From: Candidatus Aminicenantes bacterium | GTDB taxonomy: Bacteria; Acidobacteriota; Aminicenantia; Aminicenantales; UBA4085 | Direction: 5' to 3' | Assembly (NCBI GenBank): GCA_026393855.1 | Contig: JAPKZJ010000009.1 | Span: forward strand, 1 to 64,000 | Length of the DNA stretch: 64,000 nucleotides | Shown here: in pieces, positions 1 to 64,000 of the stretch | How positions within the stretch are numbered: position 1 is the stretch's first letter | Layout of the letters: every line of letters begins with the position of its first letter | Made by a program: the position numbers and the translations under genes | The notes under the pieces: model-generated | The model's database searches: none | What the model was told of the DNA's origin: nothing | What the model saw: only the letters and a program-made list of their open reading frames with translations

Positions 1-25
1 AAGAATTCGAATGACCAGAGACCGT

Positions 26-370
26 TCAATCCTTTTCATTTCGTTCCTCCTCGAAAAGATGAAAATCCGGCTTTTGGAAAAAGACGACCTTAATGTTCTT
101 GCCGGCGATTTCGAATTCCGTGCGGATCTCGGAGATCGGATTCGGCGCCGTCGCGGGACGCGGGAAAAGAAGGAAGGCGGCCAGGAGCGCCGCGGCCGCG
201 CCCGGAATTAAGGCCAACAGCCAAGGTCGGCGTCTATCCGATCGCTCCGCCCGAGAAGTGAACCTATCCGACGCTTCCCGAATCCGGCGATCCAGGGTGG
301 GCGGAACGTCGCGTTGGACGCTCCGGACCAGCTTGGCGATGCTTTCGTCGAGGCGTTCGTCGCTATTCAT
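26..370 (-). CDS. Small single-pass membrane protein, probable anti-sigma partner of the adjacent ECF sigma factor
   Basis: A 114-residue protein with a charged cytoplasmic-type N-terminus (about residues 1-48), one hydrophobic segment (about 49-69) and a short extracytoplasmic tail. That is the layout of small membrane anti-sigma factors, but no HxxxCxxC zinc motif of the ZAS type is visible. Its start overlaps the end of the sigma-factor gene by 8 bases, so the two are almost certainly co-transcribed and translationally coupled. The anti-sigma role is inferred from size, topology and position; no residue proves it. The next downstream gene lies outside the window. Confidence 0.6.
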   Translation of the reverse strand: MNSDERLDESIAKLVRSVQRDVPPTLDRRIREASDRFTSRAERSDRRRPWLLALIPGAAAALLAAFLLFPRPATAPNPISEIRTEFEIAGKNIKVVFFQKPDFHLFEEERNEKD

Positions 371-851
371 GCGTCACTCCCATAATGGTCTTGAGGGCGG
401 TTCGGGCTTGGAACAGAATCAGTTTGATGTGGCCCTCTTTCAATTTCGCGAGGTCCGCGATCTCGGCGATCGAGAACCCGCTCTCATAGAACAGAAAGAA
501 GATGTCACGCTCGCGGGGCTTCAGTTGGGCGGCATACCGATAAACCTCGCCCACGGCGCCGCCCGGGCTGCCCGCGGCCGAAGCGGCGATCTTGTCGGGC
601 TCGGGCAGCGATTCGGTGCGGCGGCGTTTCTTGAAGTGGGTCCTGATCTCGTTATGGGCGATCCCGAAGATCCAGGCCCCGAAAATCTCGTCTCGCCGGA
701 AGGATCGGAAGTATTGCAAACCGTGCAGGACCGTTTCTTGGAAGACGTCATCCGCGTCCGGCGAGAAATTTAGGGACTTGAGGATGTAGTTGTAGAGTTT
801 GGGCTTCAGCGGAGCTAAATAGTCCCAGAATAGACTTTGCGAAGTCTCCAT
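363..851 (-). CDS. ECF-family RNA polymerase sigma factor
   Basis: A sigma-70 family protein of about 162 residues. Region 2 carries the core-binding and -10 recognition helices, including the 'DADDVFQETV' segment. Region 4 carries the helix-turn-helix for the -35 element (ERDIFFLFYESGFSIAEIA, then the recognition helix). There is no region 3, as expected for ECF factors. A longer frame begins at 953, but that ATG has no Shine-Dalgarno sequence, whereas the ATG at 849-851 directly follows a GGGGGAGG run, so I prefer the shorter form. The gene overlaps the probable anti-sigma gene. The target regulon cannot be read from the window. Confidence 0.85.
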   Translation of the reverse strand: METSQSLFWDYLAPLKPKLYNYILKSLNFSPDADDVFQETVLHGLQYFRSFRRDEIFGAWIFGIAHNEIRTHFKKRRRTESLPEPDKIAASAAGSPGGAVGEVYRYAAQLKPRERDIFFLFYESGFSIAEIADLAKLKEGHIKLILFQARTALKTIMGVTHE

Positions 852-1062
852 CCTCCCCCTCGCGAGGATCGCCTGATCTCCGAATCCCCGCCTCGTCGCC
901 TCAGCCAGGCCGTTTAAGGCGGCAATGGCCGCAATAGGGGATTGGGTCTTCACATACCTTATATAACGGACGGCGGGAAAAGGTTAGCGACGGAGTCCGA
1001 TGGGCGGAAATCCGCCCTTAAGTCGATCCGCCCGCGGCTCCCGCGCCGCGGACGCAGGGAAC

Positions 1063-1140
1063 GTCACCGGAGCCCGATCTTGAGGCCGATCGGGCTCCGG
1101 TGTCACCGGAGCCCGATCTTGAGGCCGATCGGGCTCCGGT
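1063..1140 (-). terminator. Tandem 39-bp repeat forming two identical GC-rich hairpins
   Basis: Two adjacent copies of one 39-bp unit (1063-1101 and 1102-1140). Each contains a perfect 14-bp stem (arms starting ACCGGAGCCCGATC) around an 8-nt loop. They begin 13 bases beyond the stop codon of the S46 peptidase gene, so they are in the right place to end that transcript or protect its 3' end. No long U-tract follows, so a pure intrinsic terminator is not certain. The rest of the roughly 300-base gap 852-1152 holds only the upstream region of the sigma gene. Confidence 0.6.
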
Positions 1141-1152
1141 CGACGCTTCGGC

Positions 1153-3300
1153 TTAAAGCCCCATCTCCTTGATGATATGGGTCGCGCCGGAGAACTTGTC
1201 GGTCACCCACAGCACGTAGCGGATGTCGACGCTGATCGAGCGCTGATACTCGGGGATGATGTAGTAATCGCCGACGACGCTCTCATAGGACATGTCGAAG
1301 ATGATCCCGATCTGCTCGCCCTTGGCGTTCAGGGTCGGCGAGCCGGAATTGCCGCCGGTGACGTTGGTCGTGTTCATGAAGCAGGCCACGATGTCGCCCA
1401 TGGCCTTGTCGCCGTAGCGGCCGAAGTCCTTGCCCTTCCAGAGCGCCTTGACCTTTGCCGGCACCGCGAAGGGGAAGACGCCGGTGTCCTTGTCGATGAC
1501 GCCTTTGAGGGTGGTCATGGGGGTGTACTGGACGGCGTCGCGCGGCGAGTAGCCCATGACCGGGCCGTAGGTGAACCGGATGGTGCCGTTGGCGTCCGGG
1601 GGATAGGTGCCCTTCTTCATTTCCAGGATGGCGGCTTCATAGCCCATCTTGAGGTCGGCGCCTTCGCGGCCGAAGCCCTTGCTCTCCTCGCGGATGATCT
1701 TGAGCTCCGTTTCCATGGCCGCCGCCAGCTTCAGGAACGGATCGTCGGTCGCCGCCAGTTGGGCGGGCTTGAGGCCGAGCACTTCGAGCCGCTTTGCGCT
1801 GTCGCCCAGCTTGGTCGCGGCGTACATGGCGTCGATCCTGGCGGCGACTTCGGCGTCCGAGCCGGCCACCAGGGCCCGCAGGCTGGGCGGCCACTGGGCC
1901 GCGTCCGGCCGGGTGGCTTTAAGCCGTTTGAGGGTCCACTTCATCAGCTCCCGGTCCGTGGCGAAAACATAGCCGCGCTCGGCTAGGCTTATGTTCTGGC
2001 GCAGGCCCGGCATGTTCCGCTCCTGGTAGGCCGCTTCGCGGTCTTTATCGGGCTTTTGCAGCTCGGGAACGGCCCGGACTAGGGTATAGGCCTGGTTCAG
2101 GATGGTCGATCCGCCGAGGACACCGTTCAGGGCCGCGCTGCGGGCGGCGAAAGCCTTTTGCTTCTCGAGGTAGGCGTTGAGGTCGGCCGCGACCTTGCCG
2201 TACTTGGCCGTCCGGGCGGGATCGGCCGCGATCCAATCGAGGAGGACCTTCTCCTGCTCCGCCTTGCGGGCGATCAGGTCGAACTTCTGCAGGCCCTCGA
2301 GCTTGCCCTGCGTATTCTTGAGGCCGTTGTAGAGGCCTTTGACGCGGGAGGCGTAGCGGATCTCGACTTCCTTGTCGGCCTTGCCGGCTTGCTCATAGAA
2401 CGCGATCAGATCCTGGGTGTCCTTGATCCGCTGGCCCATCGAGTCCATGTCGGCCTTGAGCTCGCCGAAGGCGTAATTGCGGTACGTCCGTCCGGGGTAG
2501 CCCATAACGAAGGTGAAGTCGCCTTCCTTGTACCCGTCGAGCGAGGCCTTGATCCAGACTTTGGGCTTGTAGGGAATATTGGCCGGGCTGAAGTCGGCCG
2601 CGTTTCCGTCGGGCGCGACATAGGCCCGCAGGAAGGAGAAATCGCAGGTGTGGCGCGGCCACATCCAGTTGTCGACTTCGCCGCCGAAGTTGCCCAGGGA
2701 CTGGGGTGGGGCGTAGACCAACCGAATGTCCCGAATCTGTTTGAAGGTGTAGAGGTAATAGGCGTTGCCGCTGTACATGGAGGCCAGAGTGCAGCGGAGG
2801 TCCTTACCGCCCTTTTCGCCGGCCGCGATGAGGTCCTTCTGGGCCTTGTCCAGGGCGTCGTAACGCTCCCGCGGAGTCATTTTGGGCTTGAAGTAGGCGT
2901 TGACCTTGGCCGTGACGTCTTCGTAGCCGAGAAGGACGCCGGCCTGGTAGCCCTGGGCCTGGATCTCCTTCTCGCGGCCGGGAGCGATGAAGCCGTTCTC
3001 GATGTAGTCGTTCTCCTTGCTCGAGGCCCGTTGGATGGCGCCATAGGCGACATGGTGGTTGGTCAGGATGAGGCCTTCGGGAGAGACGAACTCGCCCGTG
3101 CCGCCGCCCAGGTTGACGACGGCGCTCATCAGGCCGGAGCCGTCCTTTTTGAACAGATCGTCCGGGTTCATCTGCAGGCCGAGGGCCTTCAGGTTGAGGT
3201 CTTTCATCTGATGGGGCATCCACATGCCCTCGTCGGCCCGGCCGAGGAATCCGACGAGCAGGATGAGTCCGAGAATCGCGATCCATTTCTTTTTAAGCAT
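1153..3300 (-). CDS. S46-family dipeptidyl-peptidase (DPP7/DPP11-like), exported
   Basis: A 715-residue exported serine exopeptidase of the S46 family, which removes dipeptides from the N-terminus of extracellular oligopeptides. Residues 1-21 form a signal peptide. The chymotrypsin-like triad is visible: His83 in 'TNHHVAYG', Asp219 in 'PRHTCDF' and Ser652 in 'GGNSGSP'. Length matches the family (about 700-720). The start at 3300 is set by GGAGG five bases upstream; the longer frame to 3498 lacks a signal peptide at its N-terminus. The residue 18 positions after the catalytic Ser, which is Gly in DPP7 and Arg in DPP11, is Met670 here, so specificity may differ. Confidence 0.93.
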   Translation of the reverse strand: MLKKKWIAILGLILLVGFLGRADEGMWMPHQMKDLNLKALGLQMNPDDLFKKDGSGLMSAVVNLGGGTGEFVSPEGLILTNHHVAYGAIQRASSKENDYIENGFIAPGREKEIQAQGYQAGVLLGYEDVTAKVNAYFKPKMTPRERYDALDKAQKDLIAAGEKGGKDLRCTLASMYSGNAYYLYTFKQIRDIRLVYAPPQSLGNFGGEVDNWMWPRHTCDFSFLRAYVAPDGNAADFSPANIPYKPKVWIKASLDGYKEGDFTFVMGYPGRTYRNYAFGELKADMDSMGQRIKDTQDLIAFYEQAGKADKEVEIRYASRVKGLYNGLKNTQGKLEGLQKFDLIARKAEQEKVLLDWIAADPARTAKYGKVAADLNAYLEKQKAFAARSAALNGVLGGSTILNQAYTLVRAVPELQKPDKDREAAYQERNMPGLRQNISLAERGYVFATDRELMKWTLKRLKATRPDAAQWPPSLRALVAGSDAEVAARIDAMYAATKLGDSAKRLEVLGLKPAQLAATDDPFLKLAAAMETELKIIREESKGFGREGADLKMGYEAAILEMKKGTYPPDANGTIRFTYGPVMGYSPRDAVQYTPMTTLKGVIDKDTGVFPFAVPAKVKALWKGKDFGRYGDKAMGDIVACFMNTTNVTGGNSGSPTLNAKGEQIGIIFDMSYESVVGDYYIIPEYQRSISVDIRYVLWVTDKFSGATHIIKEMGL

Positions 3301-3554
3301 GACGGCCTCCGGTTGGGGGTGAGCGTTCGGCGGGGCGGGGGAGCCGCTGCCGCAGGCATCTATTGTATGACGATCGGCCCGGCGCCGTCCACTGATCTCC
3401 TCGTTTTGCGGCTCGCCGCTCGGCGGCGACTGGCCGAAGGGAGCCCTGAATTGCAGCCTAGCTTCGGGATCAGAGGCTCGGAAATCCAGGGTTCCCATTG
3501 CCGGCGATTCCCTCTCCCCACCCGCAACGAGATGGAATGGCGCGGAGTTAATAG

Positions 3555-3568
3555 GTTGTGATCACAAC
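3555..3568. promoter_or_regulatory. Perfect 14-bp palindrome, possible operator
   Basis: GTTGTGATCACAAC is a perfect palindrome about 30 bases upstream of the candidate -35 of the MepK-like gene, in the 356-base divergent gap 3301-3656. Its TTGT/ACAA ends resemble GntR-type half-sites, but no cognate regulator is adjacent. The gap is AT-rich near the palindrome (3545-3600) and otherwise GC-rich with nothing recognisable. Confidence 0.4.
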
Positions 3569-3597
3569 AACAAGATATATCGTTACAAAATATTTGG

Positions 3598-3626
3598 TTG
3601 CACTCGGTCCTCTGAATCGGTAATAT
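3598..3626 (+). promoter_or_regulatory. Candidate sigma-70-type promoter of the MepK-like gene
   Basis: TTGCAC, a 17-base spacer, then TAATAT, followed about 30 bases later by the ATG at 3657. Spacing is ideal but each hexamer is only a partial match to consensus. It lies at the edge of an unusually AT-rich stretch. Confidence 0.4.
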
Positions 3627-3656
3627 CTCTCGTCTTGAGCCAAACCGCGATATAAC

Positions 3657-4229
3657 ATGATGACCGGAAAAAAGCTGAATCGATCGATCGGCAAAGTCGG
3701 AAAGACGCTGCCGGCCGCGATTTTTGCCATATTTATGGCCTTAACGCCCCTCTTTCCCATGGACGGCGGAACGCGCACGCTCTCGGGCGACCGACGGCTG
3801 TCTCTCTATGTCCTCAACAACCGCGAGCGGATCGAGATCGACTACTGCTTGGACGGCGTCTATGTCCCGGTGGCTTTGTCCATGATCGACCGCCTCCTCC
3901 GGGACCCGTTAAATGGCGGCGTCAAATCTATCGACCCCAAGCTCCTTGACCTGCTCTACGAGCTTCATGCCAAGGTCGGCGCAACCGGACCATTTACAGT
4001 GGTTTGCGGCTACCGTTCACCCCAGACGAACGCCGCTCTCCGGGCCCACAATCCCGCCGTGGCCGAGTATAGCCTGCACATGGAAGGGAAAGCCGTCGAT
4101 ATTCAGCTTCCCGGAGTCCCCCTTCAAACTCTCTATAAAGCCGCCTTGGATATGAAGGCCGGCGGGGTCGGCTATTATCCGAGATCCGGGTTCATCCACG
4201 TGGATGTCGGTCCGGTTCGCACTTGGTGA
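3657..4229 (+). CDS. YcbK/MepK-like murein endopeptidase (DUF882, M15-type)
   Basis: A 190-residue protein with an N-terminal membrane or signal segment (about 18-34) and a C-terminal zinc-peptidase fold related to M15 D-Ala-D-Ala peptidases. Probable zinc ligands are His141 and Asp148 in 'SLHMEGKAVDI' and His181 in 'FIHVDVG'; the 'CGYRSPQTN' turn is characteristic of YcbK. E. coli MepK cleaves 3-3 (mDAP-mDAP) peptidoglycan cross-links. The convergent neighbour 31 bases away is an LdtD-like L,D-transpeptidase, which makes those same cross-links, and this supports the assignment. The start has no strong Shine-Dalgarno sequence; the next in-frame ATG follows immediately. Confidence 0.85.
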   Translation: MMTGKKLNRSIGKVGKTLPAAIFAIFMALTPLFPMDGGTRTLSGDRRLSLYVLNNRERIEIDYCLDGVYVPVALSMIDRLLRDPLNGGVKSIDPKLLDLLYELHAKVGATGPFTVVCGYRSPQTNAALRAHNPAVAEYSLHMEGKAVDIQLPGVPLQTLYKAALDMKAGGVGYYPRSGFIHVDVGPVRTW

Positions 4230-4260
4230 CCGGCGGCCACGCCGATTTTCCCCTCCCGGC

Positions 4261-6009
4261 TCAACGCCCTGTCGCGGGGAGCGGGGCCGGCGGAATATCC
4301 CCCCCCAGCGCTTGGGCGAGTGCGGCATCCCGGCCATAGATATCCTTCCGAAAGTGAATGGCGCCGTCCGGTTCCCGCCAAGCCGTAAGATAGACGATAT
4401 AGACCGGGAGGGGGTCGGGGATGGAAAGCATTTTATTCGCGCCTCCGTCGATAGCCGCCTGGAGGCTTTCTTTTGTCCAAGCCGGGTCGTTGCGCAGGAG
4501 CGCGACTGCCAGGTCAAGCGGCCAGGCGATCCTAATGCAGCCGTGGCTGAAGGAGCGCGTAGACTGTTGAAAAAGCTCCCTCTGCGGGGTGTCGTGCAGG
4601 TAAACCGCCCACGGATTGGGGAACAGGAAGGCCAGCCGTCCGAGCGAGTTCAGGGGACCCGGGGCCTGAAGGACGCGGTACCGGAAATTCGACTCGTTCA
4701 GGGCGTTCCAATCCACGGCCGACGGATCGATCTCGGACGCCCCAGCGCCCCAGCCGTCATACAGCTTGTAGCCCCAGCGGCGGAAATAGCCTGGCTCCCG
4801 CTTGACGTTGGCCACTATTTCCTTGGCTGCGATCGTGGCCGGGACGTTCCAGACGGGGTTGACCTCAATTGTCGTCATCATCTCTTCGAAGACGGGGGTT
4901 TGGGCCGCGTTGGACCCGACGACCACCCGCATATCGAGGGTCACGGATCCATTCTCGACCAGATCGAGGTGGAAGGCCGGAATGTTGATCATGAGGTAGC
5001 GGCGGCCGAAGTCGCGGGGCAGCCAGCGCCAACGCTCCAGGTTGACCTTCAGCTGGGTCAGCCTCTCTTCGGCCGAAACGTTGAGCGAGGCCAGCGTTTC
5101 CTGGCCCACGACCCCGTCCGGGGCGGTCCCGAGGCGGGTCTGGAAACGACGGACCGCCGCCGCGACCGTATCATCGTAGACGTCCGCCGCCGCCGCAGGA
5201 CCCGCCGCGGCGGAGCCCGCGGCCAAGTCGCCGCCTAAAGCCAGCCTCTCCCGCAGCGCCAGAACCCGCGGCCCGGAGTCCCCGGGTCGGATCGAGGGGC
5301 CGATGGGTACCGGCGGCCAGCCCCCCCGGGCGACGACGTTGGTGAGTTCCCGGAGGGCTTCCCGCAGGCTCGCGTATTCCGGTCGGGAGGGTCGCAAGGT
5401 GTCCAGGGCGCCCGCCACGTCGCTCATATTCAGAGCCCGTCGCAGCACCGCTGCCGCGTCAGGGCGGTTCACTTGGATGAACCATTCCGACTCGATCATA
5501 GCCGGCTCGACGGTCCCGGAGGCGAGATGCGTGGCCAGCAGGATGAAGGCATCGCTCAGCAAGAGATCGAGGTCGGCCAGCCGGAGGGCCGAATCGCCGG
5601 CCGCGCCGCGCCGGTCCGTCTGCACAGCATCCAAAGCCGAACGGATGGGCTCGAGATGATAGGCGCCGCTCTTCAGCCCGTCCAGCCAAACTTGGGCTAG
5701 GACCCTGATCATGTCGTCAATGTTGGCCAGCGGCATCCCGTCCCGGGTCCAGGCCGGCTCGTACATCCGTCGTTCATAAAAGCGCTGTAAGGCCTCCGAT
5801 CCGACCAGGCAATCCCCGTTGCAGACCAGGCCTTCCCCTCGCGGTGAGACGGCCAGGCGTTCCCGGATGACGACGGCCGTATCGACGGGATCAGAGGGCG
5901 GGGGGAAAGCCTTTGCGGCGATTGACGGAAACGGCCGGGCGGCGATCAAGGCCAAGAGGGCGAAGCGGCAAAAATTCTTCAAATTCCATCCTGAAACATT
6001 GGTCTGCAC
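4261..6009 (-). CDS. L,D-transpeptidase of the YcbB/LdtD type
   Basis: A 582-residue exported protein. A hydrophobic signal segment (about 14-30) is followed by a scaffold region, a peptidoglycan-binding domain (about 255-325, 'LRERLALGG...DGVVGQETLASLN') and a C-terminal YkuD catalytic domain. The catalytic signature is complete: His472 in 'YLHDTP' and His489/Cys491 in 'SHGCIRI'. E. coli LdtD (YcbB) is of similar length and layout. The enzyme forms 3-3 cross-links in peptidoglycan in the periplasm. It is convergent with the MepK-like gene. Confidence 0.92.
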   Translation of the reverse strand: MQTNVSGWNLKNFCRFALLALIAARPFPSIAAKAFPPPSDPVDTAVVIRERLAVSPRGEGLVCNGDCLVGSEALQRFYERRMYEPAWTRDGMPLANIDDMIRVLAQVWLDGLKSGAYHLEPIRSALDAVQTDRRGAAGDSALRLADLDLLLSDAFILLATHLASGTVEPAMIESEWFIQVNRPDAAAVLRRALNMSDVAGALDTLRPSRPEYASLREALRELTNVVARGGWPPVPIGPSIRPGDSGPRVLALRERLALGGDLAAGSAAAGPAAAADVYDDTVAAAVRRFQTRLGTAPDGVVGQETLASLNVSAEERLTQLKVNLERWRWLPRDFGRRYLMINIPAFHLDLVENGSVTLDMRVVVGSNAAQTPVFEEMMTTIEVNPVWNVPATIAAKEIVANVKREPGYFRRWGYKLYDGWGAGASEIDPSAVDWNALNESNFRYRVLQAPGPLNSLGRLAFLFPNPWAVYLHDTPQRELFQQSTRSFSHGCIRIAWPLDLAVALLRNDPAWTKESLQAAIDGGANKMLSIPDPLPVYIVYLTAWREPDGAIHFRKDIYGRDAALAQALGGDIPPAPLPATGR

Positions 6010-6080
6010 GAAAACAACTCCCTTTTTTAATTTTCGCTATCCAGGCCGGCTTGTCAAGGGCGGCGCTGCTTTTTCCCTCC

Positions 6081-6110
6081 TTGAAGACGGGGGGCCGTTT
6101 CGCTTATGAT
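6081..6110 (+). promoter_or_regulatory. Candidate promoter of the alkaline phosphatase gene
   Basis: TTGAAG, an 18-base spacer, then TATGAT (five of six consensus bases), 24 bases before the GTG start. It lies in the 124-base divergent gap with the LdtD-like gene. No Pho box was recognised. Confidence 0.45.
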
Positions 6111-6133
6111 CTGGGCTTTCCAAGGAGAAAGCC

Positions 6134-7855
6134 GTGTCCCGATCCAACACTTGTCGACGCGCACTCGCCCTTGGCGTCTTAATCGCCTTCCTAGTTGTTG
6201 CCGGGCCCCCGATTTTGGGGCAATCCGCCGGCTTTACCCCCGCATCCGCGACGCCCCGGCAGGTCCGCGACCTGCGCGTGAATAATTTCATCCTGATGAT
6301 CCCCGACGGCATGGGGACCGCCCATGCGACCCTCGGGCGCTGGTACAAGTTCATCAAGACGGGCGACAACCGGCTGGTCTTCGACGACCTGGCCTGCGGC
6401 TTCGTCCGAACATATTGGGCGACCGGCCTGATCACGGATTCGGCTCCCGCGGCGGCGGCCATGGCCACGGGCTTCAAGACGTCGGCTAGCATGGTCTCTG
6501 TGCGCCCGACCAAGGTGACCATGCCGGGCGTGCAGGCCTTGGGCGAAGGCGAGGCTAATACCCCGGTCGCCACCGTTCTGGAAGCAGCCAAGGCCCGCGG
6601 CTTCGCCGCCGGCCTGGTGGTGACCTGCGAATTCCCGCATGCCACTCCGGCCGGGTTTTCCAGCCATTACATCCAGCGCAGCGCCATGGATCTGCTGGCT
6701 GAGCAGCAGGTCTACCAGGGCATGGACGTCGTCCTGGGAGGAGGCCGAAAATACCTCGATCCCAAGTCCCGCAAGGACAAGGAGGATCTGGTCCGGGTCC
6801 TCCAGGATCGCGGCTATCGGTATCTGACGGATCCGGCCGAGCTGGCTTCCGCCACGGAAAGCCGGATTTGGGGGGCCTTCGCCGAGACCAGCCTGGCCCG
6901 GGATTTGGACCGCGACCCGGCTAAGGAGCCGTCGCTCGAGGATATGACGAAAAAGGCCTTGACCGTCTTGTCACGCAATAAGAAAGGGTTTTTCCTGATG
7001 ATCGAAGGGAGCCAAGTGGATTGGGGCGCCCATGTCAATGATCCCGTCGGCACCGCTTCCGAGATCCTGGCCTTCGAGAAGGCCGTGGCTGCGGTTCTGG
7101 CGTTCGCCCGGCGCGACGGCCATACGGCGGTGATCATCGCCGCGGATCACAGCACGGGCGGGCTCAGCATCGGCAACCCGGACGTCGGCGACTTGCCGTT
7201 GGAGCGGTTCGCCGGAGCGATGAGCAAGCCCACGGCCACGCCGACCAAGACGGCGGCCGTGATCCTGGCCGATCCGCAGCCGGCCATGGATAAGGCCCGC
7301 CTGGCGGTCGCCTCCCTGCTCGGGATCGATGACTGGAAGCCGGCCGAAATTCCCGAGTTCGAGTCCTTGCTGCAGGAGAAAAACGCCAAGAAGCTGGAGA
7401 TTTTTCTGGCCAGAGCCCTATCCCGGCGGGCCGGGGTCGGCTGGGTCTTTACGGGCCACGGCGGTGAGGACGTCGGCTTGTACGGCTACCACCCTCGCGG
7501 CCCTCGGCTCTCCGGGGTCGTCCAGAACAGCGACATCGCGCTTTATATCGAGATGTGTCTGGGCTTGGACCTCAAGGGCCAGACGGCCGATCGCTTCGTC
7601 CGGGCGGATGCGGCCTTCGGGCCCGTCGGCGCGGAGTTGACCGTGGACGTGGGGGATTCGGAAAACCCCGTCCTGGTGGCGACGGCCAAAGGGCGGAGCT
7701 TGCGCCTGCCGGTCAACAAAAGCGCGGCCCTGCTAGACGGCCGCCCGGTCGAGCTGGACGGCGTCGTGGTCTGCACCTCCGTGATCGGCGGAAAATCGGC
7801 GCCCGAGCCCAAATACTGGTTTGTGCCGCGCCGCGCTGCGGCGCTACTAAAATAG
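6134..7855 (+). CDS. Alkaline phosphatase, exported
   Basis: A 573-residue phosphomonoesterase of the alkaline-phosphatase superfamily. Residues 1-29 are a signal peptide. The nucleophile Ser103 follows Asp102 in 'TDSAPAAAAMATG'. Further metal-site motifs are 'MIPDGMG' near residue 55, 'EGSQVDWGAH', 'AADHSTGG' and 'TGHGGEDV', together giving the usual two-zinc/one-magnesium site. The start is a GTG preceded by AAGGAGA, not an ATG. It would release phosphate from organic esters in the periplasm or outside the cell. After residue ~470 a short beta-rich tail follows the catalytic domain. Confidence 0.94.
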   Translation: MSRSNTCRRALALGVLIAFLVVAGPPILGQSAGFTPASATPRQVRDLRVNNFILMIPDGMGTAHATLGRWYKFIKTGDNRLVFDDLACGFVRTYWATGLITDSAPAAAAMATGFKTSASMVSVRPTKVTMPGVQALGEGEANTPVATVLEAAKARGFAAGLVVTCEFPHATPAGFSSHYIQRSAMDLLAEQQVYQGMDVVLGGGRKYLDPKSRKDKEDLVRVLQDRGYRYLTDPAELASATESRIWGAFAETSLARDLDRDPAKEPSLEDMTKKALTVLSRNKKGFFLMIEGSQVDWGAHVNDPVGTASEILAFEKAVAAVLAFARRDGHTAVIIAADHSTGGLSIGNPDVGDLPLERFAGAMSKPTATPTKTAAVILADPQPAMDKARLAVASLLGIDDWKPAEIPEFESLLQEKNAKKLEIFLARALSRRAGVGWVFTGHGGEDVGLYGYHPRGPRLSGVVQNSDIALYIEMCLGLDLKGQTADRFVRADAAFGPVGAELTVDVGDSENPVLVATAKGRSLRLPVNKSAALLDGRPVELDGVVVCTSVIGGKSAPEPKYWFVPRRAAALLK

Positions 7856-7869
7856 CCCGGCCCGGTCGT

Positions 7870-8436
7870 TTACTTCTTGAGCTGGGTCAATCCGGTAATA
7901 AACTTGGGCGCCCGCTTGAATTCGTCGAGGACGAGCTGGCCGTCGACGAACCGGCAGGTGGCGTCCTCATAGATTTTCGCTTCGCCCCGGCCCTTGGCAT
8001 CGACGTCCAGGATGACGACCATGAACATCAGGCCCGAATAAGGCGTCTGGGCTGCGCCCAGCTCGAGGCGCGCATTTTCGGCGATGAGCTCGATTCTTTG
8101 GCCTTTGTCCGTTGGGGTCGCCCTGGCCGCATGGAACTCGATGTTCATGCCCCGGCCGCCGGTGACGCGGAGCGAGCCCTTCTTCAAAGCCCGGAAGGCG
8201 GCGTGAAATCCGGCTTCGCCCTGATCGCTGTAGGCCTTGATGATTCCAAGGATCTCATCCGCTGTCGAGTAGCCGAGGATTTCGATGTTGATGGTCAGAA
8301 CCGGATCGGATTTCCCGTCGTTTTCAGTGAAGTAACGTCCTCGGTATTTCGTCTGGCCTATCGAGGGCAGGGTCAAGGCGATCACGGCGAGTGCGATCAA
8401 CGGAAGCGTCAGGCGGGAACGGCGGCTCAGAGACAT
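7870..8436 (-). CDS. Exported protein of unknown function, paralogue of the upstream gene
   Basis: A 188-residue protein with a clear signal peptide (about 1-27) and no recognised domain. It is clearly homologous along its length to the gene immediately upstream (8449-9036), sharing blocks such as 'RGMNI', 'FKRAPK' and 'VTGLTQ' or 'ITGLTQ'. Predicted secondary structure is mixed alpha/beta. Only 12 bases separate the two genes, so they are probably one operon that arose by tandem duplication. I do not recognise the family and assign no function. Confidence 0.8.
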   Translation of the reverse strand: MSLSRRSRLTLPLIALAVIALTLPSIGQTKYRGRYFTENDGKSDPVLTINIEILGYSTADEILGIIKAYSDQGEAGFHAAFRALKKGSLRVTGGRGMNIEFHAARATPTDKGQRIELIAENARLELGAAQTPYSGLMFMVVILDVDAKGRGEAKIYEDATCRFVDGQLVLDEFKRAPKFITGLTQLKK

Positions 8437-8448
8437 CGGGACGAGCGC

Positions 8449-9036
8449 CTATTTCTTGACCTTGGCTTTGACTTGGGTCAGTCCGGTAACGATCTTGGGG
8501 GCCCGCTTGAACTCGTCGAGAACGAACTCGCCGGTCGAAAGGACGCGGCAAGTGGAATCCTCGTAGACTTTGCCTTCGCCCTTGCCGTTGGCGTCGACTT
8601 CAAGGATGGCGACCAGGAACATCATGCCCGAGGGGGTTCTCATCGAGGTCGATCCGAGCGAGAAGGCGGTGTTCTCGGCGATGAGCTCGATCTTCGTCCC
8701 TTTATCCGAAGGAATCTCCCGGGCGGAGTGGAAATCGATGTTCATGCCCCGGCCGCTCATGACGCGAAGCGACCCCTTTTTCATGGCCCGGAAGGCCGTG
8801 TGGAAAGCGGACTCGCCCCCCTCGTTGTAGGCCTTGACGAGAGCGGTGATTTCCTCGGGCGTCGAGTAGCTGAGAATTTCGAAGTTGACGGTCAGGATGG
8901 GATCGATCGAACCGCCGCCGCCGGTCAGGTAACGGCCCCGAAATGTGATTTGGCCGAGTGAGGGCAAGGCCAGGGCGATCACGGCGACGGCGATCAACGG
9001 AAACATCAGGCGGGAATGGCGGTTCAGGGACATCAC
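8449..9036 (-). CDS. Exported protein of unknown function, first of a tandem paralogous pair
   Basis: A 195-residue exported protein (signal peptide about 1-28) paralogous to the 188-residue protein downstream. A helical segment around residues 60-80 ('EEITALVKAYNEGGESAFH') is followed by a beta-rich half with conserved 'GSLRVMSGRGMNIDFHSAR' and 'EFVLDEFKRAPKIVTGL'. It ends in a lysine-rich tail. It is likely first in a two-gene operon. The ATG at 9036 follows GGAGG closely. Function unknown. Confidence 0.8.
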   Translation of the reverse strand: MMSLNRHSRLMFPLIAVAVIALALPSLGQITFRGRYLTGGGGSIDPILTVNFEILSYSTPEEITALVKAYNEGGESAFHTAFRAMKKGSLRVMSGRGMNIDFHSAREIPSDKGTKIELIAENTAFSLGSTSMRTPSGMMFLVAILEVDANGKGEGKVYEDSTCRVLSTGEFVLDEFKRAPKIVTGLTQVKAKVKK

Positions 9037-9127
9037 ATCCTCCTTGCGGTCCGAGGGCGGTTAAAAGCACCCCCGTGTGTCTCCATGGTAAGCCCCCCCG
9101 GAAAGGCTGTCAAGGTCCGGGGCGGAA

Positions 9128-9155
9128 TTGATTTTTGGCCGGTTTGGAATATAGT
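9128..9155 (+). promoter_or_regulatory. Candidate promoter of the first GH127 gene
   Basis: TTGATT, a 16-base spacer, then TATAGT (five of six consensus bases), 31 bases upstream of the ATG at 9187. The AT-rich stretch stands out from the GC-rich surroundings. Confidence 0.45.
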
Positions 9156-9186
9156 AATTGGAATCATCGCCGTCTGAGGAGTCGCT

Positions 9187-11607
9187 ATGATCCGTCGCAT
9201 CCCCCTTCCCGCCGTCTTTCTGGGCGCCGCGGCCCTTCTGTCCGCCGCCTGCGTCACCCGAACCGCCTCCGACTATCCCGTCAAGGACGTCCCCATGACC
9301 GCCGTCAAGCTGAGCGGCGGGTTGTGGGGCGCCCGGCAGGCGACCGACATCGCCGTCACCATCGGCCACCAGATCGAGGAGAACGAGGCCACCGGGCGCA
9401 TCCGGAACTTCGAGGCCGCCGCTGCGACCCTGAGAGGCGAAAAAGGCGGCAAGTTCGCTTCCCACTACGCCTTCGACGACTCGGACGTCTATAAAACCAT
9501 CGAGGCGGCCGCCTATGTCCTGATGCTCAAGCCCGAGCCCGGGCTCGACAAGAAGCTGGACGAATGGATTGCCAAGATCGCTGCGGCCCAGGAGCCGGAC
9601 GGATACCTCTACACCGCCCGCACGATCGACCCCGCTCACCCCCATCGCATGTCCGGGCCGGAGCGCTGGGTCAATCTCAAGGACAGCCACGAGCTCTACT
9701 GCCTGGGCCACCTCTACGAGGCGGCCGTGGCCCACCGCCAGGCGACCGGCAAGAGGAATCTCTTCGACGTTGCCGTCAAGAGCGCCGATTTCATCGCCGC
9801 GACTTTCGGGCCCGGCGAGAAGCAGAACCACCGCGTCCCCGGCCACGAGGAGATCGAGCTGGGTCTGGTCAAGCTCTACCGGGCCACCGGGAAGGAAGCC
9901 TACCTGGACCTGGCCCGCTACTTCATCAACCAGCGCGGCAACGCCGTCGGGCACGAGCTCTACGGTGAATACGCCCAGGACCACAAGCCCGTCCGCGAGC
10001 AGACCGAGGCCGTCGGGCATGCCGTCCGGGCCGCCTATCTCTATTCCGGCATGGCCGACGTTGCCGCCCTGACCGGGGACGCCACCCTGATGACCGCTTT
10101 GGATGCGATCTGGGAGGATGTCGTCAATAAAAAGCTGTATCTGACCGGCGGCATCGGGGCGGCGGGCGGCTGGGAGGGCTTCGGCCCGGCCTACGACCTG
10201 CCCAATCCGAGCGGCTACGCCGAAACCTGCGCCACGATCGCCTACGCCCTCTGGAACTACCGCATGTTCAGGGCCAAGGCCGACGGCAAGTACATGGATC
10301 TTTTCGAGCGGGCGGCGCTCAACGCTTTTCTCTCCGGGTCGGGCATGAGCGGCGACCTCTACTTCTACCCCAACCCCCTGGCCTCCTTCGGCCAGCATGA
10401 GCGGACGCCCTGGTTCACCTGCGCCTGCTGCCCGCCCAACGTGGCCCGCTTCATCGCCGAGATAGGCGGGTTCGCCTACGGCACGGCCGGCGACAAAGTC
10501 TACGTCAGCCTGTATGCCGCGGGGACGGCGACGGTCGAGACCGCGGCCGGGTCCCTGACTATCGCGCAGACGACCGACTATCCCTGGTCCGGAAACGTCT
10601 CGCTCAAGATCGCCCCCGTCCGGCCGGCGTCGTTGACGATCCTCCTACGGGTCCCGAGCTGGGCCCAGGGCCGGCCTCTGCCCGGCAATCTCTACCGCTA
10701 CGCCGACGCCGCGGCCGAGCCGGTGACGATCAAGGTCAACGGCCAGGCCGTCCCCGTCGTCGTCGAGAAGGGCTTCGCTCCCGTGGCCCGGAAATGGAGC
10801 GCCGGCGACACGATCGAGCTGTCGCTGCCGATGCCGGTGCGGCGGGTGCTGGCCAACGAGGCCGTGGCTTCCGACATCGGCCGGACCGCCGTGGAGCGCG
10901 GGCCTCTGGTCTATTGCGCAGAAGGCGTCGATAACGGCGGACGCGTGGCCGGCCTCGTCCTGGAGGACGCGGCTGCGCTGACGGCCGTGCCGAAGCCGGA
11001 CCTGCTGAACGGACTGACCGTCATCACCGGGCCGGCGACCGCCATGGAGATCAAGGCCGGCAAGATGATCGGCCGGCCCCAGCCGCTCCAGCTCATCCCA
11101 TATTATTCGTGGGCCCATCGCGGCAAGGGCGAGATGGAAGTCTGGCTGGCCCGCGAGCCCGGCAAGGCCCGGCCGACCCCGGAGCCGGGGCTGTCGGCCA
11201 AGGCCAAAGTTTCCGCTTCGGAGGGCGCCCAGAAGCTGGCCGGGCTCAACGACCAGTACGACCCCGAGCGATCCGACGACGCCGTCGGATACATGCACTG
11301 GTGGCCCAAGAAGGGCACCCGGGAGTGGGTCGAGTATGATTTCGCCAAGCCGGTCCGGGTCTCGGAGATGGGCGTCTATTGGTTCGACGACACGGGCGGC
11401 GGCGAGTGCCGGGTGCCTGCGATCTGGACCGCGTTTTATAAGGCCGGCGCGACTTGGGTCCCGATCAAAGCCGGGGATCCCTACGGCACGGCCAAGGATG
11501 CTTACAACACGGTCCGCTTCGCCCCTGTGACCACCACCGGGCTGCGGCTGGAGATTCAATTGCCCGAGAAGTATTCGACGGGGATCCAGGAGTGGAAGGT
11601 CAAATAA
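9187..11607 (+). CDS. GH127 family beta-L-arabinofuranosidase lipoprotein with C-terminal discoidin-like domain
   Basis: An 806-residue lipoprotein (lipobox Cys22). Residues about 35-640 form a GH127 catalytic region. The unusual zinc/thiolate active site is recognisable: Glu346 and Cys348 in 'ETCATIAY', and Cys414/Cys415 in 'TCACCPPN', where the first Cys of the pair is the family's nucleophile. Residues about 680-806 form a beta-sandwich ('YDFAKPVRVSEMGVYWFDD') like F5/8-type sugar-binding domains. The family releases beta-L-arabinofuranose from arabino-oligosaccharides. A GH51 arabinofuranosidase and a second GH127 lie downstream on the same strand, giving one arabinoside-degrading cluster. 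The C-terminal domain is absent from the second GH127. Confidence 0.92.
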   Translation: MIRRIPLPAVFLGAAALLSAACVTRTASDYPVKDVPMTAVKLSGGLWGARQATDIAVTIGHQIEENEATGRIRNFEAAAATLRGEKGGKFASHYAFDDSDVYKTIEAAAYVLMLKPEPGLDKKLDEWIAKIAAAQEPDGYLYTARTIDPAHPHRMSGPERWVNLKDSHELYCLGHLYEAAVAHRQATGKRNLFDVAVKSADFIAATFGPGEKQNHRVPGHEEIELGLVKLYRATGKEAYLDLARYFINQRGNAVGHELYGEYAQDHKPVREQTEAVGHAVRAAYLYSGMADVAALTGDATLMTALDAIWEDVVNKKLYLTGGIGAAGGWEGFGPAYDLPNPSGYAETCATIAYALWNYRMFRAKADGKYMDLFERAALNAFLSGSGMSGDLYFYPNPLASFGQHERTPWFTCACCPPNVARFIAEIGGFAYGTAGDKVYVSLYAAGTATVETAAGSLTIAQTTDYPWSGNVSLKIAPVRPASLTILLRVPSWAQGRPLPGNLYRYADAAAEPVTIKVNGQAVPVVVEKGFAPVARKWSAGDTIELSLPMPVRRVLANEAVASDIGRTAVERGPLVYCAEGVDNGGRVAGLVLEDAAALTAVPKPDLLNGLTVITGPATAMEIKAGKMIGRPQPLQLIPYYSWAHRGKGEMEVWLAREPGKARPTPEPGLSAKAKVSASEGAQKLAGLNDQYDPERSDDAVGYMHWWPKKGTREWVEYDFAKPVRVSEMGVYWFDDTGGGECRVPAIWTAFYKAGATWVPIKAGDPYGTAKDAYNTVRFAPVTTTGLRLEIQLPEKYSTGIQEWKVK

Positions 11608-11609
11608 GT

Positions 11610-11772
11610 GGGCTCGGGCTATGGGGAGCCAAACACGCTCACGCCCCCAGCGAGGGCGTTCGCTCCGCCAGCTCGGTCGCTCCCGTCCCAATCGGGGACG
11701 ATCCGTACCCGATTGAGACGGACCGTGCCCGCTCCCTCGCCGATGGGTTTGGCCTCCCCATAGCCCTCGCCC
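11610..11772. repeat. Long imperfect inverted repeat between GH127 and GH51 genes
   Basis: Outer arms 11610-11634 and 11747-11772 match at 23 of 25 positions with one bulge ('GCTATGGGGA' is shared). Inner arms 11683-11698 and 11706-11721 match 14 of 16. The element could fold as one long hairpin of about 160 nt. A consensus TATAAT at 11776-11781 lies just outside the right end and may be the -10 of the GH51 gene. It could be a terminator/attenuator or a small non-autonomous mobile element; no coding sequence is present. Confidence 0.6.
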
Positions 11773-11857
11773 TAGTATAATTTCACCTTTTCAGACTTTT
11801 GCGTGTTGCTGATTGATCGTATGCTCTTTCGAATTCGAGAGGATGAAGGAGAAGATC

Positions 11858-14230
11858 ATGACTAAGCGTTCAATGTCCCGAATGATAAGTGTTGGCGTTC
11901 TTGTCGGGCTGGCGCTGGCCGGCGCGGCGTTCGGCCAAGGCAAGGCCGTCCCCAACGCCATGATCAACGGCTCGTTCGAGGATCTGGCCGCCGGCGGGCC
12001 CAAAGACTGGCGAAGCGTCAACTGGGAGGCCAAGGCTGAGTTCGGACTGGACGACGCCATCGCCCGCTCCGGCCTGCGCAGCGTCCGCATCTCTTCGGCC
12101 GCCGGCGCCGATGCGTCCTGGCAAGTCATCGTCCCCGTCAAGCCCTTTGCCAAATACAAGCTCAGCGGCTGGATCAAAACCCAGGACCTCGTCCCCGGCG
12201 CAGGCAAAGGCGCGCTCATCAACCTGCACGGGCTGGACGTCATGACCACCGCCTTGAGCGGGACGCGCGATTGGACCCGGGTCGAAGTCGCCTTTGACAC
12301 GGGCCGGAACGACGCCGTCTCGGTCAACTGCCTGTTTGGCGGCTGGGGCAAGTCCGTCGGCACGGCCTGGTTCGACGACCTGGCCTTGACCCTTGTCTCG
12401 GCCCGGACCCTCAAGCCCGAGGCGGTGATCGACGCGGCCGCGCTCCGGACGCCGATCTCCCGATACATCTACGGCCAGTTCATCGAGCACCTCGGCCGCT
12501 GCATCTACGGCGGCCTCTGGGCCGAGATGTTGGAGGACCGCAAGTTCTTCTATCCGGTCGGCGGCAAGGAATCGCCCTGGAAGGCCGTGGGCGAAGCCGG
12601 TAACGTGCGGATGAACCCGGTCCTGCCCTATGTCGGGGTCCAAGCGCCCGAGATCCGGATGAAGGGCGACGGCACGCCCGGCGGGCTCGTCCAGGAGGAC
12701 CTGGCCGTCGTTGCCGGGAAATCATACGCCGGCCGGATCGTCCTGGCCGGCGATCCCGGATCCGTTCCTATCGAAGTCAGCCTGATTTGGGGCCCGGGGG
12801 CAGCCGATCGGCAGACCATCGAGCTGCGGGACGTAGGCGTCGATTACAAGACCTTCCCGCTGGCGTTCACCGCGGCCGCGTCGAGCGACAAGGCCGGCCT
12901 CCAGATCTCCAGCCGGGGCCGGGAGGCTTTCCGGGTGGGCCCTGTTTCGCTGATGCCGGCGGACAATGTCGAAGGCTTCCGTCCCGACGTCCTCAAGCTG
13001 CTCAAAGACCTCAATTCGCCCGTCTACCGCTGGCCGGGCGGCAACTTCGTCAGCGGCTATGACTGGCGGGACGGCTTGGGCGATCCGGACCGCCGGCCGC
13101 CGCGCAAGAACCCGGCCTGGCTCGGGGTCGAGCCCAACGATGTCGGCATCCACGAGTTCCTGCGGTTCTGCGAGCTTGTCGGGACCGATCCTTATATCAC
13201 CGTCAACAGCGGGCAGGGCAACGAGAGCCTGGCCGCCGACGAGGTCGAATACGTCAACGGCCCGGCCGACTCGACCATGGGCGCCCGGCGGGTCAAGAAC
13301 GGGCACCCGGCGCCCTGGAAGGTCAGAATCTGGTCGATCGGAAACGAGATGTACGGCGACTGGCAGCTCGGCCATATGCCGCTCCCCGATTACGTCATGA
13401 AACATAACCGGTTTGCCAACGTCATGTGGGTCAAAGATCCCTCCATCCGGCTCGTCGGTGTCGGGGCGGAGGGCGATTGGAGCCGGGGCATGTTGGCTGG
13501 GAGCGCGGCCTCGATGGATTACCTGAGCGAGCATTTCTACGTCGGCTCGCAGCCCGGGCTTCTCGGCCACGTCGACCAGATGCCGCGCGAGATCAAGCGG
13601 ATCGCCGACGCTCATCGGGCTTACCGGAAAGCGATCCCGGCCCTTAAGAACAAGACCATCCCGGTGGCCTTGGACGAGTGGAACTATTGGTACGGCCCGC
13701 ACGTCTACGGCGAGCTGGGGACCCAGTATTTCCTGCGCGATGCCCTGGGGGTAGCGGCCGGCCTGCACGAGTACTTCCGCAACTCCGACATCTTCTTCAT
13801 GGCCAATTACGCCCAGACCGTGAATGTCATCGGCGCCTTGAAGACCTCCAAGACGGCCGCCGTTCTCGACACGACCGGATTGGTTCTCGAGCTCTACCGG
13901 AACCATTACGGCACTATCCCGGTCCGCGTTTCGGGGACTCCCGAACCGCTCGATGTGGCTGCGGCCTGGAAGGACGCCAAGAAAAAGATCCTGACCGTGG
14001 CCGTGGTCAACCCGACCCGGACGGCCCAGAAGCTGCCGTTGATTTTCAAGGGCCTCAAGCTTCCCGAGACGATCAAGAAGTACATCATTACCGGTGCCGA
14101 CGAGATGGCCTGTAACGTTCCGGGCCAGGCGCCGGGCGTCAAGATCACCGAATTGGACGGCGTCGAGATGGGCACGACATTGAACCTTCTTCCCTTGAGC
14201 GTGACGATCTACGAGATCGCGGTCAAATGA
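11858..14230 (+). CDS. GH51 alpha-L-arabinofuranosidase with N-terminal carbohydrate-binding module
   Basis: A 790-residue exported enzyme. A signal peptide (about 1-27) precedes a CBM4/9-like beta-sandwich (about 30-185, starting 'NAMINGSFEDL'). The GH51 catalytic domain follows ('FIEHLGRCIYGGLW' onward). The acid/base is Glu497 in 'IGNEMYG' and the nucleophile Glu607 in 'ALDEWNYW'. It removes alpha-L-arabinofuranosyl groups from arabinan or arabinoxylan. The start at 11858 is set by AAGGAG six bases upstream; an earlier in-frame ATG at 11813 lacks one. It sits between two GH127 genes, so both anomers of arabinofuranose can be handled. Confidence 0.95.
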   Translation: MTKRSMSRMISVGVLVGLALAGAAFGQGKAVPNAMINGSFEDLAAGGPKDWRSVNWEAKAEFGLDDAIARSGLRSVRISSAAGADASWQVIVPVKPFAKYKLSGWIKTQDLVPGAGKGALINLHGLDVMTTALSGTRDWTRVEVAFDTGRNDAVSVNCLFGGWGKSVGTAWFDDLALTLVSARTLKPEAVIDAAALRTPISRYIYGQFIEHLGRCIYGGLWAEMLEDRKFFYPVGGKESPWKAVGEAGNVRMNPVLPYVGVQAPEIRMKGDGTPGGLVQEDLAVVAGKSYAGRIVLAGDPGSVPIEVSLIWGPGAADRQTIELRDVGVDYKTFPLAFTAAASSDKAGLQISSRGREAFRVGPVSLMPADNVEGFRPDVLKLLKDLNSPVYRWPGGNFVSGYDWRDGLGDPDRRPPRKNPAWLGVEPNDVGIHEFLRFCELVGTDPYITVNSGQGNESLAADEVEYVNGPADSTMGARRVKNGHPAPWKVRIWSIGNEMYGDWQLGHMPLPDYVMKHNRFANVMWVKDPSIRLVGVGAEGDWSRGMLAGSAASMDYLSEHFYVGSQPGLLGHVDQMPREIKRIADAHRAYRKAIPALKNKTIPVALDEWNYWYGPHVYGELGTQYFLRDALGVAAGLHEYFRNSDIFFMANYAQTVNVIGALKTSKTAAVLDTTGLVLELYRNHYGTIPVRVSGTPEPLDVAAAWKDAKKKILTVAVVNPTRTAQKLPLIFKGLKLPETIKKYIITGADEMACNVPGQAPGVKITELDGVEMGTTLNLLPLSVTIYEIAVK

Positions 14231-14236
14231 TGAATA

Positions 14237-14332
14237 GGGGGCAGGTCTTAAGATATTAGTTTCGAATTGCCGTTGGGCGGCAATCTTGACAAAAAATGTC
14301 GAGAGTTAGCTTATATCTTAAGACCTGACCCC
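14237..14332. mobile_element. 96-bp palindromic REP/MITE-like element
   Basis: Terminal inverted repeats of 20 bp (14237-14256 and 14313-14332) match at 19 positions and read 'CAGGTCTTAAGATAT' inward; an internal hairpin (ATTGCCG/CGGCAAT) lies at about 14265-14284. The 'TTAAGACCTGACCCC' end resembles palindromes associated with REP-type (RAYT/IS200-like) transposases. No transposase is in this window. It starts 6 bases after the GH51 stop codon. Confidence 0.6.
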
Positions 14333-14377
14333 TCCTTGAGGCGGCCCGCGGGTCGTGCTATCCTACGGCGTTTTCCC

Positions 14378-15751
14378 ATGAGCCGCCAAGCCGCCCCTAA
14401 CGCCGCCCCGACGAGAGGCGGGCTTCTGCGCTTCTGGCTGCCGCTCGAGGCCACTTGGCTGATGATGGCGGCCGAGGGGCCGTTCCTGGCGGCCGTCATC
14501 GCCCGCCTTCCCGCCGCCAAGGAGAACTTGGCCGCCTTCGGCGTCGCCGCTTCCCTGGCCTGGATCATCGAATCGCCTATCGTCATGATGTTGTCCGCCT
14601 CCAACGCCCTTTGCCGCGACGGGGTCGCCTATCGCAAGCTCCGGCGCTTCTCTTTCGCCCTCAACGCCCTGGTCACCGCGGCCATGACCGTCCTCATCCT
14701 GCCGCCCGTTTTCGACCAGGCGGCCAGGCGCGGCCTGGGATTACCGCCCGATGTCGCCGCCCTGGCCGGCCGGGCGATGATCTTCCTCGTCCTCTGGCCG
14801 GCGGCGATCGGATACCGGCGTTTCTATCAGGGAATCCTCATCCGGGACGGCCGTCCGCAGGCCGTCACTTGGGGGACGATCGTTCGGCTTTCGACCATGA
14901 CCGCGACCGGGCTCATCTTGGCCCTGGTTATCCGCCTGCCCGGTGCCAGCGTCGGCGCCGGGGCGCTGGGCGCCGGCGTCTTGGCCGAAGGCGCCGCCAG
15001 CCGATTCATGGCCCGCAAATCCGTTCGCGCCCTGCTGGCGCAGCGGGATAAAGAGTGCCGCTTCGGCCTGAGCCTGACCCGGTCCGGCATTCGCAAGTTT
15101 TATGCGCCCTTGGCCATGACCTCCTTCTTGTCGTTCTTCATCAACCCGCTGACCACGTTCTTCCTGGCCCGCGGCCGGCGCCCGATCGAATCCCTGGCCG
15201 TCCTTCCCGTCGTCGTCGGGCTGGTGTTCCTCTTCCGCACGGCGGGCATCGCCCTGCAGGAGGTCGTGATCGCCCGTCTGGAGGAAGACGGGGGGAACCT
15301 TCGCCCGATGGCTTTCTTCTCGGCCCGGCTCGGGCTGGCGGCATCGGCCCTCCTGGCCGTCGTCCTGTTCAGCCCGATCGGTTCGATCTGGTACCGCAGC
15401 GTGTCCGGGCTTCCGGCCGACTTGGCCGCTTTCGCCGTCTGGCCGGGGTGCTTCCTCGTCCTCCTGCCGGCTCTTGAAGCGTATCTTTCCTATCAGCGCG
15501 GCGTCCTGGTCAAATCGCACCGCACTCGGCCGATCAGCCTGGCCGTTTCCGCCCAATTGATCCTGACGACGGCGGTCTTCGTCCTGCTCATCATCCCCCT
15601 CAAGATGGTCGGCGCATTGGCCGTCGGGCCCGCCCTGACCGCGGGCTACCTGTCGGGGAACGCCGTGCTCTACCTCCTGCGAGGCAAGCGCGGCCTTCTT
15701 CGCGCGCCCGAGCCGTTCGTTGCCGCTCCCCCCTCGACCCCGATCGTTTAA
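14378..15751 (+). CDS. Polytopic membrane transporter of the MATE/ANKH-like (MOP) type
   Basis: A 457-residue integral membrane protein with about 12 hydrophobic segments. Segment 1 has 'LPLEATWLMMAAEGPFL', resembling bacterial ANKH-like and MATE-type proteins of the MOP flippase superfamily. The substrate is unknown. It lies between GH51 and GH127, so it may export or import a small solute linked to arabinoside use, but position is the only evidence. The start at 14378 gives the natural N-terminus, though no clear Shine-Dalgarno sequence precedes it; the frame itself opens at 14267 inside the palindromic element. Confidence 0.65.
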   Translation: MSRQAAPNAAPTRGGLLRFWLPLEATWLMMAAEGPFLAAVIARLPAAKENLAAFGVAASLAWIIESPIVMMLSASNALCRDGVAYRKLRRFSFALNALVTAAMTVLILPPVFDQAARRGLGLPPDVAALAGRAMIFLVLWPAAIGYRRFYQGILIRDGRPQAVTWGTIVRLSTMTATGLILALVIRLPGASVGAGALGAGVLAEGAASRFMARKSVRALLAQRDKECRFGLSLTRSGIRKFYAPLAMTSFLSFFINPLTTFFLARGRRPIESLAVLPVVVGLVFLFRTAGIALQEVVIARLEEDGGNLRPMAFFSARLGLAASALLAVVLFSPIGSIWYRSVSGLPADLAAFAVWPGCFLVLLPALEAYLSYQRGVLVKSHRTRPISLAVSAQLILTTAVFVLLIIPLKMVGALAVGPALTAGYLSGNAVLYLLRGKRGLLRAPEPFVAAPPSTPIV

Positions 15752-15837
15752 GGCCCGTCCTTTTCCCGTGCTTTGTCCGGACCGTGATAGAATTGTCCAC
15801 GTTCCCGAAAACCTGATTCTTCTGCGGAGGCATTCCC

Positions 15838-17844
15838 GTGACCCGAGCCCGCCTGATCGCTCTCGCCTCGCTGCCGGCCCTGTTGGGCGCGCTCTTGGCC
15901 GCCTGCGCCAAGCCGCCCGCGCCGCCGGCCGCCGTTTCGGATTACCCCATCCGGCCCGTGCCGTTCACCCAGGTCAAGGTCGACGACGCCTTCTGGGCCC
16001 CGAGGATGGAGACGAACCGGGCCGTGACCATTCCCTTCGCCCTGGACAAAAACGAGGAGACGGGGCGGGTGGACAATTTTCGCAAAGCGGCCGGGCTGAT
16101 GAAGGGCGCCTTCCAGGGCAAGCGCTACAACGATTCCGACGTTTACAAGGTCATGGAGGCCGCTTCCTATACGCTCATGTTGAAGCCCGACGCCGGCTTG
16201 GCGAAGAGGCTCGACGACCTGATCGCCGTCATCGCCAAGGCCCAGGAGTCCGACGGCTACCTCTACACCAACCGGACCATCGATCCGCGCCATCCCGCGC
16301 CGGGGGCCGGGCCCAAACGGTGGTCCAACCTCCGGGTCAGCCACGAGCTCTACAACGTCGGCCATATGTACGAAGCGGCGGTCGCGCACTTCCAGGCCAC
16401 TGGGAAGCGCACCTTCCTCGATGTCGCGATCAAAAACGCGAACCTGCTCGTCCGAACCTTCGGCCCCGGCCGGCGCCGCGCCTTTCCCGGCCATCAGGAG
16501 GTCGAGATCGGGCTGGGCAAGCTGTTCCGGGTCACCGGGACAATCGCTTATCTCGACCTGGCCAAGTTTTTCCTCGACGAGCGGGGCCATTATTTCCAGG
16601 GCGAACGGCACGCCCCCGATGACCCCTTCGCCGTCTACGACTCGGACGAATACCTGCAGAATCACAAGCCCGTCCTGGAGCAGGTCGAGGCCGTCGGGCA
16701 TGCCGTCCGGGCCATGTATATGTATGCCGGAATGGCCGACGTGGCCGCCTTGGGCGGGCATCCCGACTATGTCAGGGCCATCGACCGGTTGTGGGAAAAC
16801 GTGGTCGGTAAAAAGCTGTACATCACGGGTGGCGTGGGCGCCCGGGCCGAGGCCGAAGCCTTCGGGGACGCCTATGAGCTGCCCAATCGAACCGCGTACA
16901 CGGAAACGTGCGCCGCCGTCGGCAACGCCCTGTGGCAGGAGCGGCTCTTCCTCCTGCACGGCCGCTCGGACTACGTCGACGTCCTGGAGCGAGTGATGTA
17001 CAACGGCCTGCTCTCCGGCGTCTCGCTCGACGGCACGGCCTTCTTCTATCAGAATCCCTTGGAGGCCGACGGCAAGACCGCGCTCTACCAGGGCCAAGTC
17101 GGGCGCGCGCCCTGGTTCGAGGTCTCCTGCTGTCCGCCCAACATCTCCCGCTTCCTGCCATCCGTTCCGGGTTACGTTTATGCCAGCAAGGACGACATCC
17201 TCTACGTCAATCTGTTTATGACCAATACGGCGACGATCGGTCTGGCCGGGCATAAAGTCGCCATCGCCCAGGAGACGCGCTATCCCTGGGACGGCACGAT
17301 TGCGATCGCGGTCGACCCCGACTCGCCGGCTGAATTCGCGCTCCACGTCCGCATCCCCGGCTGGGCCCGCAACGAGCCCGTGCCCACCGATCTCTATCGG
17401 TACCTGGATGCCGGCGTCGAGGCTCCCTCGCTCCGGATCAACGGGACCGCGGCGCCGATCGATCTGCTGGACGGATACGCGGCCATCCGCCGCCGCTGGT
17501 CCAAGGGGGATCGCGTCGAGCTGCGCCTGCCGATGCCGGTCCGCCGCGTCTTAGCCAGGGAATCGGTCGTCGAAGACGCCGGCAAAACCGCCGTCCAGCG
17601 CGGCCCGCTCGTCTTCTGCGCCGAGGGTGTCGATAACGGCGGCCGGGCCCTGGACATTGTGCTGCCGGATGAGTCGGCCTTTGCGGCCGCTTTCGAACCG
17701 GGCCTGCTTAACGGAGTGGTCGTCCTGCGAGGCCGCTCCGCCCGAAAGGCAGGGGGAGGCGAGCGGGAAATCGTCCTGGTGCCCTACTACGCCTGGGCCA
17801 ATCGCGGCGCCGGCGAGATGAAAGTCTGGTTCCCACGCCGCTAA
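15838..17844 (+). CDS. GH127 family beta-L-arabinofuranosidase lipoprotein (second copy)
   Basis: A 668-residue lipoprotein (lipobox Cys23). It is paralogous to the first GH127 but lacks the C-terminal discoidin-like domain. Active-site residues are intact: Glu356 and Cys358 in 'ETCAAVGN', and Cys431/Cys432 in 'VSCCPPN'. It starts with GTG preceded by GGAGG nine bases upstream. It is probably periplasmic or surface-anchored and acts on beta-L-arabinofuranosides, possibly with a different linkage from its paralogue. Its stop codon overlaps that of the convergent VWFA gene by 4 bases (CTAA), leaving no room for a terminator. Confidence 0.92.
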   Translation: MTRARLIALASLPALLGALLAACAKPPAPPAAVSDYPIRPVPFTQVKVDDAFWAPRMETNRAVTIPFALDKNEETGRVDNFRKAAGLMKGAFQGKRYNDSDVYKVMEAASYTLMLKPDAGLAKRLDDLIAVIAKAQESDGYLYTNRTIDPRHPAPGAGPKRWSNLRVSHELYNVGHMYEAAVAHFQATGKRTFLDVAIKNANLLVRTFGPGRRRAFPGHQEVEIGLGKLFRVTGTIAYLDLAKFFLDERGHYFQGERHAPDDPFAVYDSDEYLQNHKPVLEQVEAVGHAVRAMYMYAGMADVAALGGHPDYVRAIDRLWENVVGKKLYITGGVGARAEAEAFGDAYELPNRTAYTETCAAVGNALWQERLFLLHGRSDYVDVLERVMYNGLLSGVSLDGTAFFYQNPLEADGKTALYQGQVGRAPWFEVSCCPPNISRFLPSVPGYVYASKDDILYVNLFMTNTATIGLAGHKVAIAQETRYPWDGTIAIAVDPDSPAEFALHVRIPGWARNEPVPTDLYRYLDAGVEAPSLRINGTAAPIDLLDGYAAIRRRWSKGDRVELRLPMPVRRVLARESVVEDAGKTAVQRGPLVFCAEGVDNGGRALDIVLPDESAFAAAFEPGLLNGVVVLRGRSARKAGGGEREIVLVPYYAWANRGAGEMKVWFPRR

Positions 17845-20147
17845 CGGATGACGAAGGACGCCGATACGTTGCCGAGGGCTCCCGAGCCTATGTCCTCGGC
17901 GTAGAAGTAAAGCGTGTAACGCCCCGTCGGAAGCCCCGCCGTCGAAATCTCCACGGCCTGAACAATGGTCTCGCCCAAGGTCGTCGCCGTCGAGGCCCTT
18001 ACCGAGAGCGATTGCCGCCGCCCGGTGGCCGAGTCGAGCAGGACCGTCCGCAGCGCCACCCGCGAGGAAGACAGCCGATCGACGGTCAACGGCAGCAGGA
18101 CCCGCAGGACCGGCGTGCCCGCCGGAAGGGCTCCCAGCAACGGCTCTTGGGCCGACGCGTCGAACGGGTAGAGGGCGGTCCAGCCCGTCGCCCCCGCCTC
18201 TTCCTTCCGGCCGGAGATTTTGCCTTCGAGATAGACAGCCCGGGCTCCCGGGCCGAGTAAAAGCGGGGTATGCAGGCGAAGTCCTCCGGCGGCGGGCGCG
18301 GGGACGAAGACCCGGGCCGTGGACACGGCGGCCACACCCGTGTCGAGGTCGCGGATGATGACCCGGCACTTGTAGGCGCCGCGGGCCAGGGTCATCCGGG
18401 AGGCGAAGATGACAGCGCCGGCCTTGAGGCGGGCCGTTGCTTCCTCGCTCCGGCGCAGATCGACCAGATCGTCGCGCTCGTCGTAGACCAGAGTCACGAT
18501 CTCGGCCTTGGCCCCGGTCAGTCGTTCCGTCGATTCCGCCGGCAGTCGGGTCAGCAGGACCGCGTTGTTGGGTGTGCCGGCCGGTCCGGCCAGGACGGCC
18601 GAAGCGGCCGGCAGGGGGGCCTGGAAAAGCGGCGCATCCGACATCGCCAGGTCGAGCAGATGGAGGCGCTTCTCGAGGTCGCTCAGGTCGTGGAACGGCT
18701 TGGGGTTGAAATACCCGGCCTGGGTCCGGACCTCGAGGCCTTTGCCGCGGACCTCGACCTTCAGCGGGTGATAGGCCCCGTCCCAGACTTGGGAGATCGG
18801 GTAGCCTAGGACGTAATAAGTGCCCGTCAGGGCTTCCAGATCGGCCAGGTTGCGCTTGAACTCGTCGATGTTGCCGTAGAATCGGCCGCCTGTCGCGGTC
18901 GACATCCGCCGTAGCGAGGGCATCCCGGTCAGCGTGTCGTTTCGGATGATCAGATCGTTGTTCTGGTGAACCCCGTACTCGGTGAACAGGTCGCGGAACC
19001 GGGTGATGAACGTTTCTTCGTCGTAGGCGAACAGCGACGGCACCATGGCCGCCTCCCGAATGTCGAAGGCGAAGACCGAGACGGAGGCCGAGCCGAGCTC
19101 CTTCAGCATGGCCTCGTGCAGGGTCCGCAGGACGTGGTCGCCGGCGTCGTACATCGACTCTTTCCCGGCCGTATTGCCCTGGGGTGTGCCGGCCTGCTGG
19201 CCGTAGATGAGGGTGTAGGCGATGCCGGAGGAGAAGAGGATCAGGTTCTTCTGGCCGGGCACATACCGGAGCCCGCGGGCCAATCCCGTCATCTCCTCGA
19301 TGAAATGCTCGGCCTGGCTCTTGGTCTCCTGGCGGCGCCAGTGGTAGAGGGGCTGCTCCTTGACGCCCTCCGATTGGACTTCCTGCAGCTCGCCCTTGGG
19401 GACGATCTTGATGGTGCCTTCGGTCGCCTGCCGCCAGTACTCCTGCTCGATGTCGTCGCCGCGGCCCGAGATGCCTTTGACGCCGACGTCGACCACGGCC
19501 CGCCGGACCTTGGCGTGGTCCGTGGTCAGGAACTCGTGCACGACGAGCCCCCGCGTCAGCGAGAAGGAGATCAGCCCGATCTCGTCCCCGGGCGCGATGC
19601 GTTCGTCCAGGAGATGGAGGGCCGCCTCCTGGGTCATCCGGACGCCGCGCTGGTTGTTGTTGGCGAAATCGAAGAAGAGCAAAAACTTGCGGGGCAGGCG
19701 GGGTTTCGTCTCCCCGGCGGCCGGCTTCTCGGGCGGCCCCGCCCCCGCCTTCGCTGCCGTCGTTGTCATGGGCGTTGCTGCTGGGAGCGACGCGGATGAC
19801 AACGACGACGTAGGTTTCGTCGCCGTCGAGGTCATAGGCGTTGCCGTTGACGGCAATGCAGATGACAGCGACGACACGTGCCGCTCGAACTCGGTGATCG
19901 CGACCGGCTGCCCGGCGTCGCTGAGAGAGAAATCCTCCCGGGTCAGGCCGGGGACTGGACGCCCCTGGCGGTCGGTGACGAAGACTTGAATGAGCTTGAG
20001 CGTGACATTCACGTCGTGGCGGATCGGCTTCGGAAGGCGGACGGCTTGATCCTGGGCCTCGGCGCGCAAGCCCGGAAGGAGTCCGGCCAGGATCAGCGCG
20101 GCGAGAGCCGCCGCTGCCCTGACCCGGAATCTCCCGGCCCCGCTCAT
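17841..20147 (-). CDS. VWFA-related exported protein with Ser/Thr-rich repeat linker
   Basis: A 768-residue exported protein (signal peptide about 1-31). A beta-rich N-terminal module (about 40-88, 'RLPKPIRHDVNVTLKLIQVF') leads through a Ser/Thr/Pro/Ala-rich linker (about 91-145) to a von Willebrand A-like domain starting 'KFLLFFDFANNN'. The usual DxSxS metal-site motif is degenerate (DFANN). A large beta-rich C-terminal half follows. This matches proteins called 'VWFA-related' in Acidobacteria, whose function is not established. The ATG at 20147 overlaps the upstream paralogue's TGA (ATGA), so translation is coupled. A longer open frame to 20672 lies inside that paralogue and is not real. 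Confidence 0.85.
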   Translation of the reverse strand: MSGAGRFRVRAAAALAALILAGLLPGLRAEAQDQAVRLPKPIRHDVNVTLKLIQVFVTDRQGRPVPGLTREDFSLSDAGQPVAITEFERHVSSLSSALPSTATPMTSTATKPTSSLSSASLPAATPMTTTAAKAGAGPPEKPAAGETKPRLPRKFLLFFDFANNNQRGVRMTQEAALHLLDERIAPGDEIGLISFSLTRGLVVHEFLTTDHAKVRRAVVDVGVKGISGRGDDIEQEYWRQATEGTIKIVPKGELQEVQSEGVKEQPLYHWRRQETKSQAEHFIEEMTGLARGLRYVPGQKNLILFSSGIAYTLIYGQQAGTPQGNTAGKESMYDAGDHVLRTLHEAMLKELGSASVSVFAFDIREAAMVPSLFAYDEETFITRFRDLFTEYGVHQNNDLIIRNDTLTGMPSLRRMSTATGGRFYGNIDEFKRNLADLEALTGTYYVLGYPISQVWDGAYHPLKVEVRGKGLEVRTQAGYFNPKPFHDLSDLEKRLHLLDLAMSDAPLFQAPLPAASAVLAGPAGTPNNAVLLTRLPAESTERLTGAKAEIVTLVYDERDDLVDLRRSEEATARLKAGAVIFASRMTLARGAYKCRVIIRDLDTGVAAVSTARVFVPAPAAGGLRLHTPLLLGPGARAVYLEGKISGRKEEAGATGWTALYPFDASAQEPLLGALPAGTPVLRVLLPLTVDRLSSSRVALRTVLLDSATGRRQSLSVRASTATTLGETIVQAVEISTAGLPTGRYTLYFYAEDIGSGALGNVSASFVIR
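19755..19875 (-). repeat. Coding tandem repeat of two ~20-residue Ser/Thr-rich units
   Basis: Within the VWFA gene, two imperfect direct repeats encode 'SSLSSALPSTATPMTSTA' and 'SSLSSASLPAATPMTTTA' (residues about 92-133). The paralogue upstream has a shorter Pro/Ala/Lys-rich linker here, so the repeat is an expansion specific to this copy. Confidence 0.7.
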
Positions 20148-22360
20148 CTCAAGATTAAAGGAACCGAGACATGGGCCATGGCGCCCGAGTTCGTATCCTC
20201 GGCGTAAAAATAGAGCGTGTAGCGCCCCGCCGGCATCCCGATCGTCGGGATGTCGAACGTCTGGATGATCGTGTCGGCGAAGGCCGTGCGCCCGGCCGGC
20301 ATGATGGTCAGGCTGTATCGTTCGGCCGTCGCGGTGTTCAACAGGGCGGCCCGAAATGCCACCCGGCTCGTCTCCAGGCCGACGACGGTCATCGGCAGGA
20401 GGACTCGCAGCGTCGGGACGGCGACCGACAGCGGCCCCATGAGCGGCTCGTGCTCGGCCGGGCCGAATGGGTAGAGGGCGGTCCAGACTGCCGCCGCGGG
20501 GGCTCCCGGCTTGGCCGACAGCCGGCCTTCGATATAGGCGGCATCGGCTGCGGGGCCGAGGAGGAGCGGCGTATGGAGCCGGAGCCCGGACGCGACGGGG
20601 GGCGGCACGTGGGCCGGGCAGGAGGCGACCGCCGCCGCGCCCGTCTCCAGGTCGCGAACGACGACGCGGCATTTGTATTCGCCCGGCAGGAGCGACGCCG
20701 TGGAGATATAGAAGACGGGCTTGTCGAGGTAGCCCGAGAGCTTCTCCTCGGCCCGACGCATGTCGGCCAGCCGGTCTTCCTGATCGAAGACGAAGGTCAC
20801 GATCTCGGCCTTGGGTCCGGTCAGCCGTTCGGCCGCGTTGGCCGGGAGGCGGGCGAGCAGAATAACCTGGTCTCTTCCCGCGCCCGGCAGGCCCGGCCCG
20901 ACCAGGGCCTGCAGCGATCCGAGAAGCGGCGTCTGGTAGAGGGGCGCCTCGCTCAAAGCCAAGTCGAGCAGATGAAGCGTTTTCTCGAGGGTCGAGTATT
21001 CGGTGAACGGCTTGGGGTTGAAAAAGCCTTTCTGGGTTCGGACTTCCAGCCCTTTACGTGCGACCTCGACTTTGATCTCATGGAAGGCGCCGTCCCAGGC
21101 CTGCCCGACGCTGTAGCCCAGCACATAATAGGACCCGGTCAGAGCCTGCAGGTCGGCCAAATTGCCTTCGTACTCGTTGATGTTTCCGAAGTATTTTCCG
21201 CCGGTGTCCTTGGACAGCTTGGTCAGGGAATAGCGCCCGGTGATGTTTTCGTCCTTGAGCACGGCGGTGGAGTTCTGGTAAGCGCCGCCCACCGTGAAAA
21301 TGTCGCGGCTGGTCTTGGAGCCGAAGGTCTGTTCGTCGTAATCGAAGAGCGTGGCCGGCTTGGCCGACTCCCGGGTATCGAAGGAGAAGATCGAGCTGTT
21401 CGAGGCGCTCAATTCCTTGAACAGCGCCTCGTAATCGGTGACCAGGACGTGATCGGGGGGCTCGAACTTGGACCGGTCGGTGACGCCGCTCGAGCCCATC
21501 GGTGTGCCGGCCTGGCCGCCGTAGAGGAGCGTGCTGGCGATGCCGGTCGAGAAGAGGAGCAGGTTTTTGTGCCCGGGGACATAGCGGAAGGCCTTGGCCA
21601 GGGCGGTCAGCTTGAGGATGAAGGCCCGGGCCTGGCTTTTGGCGTCCTGCCTTCGCACCGACAGATCGCGCGATAAATCGGGCGCGGCCCCTCCCTCGGC
21701 GGCCAGCCGCCAGTATTCCTGCTCCACGTCGTCGGCCCGGCCGGCGCCGGCTTTGACGTTGAGGTCGGCCAGGGCTTGGCGGACCTTGGCCCGGTCGGTG
21801 GTTAAAAACTCGTGGATGGTCAGGCCCTTGACGACGGAGTAGGAGATCAGCCCGAACTCGTCGCCCTGGACCGCGCTCTTGTCCAAGAAGCTCAAGGCGG
21901 CAGCCTTGGCCTTTAGAGCGCCGCGGGGGCTGTTGAAGGCGAAATCGATGAACAGGAAGAACTTGCGGCCTAGGGTGGGCTTGGCCTCGGGGGCAGCTGC
22001 CGCCGCCGGAAGCGCGGCTTCGGGCTTGGGCTCGGCCGGAAGCTTCGGGAGCTTTGAAGGATCGAGGGCGTGCCGCTCGAACTCGGTGATGGAAACGGGT
22101 TGGCCGTTGTCGGTAAGAGTGAACTCGTCCTTCCGCAGGTCAAGGACGGGCTTGCCCTTTTTATCGGTGACGTAGACTTGGACCAGCTTCAGGCCGACTG
22201 TGACCTCGTGCTGGAGGGGCTTCTGGGTCCGGATGACGATTTCCTGCCCGGCCGCCGACGACTCCGGGACAAGGCCGGCGGAGCCGAGTGCGACTAAAAA
22301 CGCCAGGAGGATCGAAAGATTCTTTACGCTGGGAAGAAGTGTCCGAGGTGAGCTTGGCAA
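20144..22360 (-). CDS. VWFA-related exported protein, first of a coupled pair
   Basis: A 738-residue exported protein of the same architecture as its downstream paralogue: signal peptide (about 10-37), beta module ('HEVTVGLKLVQVYVTD'), Pro/Ala linker, VWA-like domain ('KFFLFIDFAFNS', degenerate metal site) and a long beta-rich C-terminal half with 'GSYYVLGYSVGQAWDGAFH'. The best start is the TTG at 22358-22360, preceded by AAGGA; longer versions lack a Shine-Dalgarno sequence and overlap the divergent operon. A TATACT lies at 22383-22388 on this strand and may be the -10. The cargo or partner of these proteins is unknown. Confidence 0.82.
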   Translation of the reverse strand: MPSSPRTLLPSVKNLSILLAFLVALGSAGLVPESSAAGQEIVIRTQKPLQHEVTVGLKLVQVYVTDKKGKPVLDLRKDEFTLTDNGQPVSITEFERHALDPSKLPKLPAEPKPEAALPAAAAAPEAKPTLGRKFFLFIDFAFNSPRGALKAKAAALSFLDKSAVQGDEFGLISYSVVKGLTIHEFLTTDRAKVRQALADLNVKAGAGRADDVEQEYWRLAAEGGAAPDLSRDLSVRRQDAKSQARAFILKLTALAKAFRYVPGHKNLLLFSTGIASTLLYGGQAGTPMGSSGVTDRSKFEPPDHVLVTDYEALFKELSASNSSIFSFDTRESAKPATLFDYDEQTFGSKTSRDIFTVGGAYQNSTAVLKDENITGRYSLTKLSKDTGGKYFGNINEYEGNLADLQALTGSYYVLGYSVGQAWDGAFHEIKVEVARKGLEVRTQKGFFNPKPFTEYSTLEKTLHLLDLALSEAPLYQTPLLGSLQALVGPGLPGAGRDQVILLARLPANAAERLTGPKAEIVTFVFDQEDRLADMRRAEEKLSGYLDKPVFYISTASLLPGEYKCRVVVRDLETGAAAVASCPAHVPPPVASGLRLHTPLLLGPAADAAYIEGRLSAKPGAPAAAVWTALYPFGPAEHEPLMGPLSVAVPTLRVLLPMTVVGLETSRVAFRAALLNTATAERYSLTIMPAGRTAFADTIIQTFDIPTIGMPAGRYTLYFYAEDTNSGAMAHVSVPLILR

Positions 22361-22556
22361 TCGTTTTTCCTTATATTTCCATAGTATAGCAGAACCCCTC
22401 GGGCGGGCGCGAACCTCCGACACTCGGTTATTAAGCAAGAAATATGCCCGGATTCCGGCCGGCGTCCTTGACACTCGCGGTCCGCCGACGATATGCTGGC
22501 CGCGCTTCGCCTCCCGGCCGCCGCCGGGAGGGACTATCGAGCCGGAAGGAGGAGCC

Positions 22557-23759
22557 TTGAGCCAATCCGATGCGGTCGCCCAAGCCCCGGCCGGAGCGCC
22601 CCGCGCCGAAGCCGCCCTCCGCAAGCTGGACCGGATGGGCAAGGCCTTTCGCCACGAAGAGCCCGACCGGGTCCCGATCAGCGACTTCTTCTGGGGCGGG
22701 TTCATCCGCCGCTGGCGAGCCGAGTTGGGCCTCCCGCCCGACACCGATATCTACCGCTATTACGATCTGGATTGGATCGTCACCACCCCGAACATGGATC
22801 CTTGGATCCGGCCATTCGAGACGCTCAGCGAAACGGCGGACGAGGTCGTGGTCAAAACCGGCTTCGGGGCCGTTATCAACAAGCGCTTCGAGCTGCCCAT
22901 GCCCGAGATGCGGTCATGGGAGGTCGACGAGTTCGAGAAGCTGGAGCGGGTCGAGTTCGACGACCCGTCCGACCGCCGCCGCTTCTTCGAGGCCGGCGAC
23001 AACCAGATCGGCGGCGTCGGCGACGGATTCCAGCGGAACTCTCCCCCCTGGATCGAGACCGTCCGCTCGCTGCGTCCGGAGTTCCCGGTCTACGGCAGCA
23101 TCATCGAGTCCAGCGAGTGCCTGACCCGCCTGGTCGGGCAGGGGAACGCCATGCTCTGGATGGGAGCCGAGCCCGAGCGGATGGGGGCGGTCATCGATCG
23201 CCTCGGGGCCTACTACCTGGAAATGACCCGGGCCCAGATCGAAGCGGCGGCCGGTCTGCTCGACGGGTTCGTCATCTGGGGCGACGTGGCCTACCGGCGA
23301 TCGACTTTCATGGCGCCGAACTACTGGCGGCGCTACTTCAAGCCCTGGGTGGCCCGCATGACCGCGCTGGCCCACGCCGCCGGCCTCCCGGTCATCTATC
23401 ACGGCTGCGGGAACGTGGCCGCGATCCTGCCGGACTTCATCGAGATCGGTGTCGACGCCTACAACCCGCTGGAAGCCAAAGCGGGGCTCGACGTCGTCGA
23501 GCTGCGGCGCCGCTACGGCCACCAGCTGGCCTTCTGCGGCAACGGCGACATCCAGGTCTGGGAAAGCGGCGATCCCGAAGCCATCCGGCGCGACGTCCTG
23601 CGCAAGCTCAACGCGGCCAAAGGCGGCGGCTACATCTTCCAGTCCGATCATTCCGTGACCAGCGGGGTGGCGGGCCGGACCTACGACATGATCGTCAAAT
23701 TGGTCCGCGAATACGGGCGCTACCCGCTCCGGCTCGGGCCGTTCGACGAGGAAGGGTGA
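22557..23759 (+). CDS. Uroporphyrinogen decarboxylase-like (UroD/MtaA superfamily) protein
   Basis: A 400-residue TIM-barrel protein of the URO-D superfamily, which also includes zinc-dependent methyltransferases (MtaA, CmuA). 'YHGCGN' (His282, Cys284) and a later 'FCGNGD' resemble the zinc-binding side of the methyltransferase branch more than true HemE. It starts at a TTG preceded by AAGGAGG four bases away. It is followed after 4 bases by a RhaT-type transporter and then a RhaM-type mutarotase, so it is more likely a sugar-associated enzyme than a heme-pathway one. Its substrate is unknown. Confidence 0.75.
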   Translation: MSQSDAVAQAPAGAPRAEAALRKLDRMGKAFRHEEPDRVPISDFFWGGFIRRWRAELGLPPDTDIYRYYDLDWIVTTPNMDPWIRPFETLSETADEVVVKTGFGAVINKRFELPMPEMRSWEVDEFEKLERVEFDDPSDRRRFFEAGDNQIGGVGDGFQRNSPPWIETVRSLRPEFPVYGSIIESSECLTRLVGQGNAMLWMGAEPERMGAVIDRLGAYYLEMTRAQIEAAAGLLDGFVIWGDVAYRRSTFMAPNYWRRYFKPWVARMTALAHAAGLPVIYHGCGNVAAILPDFIEIGVDAYNPLEAKAGLDVVELRRRYGHQLAFCGNGDIQVWESGDPEAIRRDVLRKLNAAKGGGYIFQSDHSVTSGVAGRTYDMIVKLVREYGRYPLRLGPFDEEG

Positions 23760-23763
23760 TCCC

Positions 23764-24837
23764 ATGGACCCGGTCTCTCCCAATCTCCTGCTCGGCGTCT
23801 CGATGCATGCGGTCGGGGCGTTCTTCGCCGCCACCTGCTACGCCCCCCAGAAGCGGATCCACGGCTGGTCCTGGCAGACCTACTGGATCACCCAGGCCGC
23901 CTTCTGCTGGTTCGCCCTGCCCATCATCGGGGCTCTGCTGACCATCCCCGACCTCGCCGCCGTGCTCCGGGCCGCGCCGCGAGGGCCGATGCTGTCGGCC
24001 TTTCTGCTGGGCGTCGCCTATGGCGTCGGCGGAACGGCTTTCGGGATCGCCATCCGGTACATCGGCTATTCGCTGACCTACGCCGTCGCCATCGGGTTGT
24101 CGGCCGTGCTGGGAACCCTCATCCCTCCCTTGGTCAAAGGCACGCTCGGGGCGACGCTCCGAAAGCCGGGCGCGTCCTGGATCGTAGCCGGCATCGCGGC
24201 CGGAGCGGTCGGCATCGCCATAACCGGATGGGCCGGCCGCCTCAAGGAGATCGATCTCGAGGCCCAGCAGCGCCGGGGCGAGTTCTCCCTGTCCAAAGGC
24301 CTGCTGCTCTCGCTTTTGGCCGGCGTCCTCTCGGCCGTCTATGGCTTCGCCCTGGCCGCCGGCGAGCCGATCGCCGACGTTGCCACGCAATACGGCGCCG
24401 GCGTCTTCCGCGGCAATGTCGTCTATATCTTCGCCAACACCGGGGCCTTCCTGACGACTGCGGTCTATTGTCTATTCCTGCATGCCCGCCATAAGACTTG
24501 GGGCGAATTCCGGCGTCCAGTACAGGTCCCGGATCAAATAAAGCCCCGCCTGCCGATGAACTACGTCCTGGCCGCGGTTACCGGGCTCTTCTGGTACGGC
24601 CAGTTCTTTTTCTACAACCTCGGCCATGTCCGCATGGGCACGTACAAGTTCACATCCTGGGCCATCCACATGATCATGCTGGTGCTCTTCAGCTCCTTGG
24701 TCGGCCTGGCTTTCCATGAGTGGCGCCGGTCCCGGAAGCTGACCCTGGCCATGATCCGACTGGCGCTCGCGGTGCTGGTCGCGGCGGTCCTGCTCCTGAC
24801 CTACGGCAACTATATCGGCGGCTTGGCGGCCGCCTGA
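23764..24837 (+). CDS. rhaT: L-rhamnose/H+ symporter (RhaT family)
   Basis: A 357-residue membrane protein with ten predicted helices that aligns with E. coli RhaT from the first helix ('FFAATCYAPQKRIHGWSWQTYW') through the fourth ('IRYIGYSLTYAVAIGLSAVLGTLIPP') to the C-terminus. It imports L-rhamnose or a related 6-deoxyhexose by proton symport. It lies 4 bases after the UroD-like gene and 13 bases before rhaM. No rhamnose isomerase or kinase is in the window, so downstream catabolism is elsewhere or different. Confidence 0.88.
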   Translation: MDPVSPNLLLGVSMHAVGAFFAATCYAPQKRIHGWSWQTYWITQAAFCWFALPIIGALLTIPDLAAVLRAAPRGPMLSAFLLGVAYGVGGTAFGIAIRYIGYSLTYAVAIGLSAVLGTLIPPLVKGTLGATLRKPGASWIVAGIAAGAVGIAITGWAGRLKEIDLEAQQRRGEFSLSKGLLLSLLAGVLSAVYGFALAAGEPIADVATQYGAGVFRGNVVYIFANTGAFLTTAVYCLFLHARHKTWGEFRRPVQVPDQIKPRLPMNYVLAAVTGLFWYGQFFFYNLGHVRMGTYKFTSWAIHMIMLVLFSSLVGLAFHEWRRSRKLTLAMIRLALAVLVAAVLLLTYGNYIGGLAAA

Positions 24838-24850
24838 GGGGAGAGGCGAG

Positions 24851-25189
24851 ATGAAACGATACGGCGCCGTCATCGGCCTGGACGAAGCGAAGGCCGAGGA
24901 ATATAAAGCCCTGCATGCCGCCGTCTGGCCCGAAGTCCTGGCCATGATCCGGGCCTGCCATATCCGCAACTATTCGATCTACCTGCGGCGCCTGGACGAC
25001 GGCCGGCTGTATTTGTTCAGCTATTTTGAATATATCGGGGAGGATTACGAAGTCGACATGGCCCGCATGGCGGCAGACCCGGCGACTCAGCGATGGTGGG
25101 CGGTCTGCATGCCTTGCCAGCGGCCTCTGGATAATCGCGCCCCCGGGGAATGGTGGGCCCCTCTGGAAGAGGTATTCCACACCGACTGA
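24851..25189 (+). CDS. rhaM: L-rhamnose mutarotase (RhaM/RhaU family)
   Basis: A 112-residue protein of the RhaM family, which interconverts alpha and beta anomers of L-rhamnose. Residues matching the E. coli active site are present: His22 in 'LHAAVWPE', Tyr41 in 'NYSIYL' and Trp82/Trp83 in 'RWW'. It is last in the UroD-like / rhaT / rhaM operon. The ATG at 24851 follows GGGGAGAGG. No terminator is visible before the convergent rsgA gene 21 bases on. Confidence 0.9.
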   Translation: MKRYGAVIGLDEAKAEEYKALHAAVWPEVLAMIRACHIRNYSIYLRRLDDGRLYLFSYFEYIGEDYEVDMARMAADPATQRWWAVCMPCQRPLDNRAPGEWWAPLEEVFHTD

Positions 25190-25210
25190 AGGACAAGGGG
25201 GCGCTCGGCG

Positions 25211-26326
25211 CTAGTCTCGGAAACGGGCCTTGGGGTCGATCTTATTGAACGTCTTGACGGCCTTGTGGATCGCCTTGGACCAAGCCTGCTTGTCCGAGCC
25301 AGGCTTCTCCCGCCGCTTCGTTTCCAGGAAGGCCTGTTCCTTGCGCAGCTTGAGCCAGCTCTGGTAGCGCCCGGCCTCCAGCGTCCCGGCTTCGAGCGCC
25401 GCGAGGACCGCGCATCCCGTCTCTCGCAAGTGAGTGCAGTCTCCGAAGCGGCACGCGTCGGCTAGGGCGGCGATGTCGGCGAAGACTTCGTCCACCCCGT
25501 CCTCCGTGTCCCAGAGCTGGAACTCCCTGACCCCGGGTGTATCGATGAGCAGCGCGCCGCCCGGCAGAACGATCAGCTCGCGCCGCGAGGTGGTGTGCCG
25601 GCCCTTGGAGTCGGTCGGCCGGACCGGAGCGACGGCCTGCCTGTCCCGACCGAGGAGCTTGTTGATGAGGGTGGATTTTCCGGCCCCGGAAGAGCCGATC
25701 AGGACGTGCGTCTCGGCCGGCCGCAACCGGGCGCGCACTCCGTCCAAACCAGATTCGTTCAAAGCCGAGACGGCCATGACGTCGACACCGGGCAGGGCCT
25801 CCCGGGCTCGGGCGGCCGCCTCGCCGGCGTCGGCCAGAAGGTCGGCCTTGTTGAGCAGCACGACCGGGGCCGCCCCGCTCTCGCGGATCATGACCATCTG
25901 CCGCTCCAGCCGCCGCAGGTTGAAGTCGAAGTCCAGACCCTGGACCAGGACGATGACGTCGATGTTGGCGGCCAAGACCTGTTCCTCCGTCCGTCGGCCT
26001 ACGGCCCGGCGCGACAGCCGGGCGGCTCGCGGCAGGATCTCGTGAATGACGGCCTTGGCCTCGGCCGGATAGTCCGTGACGGCGACCCAGTCGCCGACCT
26101 TGGGGAAGTCCGACGGCGAGGCGGCTGCGAATTGGAACCGGCCCGAAACCTCGGCGGCGCGCTCGCCCCCCCTCGTGATCAGGATGTAGGTTTCCCGGTT
26201 CTCCACCGTCACCCGCCCGAAGTCCAGTCCCTTGCCGCGATGGATCGCGGCTGCCTCCTCGCAGCGGGCGTTCCAGCCGTACGCCAGCAACGGATCGGCG
26301 GCGGGAGAGGGGGCGGAATCGATCAT
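25211..26326 (-). CDS. rsgA: Ribosome biogenesis GTPase RsgA
   Basis: A 371-residue circularly permuted GTPase that helps mature the 30S subunit. An N-terminal OB fold (about 35-100) precedes the GTPase motifs in the permuted order: G4 'NKAD' (159-162), G1 'GSSGAGKS' (211-218), G3 'DTPG' (262-265). The C-terminal zinc motif uses Cys292, Cys297, His299 and Cys305. The start at 26326 is 7 bases after the stop of the cytidylyltransferase gene, so the two are probably co-transcribed. Confidence 0.96.
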   Translation of the reverse strand: MIDSAPSPAADPLLAYGWNARCEEAAAIHRGKGLDFGRVTVENRETYILITRGGERAAEVSGRFQFAAASPSDFPKVGDWVAVTDYPAEAKAVIHEILPRAARLSRRAVGRRTEEQVLAANIDVIVLVQGLDFDFNLRRLERQMVMIRESGAAPVVLLNKADLLADAGEAAARAREALPGVDVMAVSALNESGLDGVRARLRPAETHVLIGSSGAGKSTLINKLLGRDRQAVAPVRPTDSKGRHTTSRRELIVLPGGALLIDTPGVREFQLWDTEDGVDEVFADIAALADACRFGDCTHLRETGCAVLAALEAGTLEAGRYQSWLKLRKEQAFLETKRREKPGSDKQAWSKAIHKAVKTFNKIDPKARFRD

Positions 26327-26333
26327 GGCCGGC

Positions 26334-27155
26334 TTAAAATCCGCGCAGACTGGTGCTGTCGCGGCTCGGCAGCCCGCTTTTGGGCGTGCGCTTGAGGACC
26401 ACGTATTGGATGCCGCGCCCTTCGCAGAACTCGCGCTTCTCCGGCCGGTCGCCGTCGTCGTTGACCAGGTAGACGTCGGGCTTGATGCGGCTGATCTCGG
26501 GCGCCGCATCCAGCCAGCCGAAGCCGGAACCGACGAAAGCCTGCTTGACGTGCTTGACGGCCAGGACCATGTAGAGCCGGGTGTCCTGGCCGAGCAGGGG
26601 GTGGCCCTTGCCCTTGAGCATCCGGATGTTGGCGTCGCTGCCGACGTCGACGAAGAGGTCGCCGTAGCCCGAAGCCTCCTCGAAGAAACGGATATGGCCC
26701 GAGTGGAGCCAGTCGTAGCAACCGCTGACAATGACTTTGCGCTGGCGAGCCAGGCGGGAGTTGAGAGGGGGGGCTGGCGGCAGCGCGATCAGGTCCGTCT
26801 CGGGGATCGTCCGCACCTCGATCTCGAGGCCGGCCCCGAAGGTCCGCTTCGCGTCGTTCATCTCGCCTTCGGGCACGGCCCAGACCTGCGGCTTGACGAC
26901 ATCCAAACCCGGGACGGCGTCGGCGGTCGGGCTGCCGGTGGCGATGCGGGCGCTCTTGACGAAGCGGAGGGACTGGACGATGTAGAGCCGCTCGCCGGCC
27001 GGAAATTTCGCCGGCTTGCCGGAGATCCTCTTGACGGCGGCATCCGGCCAGACCCAGGCGTGGACATCGCCGATCTTGGCCGCCTCCTCCAGGAAACGGA
27101 CCTGGCGGGAGCGGAGGTCATCGAAGCTCCCGACGATGGCGACGGTCTTGATCAA
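26334..27155 (-). CDS. Cytidylyltransferase-family protein with two tandem domains, the first degenerate
   Basis: A 273-residue protein of the HxGH nucleotidyltransferase superfamily (glycerol-3-phosphate cytidylyltransferase / HldE-type adenylyltransferase). The C-terminal domain (about 138-273) has the catalytic 'HSGH' (151-154) and a terminal 'STS' motif. Residues 3-125 align with the same fold ('LRSRQVRFLEEAAKIGD' against 'LHSGHIRFFEEASGYGD') but HSGH is replaced by RSRQ, so this half is probably non-catalytic. The substrate is unknown; a sugar-phosphate or polyol-phosphate is likely from the family. It is upstream of rsgA. Confidence 0.82.
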   Translation of the reverse strand: MIKTVAIVGSFDDLRSRQVRFLEEAAKIGDVHAWVWPDAAVKRISGKPAKFPAGERLYIVQSLRFVKSARIATGSPTADAVPGLDVVKPQVWAVPEGEMNDAKRTFGAGLEIEVRTIPETDLIALPPAPPLNSRLARQRKVIVSGCYDWLHSGHIRFFEEASGYGDLFVDVGSDANIRMLKGKGHPLLGQDTRLYMVLAVKHVKQAFVGSGFGWLDAAPEISRIKPDVYLVNDDGDRPEKREFCEGRGIQYVVLKRTPKSGLPSRDSTSLRGF

Positions 27156-27247
27156 GATTCAGACTCCATTCTCCCGCTCATTATAGGGAAGAACGGACCG
27201 GAATTCCAACCCTCGTTTCGCCGAGCCTGGCTCCGGGGCCGGGCGCT

Positions 27248-28591
27248 TCAGCGGAGGCGAACCTTCAGACCCGTACTGACCGATAGGTATTTCCAGCCGG
27301 GGGCCGTGACCGCCCCAACCGGGGCGAACGGAGCGCTGTAAGCTTCTGCTTCCAACTGCCATTGCAGTGTCGGGAGAAGCTCGATGCTGATGGTCCCCCA
27401 GCCTCGCAAGGCCGTCTTCCAAAGCCCGAACGCTTCGCCCGCTTTGGCCAGGCGCTGGATCCCCGCCCCCAGGTCGAGGGAAGCTGCGACCGGACCGTTC
27501 CCGCCGATCTCCCAGGCCGTCCCGGCTTCGAGGGTCTCGACGGCTCGAGGCGCGAAGTAGCCGGCCGAGGAGGCGCGGGCGAAGCCGAGCCAGTGGGCTT
27601 GGAGGGAGACTTCGCCGGACGCGCCGAGAGGCCGGACGAGCGCGATTCCGGATTGGAGGCGACGGTTGGCCTTCTCGCCGCGGGCTTCGATCCAGCCGGC
27701 CCGGCCCGTGCCCCTGATCCGGAACGGGCCGGCCGGGACGTCCAGCCCGAGCCGGGCTTCGTTCGAGACCGCCTTGTTCAGAGCCAGCAGCGGGTTGGCG
27801 ATGAGCGGTTTTCTTTGCGCCCTGATGTCGAGGGCAAGCCCCTCGTCCGGAGCCCGCCAGCGGACGCGTACCTCGGCCTCGGGTGTGGTCCAGGAGGCCG
27901 AACCCGATTTCTTCCCGTCGCCGGCATGGCGGGCGGCTCCCAAGCCCGCCTCCAGCCGCACAACCGGACTCGGCCGGCCTTCCAGCCGCAAGAGAAGCTC
28001 CTCGATCGAAGTCCGCCCCGCTTGGGTTTGCGTCCCGTCGTCGAGCCAGGAGGCGATGGCCAGACCCCCCAGCCGGAAACCCCCGCGGAAGGCCATGTCG
28101 CCCGCCAACCCGGCTCGCGCGACATGGGTTCCGTCGGAATCGACGGACGTCCCGCCCAGGGGCTGGAGCGTGGGGGCGGCGCGCAGTTTCCCTTTGGCCA
28201 GGGCCTGCTTGATGTCCTCCGCTTCCTGCGCCGTTTGCGCCGCGCGCTCGTAGGCCCGCAAGGCCTCGACCGTCCGGCCGAGCTTGAGCCAGGTGTTGCC
28301 GAGGGCCAGCCAGCCCCAGGCATCGCCGGGCTCGAGCGCCGTGTATTCGCGGAACCGCGGCAGGGCGCCGGCGGGGCTTTTGGCCAGGAGCCCGAGGAAG
28401 TAGTAGGCCGCGGATTGATCCGGATCGAGCTCGATGACCTGGAGGAACAAGGCCTCGGCCTTGACCCGGTTGCCCTCATTGTAGGCCGCCTTGGCCTGGA
28501 GGAGTCGCGCCTGGGCCGTCGTTTGCTCGGCTGCGGGAAGGCCCAAGACCATTACGGCCAGGATCATCAACGCGATTCGGATGCCTTTCAT
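27248..28591 (-). CDS. TPR protein with C-terminal outer-membrane beta-barrel-like domain
   Basis: A 447-residue exported protein: signal peptide (about 1-26), two to four TPR units (about 28-125, 'AAYYFLGLLAKSP', 'GWLALGNTWLKLGRTVEALRAYERA'), then about 300 residues of alternating amphipathic strands ending in 'YLSVSTGLKVRLR'. A 'GYFAP' segment resembles motifs in the barrels of TPR-porins such as BcsC. TPR plus barrel is the layout of outer-membrane polysaccharide exporters (PgaA, BcsC). Its ATG overlaps the upstream membrane gene's TGA (ATGA), tying it to the glycosyltransferase block. Export of a polymer is inferred. Confidence 0.7.
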   Translation of the reverse strand: MKGIRIALMILAVMVLGLPAAEQTTAQARLLQAKAAYNEGNRVKAEALFLQVIELDPDQSAAYYFLGLLAKSPAGALPRFREYTALEPGDAWGWLALGNTWLKLGRTVEALRAYERAAQTAQEAEDIKQALAKGKLRAAPTLQPLGGTSVDSDGTHVARAGLAGDMAFRGGFRLGGLAIASWLDDGTQTQAGRTSIEELLLRLEGRPSPVVRLEAGLGAARHAGDGKKSGSASWTTPEAEVRVRWRAPDEGLALDIRAQRKPLIANPLLALNKAVSNEARLGLDVPAGPFRIRGTGRAGWIEARGEKANRRLQSGIALVRPLGASGEVSLQAHWLGFARASSAGYFAPRAVETLEAGTAWEIGGNGPVAASLDLGAGIQRLAKAGEAFGLWKTALRGWGTISIELLPTLQWQLEAEAYSAPFAPVGAVTAPGWKYLSVSTGLKVRLR

Positions 28592-28956
28592 GTCTTGTCT
28601 TTCCGAATCGAGAATCGGGCCGCTTGGACGGCCAGGAGCACGACGGCCAGGGTGATGTACCCGGCCGCCAGGGCTGCCCAGCGGATGAAGTTGCGGGCAT
28701 GGACCGATTTCAGTCCCGTCGCGACAGCCGCTCCCGCGATGCTTTTGGCCGAGGGAACAACGAGGAGCCCGAGAATCCAGCCCGTGGCCCATATCCCGAG
28801 CAGGATGCCGGCGGCGATCCCCGTGTTCCCGACGATTTTTGGCCAGGCGACGGGGACTCTTCGCAGGCGGCGCCAAATCCCTCGCAGCGGGAGGAGCAGC
28901 GCCGCGGCCAGATAGAACAGGCCGCCGATGCCGGTTCCCGGCACGCCCGCCGTCAT
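28588..28956 (-). CDS. Small inner-membrane protein of unknown function in polysaccharide block
   Basis: A 122-residue protein with three predicted membrane helices (about 10-27, 44-66 and 91-112) and a basic C-terminus ('RFSIRKDKT'). No family was recognised. Its ATG directly abuts the TAG of the glycosyltransferase gene and its stop overlaps the TPR-barrel gene, so all three are translated from one message. By position it could be the small accessory subunit of a polysaccharide synthase, as PgaD is for PgaC; sequence alone does not show this. Confidence 0.75.
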   Translation of the reverse strand: MTAGVPGTGIGGLFYLAAALLLPLRGIWRRLRRVPVAWPKIVGNTGIAAGILLGIWATGWILGLLVVPSAKSIAGAAVATGLKSVHARNFIRWAALAAGYITLAVVLLAVQAARFSIRKDKT

Positions 28957-30057
28957 CTAATGCCCCTTCTCATAAATGAGGAAGCTGCGGCCGCGGACGA
29001 CTTCCGACCATAACGCTTCCAGGAAGTAGATCGCGTTGACCGTCCGCAGAATAAAGAAGCAAGGCACGCTGAGAAGCGCCCGCCCCACTTCCCGCCGGGG
29101 CCAGGCTCCGACGACGACCGGGACGACGACGGCGGGCACGTCGATGACGTATCCGAGCAGGATCAGGGGACTCCGGAGCAGAATGGCGATGGCGGGCAGC
29201 AACAGCAGATAGACGAGCGAGGCGACGATGGCGTCCCAGAGCGCGACGGCCACGGCCGAGCGCAGAAACGGGATTTTGAGAAGTCCCCGGCGGTGAAGCC
29301 GGACGTTCTGGACGAAACCGTGCGACCATCGCCGAAGCTGTTTTTTCAGGAATCCGAAGTCGTGCGGTTCGATGGGGAAAGCGACGGCGTCGGGGATGAA
29401 CCGGACCGCGTACCCGTTCTGGTACATCGTCCAGGTCAAGTCGACGTCCTCGGCCAAGGTCCGGTTCCGCCAGCCCCCGATCTCGCGCAGGGCCTCGGTG
29501 CGGTACATCGAGAAGCAGCCCGAGCTGATCAACGGCGTCCCGTACTGGTCCTGGACGCGCTTGTAGAAAGTGAAAGCGAAAAGGTATTCGATGTAGCGGC
29601 CCCGCTCCCAGACGCTCCGGACGCGCCGGGGCAAAACGCTGCCGCAAGCGGCGGCGACCCGGGGATCTTCGAAGGCGGGGAGAAGCCTTTCGATCGCGTC
29701 CGGGGCGAGCGTCGTATCGGCGTCCAGGGCGATCGCATACGGCGTCCGCACCATCGGCAAAGCGAAGGTCTGGGCCCCGGCCTTGGAGCCCGTATTGGCG
29801 GGGGGGCGGACGACGGTGACCCCGAAGGCGCGGGCCGCGTCGCCCGTGCCGTCGGTCGAACAGTCATCGACGACGATGACCGAGGCGGGAGTCCGGGTCT
29901 GGGCTAGGAGGCTGCGAAGGGTGTCTGCGATGGCGGGTGCTTCATTGAAAGCGGGAATGATCACCGTCAGAGGGACTGTCGGACCGGGGATGACCGGCTC
30001 GGGAGAGATACAGTCCCGGGGCTGGGGCTTGCGGCCGGACCGGCTCGGTGCGGACAT
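28957..30057 (-). CDS. Membrane-bound processive-type family 2 glycosyltransferase
   Basis: A 366-residue GT-A fold enzyme. The nucleotide-sugar site shows 'VVDDCS' (63-68) and 'DAD' (112-114), the acceptor/catalytic region 'EDVD' (203-206), and a 'QLRRW' motif (240-244) matching the QxxRW signature of cellulose, hyaluronan and PgaC-type synthases. Three or four membrane helices follow (about 262-345). This combination predicts a processive polymerase that moves the chain through the membrane. It lies 44 bases after a GDP-mannose 3,5-epimerase gene and immediately before the small membrane and TPR-barrel genes. There is no strong Shine-Dalgarno sequence at the chosen ATG. Confidence 0.88.
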   Translation of the reverse strand: MSAPSRSGRKPQPRDCISPEPVIPGPTVPLTVIIPAFNEAPAIADTLRSLLAQTRTPASVIVVDDCSTDGTGDAARAFGVTVVRPPANTGSKAGAQTFALPMVRTPYAIALDADTTLAPDAIERLLPAFEDPRVAAACGSVLPRRVRSVWERGRYIEYLFAFTFYKRVQDQYGTPLISSGCFSMYRTEALREIGGWRNRTLAEDVDLTWTMYQNGYAVRFIPDAVAFPIEPHDFGFLKKQLRRWSHGFVQNVRLHRRGLLKIPFLRSAVAVALWDAIVASLVYLLLLPAIAILLRSPLILLGYVIDVPAVVVPVVVGAWPRREVGRALLSVPCFFILRTVNAIYFLEALWSEVVRGRSFLIYEKGH

Positions 30058-30101
30058 CTTGGCATTAGACCAAGCGGCCGGGCTTTCCTTGGCGCCGAAA
30101 T

Positions 30102-31133
30102 TCAATCGACCGTCTTTTGGCCCGCCTTCTTGAGCTCGTACTGGCCCTTGATCCAGTCGAAGGTCTTCTTCATCCCGACCCGCAGAGGCGTATCGGGCTC
30201 CCAGCCCAGCATCTTCATGATGAAGGTGTTGTCGGAGTTGCGGCCGGCCACACCGCGCGGCGCGTCCAGCTCGTAGGTCCGGCGCAGCTTGACGCCGGCA
30301 ATCCCTTCGACCAGCGTCACCAAGTCGTTGACCGATATCAGCTCGCTTGTGCCCAGGTTGATCGGGGTGGCGATCAGGGCCTCGGTGTGAGTGATGCGGT
30401 CGATGCCCTTGACGCAGTCGTCGATGTACATGTAGCTGCGGGTCTGGGTGCCGTCGCCCCAGATGCGAATGCGGCCGCTCTTGCTGTCGACGGCCTCGAT
30501 GACCTTGCGGCTGATGGCGGCGGGCGCCTTCTCGCGTCCCCCCGTCCAGGTGCCCCACGGCCCATAGACGTTGTGGAAGCGGGCGATGAACGTCTTCATG
30601 CCCCGCTCGGCCCAGTACTCCTGGCAGAACATCTCGGAGATGAGCTTTTCCCAGCCGTAGCCGCGCTCGGACATGGCCGGGTAGGCGTCGGACTCCTTGA
30701 GGGCCCGCACGTGGGGGTCCTTCTGCAGATCGGTGTTGTAGACGCAGGCCGAGGAGGAGTAGAAGTAGCGCCGGCAACCCGCTTTGTAGGCCGACTCGAT
30801 CATGTGGGTGTTGATCAGGATGGAGCGGAGGCATTCGATCCGGAAGCGCTCGATGAAGCCCATGCCGCCCATGTCCGCGGCCAATTGATAGATTTCGTCC
30901 GCGCCCTCGACGGCCCGCTTGCAACTGACCTCCTGGCTCAAGTCGAGGCAGAGACACTCGACCCCGGGAACGCGCTGGTACCAGTCATGGAGCGGCTTTT
31001 TGTCGACGGCCCGTATGCGGGTGAAGCCCTTGGCCTTGAAGTAGGCGGCCAGGCTGCCGCCGATAAAGCCGCCGGCGCCGGCGATGACGATTTGGATGCC
31101 CTTGTCCGGGGCTTTGGCTTTGGCTTGGGTCAT
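30102..31133 (-). CDS. GDP-mannose 3,5-epimerase-like NAD-dependent epimerase
   Basis: A 343-residue extended short-chain dehydrogenase. The Rossmann motif is 'GAGGFIG' (19-25). Signature segments of GDP-mannose 3,5-epimerase (GME) are unusually well kept: 'AADMGGMGFI' (85-94), 'SSACVY' (Cys130), 'YGWEK' (Tyr159, Lys163), 'GGREKAPAA' (Lys202) and 'GRNSDN'. In plant GME the equivalent Cys and Lys perform acid/base epimerisation at C3 and C5, giving GDP-L-galactose and GDP-L-gulose. It heads the four-gene polysaccharide block and would supply its sugar nucleotide. The ATG at 31133 is preceded by GGAGG. Confidence 0.88.
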   Translation of the reverse strand: MTQAKAKAPDKGIQIVIAGAGGFIGGSLAAYFKAKGFTRIRAVDKKPLHDWYQRVPGVECLCLDLSQEVSCKRAVEGADEIYQLAADMGGMGFIERFRIECLRSILINTHMIESAYKAGCRRYFYSSSACVYNTDLQKDPHVRALKESDAYPAMSERGYGWEKLISEMFCQEYWAERGMKTFIARFHNVYGPWGTWTGGREKAPAAISRKVIEAVDSKSGRIRIWGDGTQTRSYMYIDDCVKGIDRITHTEALIATPINLGTSELISVNDLVTLVEGIAGVKLRRTYELDAPRGVAGRNSDNTFIMKMLGWEPDTPLRVGMKKTFDWIKGQYELKKAGQKTVD

Positions 31134-31323
31134 GTCTTTTCCTCCGTGCGACTAAGCGTTAGCCTTATTTTCGCCCAATCCGGGGCGCCGTGGCAACGGC
31201 CCTGGGATCGGGCGCTTTTCGGCGTCGTGCGGGGAACAGAATAAGCCCGTACCGCGCCTGCGTCCATCCCCCCCGGCGGCGATTCCAGGGGTGATTTCCC
31301 CGGGGCCGTCGTCGCCGGGAATC

Positions 31324-31339
31324 CATTTGCCGGCAAATG
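31324..31339. promoter_or_regulatory. Perfect 16-bp palindrome in divergent gap
   Basis: CATTTGCCGGCAAATG is a perfect palindrome within the 420-base gap 31134-31553 between the GME gene and a divergent lipoprotein gene. It has the size of a dimeric regulator site. No regulator gene is adjacent. Confidence 0.4.
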
Positions 31340-31355
31340 AGATCCCCTTTTATTT

Positions 31356-31482
31356 GGTTCTTCTCCCATCTTCGGGGGATGGTCAGGCGGTACGGTGATC
31401 GGCCAACGGCGAAATCGCGAGAAGAGGCCGAAGCCGCCGGGCCGATCACTGTGACGCAGGCCCCGGAGATGGGAGAAGAACC
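31356..31482. repeat. 127-bp nested inverted repeat in divergent gap
   Basis: Outer arms 31356-31377 and 31461-31482 share 'GGTTCTTCTCCCATCT' in inverted orientation with few mismatches. A perfect inner 10-bp pair (GTGATCGGCC, 31395-31404 and 31440-31449) nests inside. 'CCTTTTATTTG'-like segments flank both sides. It could form a long cruciform or structured leader RNA for either divergent gene, or be a small mobile element. The rest of the gap shows nothing recognisable. Confidence 0.55.
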
Positions 31483-31553
31483 TTTTATTTGACCGGGTTT
31501 TCGGGCTTGTGGTAGAAAGAAAGATAAGGAAGACACAAGGATCGGGGGAGCCC

Positions 31554-32837
31554 ATGCGCCAGCCACACCGTCGAATCTTCTTTTCGGCCGAAGATCATCT
31601 CCGAAGTCTCGGACAAGCTCTCCTGATCGTCGCGGCGGCGTCGATGCTCGTCCCGGCTGCCTGCCGCCGGGCCGAAAAAACCGACGGCTTCGTTTGGCCG
31701 TCGGCTCCGCCGGCCGACTGTCCCTTCCCGCCTTCCGCTGAGCTCACCGGCCTCGAGTTCACCGGCCGCCACGCCGAGTACACCGACGCCGACACTTGGT
31801 ACCCGTCCTGGGCCTCGGACGGCAAGATGTATTCCCCCTTCACCGACGGCCGGGTGGACGAGATTCGCGTTTCGTCCGCGGGCAAGGACGCCGCCACGGG
31901 GCAGGCCGTCATCACCGGCGACGATCCGCTGCGCCTGAAGATCCGGCCGCTGGGCGTCCGGCCCGGCTCGCCCGCGCCCTATGAAGGCCGGTACCCCTGC
32001 GGCAGCCTGGTCCACAACGGCATCTGGTACTATGGGACTTACGGCCTTCTCAACGCGGGCTACGGGCTGAACTGGCCCGTCCTGGGACCGACCCCGGGAT
32101 TCTATATCTCCGAGGACTTCGGCATGACCTGGATCGACCCGCCCCATTCCTGCGAGCCCGGCCGAGCCCTCTTTCCCGAGCCGTCCCGCAAGGGCGGTCC
32201 GGTCAAGATCGGAGCCCCCCATTTCGTCGACTTCGGCCGCAACATGGAGCATTCGCCCGACGCCAAGGCCTATCTCATCGGGCACGGCGCCGAACAAGAC
32301 GATATGACCGACCGGGTGGCCAACCTGAGCTGGATCACCGCCGATCAGGTTTATCTCTGCCGGGTTGTCCCGACCCCGGCGACGATCAACGACGGCAGCC
32401 GCTATGAATATTTCGCCGGCCACGACGAGGCCGCCCGCCCCGTTTGGACTCGCGATTTCGAGCGCATCCGCCCGTTGGCCGAGTGGGCCAACGCCATGGG
32501 CTGTGTCACGATCACCTACAACGCGCCTCTCAAGAAGTACCTGATGTGCGTCACCGACGGCGGCATCACGGTCTGGAAGTTCTCGACCTACATCCTGGAG
32601 TCGGACGCGGTCACCGGTCCCTGGCGGCTGGTGACGTACATGAAGGACTTCGGCGAGCAGGCCTATTTCGTCAACATCCCGTCCAAGTTCATCTCCCCGG
32701 ACGGCCGGACGCTGTGGCTGTGCTACGCGGCCAACTTCACCAACGGCTGGCTGGGGACGAAGTTCGCCGGCAAGCCGCCCGGAAGCCGCTACGGGATGTG
32801 CCTGCAGGAAGTGCGCCTGCAGGGCCCGAAGCGCTGA
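31554..32837 (+). CDS. Lipoprotein, probable beta-propeller-type glycosidase-like protein
   Basis: A 427-residue lipoprotein (candidate lipobox Cys37). The mature part is rich in Trp, Tyr, Gly and Asp with repeated blocks such as 'WYPSWASDGKMYSPFTDG', 'GFYISEDFGMTW' and 'YNAPLKKYLMCV', a pattern seen in five-bladed propeller glycosidase-like proteins (for example DUF4185-type). I cannot identify catalytic residues with certainty. The ATG at 31554 follows GGGGGAG; the frame opens at 31509 without a ribosome site. It could act on secreted or dietary glycans alongside the GH genes. Confidence 0.6.
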   Translation: MRQPHRRIFFSAEDHLRSLGQALLIVAAASMLVPAACRRAEKTDGFVWPSAPPADCPFPPSAELTGLEFTGRHAEYTDADTWYPSWASDGKMYSPFTDGRVDEIRVSSAGKDAATGQAVITGDDPLRLKIRPLGVRPGSPAPYEGRYPCGSLVHNGIWYYGTYGLLNAGYGLNWPVLGPTPGFYISEDFGMTWIDPPHSCEPGRALFPEPSRKGGPVKIGAPHFVDFGRNMEHSPDAKAYLIGHGAEQDDMTDRVANLSWITADQVYLCRVVPTPATINDGSRYEYFAGHDEAARPVWTRDFERIRPLAEWANAMGCVTITYNAPLKKYLMCVTDGGITVWKFSTYILESDAVTGPWRLVTYMKDFGEQAYFVNIPSKFISPDGRTLWLCYAANFTNGWLGTKFAGKPPGSRYGMCLQEVRLQGPKR

Positions 32838-32861
32838 TTCCTTCGCGGCGCCGCCGGGGCT

Positions 32862-33581
32862 TTACTCGACGTAGTTGAGAAACCAGGCCCGGGCCCGCTC
32901 CAAGAGTACAGCGTGGTTGTCGGCCGTGACACCGGCGGAAGGAATGGGCGGGCCGATCAGCACGTCCACCCGCCCGGGCCGGATCATGCGGCTTCCGCGG
33001 CGGTTGATCCGGTACCCCCCCGTCTGGGCCATCGGCAGGATATCCAGGCCCGAGGCGGCGGCCAGCCGGAAGGCGCCAGACTTGAAACGGCCGAGCTTGC
33101 CGTCCCGGGTGCGTGTTCCCTCGGGCAGGACGAGGACGGAGAAGTCCGGCCTGGCCTGGATCAGCCGGGCCGCCCGGTCCAGGCTGGCGCGGGCCTTAAC
33201 GCTGTTGCCGCGGTCCACCGGAATCATTCCGATCCGTCGAAGCATGGCTCCGTAGAGCGGCCAGCTGAAATGCCGCTCCTCCTCCAACCCGCGGGCCAGG
33301 CCCGGAAACGAAGCGTAGAAGACGAACGGGTCGAAGAGGTTGACGTGATTCATTAGGATGATGTACTGGCGTCCGGGCTCGACGTGCTCCCGGCCCCTCA
33401 CCCGCAGCCGGATGCCGGCGGCGAACAGAATCAGACGGCACGACCACTTGATCAGCGGCTCCAGGCGACGCCCGCGGTAGACTAGGGCTGTCACCAGGAT
33501 GCTCGAGACGCAGACGATGAAGACCGGGAAGGCGACGATCCAGAGCAGGATCGATCGCAGGCTCTCGAGGATCCGTTTCAT
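32862..33581 (-). CDS. 1-acyl-sn-glycerol-3-phosphate acyltransferase (PlsC family)
   Basis: A 239-residue membrane-associated acyltransferase. An N-terminal hydrophobic segment (about 10-34) precedes the HX4D catalytic motif 'HVNLFD' (His79-Asp84) and the phosphate-binding 'PEGTR' (153-157). It transfers an acyl chain to lysophosphatidic acid or a similar acceptor. Its start overlaps the stop of the diacylglycerol-kinase-like gene by 4 bases (ATGA), making a two-gene lipid operon. Confidence 0.92.
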   Translation of the reverse strand: MKRILESLRSILLWIVAFPVFIVCVSSILVTALVYRGRRLEPLIKWSCRLILFAAGIRLRVRGREHVEPGRQYIILMNHVNLFDPFVFYASFPGLARGLEEERHFSWPLYGAMLRRIGMIPVDRGNSVKARASLDRAARLIQARPDFSVLVLPEGTRTRDGKLGRFKSGAFRLAAASGLDILPMAQTGGYRINRRGSRMIRPGRVDVLIGPPIPSAGVTADNHAVLLERARAWFLNYVE

Positions 33582-34492
33582 GCCAGCAGGGTCAGCTCGG
33601 CGGGCAGGACTTTGAGCCGCAGGGGGGTCGTGCCCAGGAGCTCCCCGTCTGCCATCAGCAAGAGCGGGGGATCGCTTTCGACGGTGATTTCGGAGGCCTG
33701 CAGGGTCTCGACCTTGGGGTGGGCCTTGTGCGTCCCGGCGAAGACCCGCTTGAAGATGGCCAGGATCTCGCGGCGGTTCACTTGCCGGAAGACGATCAGG
33801 TCGGCTTTGCCGTCGGCCGTGTCCGCATCCGGGGCGATTTTCATCTTACCGCCCGTGTACTTGGAATTGGAGACGACCAGGGCGCTGTCGCGGATCTCCT
33901 GCACGGCGCCGTCGGCCGTGATGGTGATCCGGTTGTCCATGCCTTTGGCCAGGCGCAGCAGCACCGCCAGGCTGTAGCCCAGGGTTCCCAGCGGCTTGAG
34001 CTTCTCGTTGGTCAGCTTCAGGATGTCGGCGATCAGGCCGGCCCCGATGATGTTCAGGCTGTAGCGGCGCTCGACCGCGGCACCCTGAAGATAGGTGAAT
34101 TCGACCAAATCGACGGGCCGCCGGCGGCCCTCCAGGATGCGGTCGATGGCGACCTCCGGCGAATCGACGCCGAAGTCCCGCAGGAAGGAGTTGCCCGTCC
34201 CGGCCGGGATGAGCCCCAGGTCGGGCCGGCGGGCCGGCCGGCCCTCGGCGTAAAGGCCGTTGACGACTTCGTACGGCGTCCCGTCGCCGCCCAAGCAGAG
34301 AAGAAGCTCGAAGGCTTCTTTGGCGGCCCAGCGGCCGATCTCGACGGCGTGCCCGGCGTATTCGGAGAGCCGGATGGTCAGGCTGGGGAAGAGCTGGCGC
34401 AGGCGGGGCTCCAGACGCTCGAAAATCTTGAAAGCTTTCCCGTGCCCGGCCTCGGGGTTGATGACGAGCAAGGTTTTGGTTGTCGGCAACAT
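33578..34492 (-). CDS. Diacylglycerol/sphingosine kinase-like lipid kinase (YegS/DagK family)
   Basis: A 304-residue cytoplasmic or peripheral kinase. The ATP site motif 'GGDGT' is at 68-72, preceded by 'INPEAG' (11-16), both hallmarks of the DAGK catalytic family. 'PAGTGNSF' near residue 95 is also typical. It would phosphorylate diacylglycerol or a related lipid to give the phosphatidate that PlsC-type metabolism uses. It is first in a two-gene operon with PlsC. The gap upstream (34493-34710) holds a 9-bp inverted repeat (GCGCTCCAG, 34539-34547 and 34583-34591) and no gene. Confidence 0.9.
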   Translation of the reverse strand: MLPTTKTLLVINPEAGHGKAFKIFERLEPRLRQLFPSLTIRLSEYAGHAVEIGRWAAKEAFELLLCLGGDGTPYEVVNGLYAEGRPARRPDLGLIPAGTGNSFLRDFGVDSPEVAIDRILEGRRRPVDLVEFTYLQGAAVERRYSLNIIGAGLIADILKLTNEKLKPLGTLGYSLAVLLRLAKGMDNRITITADGAVQEIRDSALVVSNSKYTGGKMKIAPDADTADGKADLIVFRQVNRREILAIFKRVFAGTHKAHPKVETLQASEITVESDPPLLLMADGELLGTTPLRLKVLPAELTLLA

Positions 34493-34710
34493 CGCCCGCT
34501 TATAGCATGGCCGGCCGAAAAACGCAATTTTGATACGAGCGCTCCAGCCTAGAAAGTCCATGGCCAAAAGTTGGAGCGGGTTCTGGAGCGCCAGCCCCGT
34601 AGCGGGATTCTCCGTTCTTCCACGGACTTGCGCCCACGGGATCCCGCGGAGGGATTGAAACCACCCCGGCTTTGGAAGAAAATGCGGGGGAATCCCCCGG
34701 GAGGCTCACC

Positions 34711-36693
34711 ATGAAGAAATCTGCCGTCCGCCTGATCTCCAGCCTATTCGCCGTTATCATCCTGACCGGCGCGGCCTCGGCCGCGGCTCAGGCCTACTCG
34801 CTTCTCTCGCCCGACAAGACCGTCGAGGTCAAGATCAGCCTCGGCAATACCCTGACCTACGAGGTCCTCTATAAAGGCCGTCCGCTCATCGCGCCTTCGG
34901 CCGTTTCGATGACCCTGGGCGACGGGACCGTCCTGGGCCGGGCGGGACGCGTCAAGAGCGACAAGCGGCGCTCGTCCGACGTCGTCCTGAAGCCGTTCGT
35001 CCGTCAGAAGGCGGCCGAAATCCGGGACAAATTCAACGAGCTGAAGCTGGAGTTCCGGGGCGACTACGCCTTCATCGTCCGGGCTTATGACGACGGCGTG
35101 GCCTACCGGTTCGCCACCGCCCTCAAGAAGCCGATCACTGTCGTCTCGGAGCAGGCCGAGTTCACTTTCACGGCCGATCACACCGTCTACTGGCCGCAGG
35201 AGGATGGCTTCCAGACCCATCAGGAGAGGGCCTTCAAGCCGGTCGCCTTGAGCGCCATCGACGTCCAGAAGTTCGCTTCGGCTCCGGCCGTAGTCGCCGT
35301 CGAGGGCGGCCCCAAGGTGGCGGTGACCGAAGCCGACCTGGAAAGCTATGCCGGGCTCTATCTGGCCCGTTCGGCCGACTTTCCGATGAAGCTCGTCGGT
35401 GTCTTCCCGGCCTATCCGGCCAAGGAGGAGGCCCGCAACGACCGCAACATCGTCGTCACCGCGCGCGAACCCTTCCTGGCCAAGACGGCCGGGACGCGCA
35501 GCTTCCCCTGGCGCGTCCTGATGATCGCGGGCCGCGACGGGGACTTGATCGAAAGCCCGATGATCTACCGGCTGGCCAAGCCCGCCGGCACCGACTTCGC
35601 CTGGGTCAAGCCCGGCAAGGTCGCCTGGGACTGGTGGAACGACCTGAACATCTCCGGCGTCGAGTTCCGGGCCGGCGTCAACACCGAAACCTATAAGCAC
35701 TACATCGACTTCGCGTCCGAAAACGGGATCGAGTACGTCATCCTGGACGAAGGCTGGTACAAGCTGGGCGACCTGCTCTCGGTCAATCCCGCGCTGGATA
35801 TGCCGGCCGTCCTGGCCTACGCCAAGGCCAAAAATGTCGGCGTCATCCTCTGGGTGGTCTGGAAGACGCTCGACAACCAGTTCCAAGCGGCGATGGATCA
35901 GTTCAGCCGTTGGGGCGTCCAGGGCTTGAAGATCGATTTCATGCAACGGGACGATCAGCCGGTCGTCGATTTTTACTACAAGGTCGCAGCTGAGGCGGCC
36001 AAGCGGCATTTCCTGGTCGACTTCCACGGCGCTTATAAGCCCACCGGGCTCTACCGCACCTTCCCCAACGTGCTGACCAGCGAGGGCGTCATGGGCTTGG
36101 AACACTCCAAGTGGAGCCGCGACATCACCCCCGAGCACGATGTCACCCTGCCCTTCACCCGGATGTTTGCCGGGCCGATGGACTTCACCCCGGGGGCGAT
36201 GCTGAACGGGGGAATGAAGAACTTCCAGATCATCTATAACCGGCCGATGAGCCAGGGCACTCGCTGCCATCAATTGGCCATGTATGTCGTCTACGAGAGC
36301 CCGCTCCAGATGCTGGCCGATTCCCCCACCAACTATCGGCGCGAGCCGACTTGTCTGGCGTTCCTATCAAAAGTCCCGACCGTCTGGGACGAGACCCGGG
36401 TGCTCGACGCCAAGCTCGGCGACTATGTCGTCGTCGCCCGCCGCAGCGGGAGGGACTGGTACATCGGTGCGATGACCGATGCGACCGAGCGGACGCTGAC
36501 GCTGGATCTATCCTTTCTGGAGCAGAAGGAAGTTTACGCGGCCTTGATCTACCAGGACGGCGTCAATGCCGACCGCGACGGAAACGATTTTACGTTTACC
36601 AAACAGAGCCTTCTGGGGAAAGACCCTCTGACCATCCGGTTGGCCCCGGGCGGCGGTTGGGCGGCCCGGATCATTCCGTTGGATATCAAATAG
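34711..36693 (+). CDS. Glycoside hydrolase family 97 enzyme, probably retaining
   Basis: A 660-residue exported glycosidase. After a signal peptide (about 1-28) comes the GH97 N-terminal beta-sandwich (about 30-265), a TIM barrel (about 280-560) and a C-terminal beta domain. Asp409 in 'KIDFMQRDD' matches the nucleophile of the retaining GH97 branch (alpha-galactosidase type) and not the inverting SusB branch. The start at 34711 is preceded by GGGAGG; an in-frame ATG at 34672 gives no signal peptide at its N-terminus. It is monocistronic. Confidence 0.93.
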   Translation: MKKSAVRLISSLFAVIILTGAASAAAQAYSLLSPDKTVEVKISLGNTLTYEVLYKGRPLIAPSAVSMTLGDGTVLGRAGRVKSDKRRSSDVVLKPFVRQKAAEIRDKFNELKLEFRGDYAFIVRAYDDGVAYRFATALKKPITVVSEQAEFTFTADHTVYWPQEDGFQTHQERAFKPVALSAIDVQKFASAPAVVAVEGGPKVAVTEADLESYAGLYLARSADFPMKLVGVFPAYPAKEEARNDRNIVVTAREPFLAKTAGTRSFPWRVLMIAGRDGDLIESPMIYRLAKPAGTDFAWVKPGKVAWDWWNDLNISGVEFRAGVNTETYKHYIDFASENGIEYVILDEGWYKLGDLLSVNPALDMPAVLAYAKAKNVGVILWVVWKTLDNQFQAAMDQFSRWGVQGLKIDFMQRDDQPVVDFYYKVAAEAAKRHFLVDFHGAYKPTGLYRTFPNVLTSEGVMGLEHSKWSRDITPEHDVTLPFTRMFAGPMDFTPGAMLNGGMKNFQIIYNRPMSQGTRCHQLAMYVVYESPLQMLADSPTNYRREPTCLAFLSKVPTVWDETRVLDAKLGDYVVVARRSGRDWYIGAMTDATERTLTLDLSFLEQKEVYAALIYQDGVNADRDGNDFTFTKQSLLGKDPLTIRLAPGGGWAARIIPLDIK

Positions 36694-36785
36694 CTCCCGG
36701 CCGGCTTGATCTTCATCGGCCCCCGCCTTATGATCGTCGGTGATGGGCCCGGCGGCCTGACCTCCGCCGCGAGGAGCTTCTCCCG

Positions 36786-38153
36786 ATGAATCAAGACGCG
36801 ACGTCGATTTCCGAGGACCGGCTGAATGTCCTCGTCGTCGACGACGAGGTCAACATCCGCCGCGTGCTGGCTGTCTGCCTGGAAACACGCGGTCATCGCG
36901 TCACCGCCGTAGGGCGATTCCCTGATGCGCTGACGGAAGCCGGCCGGCAGGCCTTCGACTTGGCTTTCGTCGATCTCCGGTTGGGGACCGATAACGGCCT
37001 CGACCTCATTCCCCGTTTATTGGCGGAGTCGCCCTGGCTCAAGATCGTCGTCATAACCGCTTATGCTTCCGTCGAAACCGCGGTCGAGGCCATGCGCCGG
37101 GGCGCCGTCGATTACATCCCCAAGCCCTTCGTGCCCGAACAAGTCCTGCTTGTGGCGGACCGGGTGGGCGCGTTGCGCCGGATGGAGCGGCGGCTATCGA
37201 CCTTGCAGGATGATCTCCGCCGAGCCAACCCGGAAGTCACATTCCAGACCTGGAATCCCGGGATGGCGAGGGCCATCGAAACCGCCCGCCAGGTGGCCGG
37301 ATCCGAGGCGGTTGTCCTCCTGCGCGGGCCGAGCGGCACGGGCAAATCCGTGCTGGCCCGGGCCATCCATGCTTGGAGCCCCAGAAGCGCCAAACCGCTG
37401 GGGATCATCTCCTGCCCCTCGCTCAGCCCGGAGCTTTTAGAGAGCGAGCTCTTCGGCCATGCCAAAGGGTCGTTCACCGGCGCCGTCCGCGACAATCCCG
37501 GCCGCATCGCCGCCTGTGAAGGCGGGACTCTGCTGCTCGACGAGATCGGCGACCTGCCTCTTTCGATTCAGCCGAAGCTGTTGCGCTTTCTACAGGATCG
37601 GGAATTCGAGCGGGTCGGGGAAGCCCGAACCCGCAGTGCCGACGTCCGGATCATTGCCGCCACGAACGCCGACCTCGGAGAGGCGGTGGCGCGCGGCTCA
37701 TTCCGCGAGGATCTGTTCTATCGCTTGAACGTTTTTCCGATCGAGCTTCCGTCCTTGCGGGAGCGGGTCGAGGACATCGGGACGCTGGCCGCGGAGATGC
37801 TGGACTTCTTCGCCGGCCAGAACCATAAATCCGGGCTGGCCTTTTCGTCCGATGCCTTGGAAGCGCTGCGGGCCTATGATTGGCCGGGGAATATCCGTGA
37901 ACTCCGCAATGTCGTCGAGCGGGCCGTTATCCTCTGCCCCTCCGGCCTCGTCGGCGTCGAGCATCTGCCCCCGGGGCTGGTTCCTTGCGTGCCCGCCCTC
38001 CAACTCGGTGCCCTGGTCTCCCTGGAACGGATCGAGGAAGCCCATATCCGCGGCGTCATCGCGGCGGCCCGCTCGCTCCAGGAAGCCGCTGAAATCCTGG
38101 GCATCGATCAAGCCACTCTATGGCGGAAGCGGAAGCTCTACGGGTTCGACTGA
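36786..38153 (+). CDS. Sigma-54-dependent response regulator (NtrC family) at the head of the kdp region
   Basis: A 455-residue regulator. The receiver domain (12-130) has the acidic pair Asp19/Asp20, phospho-acceptor Asp63 and Lys113. The AAA+ domain (about 150-385) has Walker A 'GPSGTGKS' (181-188), the sigma-54 contact loop 'GSFTGA' (228-233, Ala to Ser variant of GAFTGA) and Walker B 'LLLDEIGD'. A Fis-type helix-turn-helix ends the protein ('AAEILGIDQATLWRKRK'). A sigma-54 promoter lies 120 bases downstream in front of the histidine kinase and kdp genes, the obvious target. Overall layout resembles AlgB/NtrC, not the OmpR-type KdpE. Confidence 0.93.
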   Translation: MNQDATSISEDRLNVLVVDDEVNIRRVLAVCLETRGHRVTAVGRFPDALTEAGRQAFDLAFVDLRLGTDNGLDLIPRLLAESPWLKIVVITAYASVETAVEAMRRGAVDYIPKPFVPEQVLLVADRVGALRRMERRLSTLQDDLRRANPEVTFQTWNPGMARAIETARQVAGSEAVVLLRGPSGTGKSVLARAIHAWSPRSAKPLGIISCPSLSPELLESELFGHAKGSFTGAVRDNPGRIAACEGGTLLLDEIGDLPLSIQPKLLRFLQDREFERVGEARTRSADVRIIAATNADLGEAVARGSFREDLFYRLNVFPIELPSLRERVEDIGTLAAEMLDFFAGQNHKSGLAFSSDALEALRAYDWPGNIRELRNVVERAVILCPSGLVGVEHLPPGLVPCVPALQLGALVSLERIEEAHIRGVIAAARSLQEAAEILGIDQATLWRKRKLYGFD

Positions 38154-38273
38154 GGCCTTCCGCCCGCGTCCGCCGCACTGCTTCTCGCAAGGCTTATCTG
38201 GACCGATCGTGCATTCTGCAATCCCGTTCCCGCCTTGTCCGCTCTTCCCCCCCTGAAAACTCGCCTTTCGGCC

Positions 38274-38289
38274 TGGCACATCGCTTGCA
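38274..38289 (+). promoter_or_regulatory. Sigma-54 (-24/-12) promoter for the histidine kinase-kdp operon
   Basis: TGGCAC, 5 bases, TTGCA: the invariant GG (38275-38276) and GC (38287-38288) are exactly 10 bases apart, as sigma-54 requires. Counting from the -12 position puts the transcript start near 38300, three bases before the GGAGG ribosome site (38303-38307) of the kinase gene at 38317. A possible activator half-site pair TGCATTCTGCA lies at 38210-38220. The sigma-54 activator gene is immediately upstream. Confidence 0.8.
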
Positions 38290-38316
38290 TTATAGATTCG
38301 CCGGAGGCGCACCATC

Positions 38317-40182
38317 ATGCTCGGTATCAGGCAAAAGCTGGTCCTCGGTTTTGGCGGCCTGTTCGTCTTGGTAGGGGGAATCGGCCTCCTGACAATGGCG
38401 AAAATCTCCGTCTTGGGGCGTTCTATCGATGTCATCCTGCGCGAAAACTTTAAGAGCGTCATCGCCTGCCAGTCCATGAAGGAGGCCCTGGAGCGCATCG
38501 ACAGCGGCGTCCTGTTCTCCTTCATGGGCCGTCCGGACGAGAGCCGCCGGCTGGTCGAGGACAACCGCAAAACCTTCGCCGCGGCGCTCGACGCGGAGCT
38601 TCGCAACATCACCGTTCCCGGAGAAGGGGAGAAAGCCGAAAAAATCCCGGCCCTTTATGCCGCCTATACTGCTTCCATCGACGCTGTCGTCGATGCCTCC
38701 CGTCCGCTGGCCGAGCGCCAGGCCCTCTATCTCGACGGCCTTTATCCCCGGTTTCTCGAGCTCAAGGGATTGGCCCAGAACATCCTGGATCTCAATCAGG
38801 CCAATATGGTTGAAGCCAACGACAGGGCCCGGGCCCGGGCCGCGGCGGCCCATCGCCAGCTCCTGATGGTCATTATCGCCACGGCGGCCGTCGCCCTCAT
38901 CTATAGCTTGTCCATCCGGCGCTGGATCTTATGGCCGATTCGCCGTTTGACGGTCTTTGCCGATGAAGCCAGGCGCGGCAACCTCGACCTCGTCCTCCAG
39001 CCCAAGGGCCGCGACGAGATCGGCCGTTTGGCCGAGGCCTTCAACGACATGGCCGAAGGGCTTAGGCGCCTGCGCCGGCAGGACCGGCTGGAAATCCAGC
39101 GAACTCGCCGGGCCACTGAGGAAGTGTTCAAAGCCCTGCCGACGCCGATCGCCGTTCTCGACCTCGATGGCCGCGTCGAGCTGGCGACCGAGCCGGCCGA
39201 CCGGTTGTTCGGGCTCAAGCCGGGAGTGGACGCCAGAAGCCTGGGCCAGGATTGGCTGACGACCCTGATCGACCGGGCGGCGGCGGAGAACCGGCCGGCC
39301 GAACCGAAGGACGGAACGGCCGGCTTTCTGCAGAGATTCGACGGCTTGAGCGAGCGCTTGTTCCATCCCGTCGTCCTGCCGCTGTCCACGGCCGGCGGGC
39401 CCGACGAGCCGTCCGGCCTGGCCGTCCTTCTGCTCGACGTCACCCATCTGCACGAGCAGCTTGAGCTCAAGCGAAGTGTGGTGGCCACCGTCTCCCATCA
39501 GCTGAAGACCCCGCTGACCGCCCTGCGGATGTCTCTCCATATGCTTCTTGACGATAGCCTAGGCGACCTCAACCCCAAGCAGGCCGAATTGGCCATCGCG
39601 GCCCGCGACGAAAGCGAGAGGCTGGTTCGCATCGTCAATGACCTGCTGGACATAGATCGCATCGAATCCGGACGGGCCCAAATGGCCATCCAGCCCGTGG
39701 ATCCGGTTTCGCTGGTCCGGGACGCGGCCGACCGCCATTTTTTCGAGGCCAGGGATCGCGGCGTCACCCTGGCGGCTTCCGTGCCGCCGGATCTGCCCCG
39801 TGTCCTGGCCGACCGGGGCCGGATCGCCCTGGTCCTCGATAATCTGCTGTCCAATGCTTTCCGTTATACCGAGGCGGGCGGATCGATCCGCATCGAGGCC
39901 GAAAGCGACCCGGTCGGAGTCCGATTCCGTGTCCGCGATACGGGCCGGGGCATCCCGCGCGAGCATCTCGACCAGGTCTTTGCGCCGTTCTTCCGCGCCC
40001 CCGGACAGGACCCCGCTTCGGGCGTGGGGCTGGGACTGGCCATCGTCAAAGAGACAATCCGCCATCACGGCGGCGAGGTCGGCGTCGAAAGCGAGCCGGG
40101 GCAAGGGACGATGTTCTGGTTCACCCTGCCGGCGGCCGGAGGCGAAACCGAAGGGCCGAAGGTCGAGGCGGTGCGTCCATGA
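38317..40182 (+). CDS. Membrane sensor histidine kinase
   Basis: A 621-residue kinase. Two membrane helices (about 8-27 and 187-206) enclose a helical periplasmic sensor domain. A HAMP linker (about 207-260), a PAS-like domain (about 268-380), HisKA with phospho-acceptor His394 in 'VSHQLKTP' and HATPase (about 495-605, 'DTGRGIP', 'GVGLGLA') follow. The layout resembles KinB. It is the likely partner of the upstream NtrC-type regulator and is the first gene after the sigma-54 promoter. Its TGA overlaps the ATG of kdpF, so kinase and pump are translationally linked. The sensed signal is unknown. Confidence 0.92.
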   Translation: MLGIRQKLVLGFGGLFVLVGGIGLLTMAKISVLGRSIDVILRENFKSVIACQSMKEALERIDSGVLFSFMGRPDESRRLVEDNRKTFAAALDAELRNITVPGEGEKAEKIPALYAAYTASIDAVVDASRPLAERQALYLDGLYPRFLELKGLAQNILDLNQANMVEANDRARARAAAAHRQLLMVIIATAAVALIYSLSIRRWILWPIRRLTVFADEARRGNLDLVLQPKGRDEIGRLAEAFNDMAEGLRRLRRQDRLEIQRTRRATEEVFKALPTPIAVLDLDGRVELATEPADRLFGLKPGVDARSLGQDWLTTLIDRAAAENRPAEPKDGTAGFLQRFDGLSERLFHPVVLPLSTAGGPDEPSGLAVLLLDVTHLHEQLELKRSVVATVSHQLKTPLTALRMSLHMLLDDSLGDLNPKQAELAIAARDESERLVRIVNDLLDIDRIESGRAQMAIQPVDPVSLVRDAADRHFFEARDRGVTLAASVPPDLPRVLADRGRIALVLDNLLSNAFRYTEAGGSIRIEAESDPVGVRFRVRDTGRGIPREHLDQVFAPFFRAPGQDPASGVGLGLAIVKETIRHHGGEVGVESEPGQGTMFWFTLPAAGGETEGPKVEAVRP

Positions 40183-40262
40183 CCGGATGGCTGGCCCTCC
40201 TTCTTTTTGTCTTCAGCCTGGCGTACTTGTTTTACGCCCTGATCGACCCGGAGAAATTCTAG
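40179..40262 (+). CDS. kdpF: KdpF, small subunit of the K+-transporting Kdp ATPase
   Basis: A 27-residue hydrophobic peptide: one membrane helix followed by 'YLFYALIDPEKF', which matches the C-terminal pattern of E. coli KdpF (29 residues, ending YLVYALINAEAF). KdpF stabilises the KdpABC complex. It begins inside the stop codon of the histidine kinase gene (ATGA) and ends 18 bases before kdpA. Confidence 0.88.
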   Translation: MTGWLALLLFVFSLAYLFYALIDPEKF

Positions 40263-40280
40263 AATCGTTGCGGAGATCTC

Positions 40281-41960
40281 ATGAGTCTGATGACGATGGC
40301 CGTCATTCTGCTGGGCGCGTCGGCCCTGTCTTTTCCGCTGGGCCGTTGGATGGCGGTCGTCTTCGAATCGCCCTCCCCCGAGGCGGCCGGGACCGGCCTG
40401 CGGGCTCGGATTCTGCGCGCGGTCGGCGGCCGGGCCGTCGACGAGGATCAGTCGGCCGGCCGCTACATCCGGTCGCTTCTGGTTTTCAACGCCGTTCTCT
40501 TTGTCCTGGTCGTCCTGATCCTGTCCTTGCAAGCCGTCCTGCCGGGGAACCCCGACCATAAAGGCCGGTTGTCTTTTCACCTCATCTTCCACATCGCCTC
40601 TTCTTTCGTCACCAACACCAACCTGCAACATTATTCCGGCGAGGCCACATTGAGCCCGGCGGCCCAGATCTACGGCCTGATGGTCCTCCAGTTCCTCTCG
40701 GCCGCGACCGGCTTGGCCGCCTTGGCTGCCCTGGCCCGCGGCTTGTCCGGCCGCGTCAAGGTCGGCAACTTCCTTCGCGACGTCGTTTCGGCCGCGCTCT
40801 TCGTCTTGCTCCCGCTGTCGCTTGTAGGCGGAGCCGTTCTCGTTCTGGGCGGCGTGCCGATGACTTGGGGCGGCGCCGTGACGGCTCGGACGCTGGAAGG
40901 GGGGATCCAGACGATCTCCCGCGGCCCCGTGGCCGCCTTCGAGGCCATCAAGCAAATCGGCTCCAACGGCGGCGGATATTTCGGTCCCAACTCCGCCCAT
41001 CCCTTTGAAAACCCGACCGGGCTGACCAACCTCATCGAAATGCTGGCCATGCTGATCCTTCCGATGGCCTGCGTCTGGATGTTCGGCCGGATGACCCGGC
41101 GGCGCCGCCATGCCGCCGTCGTCTTCGGGGTTATGGCCGTCCTGATCTTAGTGAACGTCACCCTCTGCTTGGGGCTGGAGATGCGCCCTTCCCCGGTGTT
41201 CCGCGTTCCCGCGGCCGCGCCGGCGAGCCTGAATTGGGAGGGCCAGGAGCTGCGTTTCGGATCCGGGGCGGGGCCGTTTTGGTCCGCCCTGACGGCTTCC
41301 CTGGGCAACGGATCGGTCAACGGCATGCTGGACAGCCATCATCCCGCCACGGTCCTCATTCTCCTCGTCGGGATGTGGACGAACGTCGCCTTCGGCGGGG
41401 TCGGAGTCGGCTTCATCAACATGTTCCTCTATATCGTCATCGGGGTCTTCATCTGCGGTCTGATGGTCGGGCGGACGCCGGAGTATATGTCGCGCAAGAT
41501 TGAAACTCCGGAAATGAAGCTGGCCCTGTTCGGACTCCTCGTGCATCCGATCTTGATCCTGGGCGGGACGGTCTTATTCACGGCCATCCCCAGGCTGGCC
41601 GGGTTCTCGCCTCCCCTGGGCGCTCACGGCTTCAGCCGGATCCTCTACGAGTTCACTTCGGCCTCGGCTAATAACGGTTCCGGCCTGGAGGGCTTGGCCG
41701 ACGGCACCGCGGCCTGGAATCTGGCCAGCGCTGCGGTCATGATGATCGGGCGCTATCTGCCGATCGTCCTGCCGCTCCTTATCGGCGGCCGGCTCGCCGC
41801 CAAGGCTCCCACGCCCGAGACCGCGGGCTCGTTCCGCATCGATACGCCGCTGTTCGGTTTCATCCTATTGGGGACGGTCCTCCTGGTGGGGGCTCTGCTG
41901 TTCATGCCTGTCGCCGTCCTCGGTCCGGTGACGGAGATTCTGGCCGGCCCGGGACGATGA
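40281..41960 (+). CDS. kdpA: K+-transporting ATPase subunit KdpA
   Basis: A 559-residue potassium-translocating subunit (E. coli 557). The four selectivity-filter repeats are visible: 'TNTNLQHYSGE', 'SNGGGYFGPNSAHPFENPT', 'TNVAFGGVG' and 'ANNGSGLEG'. About ten membrane helices. It forms the K+ channel part of the Kdp pump. GGAG precedes the ATG at 40281, and kdpB follows after 7 bases. Confidence 0.97.
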   Translation: MSLMTMAVILLGASALSFPLGRWMAVVFESPSPEAAGTGLRARILRAVGGRAVDEDQSAGRYIRSLLVFNAVLFVLVVLILSLQAVLPGNPDHKGRLSFHLIFHIASSFVTNTNLQHYSGEATLSPAAQIYGLMVLQFLSAATGLAALAALARGLSGRVKVGNFLRDVVSAALFVLLPLSLVGGAVLVLGGVPMTWGGAVTARTLEGGIQTISRGPVAAFEAIKQIGSNGGGYFGPNSAHPFENPTGLTNLIEMLAMLILPMACVWMFGRMTRRRRHAAVVFGVMAVLILVNVTLCLGLEMRPSPVFRVPAAAPASLNWEGQELRFGSGAGPFWSALTASLGNGSVNGMLDSHHPATVLILLVGMWTNVAFGGVGVGFINMFLYIVIGVFICGLMVGRTPEYMSRKIETPEMKLALFGLLVHPILILGGTVLFTAIPRLAGFSPPLGAHGFSRILYEFTSASANNGSGLEGLADGTAAWNLASAAVMMIGRYLPIVLPLLIGGRLAAKAPTPETAGSFRIDTPLFGFILLGTVLLVGALLFMPVAVLGPVTEILAGPGR

Positions 41961-41967
41961 GGGAAAG

Positions 41968-44052
<2,085 letters not shown>

Positions 44053-44155
44053 GGCGAATCATGATTAAAAGAAAAGGTTCATCTCCCGGCTCCGGGATAC
44101 GCGGCCGGGGATCACCGTCGGGGGCAACGATGCTATGCGCCGTGATCGGAATTCC

Positions 44156-44161
44156 TATAAT
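44156..44161 (+). promoter_or_regulatory. TATAAT sequence, possible internal promoter within the kdpB-kdpC insertion
   Basis: A consensus -10 hexamer sits in the 418-base gap 310 bases upstream of kdpC. No good -35 was found at 16-18 bases upstream. It might allow kdpC and the KdpD-like gene to be expressed separately from the sigma-54 transcript. The stretch 44053-44210 otherwise shows nothing recognisable. Confidence 0.25.
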
Positions 44162-44271
44162 CCTTGATCCGAACGCTATCGACGGCGCATTGATCGGCCC
44201 GGCCAATCCGCTCGGCGCCTCAGCGCTTCGCAGTCCTCGTCGGGGCGTCGCCTCGAAAGTCCCCGCGAGGG

Positions 44272-44430
44272 CGGAACTCCGCATTCGAGATTTTCCGGTC
44301 ATGGAGCCCCCCCATTTTGTTTCAGATCCGTTAGATTGTCGCGTGCTCAAACAGCCCTCGGCGCCTGGCATAAGCCAGGTTCCCTCAGAGAACTATGGAA
44401 AAAGGCGCCGGCCTTGCAATTTCGCCGTTG
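44272..44430. repeat. Interspersed repeat element, copy A, inserted between kdpB and kdpC
   Basis: Matches copy B near 58.3-58.5 kb, in the same orientation. Identical blocks: CGGAACTCCGCATTCGAGAT (44272-44291), 23 bases beginning GCGTGCTCAAACAGCC (44341-44363), with the same 69-base offset between them in both copies; then 25 of 28 bases at 44380-44407 ('TTCCCTCAGAGA...GGAAAAAGGCG') and 16 of 17 at about 44419-44435. An AGTCC[C/T]CGCGAGGGCGG motif precedes both. No protein is conserved between the copies. Confidence 0.8.
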
Positions 44431-44470
44431 GCCGATATCCCCTTCCGCGTTGTTATCACGGAGTTGGGAG

Positions 44471-45097
44471 ATGATCCAAAAAAAAGGGGCCGAATGGATT
44501 CGGGAGACGGCGGCTTCGCTGCGGATCGCCGCCGTCTCGTTGGTGGTCCTGGGCGGGATTTACCCCGTGCTCCTCGGCGGTCTGGGGAAGGCGGTGGTCC
44601 CTTCCGCCGCCGCCGGATGGCTGGTGCGCGATGCGGCCGGAGCCGTCGTCGGCAGCGCATTGATGGCCCAGAAGTTCAGCCGGCCGGAATACTTTTGGCC
44701 GCGGCCCTCGGCCGTCGACTTCAACGCTTCGGCGGCTGGTGGGAGCAACCTCCCGCCCGGAAGCCCGGATTTGGCGGCCCGGGTGAAGGCGCGGATCGCG
44801 GAGCTTGGTGGGACAACCGCGAATCCCGTCCCGGTCGACCTCCTGGCCGCTTCCGGCAGCGGGCTTGATCCCCACATCACCCTGGCCGGCGCGGAATTCC
44901 AGATCGATCGCGTGGCGGCGGCTCGCCGTCTCGAACCCGCCATCCTCCGGGATTGGCTGCGGGCCTGGTCCCGCGCCCGGCGCGAGGGCCGCGGCCAGGC
45001 CCCGTTGGTCAATGTCCTGGGCTTGAATAGAACTTTGGACGAGCGCTTCGGCCGTCCGCCCGTTGCGGCGGCCCCGGCGCGGAAGGAGGCACGATGA
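44471..45097 (+). CDS. kdpC: K+-transporting ATPase subunit KdpC
   Basis: A 208-residue single-pass subunit (membrane helix about 15-38) that promotes ATP binding by KdpB. Family blocks are present: 'SRPEYFWPRPSA', 'GSNLPPGSP', 'ASGSGLDPHITL' and the 'VNVLGLNRTLDERFG' end. GGAG seven bases upstream fixes the start at 44471; the frame extends upstream into the repeat but that part is not KdpC. Its TGA overlaps the ATG of the KdpD-like gene by 4 bases. Confidence 0.95.
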   Translation: MIQKKGAEWIRETAASLRIAAVSLVVLGGIYPVLLGGLGKAVVPSAAAGWLVRDAAGAVVGSALMAQKFSRPEYFWPRPSAVDFNASAAGGSNLPPGSPDLAARVKARIAELGGTTANPVPVDLLAASGSGLDPHITLAGAEFQIDRVAAARRLEPAILRDWLRAWSRARREGRGQAPLVNVLGLNRTLDERFGRPPVAAAPARKEAR

Positions 45098-46749
45098 TCG
45101 GAAATCGAGCCGACAGCTTTTTACGCCTGATCCGGAGATCGCAGCGGGGGAAGCTCAAGATCTACCTCGGCTATTGCGCCGGCGTGGGTAAGACCTTCCA
45201 GATGCTGCAGGACGGCCACCGCCTGGCGGCCGAAGGAATCGACGTCGTCATCGGCTACGTCGAGCCCCACGGCCGGGCCGAGACGCAGGCCTTGACCGCC
45301 GGCCTGGAGGCCGTGCCCCGGCGCAAAACTCCCTATCGGGGCATTGATCTTGAGGAGATGGACCTGGACGCGGTTCTGGCCCGGCGGCCCGCCGTCGTCC
45401 TGGTGGACGAGCTGGCCCATACCAACGTCCCCGGAGGCCGCAACGAGAAGCGATTCCAGGACGTCGAGGAGATTCTGGCCGCCGGCATCCATGTCGTCTC
45501 CACCCTCAACATCCAGCATCTGGAAAGCCTCTATAACATGGTCGAGGGGGCGGTGGGGGTCAAAGTCCGGGAGCGGGTGCCCGATAAGATCGTCCTCGAC
45601 GCCGATCAGATCGTCAATGTCGACGTGACGACCGAGGATCTGCTCAAGCGGTTGGGCGAAGGCAAGATCTATCCGCGCGAGCGGATCTCCTCGGCCCTGG
45701 CCTCCTTCTTCCGGGCCGAAAACCTGGAGCAACTGCGTGAGCTGACCCTGCGCGAGCTGGCCTCCCAGATCGACGTCCGGCGCCGCGATCCCGGCCACGA
45801 GGAATCACGATCCGGATTGGATCAGGTCCTGGTCTGCCTGGGATCGAGGGGGCCGAACAGCGAGGCGCTGCTGCGATACGGCTCTCGCCTGGCCGGGCGT
45901 TTGAACCGCAATTGGTACGCGCTCTACGTCCAGACGCCCAACGAGAACCCCGAGCTGATCGACGCCCAGACCCAGCGGATCCTTTCCAATACTCTGGCCC
46001 TCGCCCGGCGCTTGGGGGCGACTGTATTTACGTACAAAGGGGAGAACGTCGTCGAGACCATCCTCCGCTTCGCCCGGGAATACCGGATCGGCCACATCGT
46101 CATCGGCCGGCCACGCCCGGTCTCCCGGATGAAACGGCTGATCGGCCGCCGCGACGTCGCCGAATGCCTGATCCGGCAAGCGCGGGGCTTGACGGTGGTC
46201 GTCGCCGACAACCGCGTCGAGGCGATCGGAACGGTCGGCGAGGGGGCGGCGCCCTTGGTGCGCGAAGCGATGGAAGACAGCCGCCCGGCTTCGAAGTCGG
46301 CCTTCGAGCAGGCGTCGATCCGGGCCGTGATCTGGCGGGAGCCGATGGCCAAGGAGGAAGCTTACCGCAAGCTCCTGCACCAGGCTCTGGCCGGAAGTCC
46401 CGGCATCGATGAGGCCAGAGTCTGGGACATCTTGCGTTCGCGGGAAGCCCAGGGGTCCACTTATTTGGCCGAGGACCTGGCTTTGCCGCACGCCAGGATC
46501 GAGGGATTGGACGAGCCGATTCTGGGCGTGGCTTCGGCCGCGAAAGGGATCCACGAACCCGAGACCGGCCGCGTCGTCAGGATCGTCTTCCTGCTTCTCT
46601 CTCCGGTCCAGCCAAGTGATTGCCATGTCCGGCTCCTGGCCGAACTGGGGTCGATGGCCCGCGACGACGCTTTCATGCAGGGGTTGGCGGCGGCGCCGAA
46701 CCCGCGCGAGATCGTCGATCGGGTTCGGGCCACCCTTCTAGGCGCCTAG
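45094..46749 (+). CDS. KdpD sensor domain - universal stress domain - PTS EIIA fusion protein (no histidine kinase)
   Basis: A 551-residue cytoplasmic protein. Residues about 18-230 are the KdpD N-terminal sensor domain with Walker A 'GYCAGVGKT' (26-34) and 'VDELAHTN' (104-111). Residues about 242-373 are the KdpD universal-stress-type domain ('LDQVLVCLGSRGPNSEALL', 'HIVIGRP'). Residues about 410-550 align with EIIA of the nitrogen/fructose PTS: 'GSTYLAEDLALPHARIE' carries the phospho-acceptor His466, and His511 matches the second active-site His. The four membrane helices and kinase domain of KdpD are absent. It is coupled to kdpC by ATGA overlap. It probably tunes Kdp expression or activity according to PTS phosphorylation. 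Confidence 0.9.
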   Translation: MIGNRADSFLRLIRRSQRGKLKIYLGYCAGVGKTFQMLQDGHRLAAEGIDVVIGYVEPHGRAETQALTAGLEAVPRRKTPYRGIDLEEMDLDAVLARRPAVVLVDELAHTNVPGGRNEKRFQDVEEILAAGIHVVSTLNIQHLESLYNMVEGAVGVKVRERVPDKIVLDADQIVNVDVTTEDLLKRLGEGKIYPRERISSALASFFRAENLEQLRELTLRELASQIDVRRRDPGHEESRSGLDQVLVCLGSRGPNSEALLRYGSRLAGRLNRNWYALYVQTPNENPELIDAQTQRILSNTLALARRLGATVFTYKGENVVETILRFAREYRIGHIVIGRPRPVSRMKRLIGRRDVAECLIRQARGLTVVVADNRVEAIGTVGEGAAPLVREAMEDSRPASKSAFEQASIRAVIWREPMAKEEAYRKLLHQALAGSPGIDEARVWDILRSREAQGSTYLAEDLALPHARIEGLDEPILGVASAAKGIHEPETGRVVRIVFLLLSPVQPSDCHVRLLAELGSMARDDAFMQGLAAAPNPREIVDRVRATLLGA

Positions 46750-48335
46750 CGCCGCGCTTCGGCCGGGGTCCGGATCTTCTCCAGGATCGTGATCTTGACG
46801 AAGTCCTTGGTCTCCTGAACGCGGATCTTGGGCGCCTTAAGAGTGAAGCCGCCGGTCCAGATCTGAGCGTCCACATAGACGTCCTTGCCCTCCTTGCCGG
46901 CGCTGGTCAGCTTGTACCCCTTGCCCCCGAATTTTCTTTCGGCGTCCACCCACTTGACATAGTAGAGTTGGTCCTGGACGATTGGGGTTTTGGCGCCGCT
47001 GAATAGAACGTCCTGGACCTTGACGGCTTCAATGCCGTCGGGAAAGATGTGGACCAGGCCGAGGTCGTAGACGGGGCCCGGCGCCAAGGGGTTGAGGTAC
47101 TCTCCCGCCGGCTTGAAGTCGACGATGAAGGCCCGCCCCTTGCGGCGCTGGACCCGACACCAGGCTTCGTCCCGCTTGGCGATCACGTCGCCGTGTTTCT
47201 TGCGCAGCTCGGCCAGCGGATAGCGATCCTTCAACCCTTCGCCGGCCGCGGCGAGGTCTTCGTCCGAAAGGCCGAGCCTGGTCAGCAGATCGCCGGCCAA
47301 GAGCTTCTGGCTCTGAAAGAAGCCAACCTGCCAACCCGGAAAGAGCCGCGACAGCAGAAGCGCCTGGAAGCTGCCGTACTGGTAGCATTTCGTCTTGGCT
47401 TCCATGGATTTGCCGCGTGCTTCGATCAGAGCCTTGATCTCCTTGTCGAAGTAGGCGCCGGCGTTCGCGAAGCCGGCGAACCATGGGTCGTCCGCCTTCC
47501 CGACGAGGGGTTTGTAGCCGCCCTCTTTCATCAGCTCCAGCGTCCGAGTGGTCGAATAGACGGCCGTGCCCTCTATCAAGTCGTCCTCGGATTCCTGGTT
47601 GGCCTCGAGCGCGGTCATGGAGGCGGCTCGTTTCAGCCGCCGGGCGGCCAGGAAGTCGGCAGCCCGGGCCCTGACCTCGGCCGGTTCCGGGGCGAGCCAA
47701 GCCTTCTCCAGGGCCAGCCCTTCGATCTCGGAGTAGACGGCATAGTCCGCGTCGGTGTTCGTCTGCAGGTTGCCGAAGCGGTAGCGGTAAACATTGTGTT
47801 GGAAGCAGTGGAAGAGCTCGTGGATATTGATCAGAATCTGATTCTCGCTGTCCCTGGGGTTAACGGCCGGGCTCTCTTCCGTTTTGCCGGTCGGCTCGGC
47901 GGCCGGGGGGAGCGCGCTCATGTGCAAGCGGACGGTGTTGACCATCCTTTCGCTGCCCATTATCAGGGGGCCCCCGCCCCCGAGAATCGGCGGCCTGAGG
48001 TCGAGCGGGATTTCTTGCCGGCGGTCCAGGTAAACCTTTTTGCCTTGCACTTCGAGCCCCGGGACGACCTCGAATCCCTGCATCGGGCTGGGATGGCCGA
48101 CCAGCAGGCGGACGCCGTTGGCGTATTCGAACAGAAAGGGGACGTCGCGGTAGCCTGTCCAGCCCGGCCAAACCCGGGCCGCGTATTGGTCGAGGATGTT
48201 CCAGGTCTCCTCCAACCGCTTGAGCTCGACCCTGAGGTATTCGGGCAGGTCCGGAGCGGGGGGAGCGGCTGAAGCGGCCAGGCCGGCCAGCCCGAGCAGA
48301 GCGGCAAGGACGATGATCAGGCGCGGGGGTCTCAT
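46746..48335 (-). CDS. Exported HExxH-containing protein, possible zinc metallopeptidase
   Basis: A 529-residue exported protein (signal peptide about 1-23). 'IHELFHCFQH' (171-180) contains a HExxH motif; a later 'DLIEGTAVYS' or 'YSEIEGLALEKA' could supply the third zinc ligand. The C-terminal ~150 residues are beta-rich. No named peptidase family was recognised. GGAGG precedes the ATG at 48335. It follows an exported DUF-type gene by 10 bases. Its stop codon shares CTAG (46746-46749) with the convergent KdpD-like gene. Confidence 0.68.
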   Translation of the reverse strand: MRPPRLIIVLAALLGLAGLAASAAPPAPDLPEYLRVELKRLEETWNILDQYAARVWPGWTGYRDVPFLFEYANGVRLLVGHPSPMQGFEVVPGLEVQGKKVYLDRRQEIPLDLRPPILGGGGPLIMGSERMVNTVRLHMSALPPAAEPTGKTEESPAVNPRDSENQILINIHELFHCFQHNVYRYRFGNLQTNTDADYAVYSEIEGLALEKAWLAPEPAEVRARAADFLAARRLKRAASMTALEANQESEDDLIEGTAVYSTTRTLELMKEGGYKPLVGKADDPWFAGFANAGAYFDKEIKALIEARGKSMEAKTKCYQYGSFQALLLSRLFPGWQVGFFQSQKLLAGDLLTRLGLSDEDLAAAGEGLKDRYPLAELRKKHGDVIAKRDEAWCRVQRRKGRAFIVDFKPAGEYLNPLAPGPVYDLGLVHIFPDGIEAVKVQDVLFSGAKTPIVQDQLYYVKWVDAERKFGGKGYKLTSAGKEGKDVYVDAQIWTGGFTLKAPKIRVQETKDFVKITILEKIRTPAEARR

Positions 48336-48345
48336 GGCCTCCTCC

Positions 48346-49086
48346 TCATTGCCCCAGCCACTCGTCGCGGTTTGCCGCCTTGACAAAAGCCGGCGGGACA
48401 TCGTAGATCCCGGCCGGCGGCGCGGCCGTTTCGATCTTGGTCATTACGTTCTCCCAAACCGTCCGCCCGGCGATGGGCGGTTCCTGGGTGACGATGGAAC
48501 GGATCGGTAGGCGGTCGCGGAGCGCGGAGGTTTTCCCGTAGACGCGGGCCAGGGTTCCGTCGAGCCCGGGCGCGATGAGTCTCTGGAAATATTTGCGGGC
48601 GTCGATCGGGACGTCCTTGGCCAACCAGATCTCCCGCGTCTCTTCGGCGTACTCGGCGACTCCGGTCAGGAGGGCTTTGACGCAGGTCCGGCCGTCGATG
48701 ACCTTGTCCTCGCCCGTCATTTTCCCCGTCCAGATATACGAGGGCGCATAGCTCCAGCCGAGCTCTTGGACGCGGAGGGGGCCCTTGTCTTCGGCTTCCG
48801 GAACGACCGGGGCGCCGAGCATTTCCTCCAGGTATTTCATCGTCCGGACGTTGAGCACCCAGCGCTTGCCCAAGTCGTAGCGGTCGATCGTCGTGACAGC
48901 GCCGGCTCGGGCATAAACTTTGTCCGCGCCGATCCAGATTTCGCTCGTCTGGGGCGGGTAGGTCCGGCCCATATAGCTGCGGCGCGATTCCGCCAGGATA
49001 TGGTCGTCGGCCGAAGCCGGAACGGCCAGGGCGGCTGTCCCGAGCCCTAAAAGAACCGCCGCGGCGATTATTTTCTTTATACCCAT
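48346..49086 (-). CDS. Exported protein of unknown function upstream of the HExxH gene
   Basis: A 246-residue protein with a signal peptide (about 1-26). The mature part is predominantly beta ('SEIWIGADKVYARAGAVTTIDRYDLGKRWVLNVRTMKYLEEM', given here only as a composition clue for residues about 47-88), the repeating pattern of LolA/DUF4412-like folds that bind lipids or denatured substrates. It is first in an operon with the HExxH protein. Function is not known. Confidence 0.7.
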   Translation of the reverse strand: MGIKKIIAAAVLLGLGTAALAVPASADDHILAESRRSYMGRTYPPQTSEIWIGADKVYARAGAVTTIDRYDLGKRWVLNVRTMKYLEEMLGAPVVPEAEDKGPLRVQELGWSYAPSYIWTGKMTGEDKVIDGRTCVKALLTGVAEYAEETREIWLAKDVPIDARKYFQRLIAPGLDGTLARVYGKTSALRDRLPIRSIVTQEPPIAGRTVWENVMTKIETAAPPAGIYDVPPAFVKAANRDEWLGQ

Positions 49087-49171
49087 CCTCCAAATCCGGA
49101 AATCCTATTGTCAAACGTCGGCGGCCGGACGAATCGAAACGCGGCCGCCCGGCGGAGCGGCGGGAGTGGAT

Positions 49172-50047
49172 CTATTTTCCATTTAAAAAATTCAGGACGG
49201 CCGTATTAAAGGCTTCGGGCTGCTCCAACGGAATGAGATGACCGGATTTGAGAATGATCTCCCGCCGCGCGTCGGGAATGCCGAATTCGATGACCCCGGC
49301 GTGCGCGTGAACATCCGGGATGTCGTATTCGCCGACCAGCACCAAGGCCGGGACCTTGATCTCCGAAAGAAACTTGGCGGCGGGTCTATCGGCCGGTTTG
49401 TAGAACTCGCCCTTGGGCTGATGGATGTTGGCCTCCATCAATTTCACGAATATTTCCTTGGCCTTGGTGTTTTCGGCATAGATTTCGTAGGGATCCTCCC
49501 GGCCGAAATACCGGATCATCTTGTGCGGATCGGACAGCTCCGCTCGCGATTTCATATGGCCCCCGCGAGTCATCATGTGAGAGGAATATTTGTAGCCGTA
49601 AACGACGGCTCCGACCAGGACCAAGGCCGATACTTTTTCGGGGTGCTTCAAGGTGAAATCCAGGGCCAGCGCACCGCCGGAGGACATGCCGAATAGGGTC
49701 GCCCGATCGATCTTTAATTGAGTGAATAGCCGATTGAGGTCCTCGATGTCCGAGTAGGGAGCTTGCGGGTCGGACGATTTGCCGTAGGCGCGGCGATCGT
49801 ACCTGACGACTCTGTAATTCTTGGCCAGGACGGGGAATTGCGCGTCCCAGACTTCCCGGTCGACCATCCCGTCATGCAATAGAACGATGTTTTGGCCTTC
49901 ACCGGCTTGCTCATAAAACAGCCGCCCGCCCTCGACGTTGACGTACCCGGAAGCGACTTCAAGGGCCGAGGCTTCATCCCAGGGCCGTGAAAATGACTGG
50001 GCGGCCATCAAAGCCAGAACGCATAAAGCGACCGTGAGTCTTCTCAT
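49172..50047 (-). CDS. Exported alpha/beta hydrolase
   Basis: A 291-residue hydrolase with a signal peptide (about 1-20). The nucleophile Ser122 is in 'GMSSGG', the oxyanion region in 'LLHDG' (56-60), the acid in 'GEYDIPD' and the catalytic His in 'KSGHLIPLE' near the C-terminus. The cap domain (about 150-215) is helical. An esterase or lactonase role is possible; substrate unknown. The start at 50047 is preceded by GGAG nine bases away. The 227-base gap upstream (50048-50274) shows no gene or clear element. Confidence 0.87.
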   Translation of the reverse strand: MRRLTVALCVLALMAAQSFSRPWDEASALEVASGYVNVEGGRLFYEQAGEGQNIVLLHDGMVDREVWDAQFPVLAKNYRVVRYDRRAYGKSSDPQAPYSDIEDLNRLFTQLKIDRATLFGMSSGGALALDFTLKHPEKVSALVLVGAVVYGYKYSSHMMTRGGHMKSRAELSDPHKMIRYFGREDPYEIYAENTKAKEIFVKLMEANIHQPKGEFYKPADRPAAKFLSEIKVPALVLVGEYDIPDVHAHAGVIEFGIPDARREIILKSGHLIPLEQPEAFNTAVLNFLNGK

Positions 50048-50274
50048 TTGTGTTTTCTCCAAGCTGGTTTCGCAGTGAATTCCCCGGGCCGGGCGCTTCG
50101 ATAGTCCGTTGCCTCCGCCCGCCCGATATGTGTTCATCCGCTCCTCCAGTTATAACGTCCTCACCAGGGCGAAAGCTTACAATGGCCCGTTCGAATCGGC
50201 TGCCGGCAAAGGAGAAGGTGCCCACTGAAATCAGCCGAAGCCGTCTGCGGTCCCCGGCCGATTCCCCGTTTCCG

Positions 50275-51618
50275 TCAGGCGGACAAGCGCTCCGCCGCCC
50301 GCTTCTTGCCCCGGAAATAGAAATAGAACGGCAAGCCGAGGAGGCAGGCCCCGCACGCGGCCAAGGCCTGGACGGGCTTCTCCAGCAGGGTGGCGCCGAC
50401 GAAGAAGAGCGACATCAGGATGAACAGGATCGGGGTCAGCGGGTAGCCTAGGGTCCGGTAGGGCCGGTCGGCCGTGGGCCGCGTCCGGCGCAGCTTCATG
50501 ATCCCGATGCCCGTCAGCAGCATGAAGATGCCGTCCATAAAAACGAGGTAGGTGATGATGTTGGCGAACGTGCCCCAGACGAGCAGGAGCACGACCGCCC
50601 AAGCCGACTGCAGGACGATGGCGTTGGCCGGGGTCTTGAAGCGCGGATGGACCCGGGCGAAAGCGGGAAAGAACAGCCCGTCGTCGGCCAGGGCGTAGAA
50701 GATCCGCGGCACGGAGTAGGTGTTGATGCCGACCGTGCCCAGGGCGGAGAGAGAGATCATGATCGCAATCAGGATCGCCCCGAAGGGGAGCACGGTCTGC
50801 AGGGCATCGGCGGCCACACCCGAGGAGCCGGCAATGCGGCCCACGGGCAGAAGGAACAGATAGCCCAGGTTGGCCAGCCAGTAGACAAGCCCCACCACGA
50901 TGGCCCCTAAAATCATGGCCCGCGGCACGGTACGGCGCGGGTTGCGCGCCTCACCCGCCAGGTAGGAGGCGTGCTGCCAGCCGCCGACGGAGAAGTAGAC
51001 GCCGACGAAGGCTAGGCCGAAGGCGCCCGCCCAGCCGATGCCGGGGTCGGTCGTGGAGACGGAATGGAAATTGAGGCGGATTCCCGTCCGGGCCGGCGAT
51101 CCCATAAACAGCCCGACCCCGATAATCAGGGCCAGCCCGCCCAGCTTGAGCCCGCTGAAGATCTTGGCCGCCAGGTCGGAGAACTTCGTCCCGACCACGT
51201 TGACCGCGGCCATGACCGCGATCGCGGCGGCGCCCAGGACAAGCGTCCCTGTCGGGGAGAGGCGCACGATGAAAGCCGTGTATTTGGCGAAGGTCAGGCT
51301 CAAGGCGGCGATGCCCGAGCCGTTGATGACGACGAACGTGACCCAGGCGTAAAGGAAGGCGACGAGCGGTCCGAAGATCTCCTTGAGGTAGGCATACTGG
51401 CCGCCGGCCTTGGGCAGCATGGCCCCCAGCTCGGCGAAGGTCAGCGAGCCGGTCAGGGCGTGGAGGAGCCCCAGCCCCCAGACGAGGAGGATGAGAAGCG
51501 GCGAGGAGAGATAGCCGGCCACGAGCGATGGGCTCAAGAAGATGCCGGAGCCGATGCAGGCCCCGATGGCGACCATGGTCAATCCATACAGGGAGAGATT
51601 GCCTTCCAATTTGCTCAT
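50275..51618 (-). CDS. APC-superfamily amino acid permease
   Basis: A 447-residue transporter with twelve predicted helices. The first helix has the APC substrate-binding signature 'GACIGSGIF'; 'KAGGQYAYLKEIFGPLVAFLYAW' follows in helices 2-3. It resembles the LAT/amino-acid exchanger branch. Its ATG overlaps the TGA of the upstream beta-propeller gene, so the pair is co-translated. Direction and substrate cannot be read from sequence. Confidence 0.92.
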   Translation of the reverse strand: MSKLEGNLSLYGLTMVAIGACIGSGIFLSPSLVAGYLSSPLLILLVWGLGLLHALTGSLTFAELGAMLPKAGGQYAYLKEIFGPLVAFLYAWVTFVVINGSGIAALSLTFAKYTAFIVRLSPTGTLVLGAAAIAVMAAVNVVGTKFSDLAAKIFSGLKLGGLALIIGVGLFMGSPARTGIRLNFHSVSTTDPGIGWAGAFGLAFVGVYFSVGGWQHASYLAGEARNPRRTVPRAMILGAIVVGLVYWLANLGYLFLLPVGRIAGSSGVAADALQTVLPFGAILIAIMISLSALGTVGINTYSVPRIFYALADDGLFFPAFARVHPRFKTPANAIVLQSAWAVVLLLVWGTFANIITYLVFMDGIFMLLTGIGIMKLRRTRPTADRPYRTLGYPLTPILFILMSLFFVGATLLEKPVQALAACGACLLGLPFYFYFRGKKRAAERLSA

Positions 51619-52709
51619 GGCTGGACCTCGTAGATGCGGAGGATCTTATGCGGGTTGGGATTCGGCCCCGCGGGTTCGATCTCGACCAGGACGAGGAGCC
51701 GACCGCTGCGGGCGACCGAGTGGACGTGCGCCTCGGCTTGGACCTCGGCCACGACCTCGAATCCCGACGGCGTCTCCTTATAAACGACGAACTTCTGGTC
51801 GCCCGGCTCGGGCCCGCCCACGCCAAGCACGACGAAGGGAGGCCAGGCCCGGACGCCCAGAGAGTAGAGCCTGGGCTCGTCCCAATCGAAACGGGACCGA
51901 AGCCGCGGCCGCGACAAATCGCCGGCCGCGAGCACCCAGAGGCCGCCCCAGTAGGCGGCGGCGTAAATCGAGCCCTCCCGGACGTCCAGATCGACGATGT
52001 TCCCCGGATAGGGCGAAAGCCAACGGGCCAGCGGGGCGATCCGGAACGGGCGACTCAAGTCGACGATGTCGAGCCGGGTCGGCGCCCCGTCGTTAGCGGG
52101 CGTGCGGGCGAGCAGGACGACTCCGTCATCCGTCACTGCGAAACCGGGGTCGACCAGATTGGCGGGGTAGAGGCCCGCGGGCTTGGGAGGATTGCGGGTC
52201 AGGTCGTAGACGTACGCTCCGCCGGGATAGTAGTTGTAGCTTCCGGCCTGGACGAAAAGCAGGCTCCCCCGGACCTCCATTTGCTCGACCGCGGGGGAGG
52301 AGTCGAAGCGGGCGAGGATTCGGGGCCGGCCGGAGGCGTCGATCTCTAGGACGGCGATCTGAGCCCGGTCGGGGAGGGCGACGTAGACGCGGGATCCTTT
52401 GGCCGCGACGGCGCCCGCTTGGCCGCCGAGCTCGAACGACGAGAGCCGGAACAGCAGCCGGGGCGCTCCCGGATCGGCGAGGTCGTAGGCCGCGAGCCCC
52501 GGATATCCGTTGGGGACGTACATCCGGGTCCCCTCGAAAGCCGTCTGGGCTTCCGACCCCCAGGCCCAGGCCGGCTCGCGGATCGTCGCCAGCGGGGTCC
52601 AGGCGAATCCGGCGGCGCGGCCGGGCTGGGGAGGGACCGGCGCGGCCGCGGCGAGCGCCAGGGCGGCGGCCAGGATGGCGGCGGGTCCGCGAAGGGGCGC
52701 TGTGTTCAT
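51615..52709 (-). CDS. Exported beta-propeller protein with LVIVD-like repeats
   Basis: A 364-residue exported protein (signal peptide about 1-22). Repeating units such as 'YPGLAAYDLADPGAPRLL', 'GAYVYDLTRNPPKPAGLY', 'RLDIVDLSRPFRIAPL' and 'GLWVLAAGDLSRPRL' are typical of LVIVD-type propellers. Probably periplasmic or surface-exposed. It is translationally coupled to an amino acid permease, which is unusual; it may bind the same ligand. No enzymatic motif seen. Confidence 0.75.
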   Translation of the reverse strand: MNTAPLRGPAAILAAALALAAAAPVPPQPGRAAGFAWTPLATIREPAWAWGSEAQTAFEGTRMYVPNGYPGLAAYDLADPGAPRLLFRLSSFELGGQAGAVAAKGSRVYVALPDRAQIAVLEIDASGRPRILARFDSSPAVEQMEVRGSLLFVQAGSYNYYPGGAYVYDLTRNPPKPAGLYPANLVDPGFAVTDDGVVLLARTPANDGAPTRLDIVDLSRPFRIAPLARWLSPYPGNIVDLDVREGSIYAAAYWGGLWVLAAGDLSRPRLRSRFDWDEPRLYSLGVRAWPPFVVLGVGGPEPGDQKFVVYKETPSGFEVVAEVQAEAHVHSVARSGRLLVLVEIEPAGPNPNPHKILRIYEVQP

Positions 52710-52821
52710 CGGAATGGCTTGGCGTCCGGTTCAGTCTATCACAGACAAGCGGCGTTCCGCAGGAGCCGGCGCCGGGTCTTTCCCTGGCGAAGTTCCTCCT
52801 ATTCCTATCAACAAATGGTGG

Positions 52822-52827
52822 TATAAT
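52822..52827 (+). promoter_or_regulatory. -10 element of the bacterioferritin promoter
   Basis: A consensus TATAAT in an AT-rich patch (52800-52830), 33 bases before the bfr ATG. No convincing -35 at 16-18 bases upstream and no recognised Fur box, so regulation may need an activator. Confidence 0.45.
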
Positions 52828-52860
52828 AAAAGGGTCATCCCAAAGCCAAGGAGAAACCGC

Positions 52861-53325
52861 ATGAAGGGAAACGCCCAACTCATCGCTACGCTGAACGCCC
52901 TGTTGGCCGACGAGCTGACCGCCGTCAGTCAGTACATGGTCCACTCCGAGATGTGCGCCAACTGGGGCTACCAAAAGCTCCATAAGCATTTCGAGAAGCG
53001 GGCCGTCGACGAAATGAAGCACGCCGAATCGCTGATCGGCCGCATCCTGTTCCTGGATGGGATGCCCGTCGTCTCCAAGCTCAACCCGATCCACATCGGG
53101 GCCGAGATCCCCAAGATGCTCCTTTCCGACCACGAGGCCGAGATGGGCGCCATCAAGAGCTACAACAAGGGGATCGAGCTGGCCGGCAAGGTCGCCGACT
53201 TTGCCACCCGCGAGCTGCTGGAGAGGATCCTCAAGGACGAGGATGCCCACATCGACGGCATCGAGGAGCTGCAGGACCAGATCGGCCACATGACCCTGCC
53301 GATCTTCCTGACTACCCAGGTCTGA
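52861..53325 (+). CDS. bfr: Bacterioferritin
   Basis: A 154-residue four-helix iron-storage protein. All ferroxidase ligands sit at the same positions as in E. coli Bfr: Glu18, Glu51, His54, Glu94, Glu127 and His130; Tyr25 is also present. Met52, the axial heme ligand, is conserved, so it should form heme-containing 24-mers. AAGGAG precedes the ATG. No bacterioferritin-associated ferredoxin is adjacent. Its stop is 1 base from that of the convergent YbjQ-type gene. Confidence 0.96.
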   Translation: MKGNAQLIATLNALLADELTAVSQYMVHSEMCANWGYQKLHKHFEKRAVDEMKHAESLIGRILFLDGMPVVSKLNPIHIGAEIPKMLLSDHEAEMGAIKSYNKGIELAGKVADFATRELLERILKDEDAHIDGIEELQDQIGHMTLPIFLTTQV

Positions 53326-53326
53326 C

Positions 53327-53782
53327 TTAACCGACCGGCTCGACGACGACGGCCGTGCCGTAGCAGAGCACCTCGCTGACGCCCTGCATGACTTCGGTGG
53401 CGTCGTAGCGGATGCCGATCACGGCGTTGGCCCCCCGCTCTTGGGCGTGGGCGACCATCATCTCGAAAGCCTCCTCGCGGGTCTGTTCGCAGAGGTCGGT
53501 GAAGAGGGTGATGTTGCCGCCGACGATCGTCTGCAGCGAGGCCCCGATGGTGCCGAAGAGCGAGCGCGAGCGGACGGTGATGCCGCGCACGATCCCCAGC
53601 GACCTGACGATCTTGAAGCCGTCGATGGTGAAGGCGGTCGTGGTCAGGGCCTGGATGGCGGCCGGCCGGCGTGCGGCGGCCTTCTCCTCGGCCGACAGCT
53701 TGTCGTAGCACTCGTTGCAGACGCCGGGAGCCTGGAAATAATAGATCGACGGAAAGTCTTTGCCGCAGCGCAGGCATTTCAT
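53327..53782 (-). CDS. YbjQ-type (DUF74, heavy-metal-binding) protein with N-terminal zinc ribbon
   Basis: A 151-residue cytoplasmic protein. Residues 1-27 carry two CxxC pairs (Cys3/Cys6 and Cys22/Cys25), a zinc-ribbon not found in the ~100-residue E. coli YbjQ. Residues about 48-150 match the YbjQ family ('[12 protein letters not shown]', '[20 protein letters not shown]', '[10 protein letters not shown]'), which assembles as a pentamer; its role is uncertain. Confidence 0.85.
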
Positions 53783-53824
53783 TATTCTCTCCTTCCTTGC
53801 AAAATGGGGTATAAGCCCGAATCA

Positions 53825-53850
53825 TCCTCATTTTCATCTGAAAATGAGGA
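53825..53850. terminator. Perfect 10-bp hairpin between YdeI-like and YbjQ-type genes
   Basis: TCCTCATTTT / AAAATGAGGA around a 6-nt loop. It lies downstream of the YdeI-like gene and upstream of the YbjQ-type gene on the same (minus) strand. No U-tract follows, so it could be an operator or mRNA stabiliser instead. Confidence 0.4.
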
Positions 53851-53885
53851 CAGGATACGTACATCCCTATTTATCAGGACGAATG

Positions 53886-53917
53886 AATTGGGGACTTGCG
53901 TATACTGTACCCCGATT
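53886..53917. repeat. REP-like palindrome overlapping the end of the YdeI-like gene
   Basis: Arms AATTGGGGAC and GTACCCCGATT (one extra base, one mismatch) flank CTTGCGTATACT. The 'GGGGAC...GTATACTGT' core resembles short palindromes linked to REP transposases. Its right end overlaps the stop codon of the YdeI-like gene. Confidence 0.4.
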
Positions 53918-54497
53918 ATTTGGCTTTGAAACCGGGTGTGCGGCCGGTCGCGATTAGGTCGCCCAGCTCGGCGATCCGGCGGGTCCGCGTCTCGGGACGC
54001 TTGGCGCTGGCCACCCAATAGGACAGCATCTTCTTCTTGGAGGCGGACAGGGCTTCGAATTTCTCCCTCAGCTCCGGCCGGGATGAAATGGCGGCGAGCA
54101 CGTGGCCGGGCGGTCCGCCGCCGCGGCCGATCCGCTCGATGTCGTTGAGTTTGTTCCAGGATTTGTTCTTTTTCGCGATCCGGACGGCGGCCAGCCCGGA
54201 CTCGGCCATGCGGCCCTCGGCCAGGAGCGTCTTGATCCTGGCCTTGTTGGAGGCGGACCAGATGCTCTGCGGCTTGCGAGGCGTCCACCGCTGCATGTAG
54301 CGCTCGGTGTCCAGACGGTTCACTGTCGAGTCAATCCAGCCGTGGCAGAGCGCTTCGTCCAGCGCCTCTTTATAGGTGACCGATTTCTTGCCGACGCTCT
54401 TTTTGTAATAGGCCAGCCAGATTTCCTTTTCCCGGTTATGGTTCTTCTCGAGCCAGGCCCGCCAAGCGGCCGCAGTTCGGAACAGGCGCGACTTCAT
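53916..54497 (-). CDS. YdeI/OmpD-associated family protein
   Basis: A 193-residue cytoplasmic protein of the YdeI/OmpD-associated family. Family blocks are 'WLEKNHNREKEIWLAYYKK', 'TYKEALDEALCHGWIDS' and 'YMQRWTPRKPQSIWS', followed by a lysine-rich helical C-terminal half. The molecular function of the family is not firmly known. No operon partners. Upstream, two 18-base direct repeats (GCGGGCTTTG[C]...GTCATC; 54536-54553 and 54577-54594) match at 17 positions. Confidence 0.88.
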   Translation of the reverse strand: MKSRLFRTAAAWRAWLEKNHNREKEIWLAYYKKSVGKKSVTYKEALDEALCHGWIDSTVNRLDTERYMQRWTPRKPQSIWSASNKARIKTLLAEGRMAESGLAAVRIAKKNKSWNKLNDIERIGRGGGPPGHVLAAISSRPELREKFEALSASKKKMLSYWVASAKRPETRTRRIAELGDLIATGRTPGFKAK

Positions 54498-54610
54498 GGA
54501 CCGAATCTTAGCTGGGCGCCCGCCGGCCTGTCAACGCGGGCTTTGCCGTCATCGCTCCGGCGGAGCCGTAACGATGGCGGGCTTTGCAGTCATCACACTG
54601 ACGAAGTCGT

Positions 54611-54628
54611 GCTGAACCCGCGTTCAGC
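54611..54628 (-). terminator. Short perfect hairpin overlapping the glutaminyl cyclase stop codon
   Basis: GCTGAAC, CCGC loop, GTTCAGC: a 7-bp stem whose one arm contains the TGA stop of the glutaminyl cyclase gene. No U-tract. It may be a weak terminator or chance. Confidence 0.25.
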
Positions 54629-55421
54629 GCGCGGCGGGTACCAGCTTAACCTGGAATAAACGCGGCCAGTTCTTGCCCGTGACGAAGAGCCGTTTGCCCT
54701 TGGCGTCCCAGGCGATGCCGTTCAGGACGTCGACGGTCGGGTGATGATCGGCGGCCGGCAGTAGGCCGCTGAAGTCGACCTCGGCCTTGACCCGTCCGGA
54801 CTCGGGATCGATGAGGACGACCCGGTCGGTCTGATAGACGTTGGCATAGATCTCGCCGTCGATCACTTCGAGCTCGTTCAAGGAATAAACCGGTCCCCGG
54901 TCGTCTTCGACCCGGATGCGGCGCAATAGATCGAAGGACTCGGGGTCGCGGACGGTGAGCACGCTCGAGCCGTCGCTCATGACCAGGTCCTTGCCCAGGA
55001 CGGCCAGCCCCCAGCCCTCGCTGGCATAGGTGAACGAGGCCAGGCGCCTGAAGGACGCCCGGTCGTAAACGAAGCAGAGGCCTGCTTCCCAGGTCAGCTG
55101 GAAGAGCTTATCCCCTAGCAAGGCCAGTCCCTCGCCGAAGATGCGCGGATCCAGATTTATCTTTTGCAGGACTTTGCCGGTCTCCAGGTCCACCTTGCGA
55201 AGGGTGGATTCGCCGTATTGCCCCGTGCTTTCGTAGAGCACGCCCTCCCACCAGAGCAGGCCTTGCGTGTAGGCCGCGGGATCATGCGGGTAGGCCTTCA
55301 CGATCTCGAAGCGGAAGCGCTTCGGGGCGGCCCGCGGGTCGGGAGCGGGGACCGCTGCCGCGCAGGCAGAGAGGGCCAGGAGCAAAAGGGCGGGCAGGGC
55401 CAATCGGTGATCGCGGTTCAT
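54624..55421 (-). CDS. Glutaminyl-peptide cyclotransferase (bacterial/plant beta-propeller type), lipoprotein
   Basis: A 265-residue lipoprotein (lipobox Cys20) of the glutamine cyclotransferase family, which converts N-terminal Gln of peptides to pyroglutamate. Five-bladed propeller signatures: 'YTQGLLWWEGVLYESTGQYG' (its first half around residue 53), 'FGEGLALLGDKLFQLTW', 'NELEVIDGEIYANVY' and 'NGIAWDAKGKRLFVTGK'. Its ATG overlaps the stop of the upstream UroD-like gene (ATGA), an unexpected pairing. Confidence 0.93.
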   Translation of the reverse strand: MNRDHRLALPALLLLALSACAAAVPAPDPRAAPKRFRFEIVKAYPHDPAAYTQGLLWWEGVLYESTGQYGESTLRKVDLETGKVLQKINLDPRIFGEGLALLGDKLFQLTWEAGLCFVYDRASFRRLASFTYASEGWGLAVLGKDLVMSDGSSVLTVRDPESFDLLRRIRVEDDRGPVYSLNELEVIDGEIYANVYQTDRVVLIDPESGRVKAEVDFSGLLPAADHHPTVDVLNGIAWDAKGKRLFVTGKNWPRLFQVKLVPAAR

Positions 55422-56497
55422 ACGCCTATGATATCATCGTCGTCGGGCGGACGGAACCAGGGGACCGGGCGAGGCTTGTCGTCGAACCCCGGGGCTCCCG
55501 GCTGCGACCGGGCGGCCCGGATGAAGGCCAGTATATTGGCCAGGGGAACGTCGCCCTCCACGGCGTGGGCGGGGGCGAAGATGTAGTGGCCGCGGGCCCC
55601 CATGGCCAGCAGCCGCTCCGACTCGTGCCGCACGTCCGCCTCCGACCCGAATGGCAGCGTCTTTTGGGTCGACAGCCCGCCCCAGAATGAAAGGCGGCCG
55701 CGCCGGCCGGCATAGTGGGCGGCGATGTCCATGACCTCGGGCTGGAAGGGATTGAAGCAGGAGAGCCCGATGTCGGCCAGGTCGTCGAACAGCTCGTCGA
55801 CCTTGCCGCAGGAGTGGAGAAAGACGAGCTTGCCGGCGGCCGTGACTTCCCGGAACATCCGGGCCAGCACCGGCTTGATGAACTCCCGCCAATTGGCGCG
55901 GCCCAGCATCAGGCCGGTCTGGTGGCCCCAGTCGTCCCCGAAATAGACGGCGTCGATGTCGTAACGCAAGGCGGCCCGGACCTGGGCCACGGCATAATCG
56001 GCCACGGCGTTCAGCAGGTCGCGGACGAAATCGGGGTTTTCGACGAAGTCGGCCAGCAGGTTCTCCAGTCCGCGCAGCGTCCAGGCCCGCTCGAAGAGGG
56101 AAAATCCGAGGCAGAAAAGGCGGAAGCGGTTCGGGGCGCGCCGGATCTTGTCCGGGATGTCGGCGAAGAAGCGGGGATCGAGCGGGTCGGGAAAGGCGTA
56201 GCCCGCCAGGCTGGGGCCGGGCAGGACGGTCCCCTCGACGTTGCCGATGTCCTTGTCTACGGTCCGGTCCCAGACGACGCCGAAGGCGTCCCGGACCCGG
56301 CCGCGGCCGATGTCTTCGAAGAAGCCGATATCGCTTCCCAGCTCCAGGATATGATTGCCGACGGCCGCTTCGACATCGTCCGTTCCAAAGTGGGACCGCA
56401 GAACGTCGCGGGCCTCGCGGGTGAACCGAAACGACCAAGGCACGTAGGGCGGGCGCTCACCCCGCAGGGCGGCCAGAACCACTTCGCGTTCGGTCAT
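55418..56497 (-). CDS. Uroporphyrinogen decarboxylase-like protein (second copy)
   Basis: A 359-residue URO-D superfamily TIM barrel. 'FLHSCGKVDELFDDLADIGL' (its start near residue 235) holds the His-x-Cys pair seen in the methyltransferase branch, but the later 'FCG' of the first copy is 'FWGG' here, so metal binding may differ. It is divergent from an SGLT-type sugar symporter and coupled to glutaminyl cyclase. Like the first copy it sits beside a sugar transporter, which argues against a heme role. Confidence 0.75.
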   Translation of the reverse strand: MTEREVVLAALRGERPPYVPWSFRFTREARDVLRSHFGTDDVEAAVGNHILELGSDIGFFEDIGRGRVRDAFGVVWDRTVDKDIGNVEGTVLPGPSLAGYAFPDPLDPRFFADIPDKIRRAPNRFRLFCLGFSLFERAWTLRGLENLLADFVENPDFVRDLLNAVADYAVAQVRAALRYDIDAVYFGDDWGHQTGLMLGRANWREFIKPVLARMFREVTAAGKLVFLHSCGKVDELFDDLADIGLSCFNPFQPEVMDIAAHYAGRRGRLSFWGGLSTQKTLPFGSEADVRHESERLLAMGARGHYIFAPAHAVEGDVPLANILAFIRAARSQPGAPGFDDKPRPVPWFRPPDDDDIIGV

Positions 56498-56639
56498 CGT
56501 GCTCCTCCGGCGGCTCCTTTATTGTATTCGAAATCGGGCGGTTGCCAAGCCCGGACGGGCGGATATAATAATGGCCGGTGATCGCCAAGCGTTCCCGCGC
56601 GTCCATCCCGGCCAATCCCGGCCGCCCAAGGAGCCGTCC

Positions 56640-58184
56640 ATGAATCTGCACTGGGCCGACATCTCCGTCTTCGTCGCTTTCTTCGCCCTTGTCATCGGCG
56701 TCAGCATGTACAAGAGCCGCAAAGGCCGCTCGGGCGAGGACTTTTTCCTGGCCGGCCGCGGACTGGTCTGGCCGCTGATCGGATTCTCGCTGATCGCCGC
56801 CAATATCTCGACGGAGCAGTTCGTGGGCATGTCGGGGCAGGGGGCCGGGAGCGCCGGCCTGGCCGTGGCCAGCTACGAATGGATGGCCGCCATCACTTTG
56901 GTCATGGTCGCCATCTTCTTCCTGCCCAAGTTCCTCAAGGCCGGCATTTATACCATTCCCGAATACCTGGAGTATCGCTACACCCCGGCTGCGCGGGGGC
57001 TCATGGCCGGCTATCTGCTGATCATCTACGTCTTGGTCAGCTTTGCCGCGGTCGTGTACACCGGCGCCCTGGCTCTGCACACGATCTTCGACGTCAACCT
57101 GACCCAGGCCGTCTGGGTGATCGGGGTCATCGCCGCCGTCTATACGACCTGGGGAGGCCTCAAGGCCATCGCCTGGGCCGACCTTTTCCAAGGCTCGGCT
57201 TTAATCATAGGCGGCCTCGTCACCCTGATCATCGGGCTCAAGGCGGTCGGAGGCGTCAGCTCCTTCGCTGCGGCCAACGCCGACAAGCTCCACATGATCA
57301 TGCCGTCCGACCATCCCATCATCCCCTGGACGACCTTGGTCATCGGGCTGTGGATCCCGAACTTCTATTACTGGGGGCTGAATCAGTTCATCACCCAGCG
57401 GACCTTGGCCGCCAAGAGCCTCAAGCAAGGCCAGCTCGGGATCTTGTTTGCGGCGGTCCTGAAGCTGACCATCCCATTCATCATCATCATGCCCGGGATC
57501 ATTTCCTGGCAGTTGTTCAAGGCCCAGCTCACGGCCCCCGGCGCCACGACCGACCAGGCCTATCCGCTCCTGATCAAAAACCTGGTCGGGCCCGGCCTCC
57601 GGGGATTCATCCTGGCGGCGATCGCCGGAGCGGTCATCAGCACTCTGGGGTCGCTCCTCAATTCGGTGGCCACCCTGCTGACCATGGACATCTACAAGCG
57701 GCACTTCAACAAGAACGCCAGCCAGAAGACGATCGTCCGGCTGGGCCGTTGGGCCACCCTGGTCTTCGTCGTCGCCGTCTGCTTCATCGCCCCGCAGCTC
57801 GGCAACCCCAAGTTCAAGGGCATCTTCAATTACATTCAAGAATTCCAGGGCTTCATCTCGCCCGGCATCCTGGCCGCCTTCGTCTTCGGGTTGTTCGTCA
57901 AGAAGGCGCCGCGCGCCGCCGGAGTGGTCTCGCTGCTTCTCAATGCCCCGATCTACGGCCTGCTGATGTGGAAGTTCGGGTCGATCGCGTTCCTCAACCG
58001 GATGGCCATCACCTTCGTGGTGTTGCTTGTCGTTCTGGCCGTCATGACCGCCCTCAAGCCGCTCAAAGTCCCGGTGACGATGCCGGTCCTGCAGGGCTTC
58101 GACATGACTCCCGCCCGGGCCGTCAAATGGCTCGGGCCCCTCGTGATCGCGGCCACCGTCGTTCTTTACATCATATTCTGGTAA
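56640..58184 (+). CDS. Sodium/solute symporter of the SGLT type (SSS family)
   Basis: A 514-residue membrane protein with about 14 helices. 'GEDFFLAGRGLVWPLIGFSLIAANIS' (start near residue 30) and 'TTWGGLKAIAWADLFQG' are characteristic of Na+/sugar symporters such as vSGLT; 'FYYWGLNQFITQR' matches the sugar-binding helix region. The ATG at 56640 is preceded by AAGGAG. It probably imports a monosaccharide with Na+. The 381-base gap downstream holds a repeat element. Confidence 0.92.
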   Translation: MNLHWADISVFVAFFALVIGVSMYKSRKGRSGEDFFLAGRGLVWPLIGFSLIAANISTEQFVGMSGQGAGSAGLAVASYEWMAAITLVMVAIFFLPKFLKAGIYTIPEYLEYRYTPAARGLMAGYLLIIYVLVSFAAVVYTGALALHTIFDVNLTQAVWVIGVIAAVYTTWGGLKAIAWADLFQGSALIIGGLVTLIIGLKAVGGVSSFAAANADKLHMIMPSDHPIIPWTTLVIGLWIPNFYYWGLNQFITQRTLAAKSLKQGQLGILFAAVLKLTIPFIIIMPGIISWQLFKAQLTAPGATTDQAYPLLIKNLVGPGLRGFILAAIAGAVISTLGSLLNSVATLLTMDIYKRHFNKNASQKTIVRLGRWATLVFVVAVCFIAPQLGNPKFKGIFNYIQEFQGFISPGILAAFVFGLFVKKAPRAAGVVSLLLNAPIYGLLMWKFGSIAFLNRMAITFVVLLVVLAVMTALKPLKVPVTMPVLQGFDMTPARAVKWLGPLVIAATVVLYIIFW

Positions 58185-58303
58185 TCAATACCTTGCCCCA
58201 TTCCGGGGAGGGCGGTTCGGGGTATCGTCCCGGCAATGCTTTGATAGTCCTCGCCAGGACAGTTGCTTCAACAGTCCTCGCGAGGGCGGCTTCGGGCTCT
58301 TCT

Positions 58304-58490
58304 CGCCTTTTCCCACAGCTCTTTTCGGCGCCTCGGAACTCCGCATTCGAGATCGCCCGGCCTTGGAGACCACCCACTCCGTTTCGATGCCCTTAGATGG
58401 TTGCGTGCTCAAACAGCCCTCGGCGGCCGATGGCTTCCCTCAGAGAGTTGTGGAAAAAGGCGACGCCCTCGCGATTTCGCCGTCGGCCGA
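58304..58490. repeat. Interspersed repeat element, copy B
   Basis: Same orientation as copy A in the kdp operon. Shared blocks: 58334-58353 (20 of 20), 58403-58425 (23 of 23), 58435-58462 (25 of 28) and about 58472-58488 (16 of 17). Copy B also has a left arm CGCCTTTTCCCACAGCTCTT (58304-58323) that is the near-complement of its right end (58441-58462), making a ~160-bp inverted repeat; that arm is missing in copy A. The rest of the gap 58185-58565 shows two short AGTCCTCGC motifs (about 58246 and 58273) and no gene. Confidence 0.8.
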
Positions 58491-58565
58491 CACCCCGAAC
58501 TGCCTGAAACTCCCCGGAATTGGACGAAGATCGTTTGGTAATCAGGATTTGTCGCCGCGAATGGA

Positions 58566-60250
58566 TCAGGTCTCGATGGCCCGGTAGCGCCGCTCGGCGA
58601 AGGCGGCCAGCAGGACATAAGCCGCTCCGCCCAGGACGAGGAAAACGGCTAAGACTACCGCCAGCAGGGCGGTCGTCCCCATCCCCGTCTTGACCAAAGC
58701 CATGACCAGCCAGAAGCCCAGAAAGAGGACCCCCGCATCGGCGAAGAAGGCCAGCAGGACGTTCAGGTTCTGCTTGATGGCCTTCTGCGGGTTGGTCCAG
58801 GTGAGGAGCGGCCGGGCCAGGTCGATCATCATACTGACCGCCGTCAGGAGAAAGGTCGCGGGCAAGGCCACGGCCAGCGCCCCGGCCAGATAGAGGGGCT
58901 TGATCCCGAAGACGAAGGCGCCGGCCGCCGCGGCGGCAATCAGTCCGAGCCCGGCGATGGTCAGAGAGTGGAGGAGCTTGCCCTTGACCTGATCGCGGGG
59001 GGCGACCGGGATGATCTTGGACATCCAGAACTGCGCGCCCTCCCGCGAGAAGGAGGACGAGGCCGTTCCGTTGAGGCAGGCGCAGATGGTCATGAACAGG
59101 GCTGTTCCCAGCATGGCCGTGGCCGGCTTGGCCGAGGCCAGGAGGCCGACGAGCTGGGCCGAATCCGAGCCCCTCCCGCCCCCCGTCTTGCCCATGACCA
59201 CGAAGACGATCGGGATGAGGACGGCCGAGAGCACGCCGTTCAGCAGGAAGATCGGCGTCCGGTTCATGATTCGAAGCTCCCGCAGGAAAAGGGCGCGCAC
59301 CGGCCGCCGGCCGCCGGAGACCTTGCGATCAAGGAGGCCCCGGGTCAGCGTCTTGCGCCGTGAGGTCCGTTCGCTCAGGCCGATCAGCCCGCGGTAAAAG
59401 AAGAGCCGGGCCACGGCGATGATGCCTGCGAACAGGCCCAGGGAGAAGCCCAGGTAGAAGAAGGCTCCCACCGGGCCGGGCGCCTGGAAGCCGAAGGCCA
59501 GGGCCCGGGTGGCCCAAACGCTCGGCGGGAAGCGGGCCCCGATGGTCTGGACCAGTCCGTCGGGCGAGGTAAACAGACGGATGATGGCCTGCGGATCGAC
59601 CGACGAACCCATGGAGCGGCTAAGCCAATACTGTCCGCCCAGCGCGGCCGACATCAGGACCAGGCTCCCGGCCACGATCAGAAAGTCCTTCTTGCGGCCG
59701 ACATTGACGGTCCGCATCAGTCCGACGGCCAGAAGAGCGACGACCGAGAGCGGGATGACCGGAAGCAGCAGGTAGACGAACGCCGCCTCGATCCAGTAGC
59801 GCGGTCCGGCCTTGGCCAGCAGGCCGAACTGGATGAGCACCGGCAGGACGAGCGGGGCCGCGGTGATGTACTCGTTGACCAGAATGACCGTGAACTTGGA
59901 CAGCAAAACCTGGGTCGGCGTCACCGGCAAAGGGACGAGAAGCGCCAGGTCGCGTGAGAAATAGAAGGAGGAGATGACATAGTAAAACCCGAAGACGAGG
60001 ATGAGGAACTGACCGGCCAGCAGGCCGAAGGTCAGGACGGCCGCCTGCTGGCCCATCGGGACGAGCAGGTTGTAGACCCAGCGCAGGCCCTTAAGATAAT
60101 AGATCAGGACGGGGGCCAAGCCGACCAGCCCGAGCCCGATCAATGGAACCATCCAAAGATCCTTCTTCTTCTTCAGGATCTCCCGCGGCCGCAGGACGGA
60201 TAACCCGAAATTGACCCGCAGCGCCACCCGGACAAGGCAGAGGAGCTTTC

Positions 60251-60254
<4 letters not shown>
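58566..60254 (-). CDS. ABC transporter permease (ABC-2-like exporter)
   Basis: A 562-residue membrane protein with about 12-14 hydrophobic segments, organised as two similar halves with a cytoplasmic basic region around residues 300-340 ('SERTSRRKTLTRGLLDRK'). It resembles the putative ABC-exporter permeases that pair with a CcmA-type ATPase. Its start overlaps the ATPase gene's TGA (ATGA). The substrate is unknown. Confidence 0.85.
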
Positions 60255-60976
<722 letters not shown>

Positions 60977-61104
60977 CGGAATCTCCTTGTCGTCGGCGTA
61001 TTATCCCACAGACGCGAGCCCGCCCCAAGGTCATCCCTAAGTTGAAACCCTCCTCCCCGTTCGCTTATACTTGGCGATGCGGATTGTCCCGGCGGAGAGG
61101 CGGA

Positions 61105-61788
61105 TTGACGGACCCGAAACCCATTCTGACCATCAAATCGCTCAAGGAGCAGGTCTACGAGCATCTGCGGGAGCAGCTGCGGACGGGGGGCTTGCGCCCC
61201 GGAGCGGCCATCGACATGGAGGAGACCTCCAAGCGCCTGGGCGTGTCGAAAACGCCTCTGCGCGACGCGCTGCTCCAGCTCGAGATGGAGGGGTTCGTCA
61301 CCATCCTGCCGCGCCGCAAGATCGTGGTCAACGTCCTGACCCTGCGCGAGATCCGCGAATTCTACGAGATCATCGGGGCCCTGGAGAGCGCCGCCCTGGG
61401 GACCGCCTTCCCCCGCCTAAGGGAGGAAGAGGTTCGGCGAATGGAGAAACTTAACGCCGAGATGAAGGCCGCCATCGCCCGCGACGATTTCGACCTGTAT
61501 TACCGCAAGAACCTGGCTTTCCACGACGTCTTCCTCGGGCTCTCGGACAACGAGGGCTTGAAAAAGACGGTCAGGCTGCTGAAGAAGCGGCTGTACGACT
61601 TCCCCCGACTTCAGGGCTTCGTTAAGGAATGGGAGCAGGCCTCGATCGGCGAGCACGCCGAGCTTCTAGCCCTGATCCGCGACGGCCGGCGCGAAGAGGC
61701 GGCGGCCCATATCCGAAACACCCACTGGTCGTTCGCCGTGCAGGAGAAATTTATCAACCGGTACTACGCCAAGGCCAGCGCCCTCTAG
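61105..61788 (+). CDS. GntR-family transcriptional regulator (FCD/FadR subfamily)
   Basis: A 227-residue regulator. The N-terminal winged helix-turn-helix (about 8-75, 'LKEQVYEHLREQLRTGGLRP', 'LGVSKTPLRDALLQLEMEG') is followed by an all-helical FCD ligand domain (about 85-220) with probable metal-binding His residues ('LAFHDVF', 'EHAELLALI', 'IRNTHW'). FadR-type regulators usually bind short palindromes and respond to organic acids or sugar acids. The TTG at 61105 with GGAGAGG upstream is the best start. It precedes the GWxTD gene by 17 bases, perhaps fortuitously. Confidence 0.88.
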   Translation: MTDPKPILTIKSLKEQVYEHLREQLRTGGLRPGAAIDMEETSKRLGVSKTPLRDALLQLEMEGFVTILPRRKIVVNVLTLREIREFYEIIGALESAALGTAFPRLREEEVRRMEKLNAEMKAAIARDDFDLYYRKNLAFHDVFLGLSDNEGLKKTVRLLKKRLYDFPRLQGFVKEWEQASIGEHAELLALIRDGRREEAAAHIRNTHWSFAVQEKFINRYYAKASAL

Positions 61789-61805
61789 CGCCGTAAGGAG
61801 ACACC

Positions 61806-62765
61806 ATGAGGTCGAGAACCCTGCTTTGGATCCTCCTTCTTCCGGCGCTCTTCTCCGCTTGTTCGGTATACCGGATGGAGAAGGAGCTGACTCCGCCCAA
61901 CGCCGAGTTCCTGGCCAAGGTCCGCTACCTGATCACTTCGGAGGAGCGGCGGGACTTCCTGGCCGCGCCGGATGCGGACAAGCCGGCCTTCATCGAGGCC
62001 TTCTGGAAGCGGCGCGACCCGGACCCGACGACCGAGGAGAACGAGCTGCGGGTGGAATATGAAATCCGGGTGGAAGCGGCGGCCAAGCTCTTCCCCGGCG
62101 AGGGCCAGCCGGGCTACGCCACCGACCGCGGCCGCGTCTACATCCTCTACGGGCCTCCCTCCGAGCGCCAGACCCAGCCATCCGGGTTCGAGAACCAGAG
62201 CCGCTGCAGCGAGATCTGGTTCTACGCCAATTTCCCGGTCGTCTTTGTCGACCAGTCGTGCACCGGCCGCTACCGCCAGATGACCTTCGACCTGACCCCG
62301 ATCCGCGAGCTCAATATCGCCGAGCTCTCGGCTTCCTCCAAGGGCGGCCGTCCGGCTCCCGGCATTCTCCAGCCCGGATCCAAGCGCTTCGATTACGAGA
62401 TCGAGCTGGTGTTCGCCGAGCGGGGGCCCAAGCGGATCGCGGCCCGCTTGCGGCTGCGCCTGCCGTACGGCGGCATTTGGTTCACTTCCGAGGCCAAGAC
62501 CCTGCGGACGACTTTCGAGGTGGCCGTCGAAGTCCGGACCGCGGGCCGGGAGCTTCTCTTCGAGAACAAGGCGTCCTTCCCGGTCAGCCTGGCCGAGGCC
62601 GAGCTGGCGGCCCGGGGCGGGGAGCTGTTCACCATGTATATTCCCGTCGACATCCTCGACGAGGCCCGGATCGCCAAACTGGGCCAAGGCAAGGACCAGC
62701 TCGTGATCACGGTCGTCAACGCGACCTCCAAGGAAGCGCAGAAGAAGTCGATCGACTTCAATTAA
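61806..62765 (+). CDS. GWxTD-domain lipoprotein
   Basis: A 319-residue lipoprotein (lipobox Cys19). Residues about 30-135 match the GWxTD domain ('FLAKVRYLITSEER', 'FIEAFWKRRDPDPTTEENE', 'PGYATDRGRVYILYGPP'), although the Trp-containing GW is GY here. A beta-rich C-terminal half follows. The domain is common in Acidobacteria, Aminicenantes and Bacteroidetes exported proteins; function unknown. GGAG precedes the ATG. Its TAA overlaps that of the convergent receptor gene (TTAA, 62762-62765). Confidence 0.88.
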   Translation: MRSRTLLWILLLPALFSACSVYRMEKELTPPNAEFLAKVRYLITSEERRDFLAAPDADKPAFIEAFWKRRDPDPTTEENELRVEYEIRVEAAAKLFPGEGQPGYATDRGRVYILYGPPSERQTQPSGFENQSRCSEIWFYANFPVVFVDQSCTGRYRQMTFDLTPIRELNIAELSASSKGGRPAPGILQPGSKRFDYEIELVFAERGPKRIAARLRLRLPYGGIWFTSEAKTLRTTFEVAVEVRTAGRELLFENKASFPVSLAEAELAARGGELFTMYIPVDILDEARIAKLGQGKDQLVITVVNATSKEAQKKSIDFN

Positions 62766-64000
62766 AAATTAATTTTCGCTCCGAGTCGGATCGAGCGGAC
62801 CCCGTAATAGGAGAGAATGGACCCGTACGTCGACGAGACCGTGTAGGTCGGCGTCGACAGGTCCGACCGCAGGACGCCCGCCGGATCGGCGTCTTCGAGC
62901 AGGGCGCTCGAGCCGAACAGGTTGAAGACGTCGAGGTAGAGGTCCAGCTTGCCGGCCCGGCCGATCCGGAACCCGCGCTGGAGGCGGAGGTCCAGGCTGC
63001 TGAAGGCCGGCTCGCGGCCGACACCCGAGGCCTCGGCCGCCACGGTCACGTAGGGCGTGCGTGTTCCGTACCCCATGTAGCCTTCCGGGAAGTAGACCCG
63101 GGCCAGGCTCCGACCGTAGGGGGCGCCCGAAAGGTACCGGAAATACGCGCCCAGGAAGAACTCGTAGGGGAGCTGGACGCCGGCCATGATCTTGGCCTGG
63201 AACGGCCGGTCCAGCCAGAGCGGGCCGGAGGCGTTGGTCAGGCCGTTGGGATCGGTGAAGCGAGAGGTCGAGGCGTAGCTGGCCGCCGCGTCCGCGCCCA
63301 GATTGCCCTTGAAAGAGCTGAGGACGAGGGAGCCGGCCAATTGCCAGCCGTGCGAGAGGCGCTTGTCGAAGGTCAGGATGCCGGCCATGTATTTCTGCTC
63401 GGCCTCGGGGATGTTGGCATACCGGTAGTTGGGCGTCGGCCGGTCGGCTCGCAGTCCGTAGACCGTCAGCGACTTGTCGTCGGCCGTGCCGAGCGTGGCG
63501 TCCCGGCCGGGATCGGTCACGGTCATGGGCAGCCAGATGAGACCCTTCTCGTCCCGGGCCGTCGGGTCGTAGCCGTTCTCGGTGTCGATGAGCGAGATGA
63601 GGTTCGAGGTCTTACGAAAGGTGAACTGGGCGCCGATGGTGAGGTCGGCCATGACCTCGCGCTCCAGGGCCGCCGTGAACGTGTCCAGGCGGGGCGGCTT
63701 GACGGTGTGTTCGACGCCGGAGGCGTCGACGTAGCTGAACATGTTCAGGGCCGTGTCCTGGGTGACCGCGGAGGTCAGGACGTATTCGTCCGTGCCGGGC
63801 AGGTCCATGTGCTTGTCGCCGTTGAGGTCGTACCAGTTCCACTCGACGACCTGCGGATTGAAGAGGTGGCCGGTCCCGTAAAGCCCCGTCCAGAGGGACT
63901 CGTAATCCCGGGCAAACGAGAGTTTGAGGGCCGTGGACCCGTCGCCGAAGATGTCGAAGGACAGGCCGGCCCGGGGCGCCAAGGTCAGGTACTCCACGAT
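62762..64000 (-). CDS. TonB-dependent-receptor-like outer-membrane protein, C-terminal part (runs off window)
   Basis: The last ~412 residues of a large outer-membrane protein whose 5' end lies outside the window. Alternating aromatic-rich strands ('LDTFTAALEREVMADLTIGAQFTFRK' in part, 'SSLDLRLQRGFRIGRAGKLDLYLDVFNLF', here cited only as landmarks near residues 100 and 350) are typical of the carboxypeptidase-regulatory/TonB-dependent receptor barrels of Acidobacteria and Aminicenantes. It ends 'RLGAKINF', with the terminal Phe expected of an outer-membrane barrel. The substrate is unknown. Confidence 0.85.
   Translation of the reverse strand: MVEYLTLAPRAGLSFDIFGDGSTALKLSFARDYESLWTGLYGTGHLFNPQVVEWNWYDLNGDKHMDLPGTDEYVLTSAVTQDTALNMFSYVDASGVEHTVKPPRLDTFTAALEREVMADLTIGAQFTFRKTSNLISLIDTENGYDPTARDEKGLIWLPMTVTDPGRDATLGTADDKSLTVYGLRADRPTPNYRYANIPEAEQKYMAGILTFDKRLSHGWQLAGSLVLSSFKGNLGADAAASYASTSRFTDPNGLTNASGPLWLDRPFQAKIMAGVQLPYEFFLGAYFRYLSGAPYGRSLARVYFPEGYMGYGTRTPYVTVAAEASGVGREPAFSSLDLRLQRGFRIGRAGKLDLYLDVFNLFGSSALLEDADPAGVLRSDLSTPTYTVSSTYGSILSYYGVRSIRLGAKINF

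Follow-up and report, generated by a model that had tools for sequence, protein, structure and literature searches.

Synthase-dependent exopolysaccharide systems consist of a polymerisation core in the inner membrane, modifying enzymes and a TPR-linked barrel in the outer membrane, and their operons encode one or more periplasmic modifying enzymes (PMC9384988). A TPR domain attached to the outer-membrane barrel typifies BcsC, PelB and PgaA, and the barrels of PgaA and BcsC both have 16 strands (PMC9384988). In a survey of known systems, the commonest change was that Gram-positives had lost the gene for the outer-membrane pore (PMC7112194). Our literature search returned such surveys of known systems and no description of the gene trio that is the subject of this study.

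The window analysed here is a stretch of 64,000 nucleotides from a Candidatus Aminicenantes genome (3.68 Mb in 144 contigs). An earlier note had proposed that four genes between positions 27248 and 31133, all abutting or overlapping, form a minimal exopolysaccharide system with the functional parts of Pga, Bcs or Alg systems. We find that the conserved unit has three genes, encoding a GT2 synthase, a 122-aa membrane protein and a TPR-barrel exporter, and not four. The nearest named relative carrying this cassette is another Candidatus Aminicenantes metagenome-assembled genome (locus L010).

The cassette and its resident neighbours

All four genes are complete open reading frames on the minus strand. 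Farthest upstream lies a gene for a GDP-mannose 3,5-epimerase-like protein of 343 aa (30102..31133; PDB 8sg0, 5e-79), separated by 44 nt from the ATG at 30057 with which the GT2 gene starts (28957..30057, 366 aa; Pfam Glycos_transf_2, 4.6e-33). The TAG stop codon of the latter directly abuts the ATG of the gene for the 122-aa three-helix protein (28588..28956), a predicted accessory subunit of the synthase, which in turn overlaps by 4 nt with the gene of the outer-membrane exporter (27248..28591; 447 aa with signal peptide, TPRs and barrel). The close packing described earlier therefore holds for the trio but not for the epimerase gene. On the other side, the trio is followed by a resident cytidylyltransferase-like gene on the same strand (26334..27155, 273 aa; PF01467, 9.5e-10).

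The epimerase is part of an older syntenic block and has no link to the trio elsewhere. In a genome of the same genus (G002), some 49 nt separate the gene of an epimerase of 89% identity from the cytidylyltransferase-like gene; the trio is absent and the surrounding gene order is otherwise the same. A further genome (G008) agrees, and the synteny, with the cytidylyltransferase-like gene directly 3' of the epimerase gene in siblings, is seen in L147 and L152. In the one sibling that does carry the trio (G005), the epimerase is represented only by a 46% homologue on another contig, and no epimerase match was found in the other cassette loci searched (L009-L027). This empty site in siblings led us to reject the epimerase as a system component, and the four-gene order, whose conservation the earlier note had suggested checking, is not kept. 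Because the trio is rare in the family, it was probably inserted beside the epimerase rather than lost in the siblings. There are no telling direct or inverted repeats at the insertion site that would mark the scar of a mobile element, and the codon use of the trio falls within the range of the window.

Since the cytidylyltransferase-like gene comes after the epimerase gene in siblings, the two may be an old sugar-nucleotide pair. The 273-aa product carries its cytidylyltransferase-like domain at the C-terminus, and by eye its N-terminal half looks similar. The plus strand at 22560-25189 holds, side by side, a URO-D-like gene, an L-rhamnose symporter gene of the RhaT type and a small gene whose product by eye resembles rhamnose mutarotase.

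Synthase, small membrane protein and exporter

The exporter model, built with AlphaFold2 on seven homologues (pLDDT 82), comprises three TPR units (about residues 26-138) and a 16-strand barrel (141-444), within the 14-18 strands named in the earlier proposal, and the lack of a C-terminal barrel that would have spoken against that proposal was not seen. Its top Foldseek matches in the PDB are BcsC (9b8a), PelB (9h80), BcsC again (9b8h and 6tzk) and PgaA (4y25), with VIA-align Z scores of 21.8 for PgaA 4y25 and BcsC 6tzk and 21.2 for PelB 9h80. Among the matches listed, the only other large barrel is FhaC (Z 16.9), and the remaining ones align mainly over the TPR part. The protein is thus predicted to have the TPR domain on an outer-membrane barrel that is found in synthase-dependent systems, at about half the size of PgaA (447 versus 807 aa), as had been estimated. 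A 'SAGYFAP' stretch of the exporter family resembles 'GGYYSPQ' of BcsC, and 'STAGYF' recurs in a divergent TPR-barrel protein encoded 3' of the GT2 and small-protein pair in a proteobacterium (L019). An identity with YaiO was rejected; this protein of 257 aa has no match to the exporter profile.

The GT2 protein is laid out as a cytosolic GT-A domain followed by QLRRW (residues 240-244), C-terminal membrane or interface helices and a terminal KGH. It was described earlier as a QxxRW enzyme with membrane helices, which is correct for the motif and the C-terminal helices, while N-terminal membrane helices are missing. Invariant across 19 homologues are D64/D65, D112-x-D114, E203-D204, Q240, R243 and W244 as well as the KGH, so that the D, DxD, ED and QxxRW features of the membrane-embedded GT2s of synthase-dependent systems are all present. 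QxxRW is not confined to processive enzymes, as it also occurs in those transferring just one or a few sugars. The best NCBIfam model is PgaC_IcaA with 116 bits, so far under its equivalog cut-off of 422 bits that we do not file the protein as PgaC. Against seven GT2s of E. coli, the family profile scored 127 bits for PgaC, 99 for YaiP, 56 for BcsA, 36 for ArnC, 27 for WcaA, 19 for GtrB/YfdH and 2 for OpgH. In sequence the enzyme is thus nearer to PgaC than to ArnC, GtrB or WcaA, and the clustering with non-processive enzymes that would have spoken against the earlier proposal was not seen. The E. coli reference branches in the GT2 tree are long and unsurely placed, and the comparison with processive enzymes therefore rests on profile scores and fold. 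By fold, the nearest structure is the Chlorella virus hyaluronan synthase (8snc), with a Z score of 29.2 and 322 residues aligned at 2.4 Å. The alignment is limited to its residues 78-452, and the membrane helices before and after this part have no counterpart in the GT2. We consider the GT2 likely to be processive on the strength of these models, but not more firmly than that because the archaeal mannosyltransferase PcManGT is a close second (Z 27.5).

The 122-aa protein has three hydrophobic stretches, as noted before, and carries the N-terminal motif MTAGxPGTGIGGxFY; M-x-x-G-x-PGTG or something close to it is found in its homologues, of which the copy in L020 is divergent. Its charges, which average +5.3 in loop 1 and +3.4 in the tail and are absent from the N-terminus, predict an N-out, C-in topology. 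We found no match to any Pfam or NCBIfam family, and two candidate identities were rejected: PgaD has no sequence support (an HMM score of 1.9 bits and an hhalign probability of 1.8%), and neither has GtrA, with no GtrA Pfam match in 18 members and a score of -0.1 bits for YfdG against the 122-aa profile. Homologues lie directly 3' of the GT2 gene in all 31 members of the clade that we examined, and separate searches of 298 Gemmatimonadota genomes with the two proteins hit an identical set of 11 genomes, in which the two genes are neighbours. From this constant adjacency and co-occurrence we infer that the protein is a subunit of the synthase, which would imply a direct contact between the two. 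When the GT2 and the 122-aa protein were joined by in-frame read-through of the TAG codon, AlphaFold gave a pTM of 0.86 with a low-confidence join, and the alignment of this model to hyaluronan synthase stops short of the 122-aa part.

Compared with PgaABCD, the poly-beta-1,6-GlcNAc system of E. coli, the cassette shares the relationship of its GT2 to PgaC, the small membrane protein directly after the synthase and the TPR-linked exporter with 16 strands. However, it differs in the shorter GT2 without N-terminal membrane helices (366 aa, 441 in PgaC), in a small protein that by sequence is unrelated to PgaD, in the smaller exporter and in the absence of the PgaB deacetylase/hydrolase, which is missing from the block and its flanks. 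Bcs systems share the exporter fold, a GY[FY]xP barrel stretch and a cellulose-synthase-like GT2 fold, but the cassette is much shorter and lacks BcsB, BcsZ and a TPR array of BcsC length, and its GT2 has no Pfam match to a PilZ domain. The likeness to Pel is confined to a barrel with terminal TPRs; no other Pel component was seen beside the exporter, and the synthase here is a GT2. Class I hyaluronan synthase has the same GT2 core in one chain with six membrane helices, whereas the cassette GT2 is missing the two N-terminal helices as well as the last ones and comes with a separate 122-aa protein. E. coli YaiP, finally, is a related GT2 encoded near an outer-membrane protein gene, yet this gene encodes the dissimilar YaiO. 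As previously reported, no PilZ, deacetylase or lyase gene is present in the four-gene block, though the host genome has five PilZ matches elsewhere. The cassette itself encodes no periplasmic modifying enzyme, and in the related loci that we read we noticed none next to the pair.

Proposed mechanism and competing explanations

We regard the trio as probably being a minimal synthase-dependent exopolysaccharide cassette with a new accessory subunit, a reading in which processivity and polymer export are deduced from sequence and models. At the inner membrane, the GT2 would polymerise a sugar nucleotide and move the chain to the other side. The 122-aa protein would complete or gate the membrane part of the synthase, given that neither the N-terminal nor the final helices of hyaluronan synthase have an equivalent in the GT2. 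In the periplasm the chain would then be received by the TPR-barrel protein and exported through its 16-strand outer-membrane pore. The proposed division into synthase, accessory subunit and exporter is supported by the closeness of the 16-strand model to PgaA, BcsC and PelB, and this core of the earlier Pga/Bcs/Alg comparison stands without the epimerase as a fourth part. By analogy, the trio may be filed with the known synthase-dependent systems, but as one without a modifying enzyme and with a small subunit of no described family. If this is true, few trans-envelope polysaccharide systems would be smaller than this one, with its one synthase, one small subunit and one exporter.

Several observations weigh against this reading, i.e., the occurrence of QxxRW outside processive enzymes, the absence of a modifying enzyme and of a linked regulator, five diderm loci without an adjacent barrel gene, the missing sequence kinship of the 122-aa protein to PgaD and the close fold match to PcManGT. 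The last of these, an enzyme of similar size, would fit a non-processive GT2 that makes a glycolipid or short oligosaccharide with the 122-aa protein as flippase or helper, much like GtrA-GtrB, whose members resemble the pair, a GT2 and a membrane protein of roughly 120 aa, in size. We nevertheless think this unlikely, since GtrB/YfdH scores poorly and has no QxxRW, the small protein shows no relationship to GtrA and the linked barrel is of the polysaccharide-exporter type. It is more doubtful still that the epimerase supplies a dedicated GDP-sugar (such as GDP-L-galactose) to the synthase in a true four-gene system: its strong match to GDP-mannose 3,5-epimerase and its position just upstream on the same strand are set against the trio-free arrangement in G002, the distant homologue in G005 and the other loci without it. 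Finally, the trio might be what is left of a pga-type operon that has decayed or no longer functions, as the halved exporter and the lack of a linked modifying enzyme or c-di-GMP receptor could suggest, but with invariant catalytic residues in 19 GT2s, intact reading frames and a gene order kept in many phyla within one well-supported clade we consider this highly improbable.

Distribution and natural variants

In the tree, the 31 GT2s fall into a single clade (support 100/98), and the members included in alignment A2 share 61-72% identity with the GT2 of the window. They come from Aminicenantes, Gemmatimonadota, Myxococcota, Nitrospirota, Omnitrophota, Planctomycetota, Verrucomicrobiota, Pseudomonadota, Actinomycetota and Chloroflexota as well as from a Methanoperedens-type archaeon, whose contig (L012, 5989-7381) carries the pair as sister to a Nitrospirota copy (100/97). 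The order of GT2 and then 122-aa gene, one part of the four-gene order that the earlier note had wanted checked, is kept across these phyla. Within them the cassette GT2 is rare (11/298 genomes of Gemmatimonadota, 2/218 of Omnitrophota, 6/226 of Nocardioidaceae and 2/99 in the window's own neighbourhood), and this rarity across phyla speaks for horizontal spread of the cassette.

A barrel gene lies 3' of the pair in Aminicenantes, Gemmatimonadota and the proteobacterium L019. It adjoins the pair in none of the eight monoderm or archaeal loci (L012, L021-L023, L120-L123), of which the monoderm ones mirror the pore-gene loss reported for Gram-positives (PMC7112194), and none was seen next to the pair in loci L009, L013, L015, L020 and L027 from diderm phyla.

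In 11 of the 13 Gemmatimonadota loci long enough to judge (L011, L014, L016, L018, L024, L110-L112, L114, L115 and L118), a single open frame encodes both the 122-aa homologue and the TPR-barrel protein, linked by a stretch that looks like a signal peptide (e.g., ARPAAAQ). There is no ATG, GTG or TTG between the two parts in L018 (1392-3227) and L114, so that the exporter is most likely made there as part of one chain. The predicted C-in topology of the small protein would place the internal segment correctly for export and cleavage, and the fusion ties the small protein to the exporter. A bolder proposal, which we put forward tentatively and think rather unlikely to be right in both its halves, is that throughout the wider clade, the window's copy included, the 122-aa protein represents a new class of subunits of the synthase and that in some Gemmatimonadota subunit and exporter stay uncut, with a single polypeptide spanning the envelope and feeding the polymer from synthase to pore. 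The two-gene core without a barrel (Actinomycetota, Chloroflexota and the archaeon) and its barrel-fused form in Gemmatimonadota are natural parts that could be used to test which components a synthase requires for making and moving a chain, and how the chain is handed over to the outer membrane.

Spread of the cassette by phages or plasmids was considered and rejected, as these carry no close member and only GT2 relatives of ≤51% identity; no 122-aa gene was present in the phage and plasmid loci read. Three viral contigs from IMG/VR (L089, L090 and L091, around 4001-5047) encode GT2 relatives (34-42%) without the small protein. These group with sequences of Streptomyces and Nonomuraea, in which YEKGR stands in place of the YEKGH at the end of the cassette GT2s. 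In candidate phyla, GT2s of 34-39% identity (L025, 5947-7812; L026, 5956-8016) also end in KGH, and the small protein is replaced 3' of them by a polysaccharide deacetylase in L025 and a relative of it in L026.

What the first reader, a model, noticed from the sequence alone, without database searches (positions are those of the whole stretch)
45094..46749. KdpD sensor domain fused to a PTS EIIA domain in place of the histidine kinase
The last gene of the kdp operon encodes KdpD-N, the KdpD universal-stress domain, and then a complete EIIA-type domain with both active-site histidines (His466, His511). The membrane helices and kinase core of KdpD are gone. In E. coli, unphosphorylated EIIA-Ntr (PtsN) is known to bind KdpD and stimulate kdp expression, so a covalent fusion would hard-wire PTS phosphorylation to K+ uptake. 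I cannot search databases, so its novelty is untested.
Basis: partly seen in the sequence, partly recalled or inferred. Interest (0 to 1): 0.92.

Follow-up and report, generated by a model that had tools for sequence, protein, structure and literature searches.

The report
KdpD sensor half fused to EIIA
A bacterial potassium-control protein carries a sugar-phosphotransferase (PTS) domain on its tail, and the same protein, with its own two-gene switch, recurs across many bacterial phyla next to three unrelated kinds of potassium transporter, which suggests a portable circuit linking energy status to potassium uptake.

Summary
ORF 45094-46749 (+) encodes KdpD-N, a KdpD-type Usp domain and an EIIA domain; His466 aligns with the phospho-acceptor. 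It is neither an artefact nor unique: at least 98 distinct loci in many phyla (Aminicenantes, Desulfobacterota, Chlorobiales, Hydrogenedentes, Verrucomicrobia and others) encode it. His466 and the KdpD-N serine-kinase residues are unchanged in all 86 members aligned. The histidine kinase is not lost: it is a separate gene in the same cassette, behind a sigma54 response regulator. Of 66 fusion loci with both upstream, 52 carry kdpABC, 9 kimA, 4 both, 1 trkAH. A -24/-12 promoter about 30 nt before the kinase gene, and paired CTTG-N7-CAAG sites, are conserved far beyond chance. Best explanation: a soluble, PTS-phosphorylatable half of a split KdpD that feeds the kinase/regulator pair and, where KdpB is present, also acts as the KdpB serine kinase. 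The E. coli precedent does not transfer directly: PtsN docks on the KdpD transmitter domain (GAF in S. fredii), both absent here. Desulfovibrio vulgaris has the same cassette without EIIA. I found no description of the fusion in the open-access literature searched. All function is inferred.

The parts
45094..46749 (+). KdpD-N/Usp/EIIA fusion, 551 aa, last gene of the cassette
   Evidence: conserved in 98 distinct loci
45142..45771 (+). KdpD domain (residues 17-226), atypical serine kinase residues: Walker A 26-34, F35, D105, E106, R186
   Evidence: Pfam PF02702 E 2.1e-92; residues invariant in 86/86, aromatic at 35 in 84/86
45823..46185 (+). KdpD-type Usp domain (residues 244-364)
   Evidence: Pfam just under cut-off; Foldseek match to KdpD Usp 7ji4
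46351..46719 (+). EIIA (PTS_EIIA_2) domain (residues 420-542)
   Evidence: Pfam E 8.5e-16; PDB PtsN 3urr by sequence and fold
46489..46491 (+). codon of His466, the EIIA phospho-acceptor
   Evidence: alignment to PtsN; H in 86/86 members
46624..46626 (+). codon of His511, second EIIA histidine; Gln in half of the family
36786..38153 (+). sigma54-dependent response regulator (REC-AAA-Fis)
   Evidence: Pfam; conserved upstream of the fusion in 66 loci
38177..38191 (+). putative regulator (enhancer) site 1, degenerate CTTG-N7-CAAG, at -140 from the kinase start
   Evidence: family palindrome enriched 46 vs 0.4 expected; position in window
38208..38222 (+). putative regulator (enhancer) site 2, degenerate CTTG-N7-CAAG, at -109
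38274..38289 (+). sigma54 -24/-12 promoter element TGGCACATCGCTTGCA
   Evidence: 1 mismatch; same position in 43 of 78 loci vs 0.5 expected
38317..40182 (+). membrane histidine kinase (HAMP-HisKA-HATPase), the separate kinase half
   Evidence: Pfam; conserved in cassette
40281..41960 (+). kdpA
   Evidence: Pfam/NCBIfam
41968..44052 (+). kdpB, with the TGES serine (Ser174) that KdpD-N would phosphorylate
44336..45097 (+). kdpC (ORF as listed; the true start is probably an internal ATG near 44471)
   Evidence: Pfam E 3.3e-52

Best explanation
The protein is the cytoplasmic sensor half of a split KdpD with a PTS-phosphorylatable EIIA tail. HPr~P is expected to phosphorylate His466, so the EIIA state reports PEP/PTS status. 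The protein acts with the histidine kinase and sigma54 regulator of its own cassette, which switch on kinase, transporter and fusion genes from a -24/-12 promoter. Where KdpB is present, its KdpD-N domain also acts as the serine kinase that shuts the pump off at high K+. Shown here by sequence: domains, residues, cassette, promoter and sites, presence of EI and HPr, interchangeable transporters. Inferred: phosphorylation of His466, contact with the kinase, serine kinase activity, and the direction of control.
For: His466 and all KdpD-N kinase residues invariant in 86/86 fusions and KdpB TGES serine in 87/87. EI in 25/25 and HPr in 24/25 genomes tested. Of 66 fused loci with regulator and kinase upstream, 10 have no kdpB in the cassette but KimA (9) or TrkAH (1), and the kinase is the direct neighbour in 18 of 98 loci: the constant partners are kinase and regulator, not the pump. 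KdpD-part distances correlate 0.84 with regulator, 0.80 with kinase, 0.69 with KdpB. sigma54 element and paired palindromes conserved upstream of the kinase gene. Catalytic drift (Glu to Asp, aromatic to Leu) seen only in some KdpB-less cassettes. D. vulgaris: regulator of the EIIA-less cassette binds its own kdp operon (PMC3333781). KdpD-N serine kinase shown experimentally in E. coli and D. geothermalis (PMC11018627).
Against: No direct evidence of contact between fusion and kinase; the partial correlation of fusion with kinase, given the other genes, is only 0.08, while regulator (0.45) and KdpB (0.26) are higher. Gene order in most loci places the fusion after kdpC, as expected of a pump regulator. 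Most KimA-linked fusions keep intact kinase residues although KdpB is not in the cassette. TGES is conserved in P-type ATPases generally, so its presence is weak support.
Confidence: 0.5

Rival explanations
1. Post-translational only: the fusion is solely a KdpB serine kinase whose activity is set by the EIIA phosphorylation state (with or without a Usp ligand); the kinase/regulator pair works without it.
For: Short KdpD/Usp of D. geothermalis works this way with c-di-AMP (PMC11018627). All kinase residues kept in 86/86; positive partial correlation with KdpB (0.26, bootstrap 0.10-0.41); kdpC is the upstream neighbour in 75 of 98 loci.
Against: Ten cassettes with kinase and regulator have KimA or Trk and no KdpB. 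EIIA-less relatives sit between kinase and regulator with no kdp gene on the stretch fetched (L181, L183).
Confidence: 0.25
2. Transcriptional only: EIIA and KdpD/Usp modulate the kinase, as PtsN does for E. coli KdpD, and the KdpD-N nucleotide site is only a ligand sensor.
For: Constant linkage to kinase and regulator, transporter interchangeable; sigma54 promoter architecture.
Against: Walker B Asp/Glu and the adenine-site residues are kept wherever KdpB is present, and the isolated KdpD-N domain is a proven KdpB kinase in E. coli (PMC11018627).
Confidence: 0.13
3. EIIA is a non-phosphorylated docking domain; the PTS plays no part and the tail only recruits a partner (kinase, Trk-type protein or transporter).
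For: Second histidine replaced by Gln in 42 of 86; one fusion genome without detectable HPr and some with weak HPr matches; EIIA absent from a few family members.
Against: Acceptor His invariant in 86/86 and the PHxR Arg in 85/86; EI present in all genomes tested.
Confidence: 0.1

Closest known systems
Short KdpD/Usp (Deinococcus geothermalis type, PMC11018627; NCBIfam NF038185 KdpD_non_kinase)
   Same: KdpD-N plus Usp, no membrane or histidine kinase part, downstream of the pump, all serine-kinase residues kept
   Different: Carries a C-terminal EIIA domain; scores 355 bits, below the NF038185 cut-off of 550; c-di-AMP motif only partly met
Desulfovibrio vulgaris kdp operon DVU3334-3339 (PMC3333781)
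   Same: sigma54 regulator, separate histidine kinase, KdpD/Usp protein and kdp pump in one operon; regulator binds its own operon
   Different: No EIIA domain is described there; the fusion family also occurs with KimA and Trk
E. coli / Sinorhizobium PtsN acting on KdpD (PMC9239096, PMC13104625)
   Same: Nitrogen-type EIIA coupled to KdpD and K+ uptake
   Different: Two separate proteins; docking on transmitter or GAF domains that are absent here; EIIA is covalently attached to KdpD-N/Usp
E. coli tandem serine/histidine kinase KdpD
   Same: KdpD-N and Usp domains
   Different: No transmembrane, GAF, DHp or CA domains; kinase is a separate protein of another subfamily, regulator is NtrC-type instead of KdpE

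Membership tests
KdpD-N atypical serine kinase of KdpB | Walker A G-X5-GKT, Walker B Asp/Glu, aromatic/Arg adenine pair | tested here: met
   G26-GKT34, D105/E106, F35, R186 in the window; Walker A, D, E and R in 86/86
KdpD-N atypical serine kinase of KdpB | KdpB substrate with TGES serine | tested here: met
   Ser174 in window KdpB; 87/87 loci; not discriminating, since the motif is common to P-type ATPases
KdpD-N atypical serine kinase of KdpB | phosphorylates KdpB | not testable with these tools
   needs purified proteins
Sensor histidine kinase KdpD (full length) | four TM helices, GAF, DHp and CA domains in the same chain | tested here: not met
   Pfam finds only KdpD, Usp, EIIA; PRK10490 360 bits vs cut-off 1123
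PTS EIIA (fructose/nitrogen type, PF00359) | fold and profile match | tested here: met
   58.7 bits, cut-off 27; PtsN by phmmer and Foldseek
PTS EIIA (fructose/nitrogen type, PF00359) | phospho-acceptor His in PHxR | tested here: met
   His466; 86/86
PTS EIIA (fructose/nitrogen type, PF00359) | second active-site His | tested here: inconclusive
   His511 in the window genus; H 43, Q 42 of 86 in the family
PtsN equivalog (TIGR01419) | score over 138.7 bits, stand-alone protein | tested here: not met
   39.9 bits, fused
c-di-AMP-binding KdpD-Usp | (A/G/C)XSXSX2N..(Y/F) motif | tested here: inconclusive
   Family: first Cys, first Ser and Asn kept, second Ser replaced by R/K/H; the window also lacks the first Ser; DAC gene present in genome. 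Motif derived from Firmicutes only
sigma54-controlled operon | -24/-12 element, sigma54 activator, rpoN | tested here: met
   38274-38289, conserved position in 43/78 loci, Sigma54_activat in regulator, rpoN in genome; transcription itself not tested

The most novel reading that the evidence does not exclude
KdpD/Usp/EIIA, a histidine kinase and a sigma54 regulator form a portable control module, spread over many phyla, that couples PTS status to K+ uptake and is plugged into unrelated transporters (KdpABC, KimA, TrkAH); KdpD-N then has partners other than KdpB.
Probability: 0.45. Interest if true: 0.78.

Novelty: new variant of a known kind. Interest (0 to 1): 0.62.

Why it matters
How the PTS talks to potassium uptake is disputed even in E. 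coli. A covalent EIIA-KdpD protein, kept across phyla with an invariant phospho-acceptor, makes that link directly testable, and the KimA- and Trk-linked forms test whether the KdpD domain has roles beyond KdpB. It also suggests that 'KdpD' annotations in several phyla hide a PTS-linked regulator.

Tried and rejected
A first regex count suggested that 9 of 58 KdpB lack the TGES serine; read at the aligned position it is TGES in 87/87, so that argument was dropped. Loss of stand-alone PtsN from the own genome was considered: ptsN is missing from the rpoN cluster, but two other EIIA-2 ORFs exist besides the HPr-EI-EIIA protein, so no claim is made. L106 was mislabelled unfused in the tree run; its sequence is fused. 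The AlphaFold model (pTM 0.36) is too weak to discuss domain docking. Paper searches for the fusion gave no description.

Full report
What is there. The window ORF 45094-46749 is a 551-residue fusion of KdpD-N, Usp and EIIA. It closes a cassette of six genes on one strand: sigma54 response regulator, HAMP histidine kinase, kdpA, kdpB, kdpC, fusion. The fusion start overlaps the kdpC stop. The next ORF downstream (46746-48401) is on the other strand.

Organism. The nearest records are Acidobacteriota and Candidatus Aminicenantes metagenome assemblies: L057 with 83% identity over the Usp-EIIA part, then L084, L099, L132. In the same order, nine genomes including the own one carry the intact full-length fusion. 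In a 347-genome sample of the phylum, matches outside the order were KdpD/Usp or long KdpD without EIIA coverage.

Distribution. One scan of species genomes returned 80 loci, nearly all with the fusion, titled Deltaproteobacteria/Desulfobacterales/Syntrophaceae, Chlorobiaceae, Hydrogenedentes, Riflebacteria, Verrucomicrobia, Lentisphaeria, Phycisphaerales, Dadabacteria and Latescibacterota. Follow-up searches found matches in 45 of 98 genomes of the order around a Chlorobiaceae genome, nearly all full-length, and full-length fusions in about 15 of 297 genomes of the phylum around a Deltaproteobacterium. After removal of duplicates 98 fused loci were held. On a quick tree of the KdpD/Usp part the fused proteins fall in one supported group that also holds a few EIIA-less members, consistent with one main origin and a few losses; the order of gain and loss is not settled.

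Residues. Of 86 aligned fusions, all 86 keep Walker A, D105, E106, R186 and His466; position 35 is Y, W or F in 84; position 511 is H in 43 and Q in 42. The equivalent residues of E. coli KdpD are needed for its KdpB serine kinase activity (PMC11018627). In some KdpB-less cassettes they have drifted: L058 (Trk) has Asp for the catalytic Glu, and the KimA group L164-L167, L169 has Leu for the aromatic residue; other KimA-linked members keep them.

Cassette logic. Of 66 distinct fused loci with both regulator and kinase upstream, 52 have KdpB, 9 KimA only, 4 both, 1 TrkAH; the detected gene directly upstream of the fusion is kdpC in 75 and the kinase in 18. KimA was identified by its match to PDB 6s3k (E 6.5e-65), Trk by Pfam. 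In rearranged loci such as L059-L061, L115 and L126 the kinase again lies directly before the fusion. Distances of the KdpD part correlate best with regulator (0.84) and kinase (0.80), less with KdpB (0.69), although the partial correlation with the kinase alone is near zero.

Promoter. A -24/-12 element lies at 38274-38289, 27 nt before the kinase start. Within 150 nt of the kinase start such a site occurs in 43 of 78 loci against 0.5 expected from first-order shuffles, mostly 25-33 nt before the start. Palindromes CTTG-N7-CAAG occur 46 times against 0.4 expected, and almost only with spacing 7, often as a pair near -141 and -109. The window has degenerate copies at -140 and -109 (38177-38191, 38208-38222). 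rpoN is in the genome. In D. vulgaris the regulator DVU3334 was shown to target its own kdp operon, whose KdpD is likewise split in two ORFs (PMC3333781). Chlorobiales loci with KimA mostly lack the exact element, so their promoter is open.

PTS and c-di-AMP. The own genome holds rpoN-hpf-hprK-rapZ-EIIA(man)-HPr-EI in one cluster, and an HPr-EI-EIIA protein elsewhere. EI was found in 25 of 25 and HPr in 24 of 25 genomes tested, among them relatives without the fusion. A diadenylate cyclase is present in 24 of 25, but the c-di-AMP motif of Firmicutes KdpD-Usp is only partly met.

Interpretation. The fusion is best read as the soluble sensor half of a split KdpD with a PTS input, acting with the cassette's kinase and regulator and, where KdpB is present, as its serine kinase. 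It is not a case of EIIA standing in for the histidine kinase. Sign and mechanism of control are unknown: unphosphorylated PtsN is the active form in E. coli and S. fredii, the phosphorylated form in P. putida (PMC13104625). No paper found in the open-access library describes the fusion; most subscription papers could not be searched, so novelty in the literature is provisional. The architecture must exist in public protein databases, since the genomes are public.

Noticed in passing
L147 (own genome C24:8000-16000), 2196-7994, minus strand: The rpoN-hpf-hprK-rapZ-EIIA(man)-HPr-EI cluster lacks the usual ptsN between hpf and hprK (the two ORFs overlap), while relatives such as G005, G016, G044 and G046 keep an EIIA about 2 kb before HPr.
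   Followed up: partly
L181 3632-9815; L183: EIIA-less KdpD/Usp next to a histidine kinase and an NtrC-type regulator with TRAP-transporter-like genes upstream and no kdp genes on the stretch held.
   Followed up: partly
L013 (G001:C317), same genus: The fusion gene is broken over several frames in this low-completeness assembly; decay or sequencing error.
   Followed up: no
G251:C40, G330:C8, G124:C42, G304:C171, G301:C689, G274:C41, G286:C1: Tandem pairs of KdpD/Usp genes, the second only about 35% identical to the query, in other genomes of the phylum.
   Followed up: no
L164 and L110 (one Chlorobiales contig): A KimA-linked and a Kdp-linked fusion cassette lie about 14 kb apart in one genome.
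   Followed up: no
kdpA of the cassettes (window 40281-41960; L084 4955-6601): Two kdpA types (about 58% and 38% identical to the window's) occur behind similar regulator/kinase/fusion genes, which suggests exchange of the pump within the cassette.
   Followed up: partly
fusion residue 511 across loci: The second EIIA histidine is His in half and Gln in half of the family; meaning unknown.
   Followed up: partly
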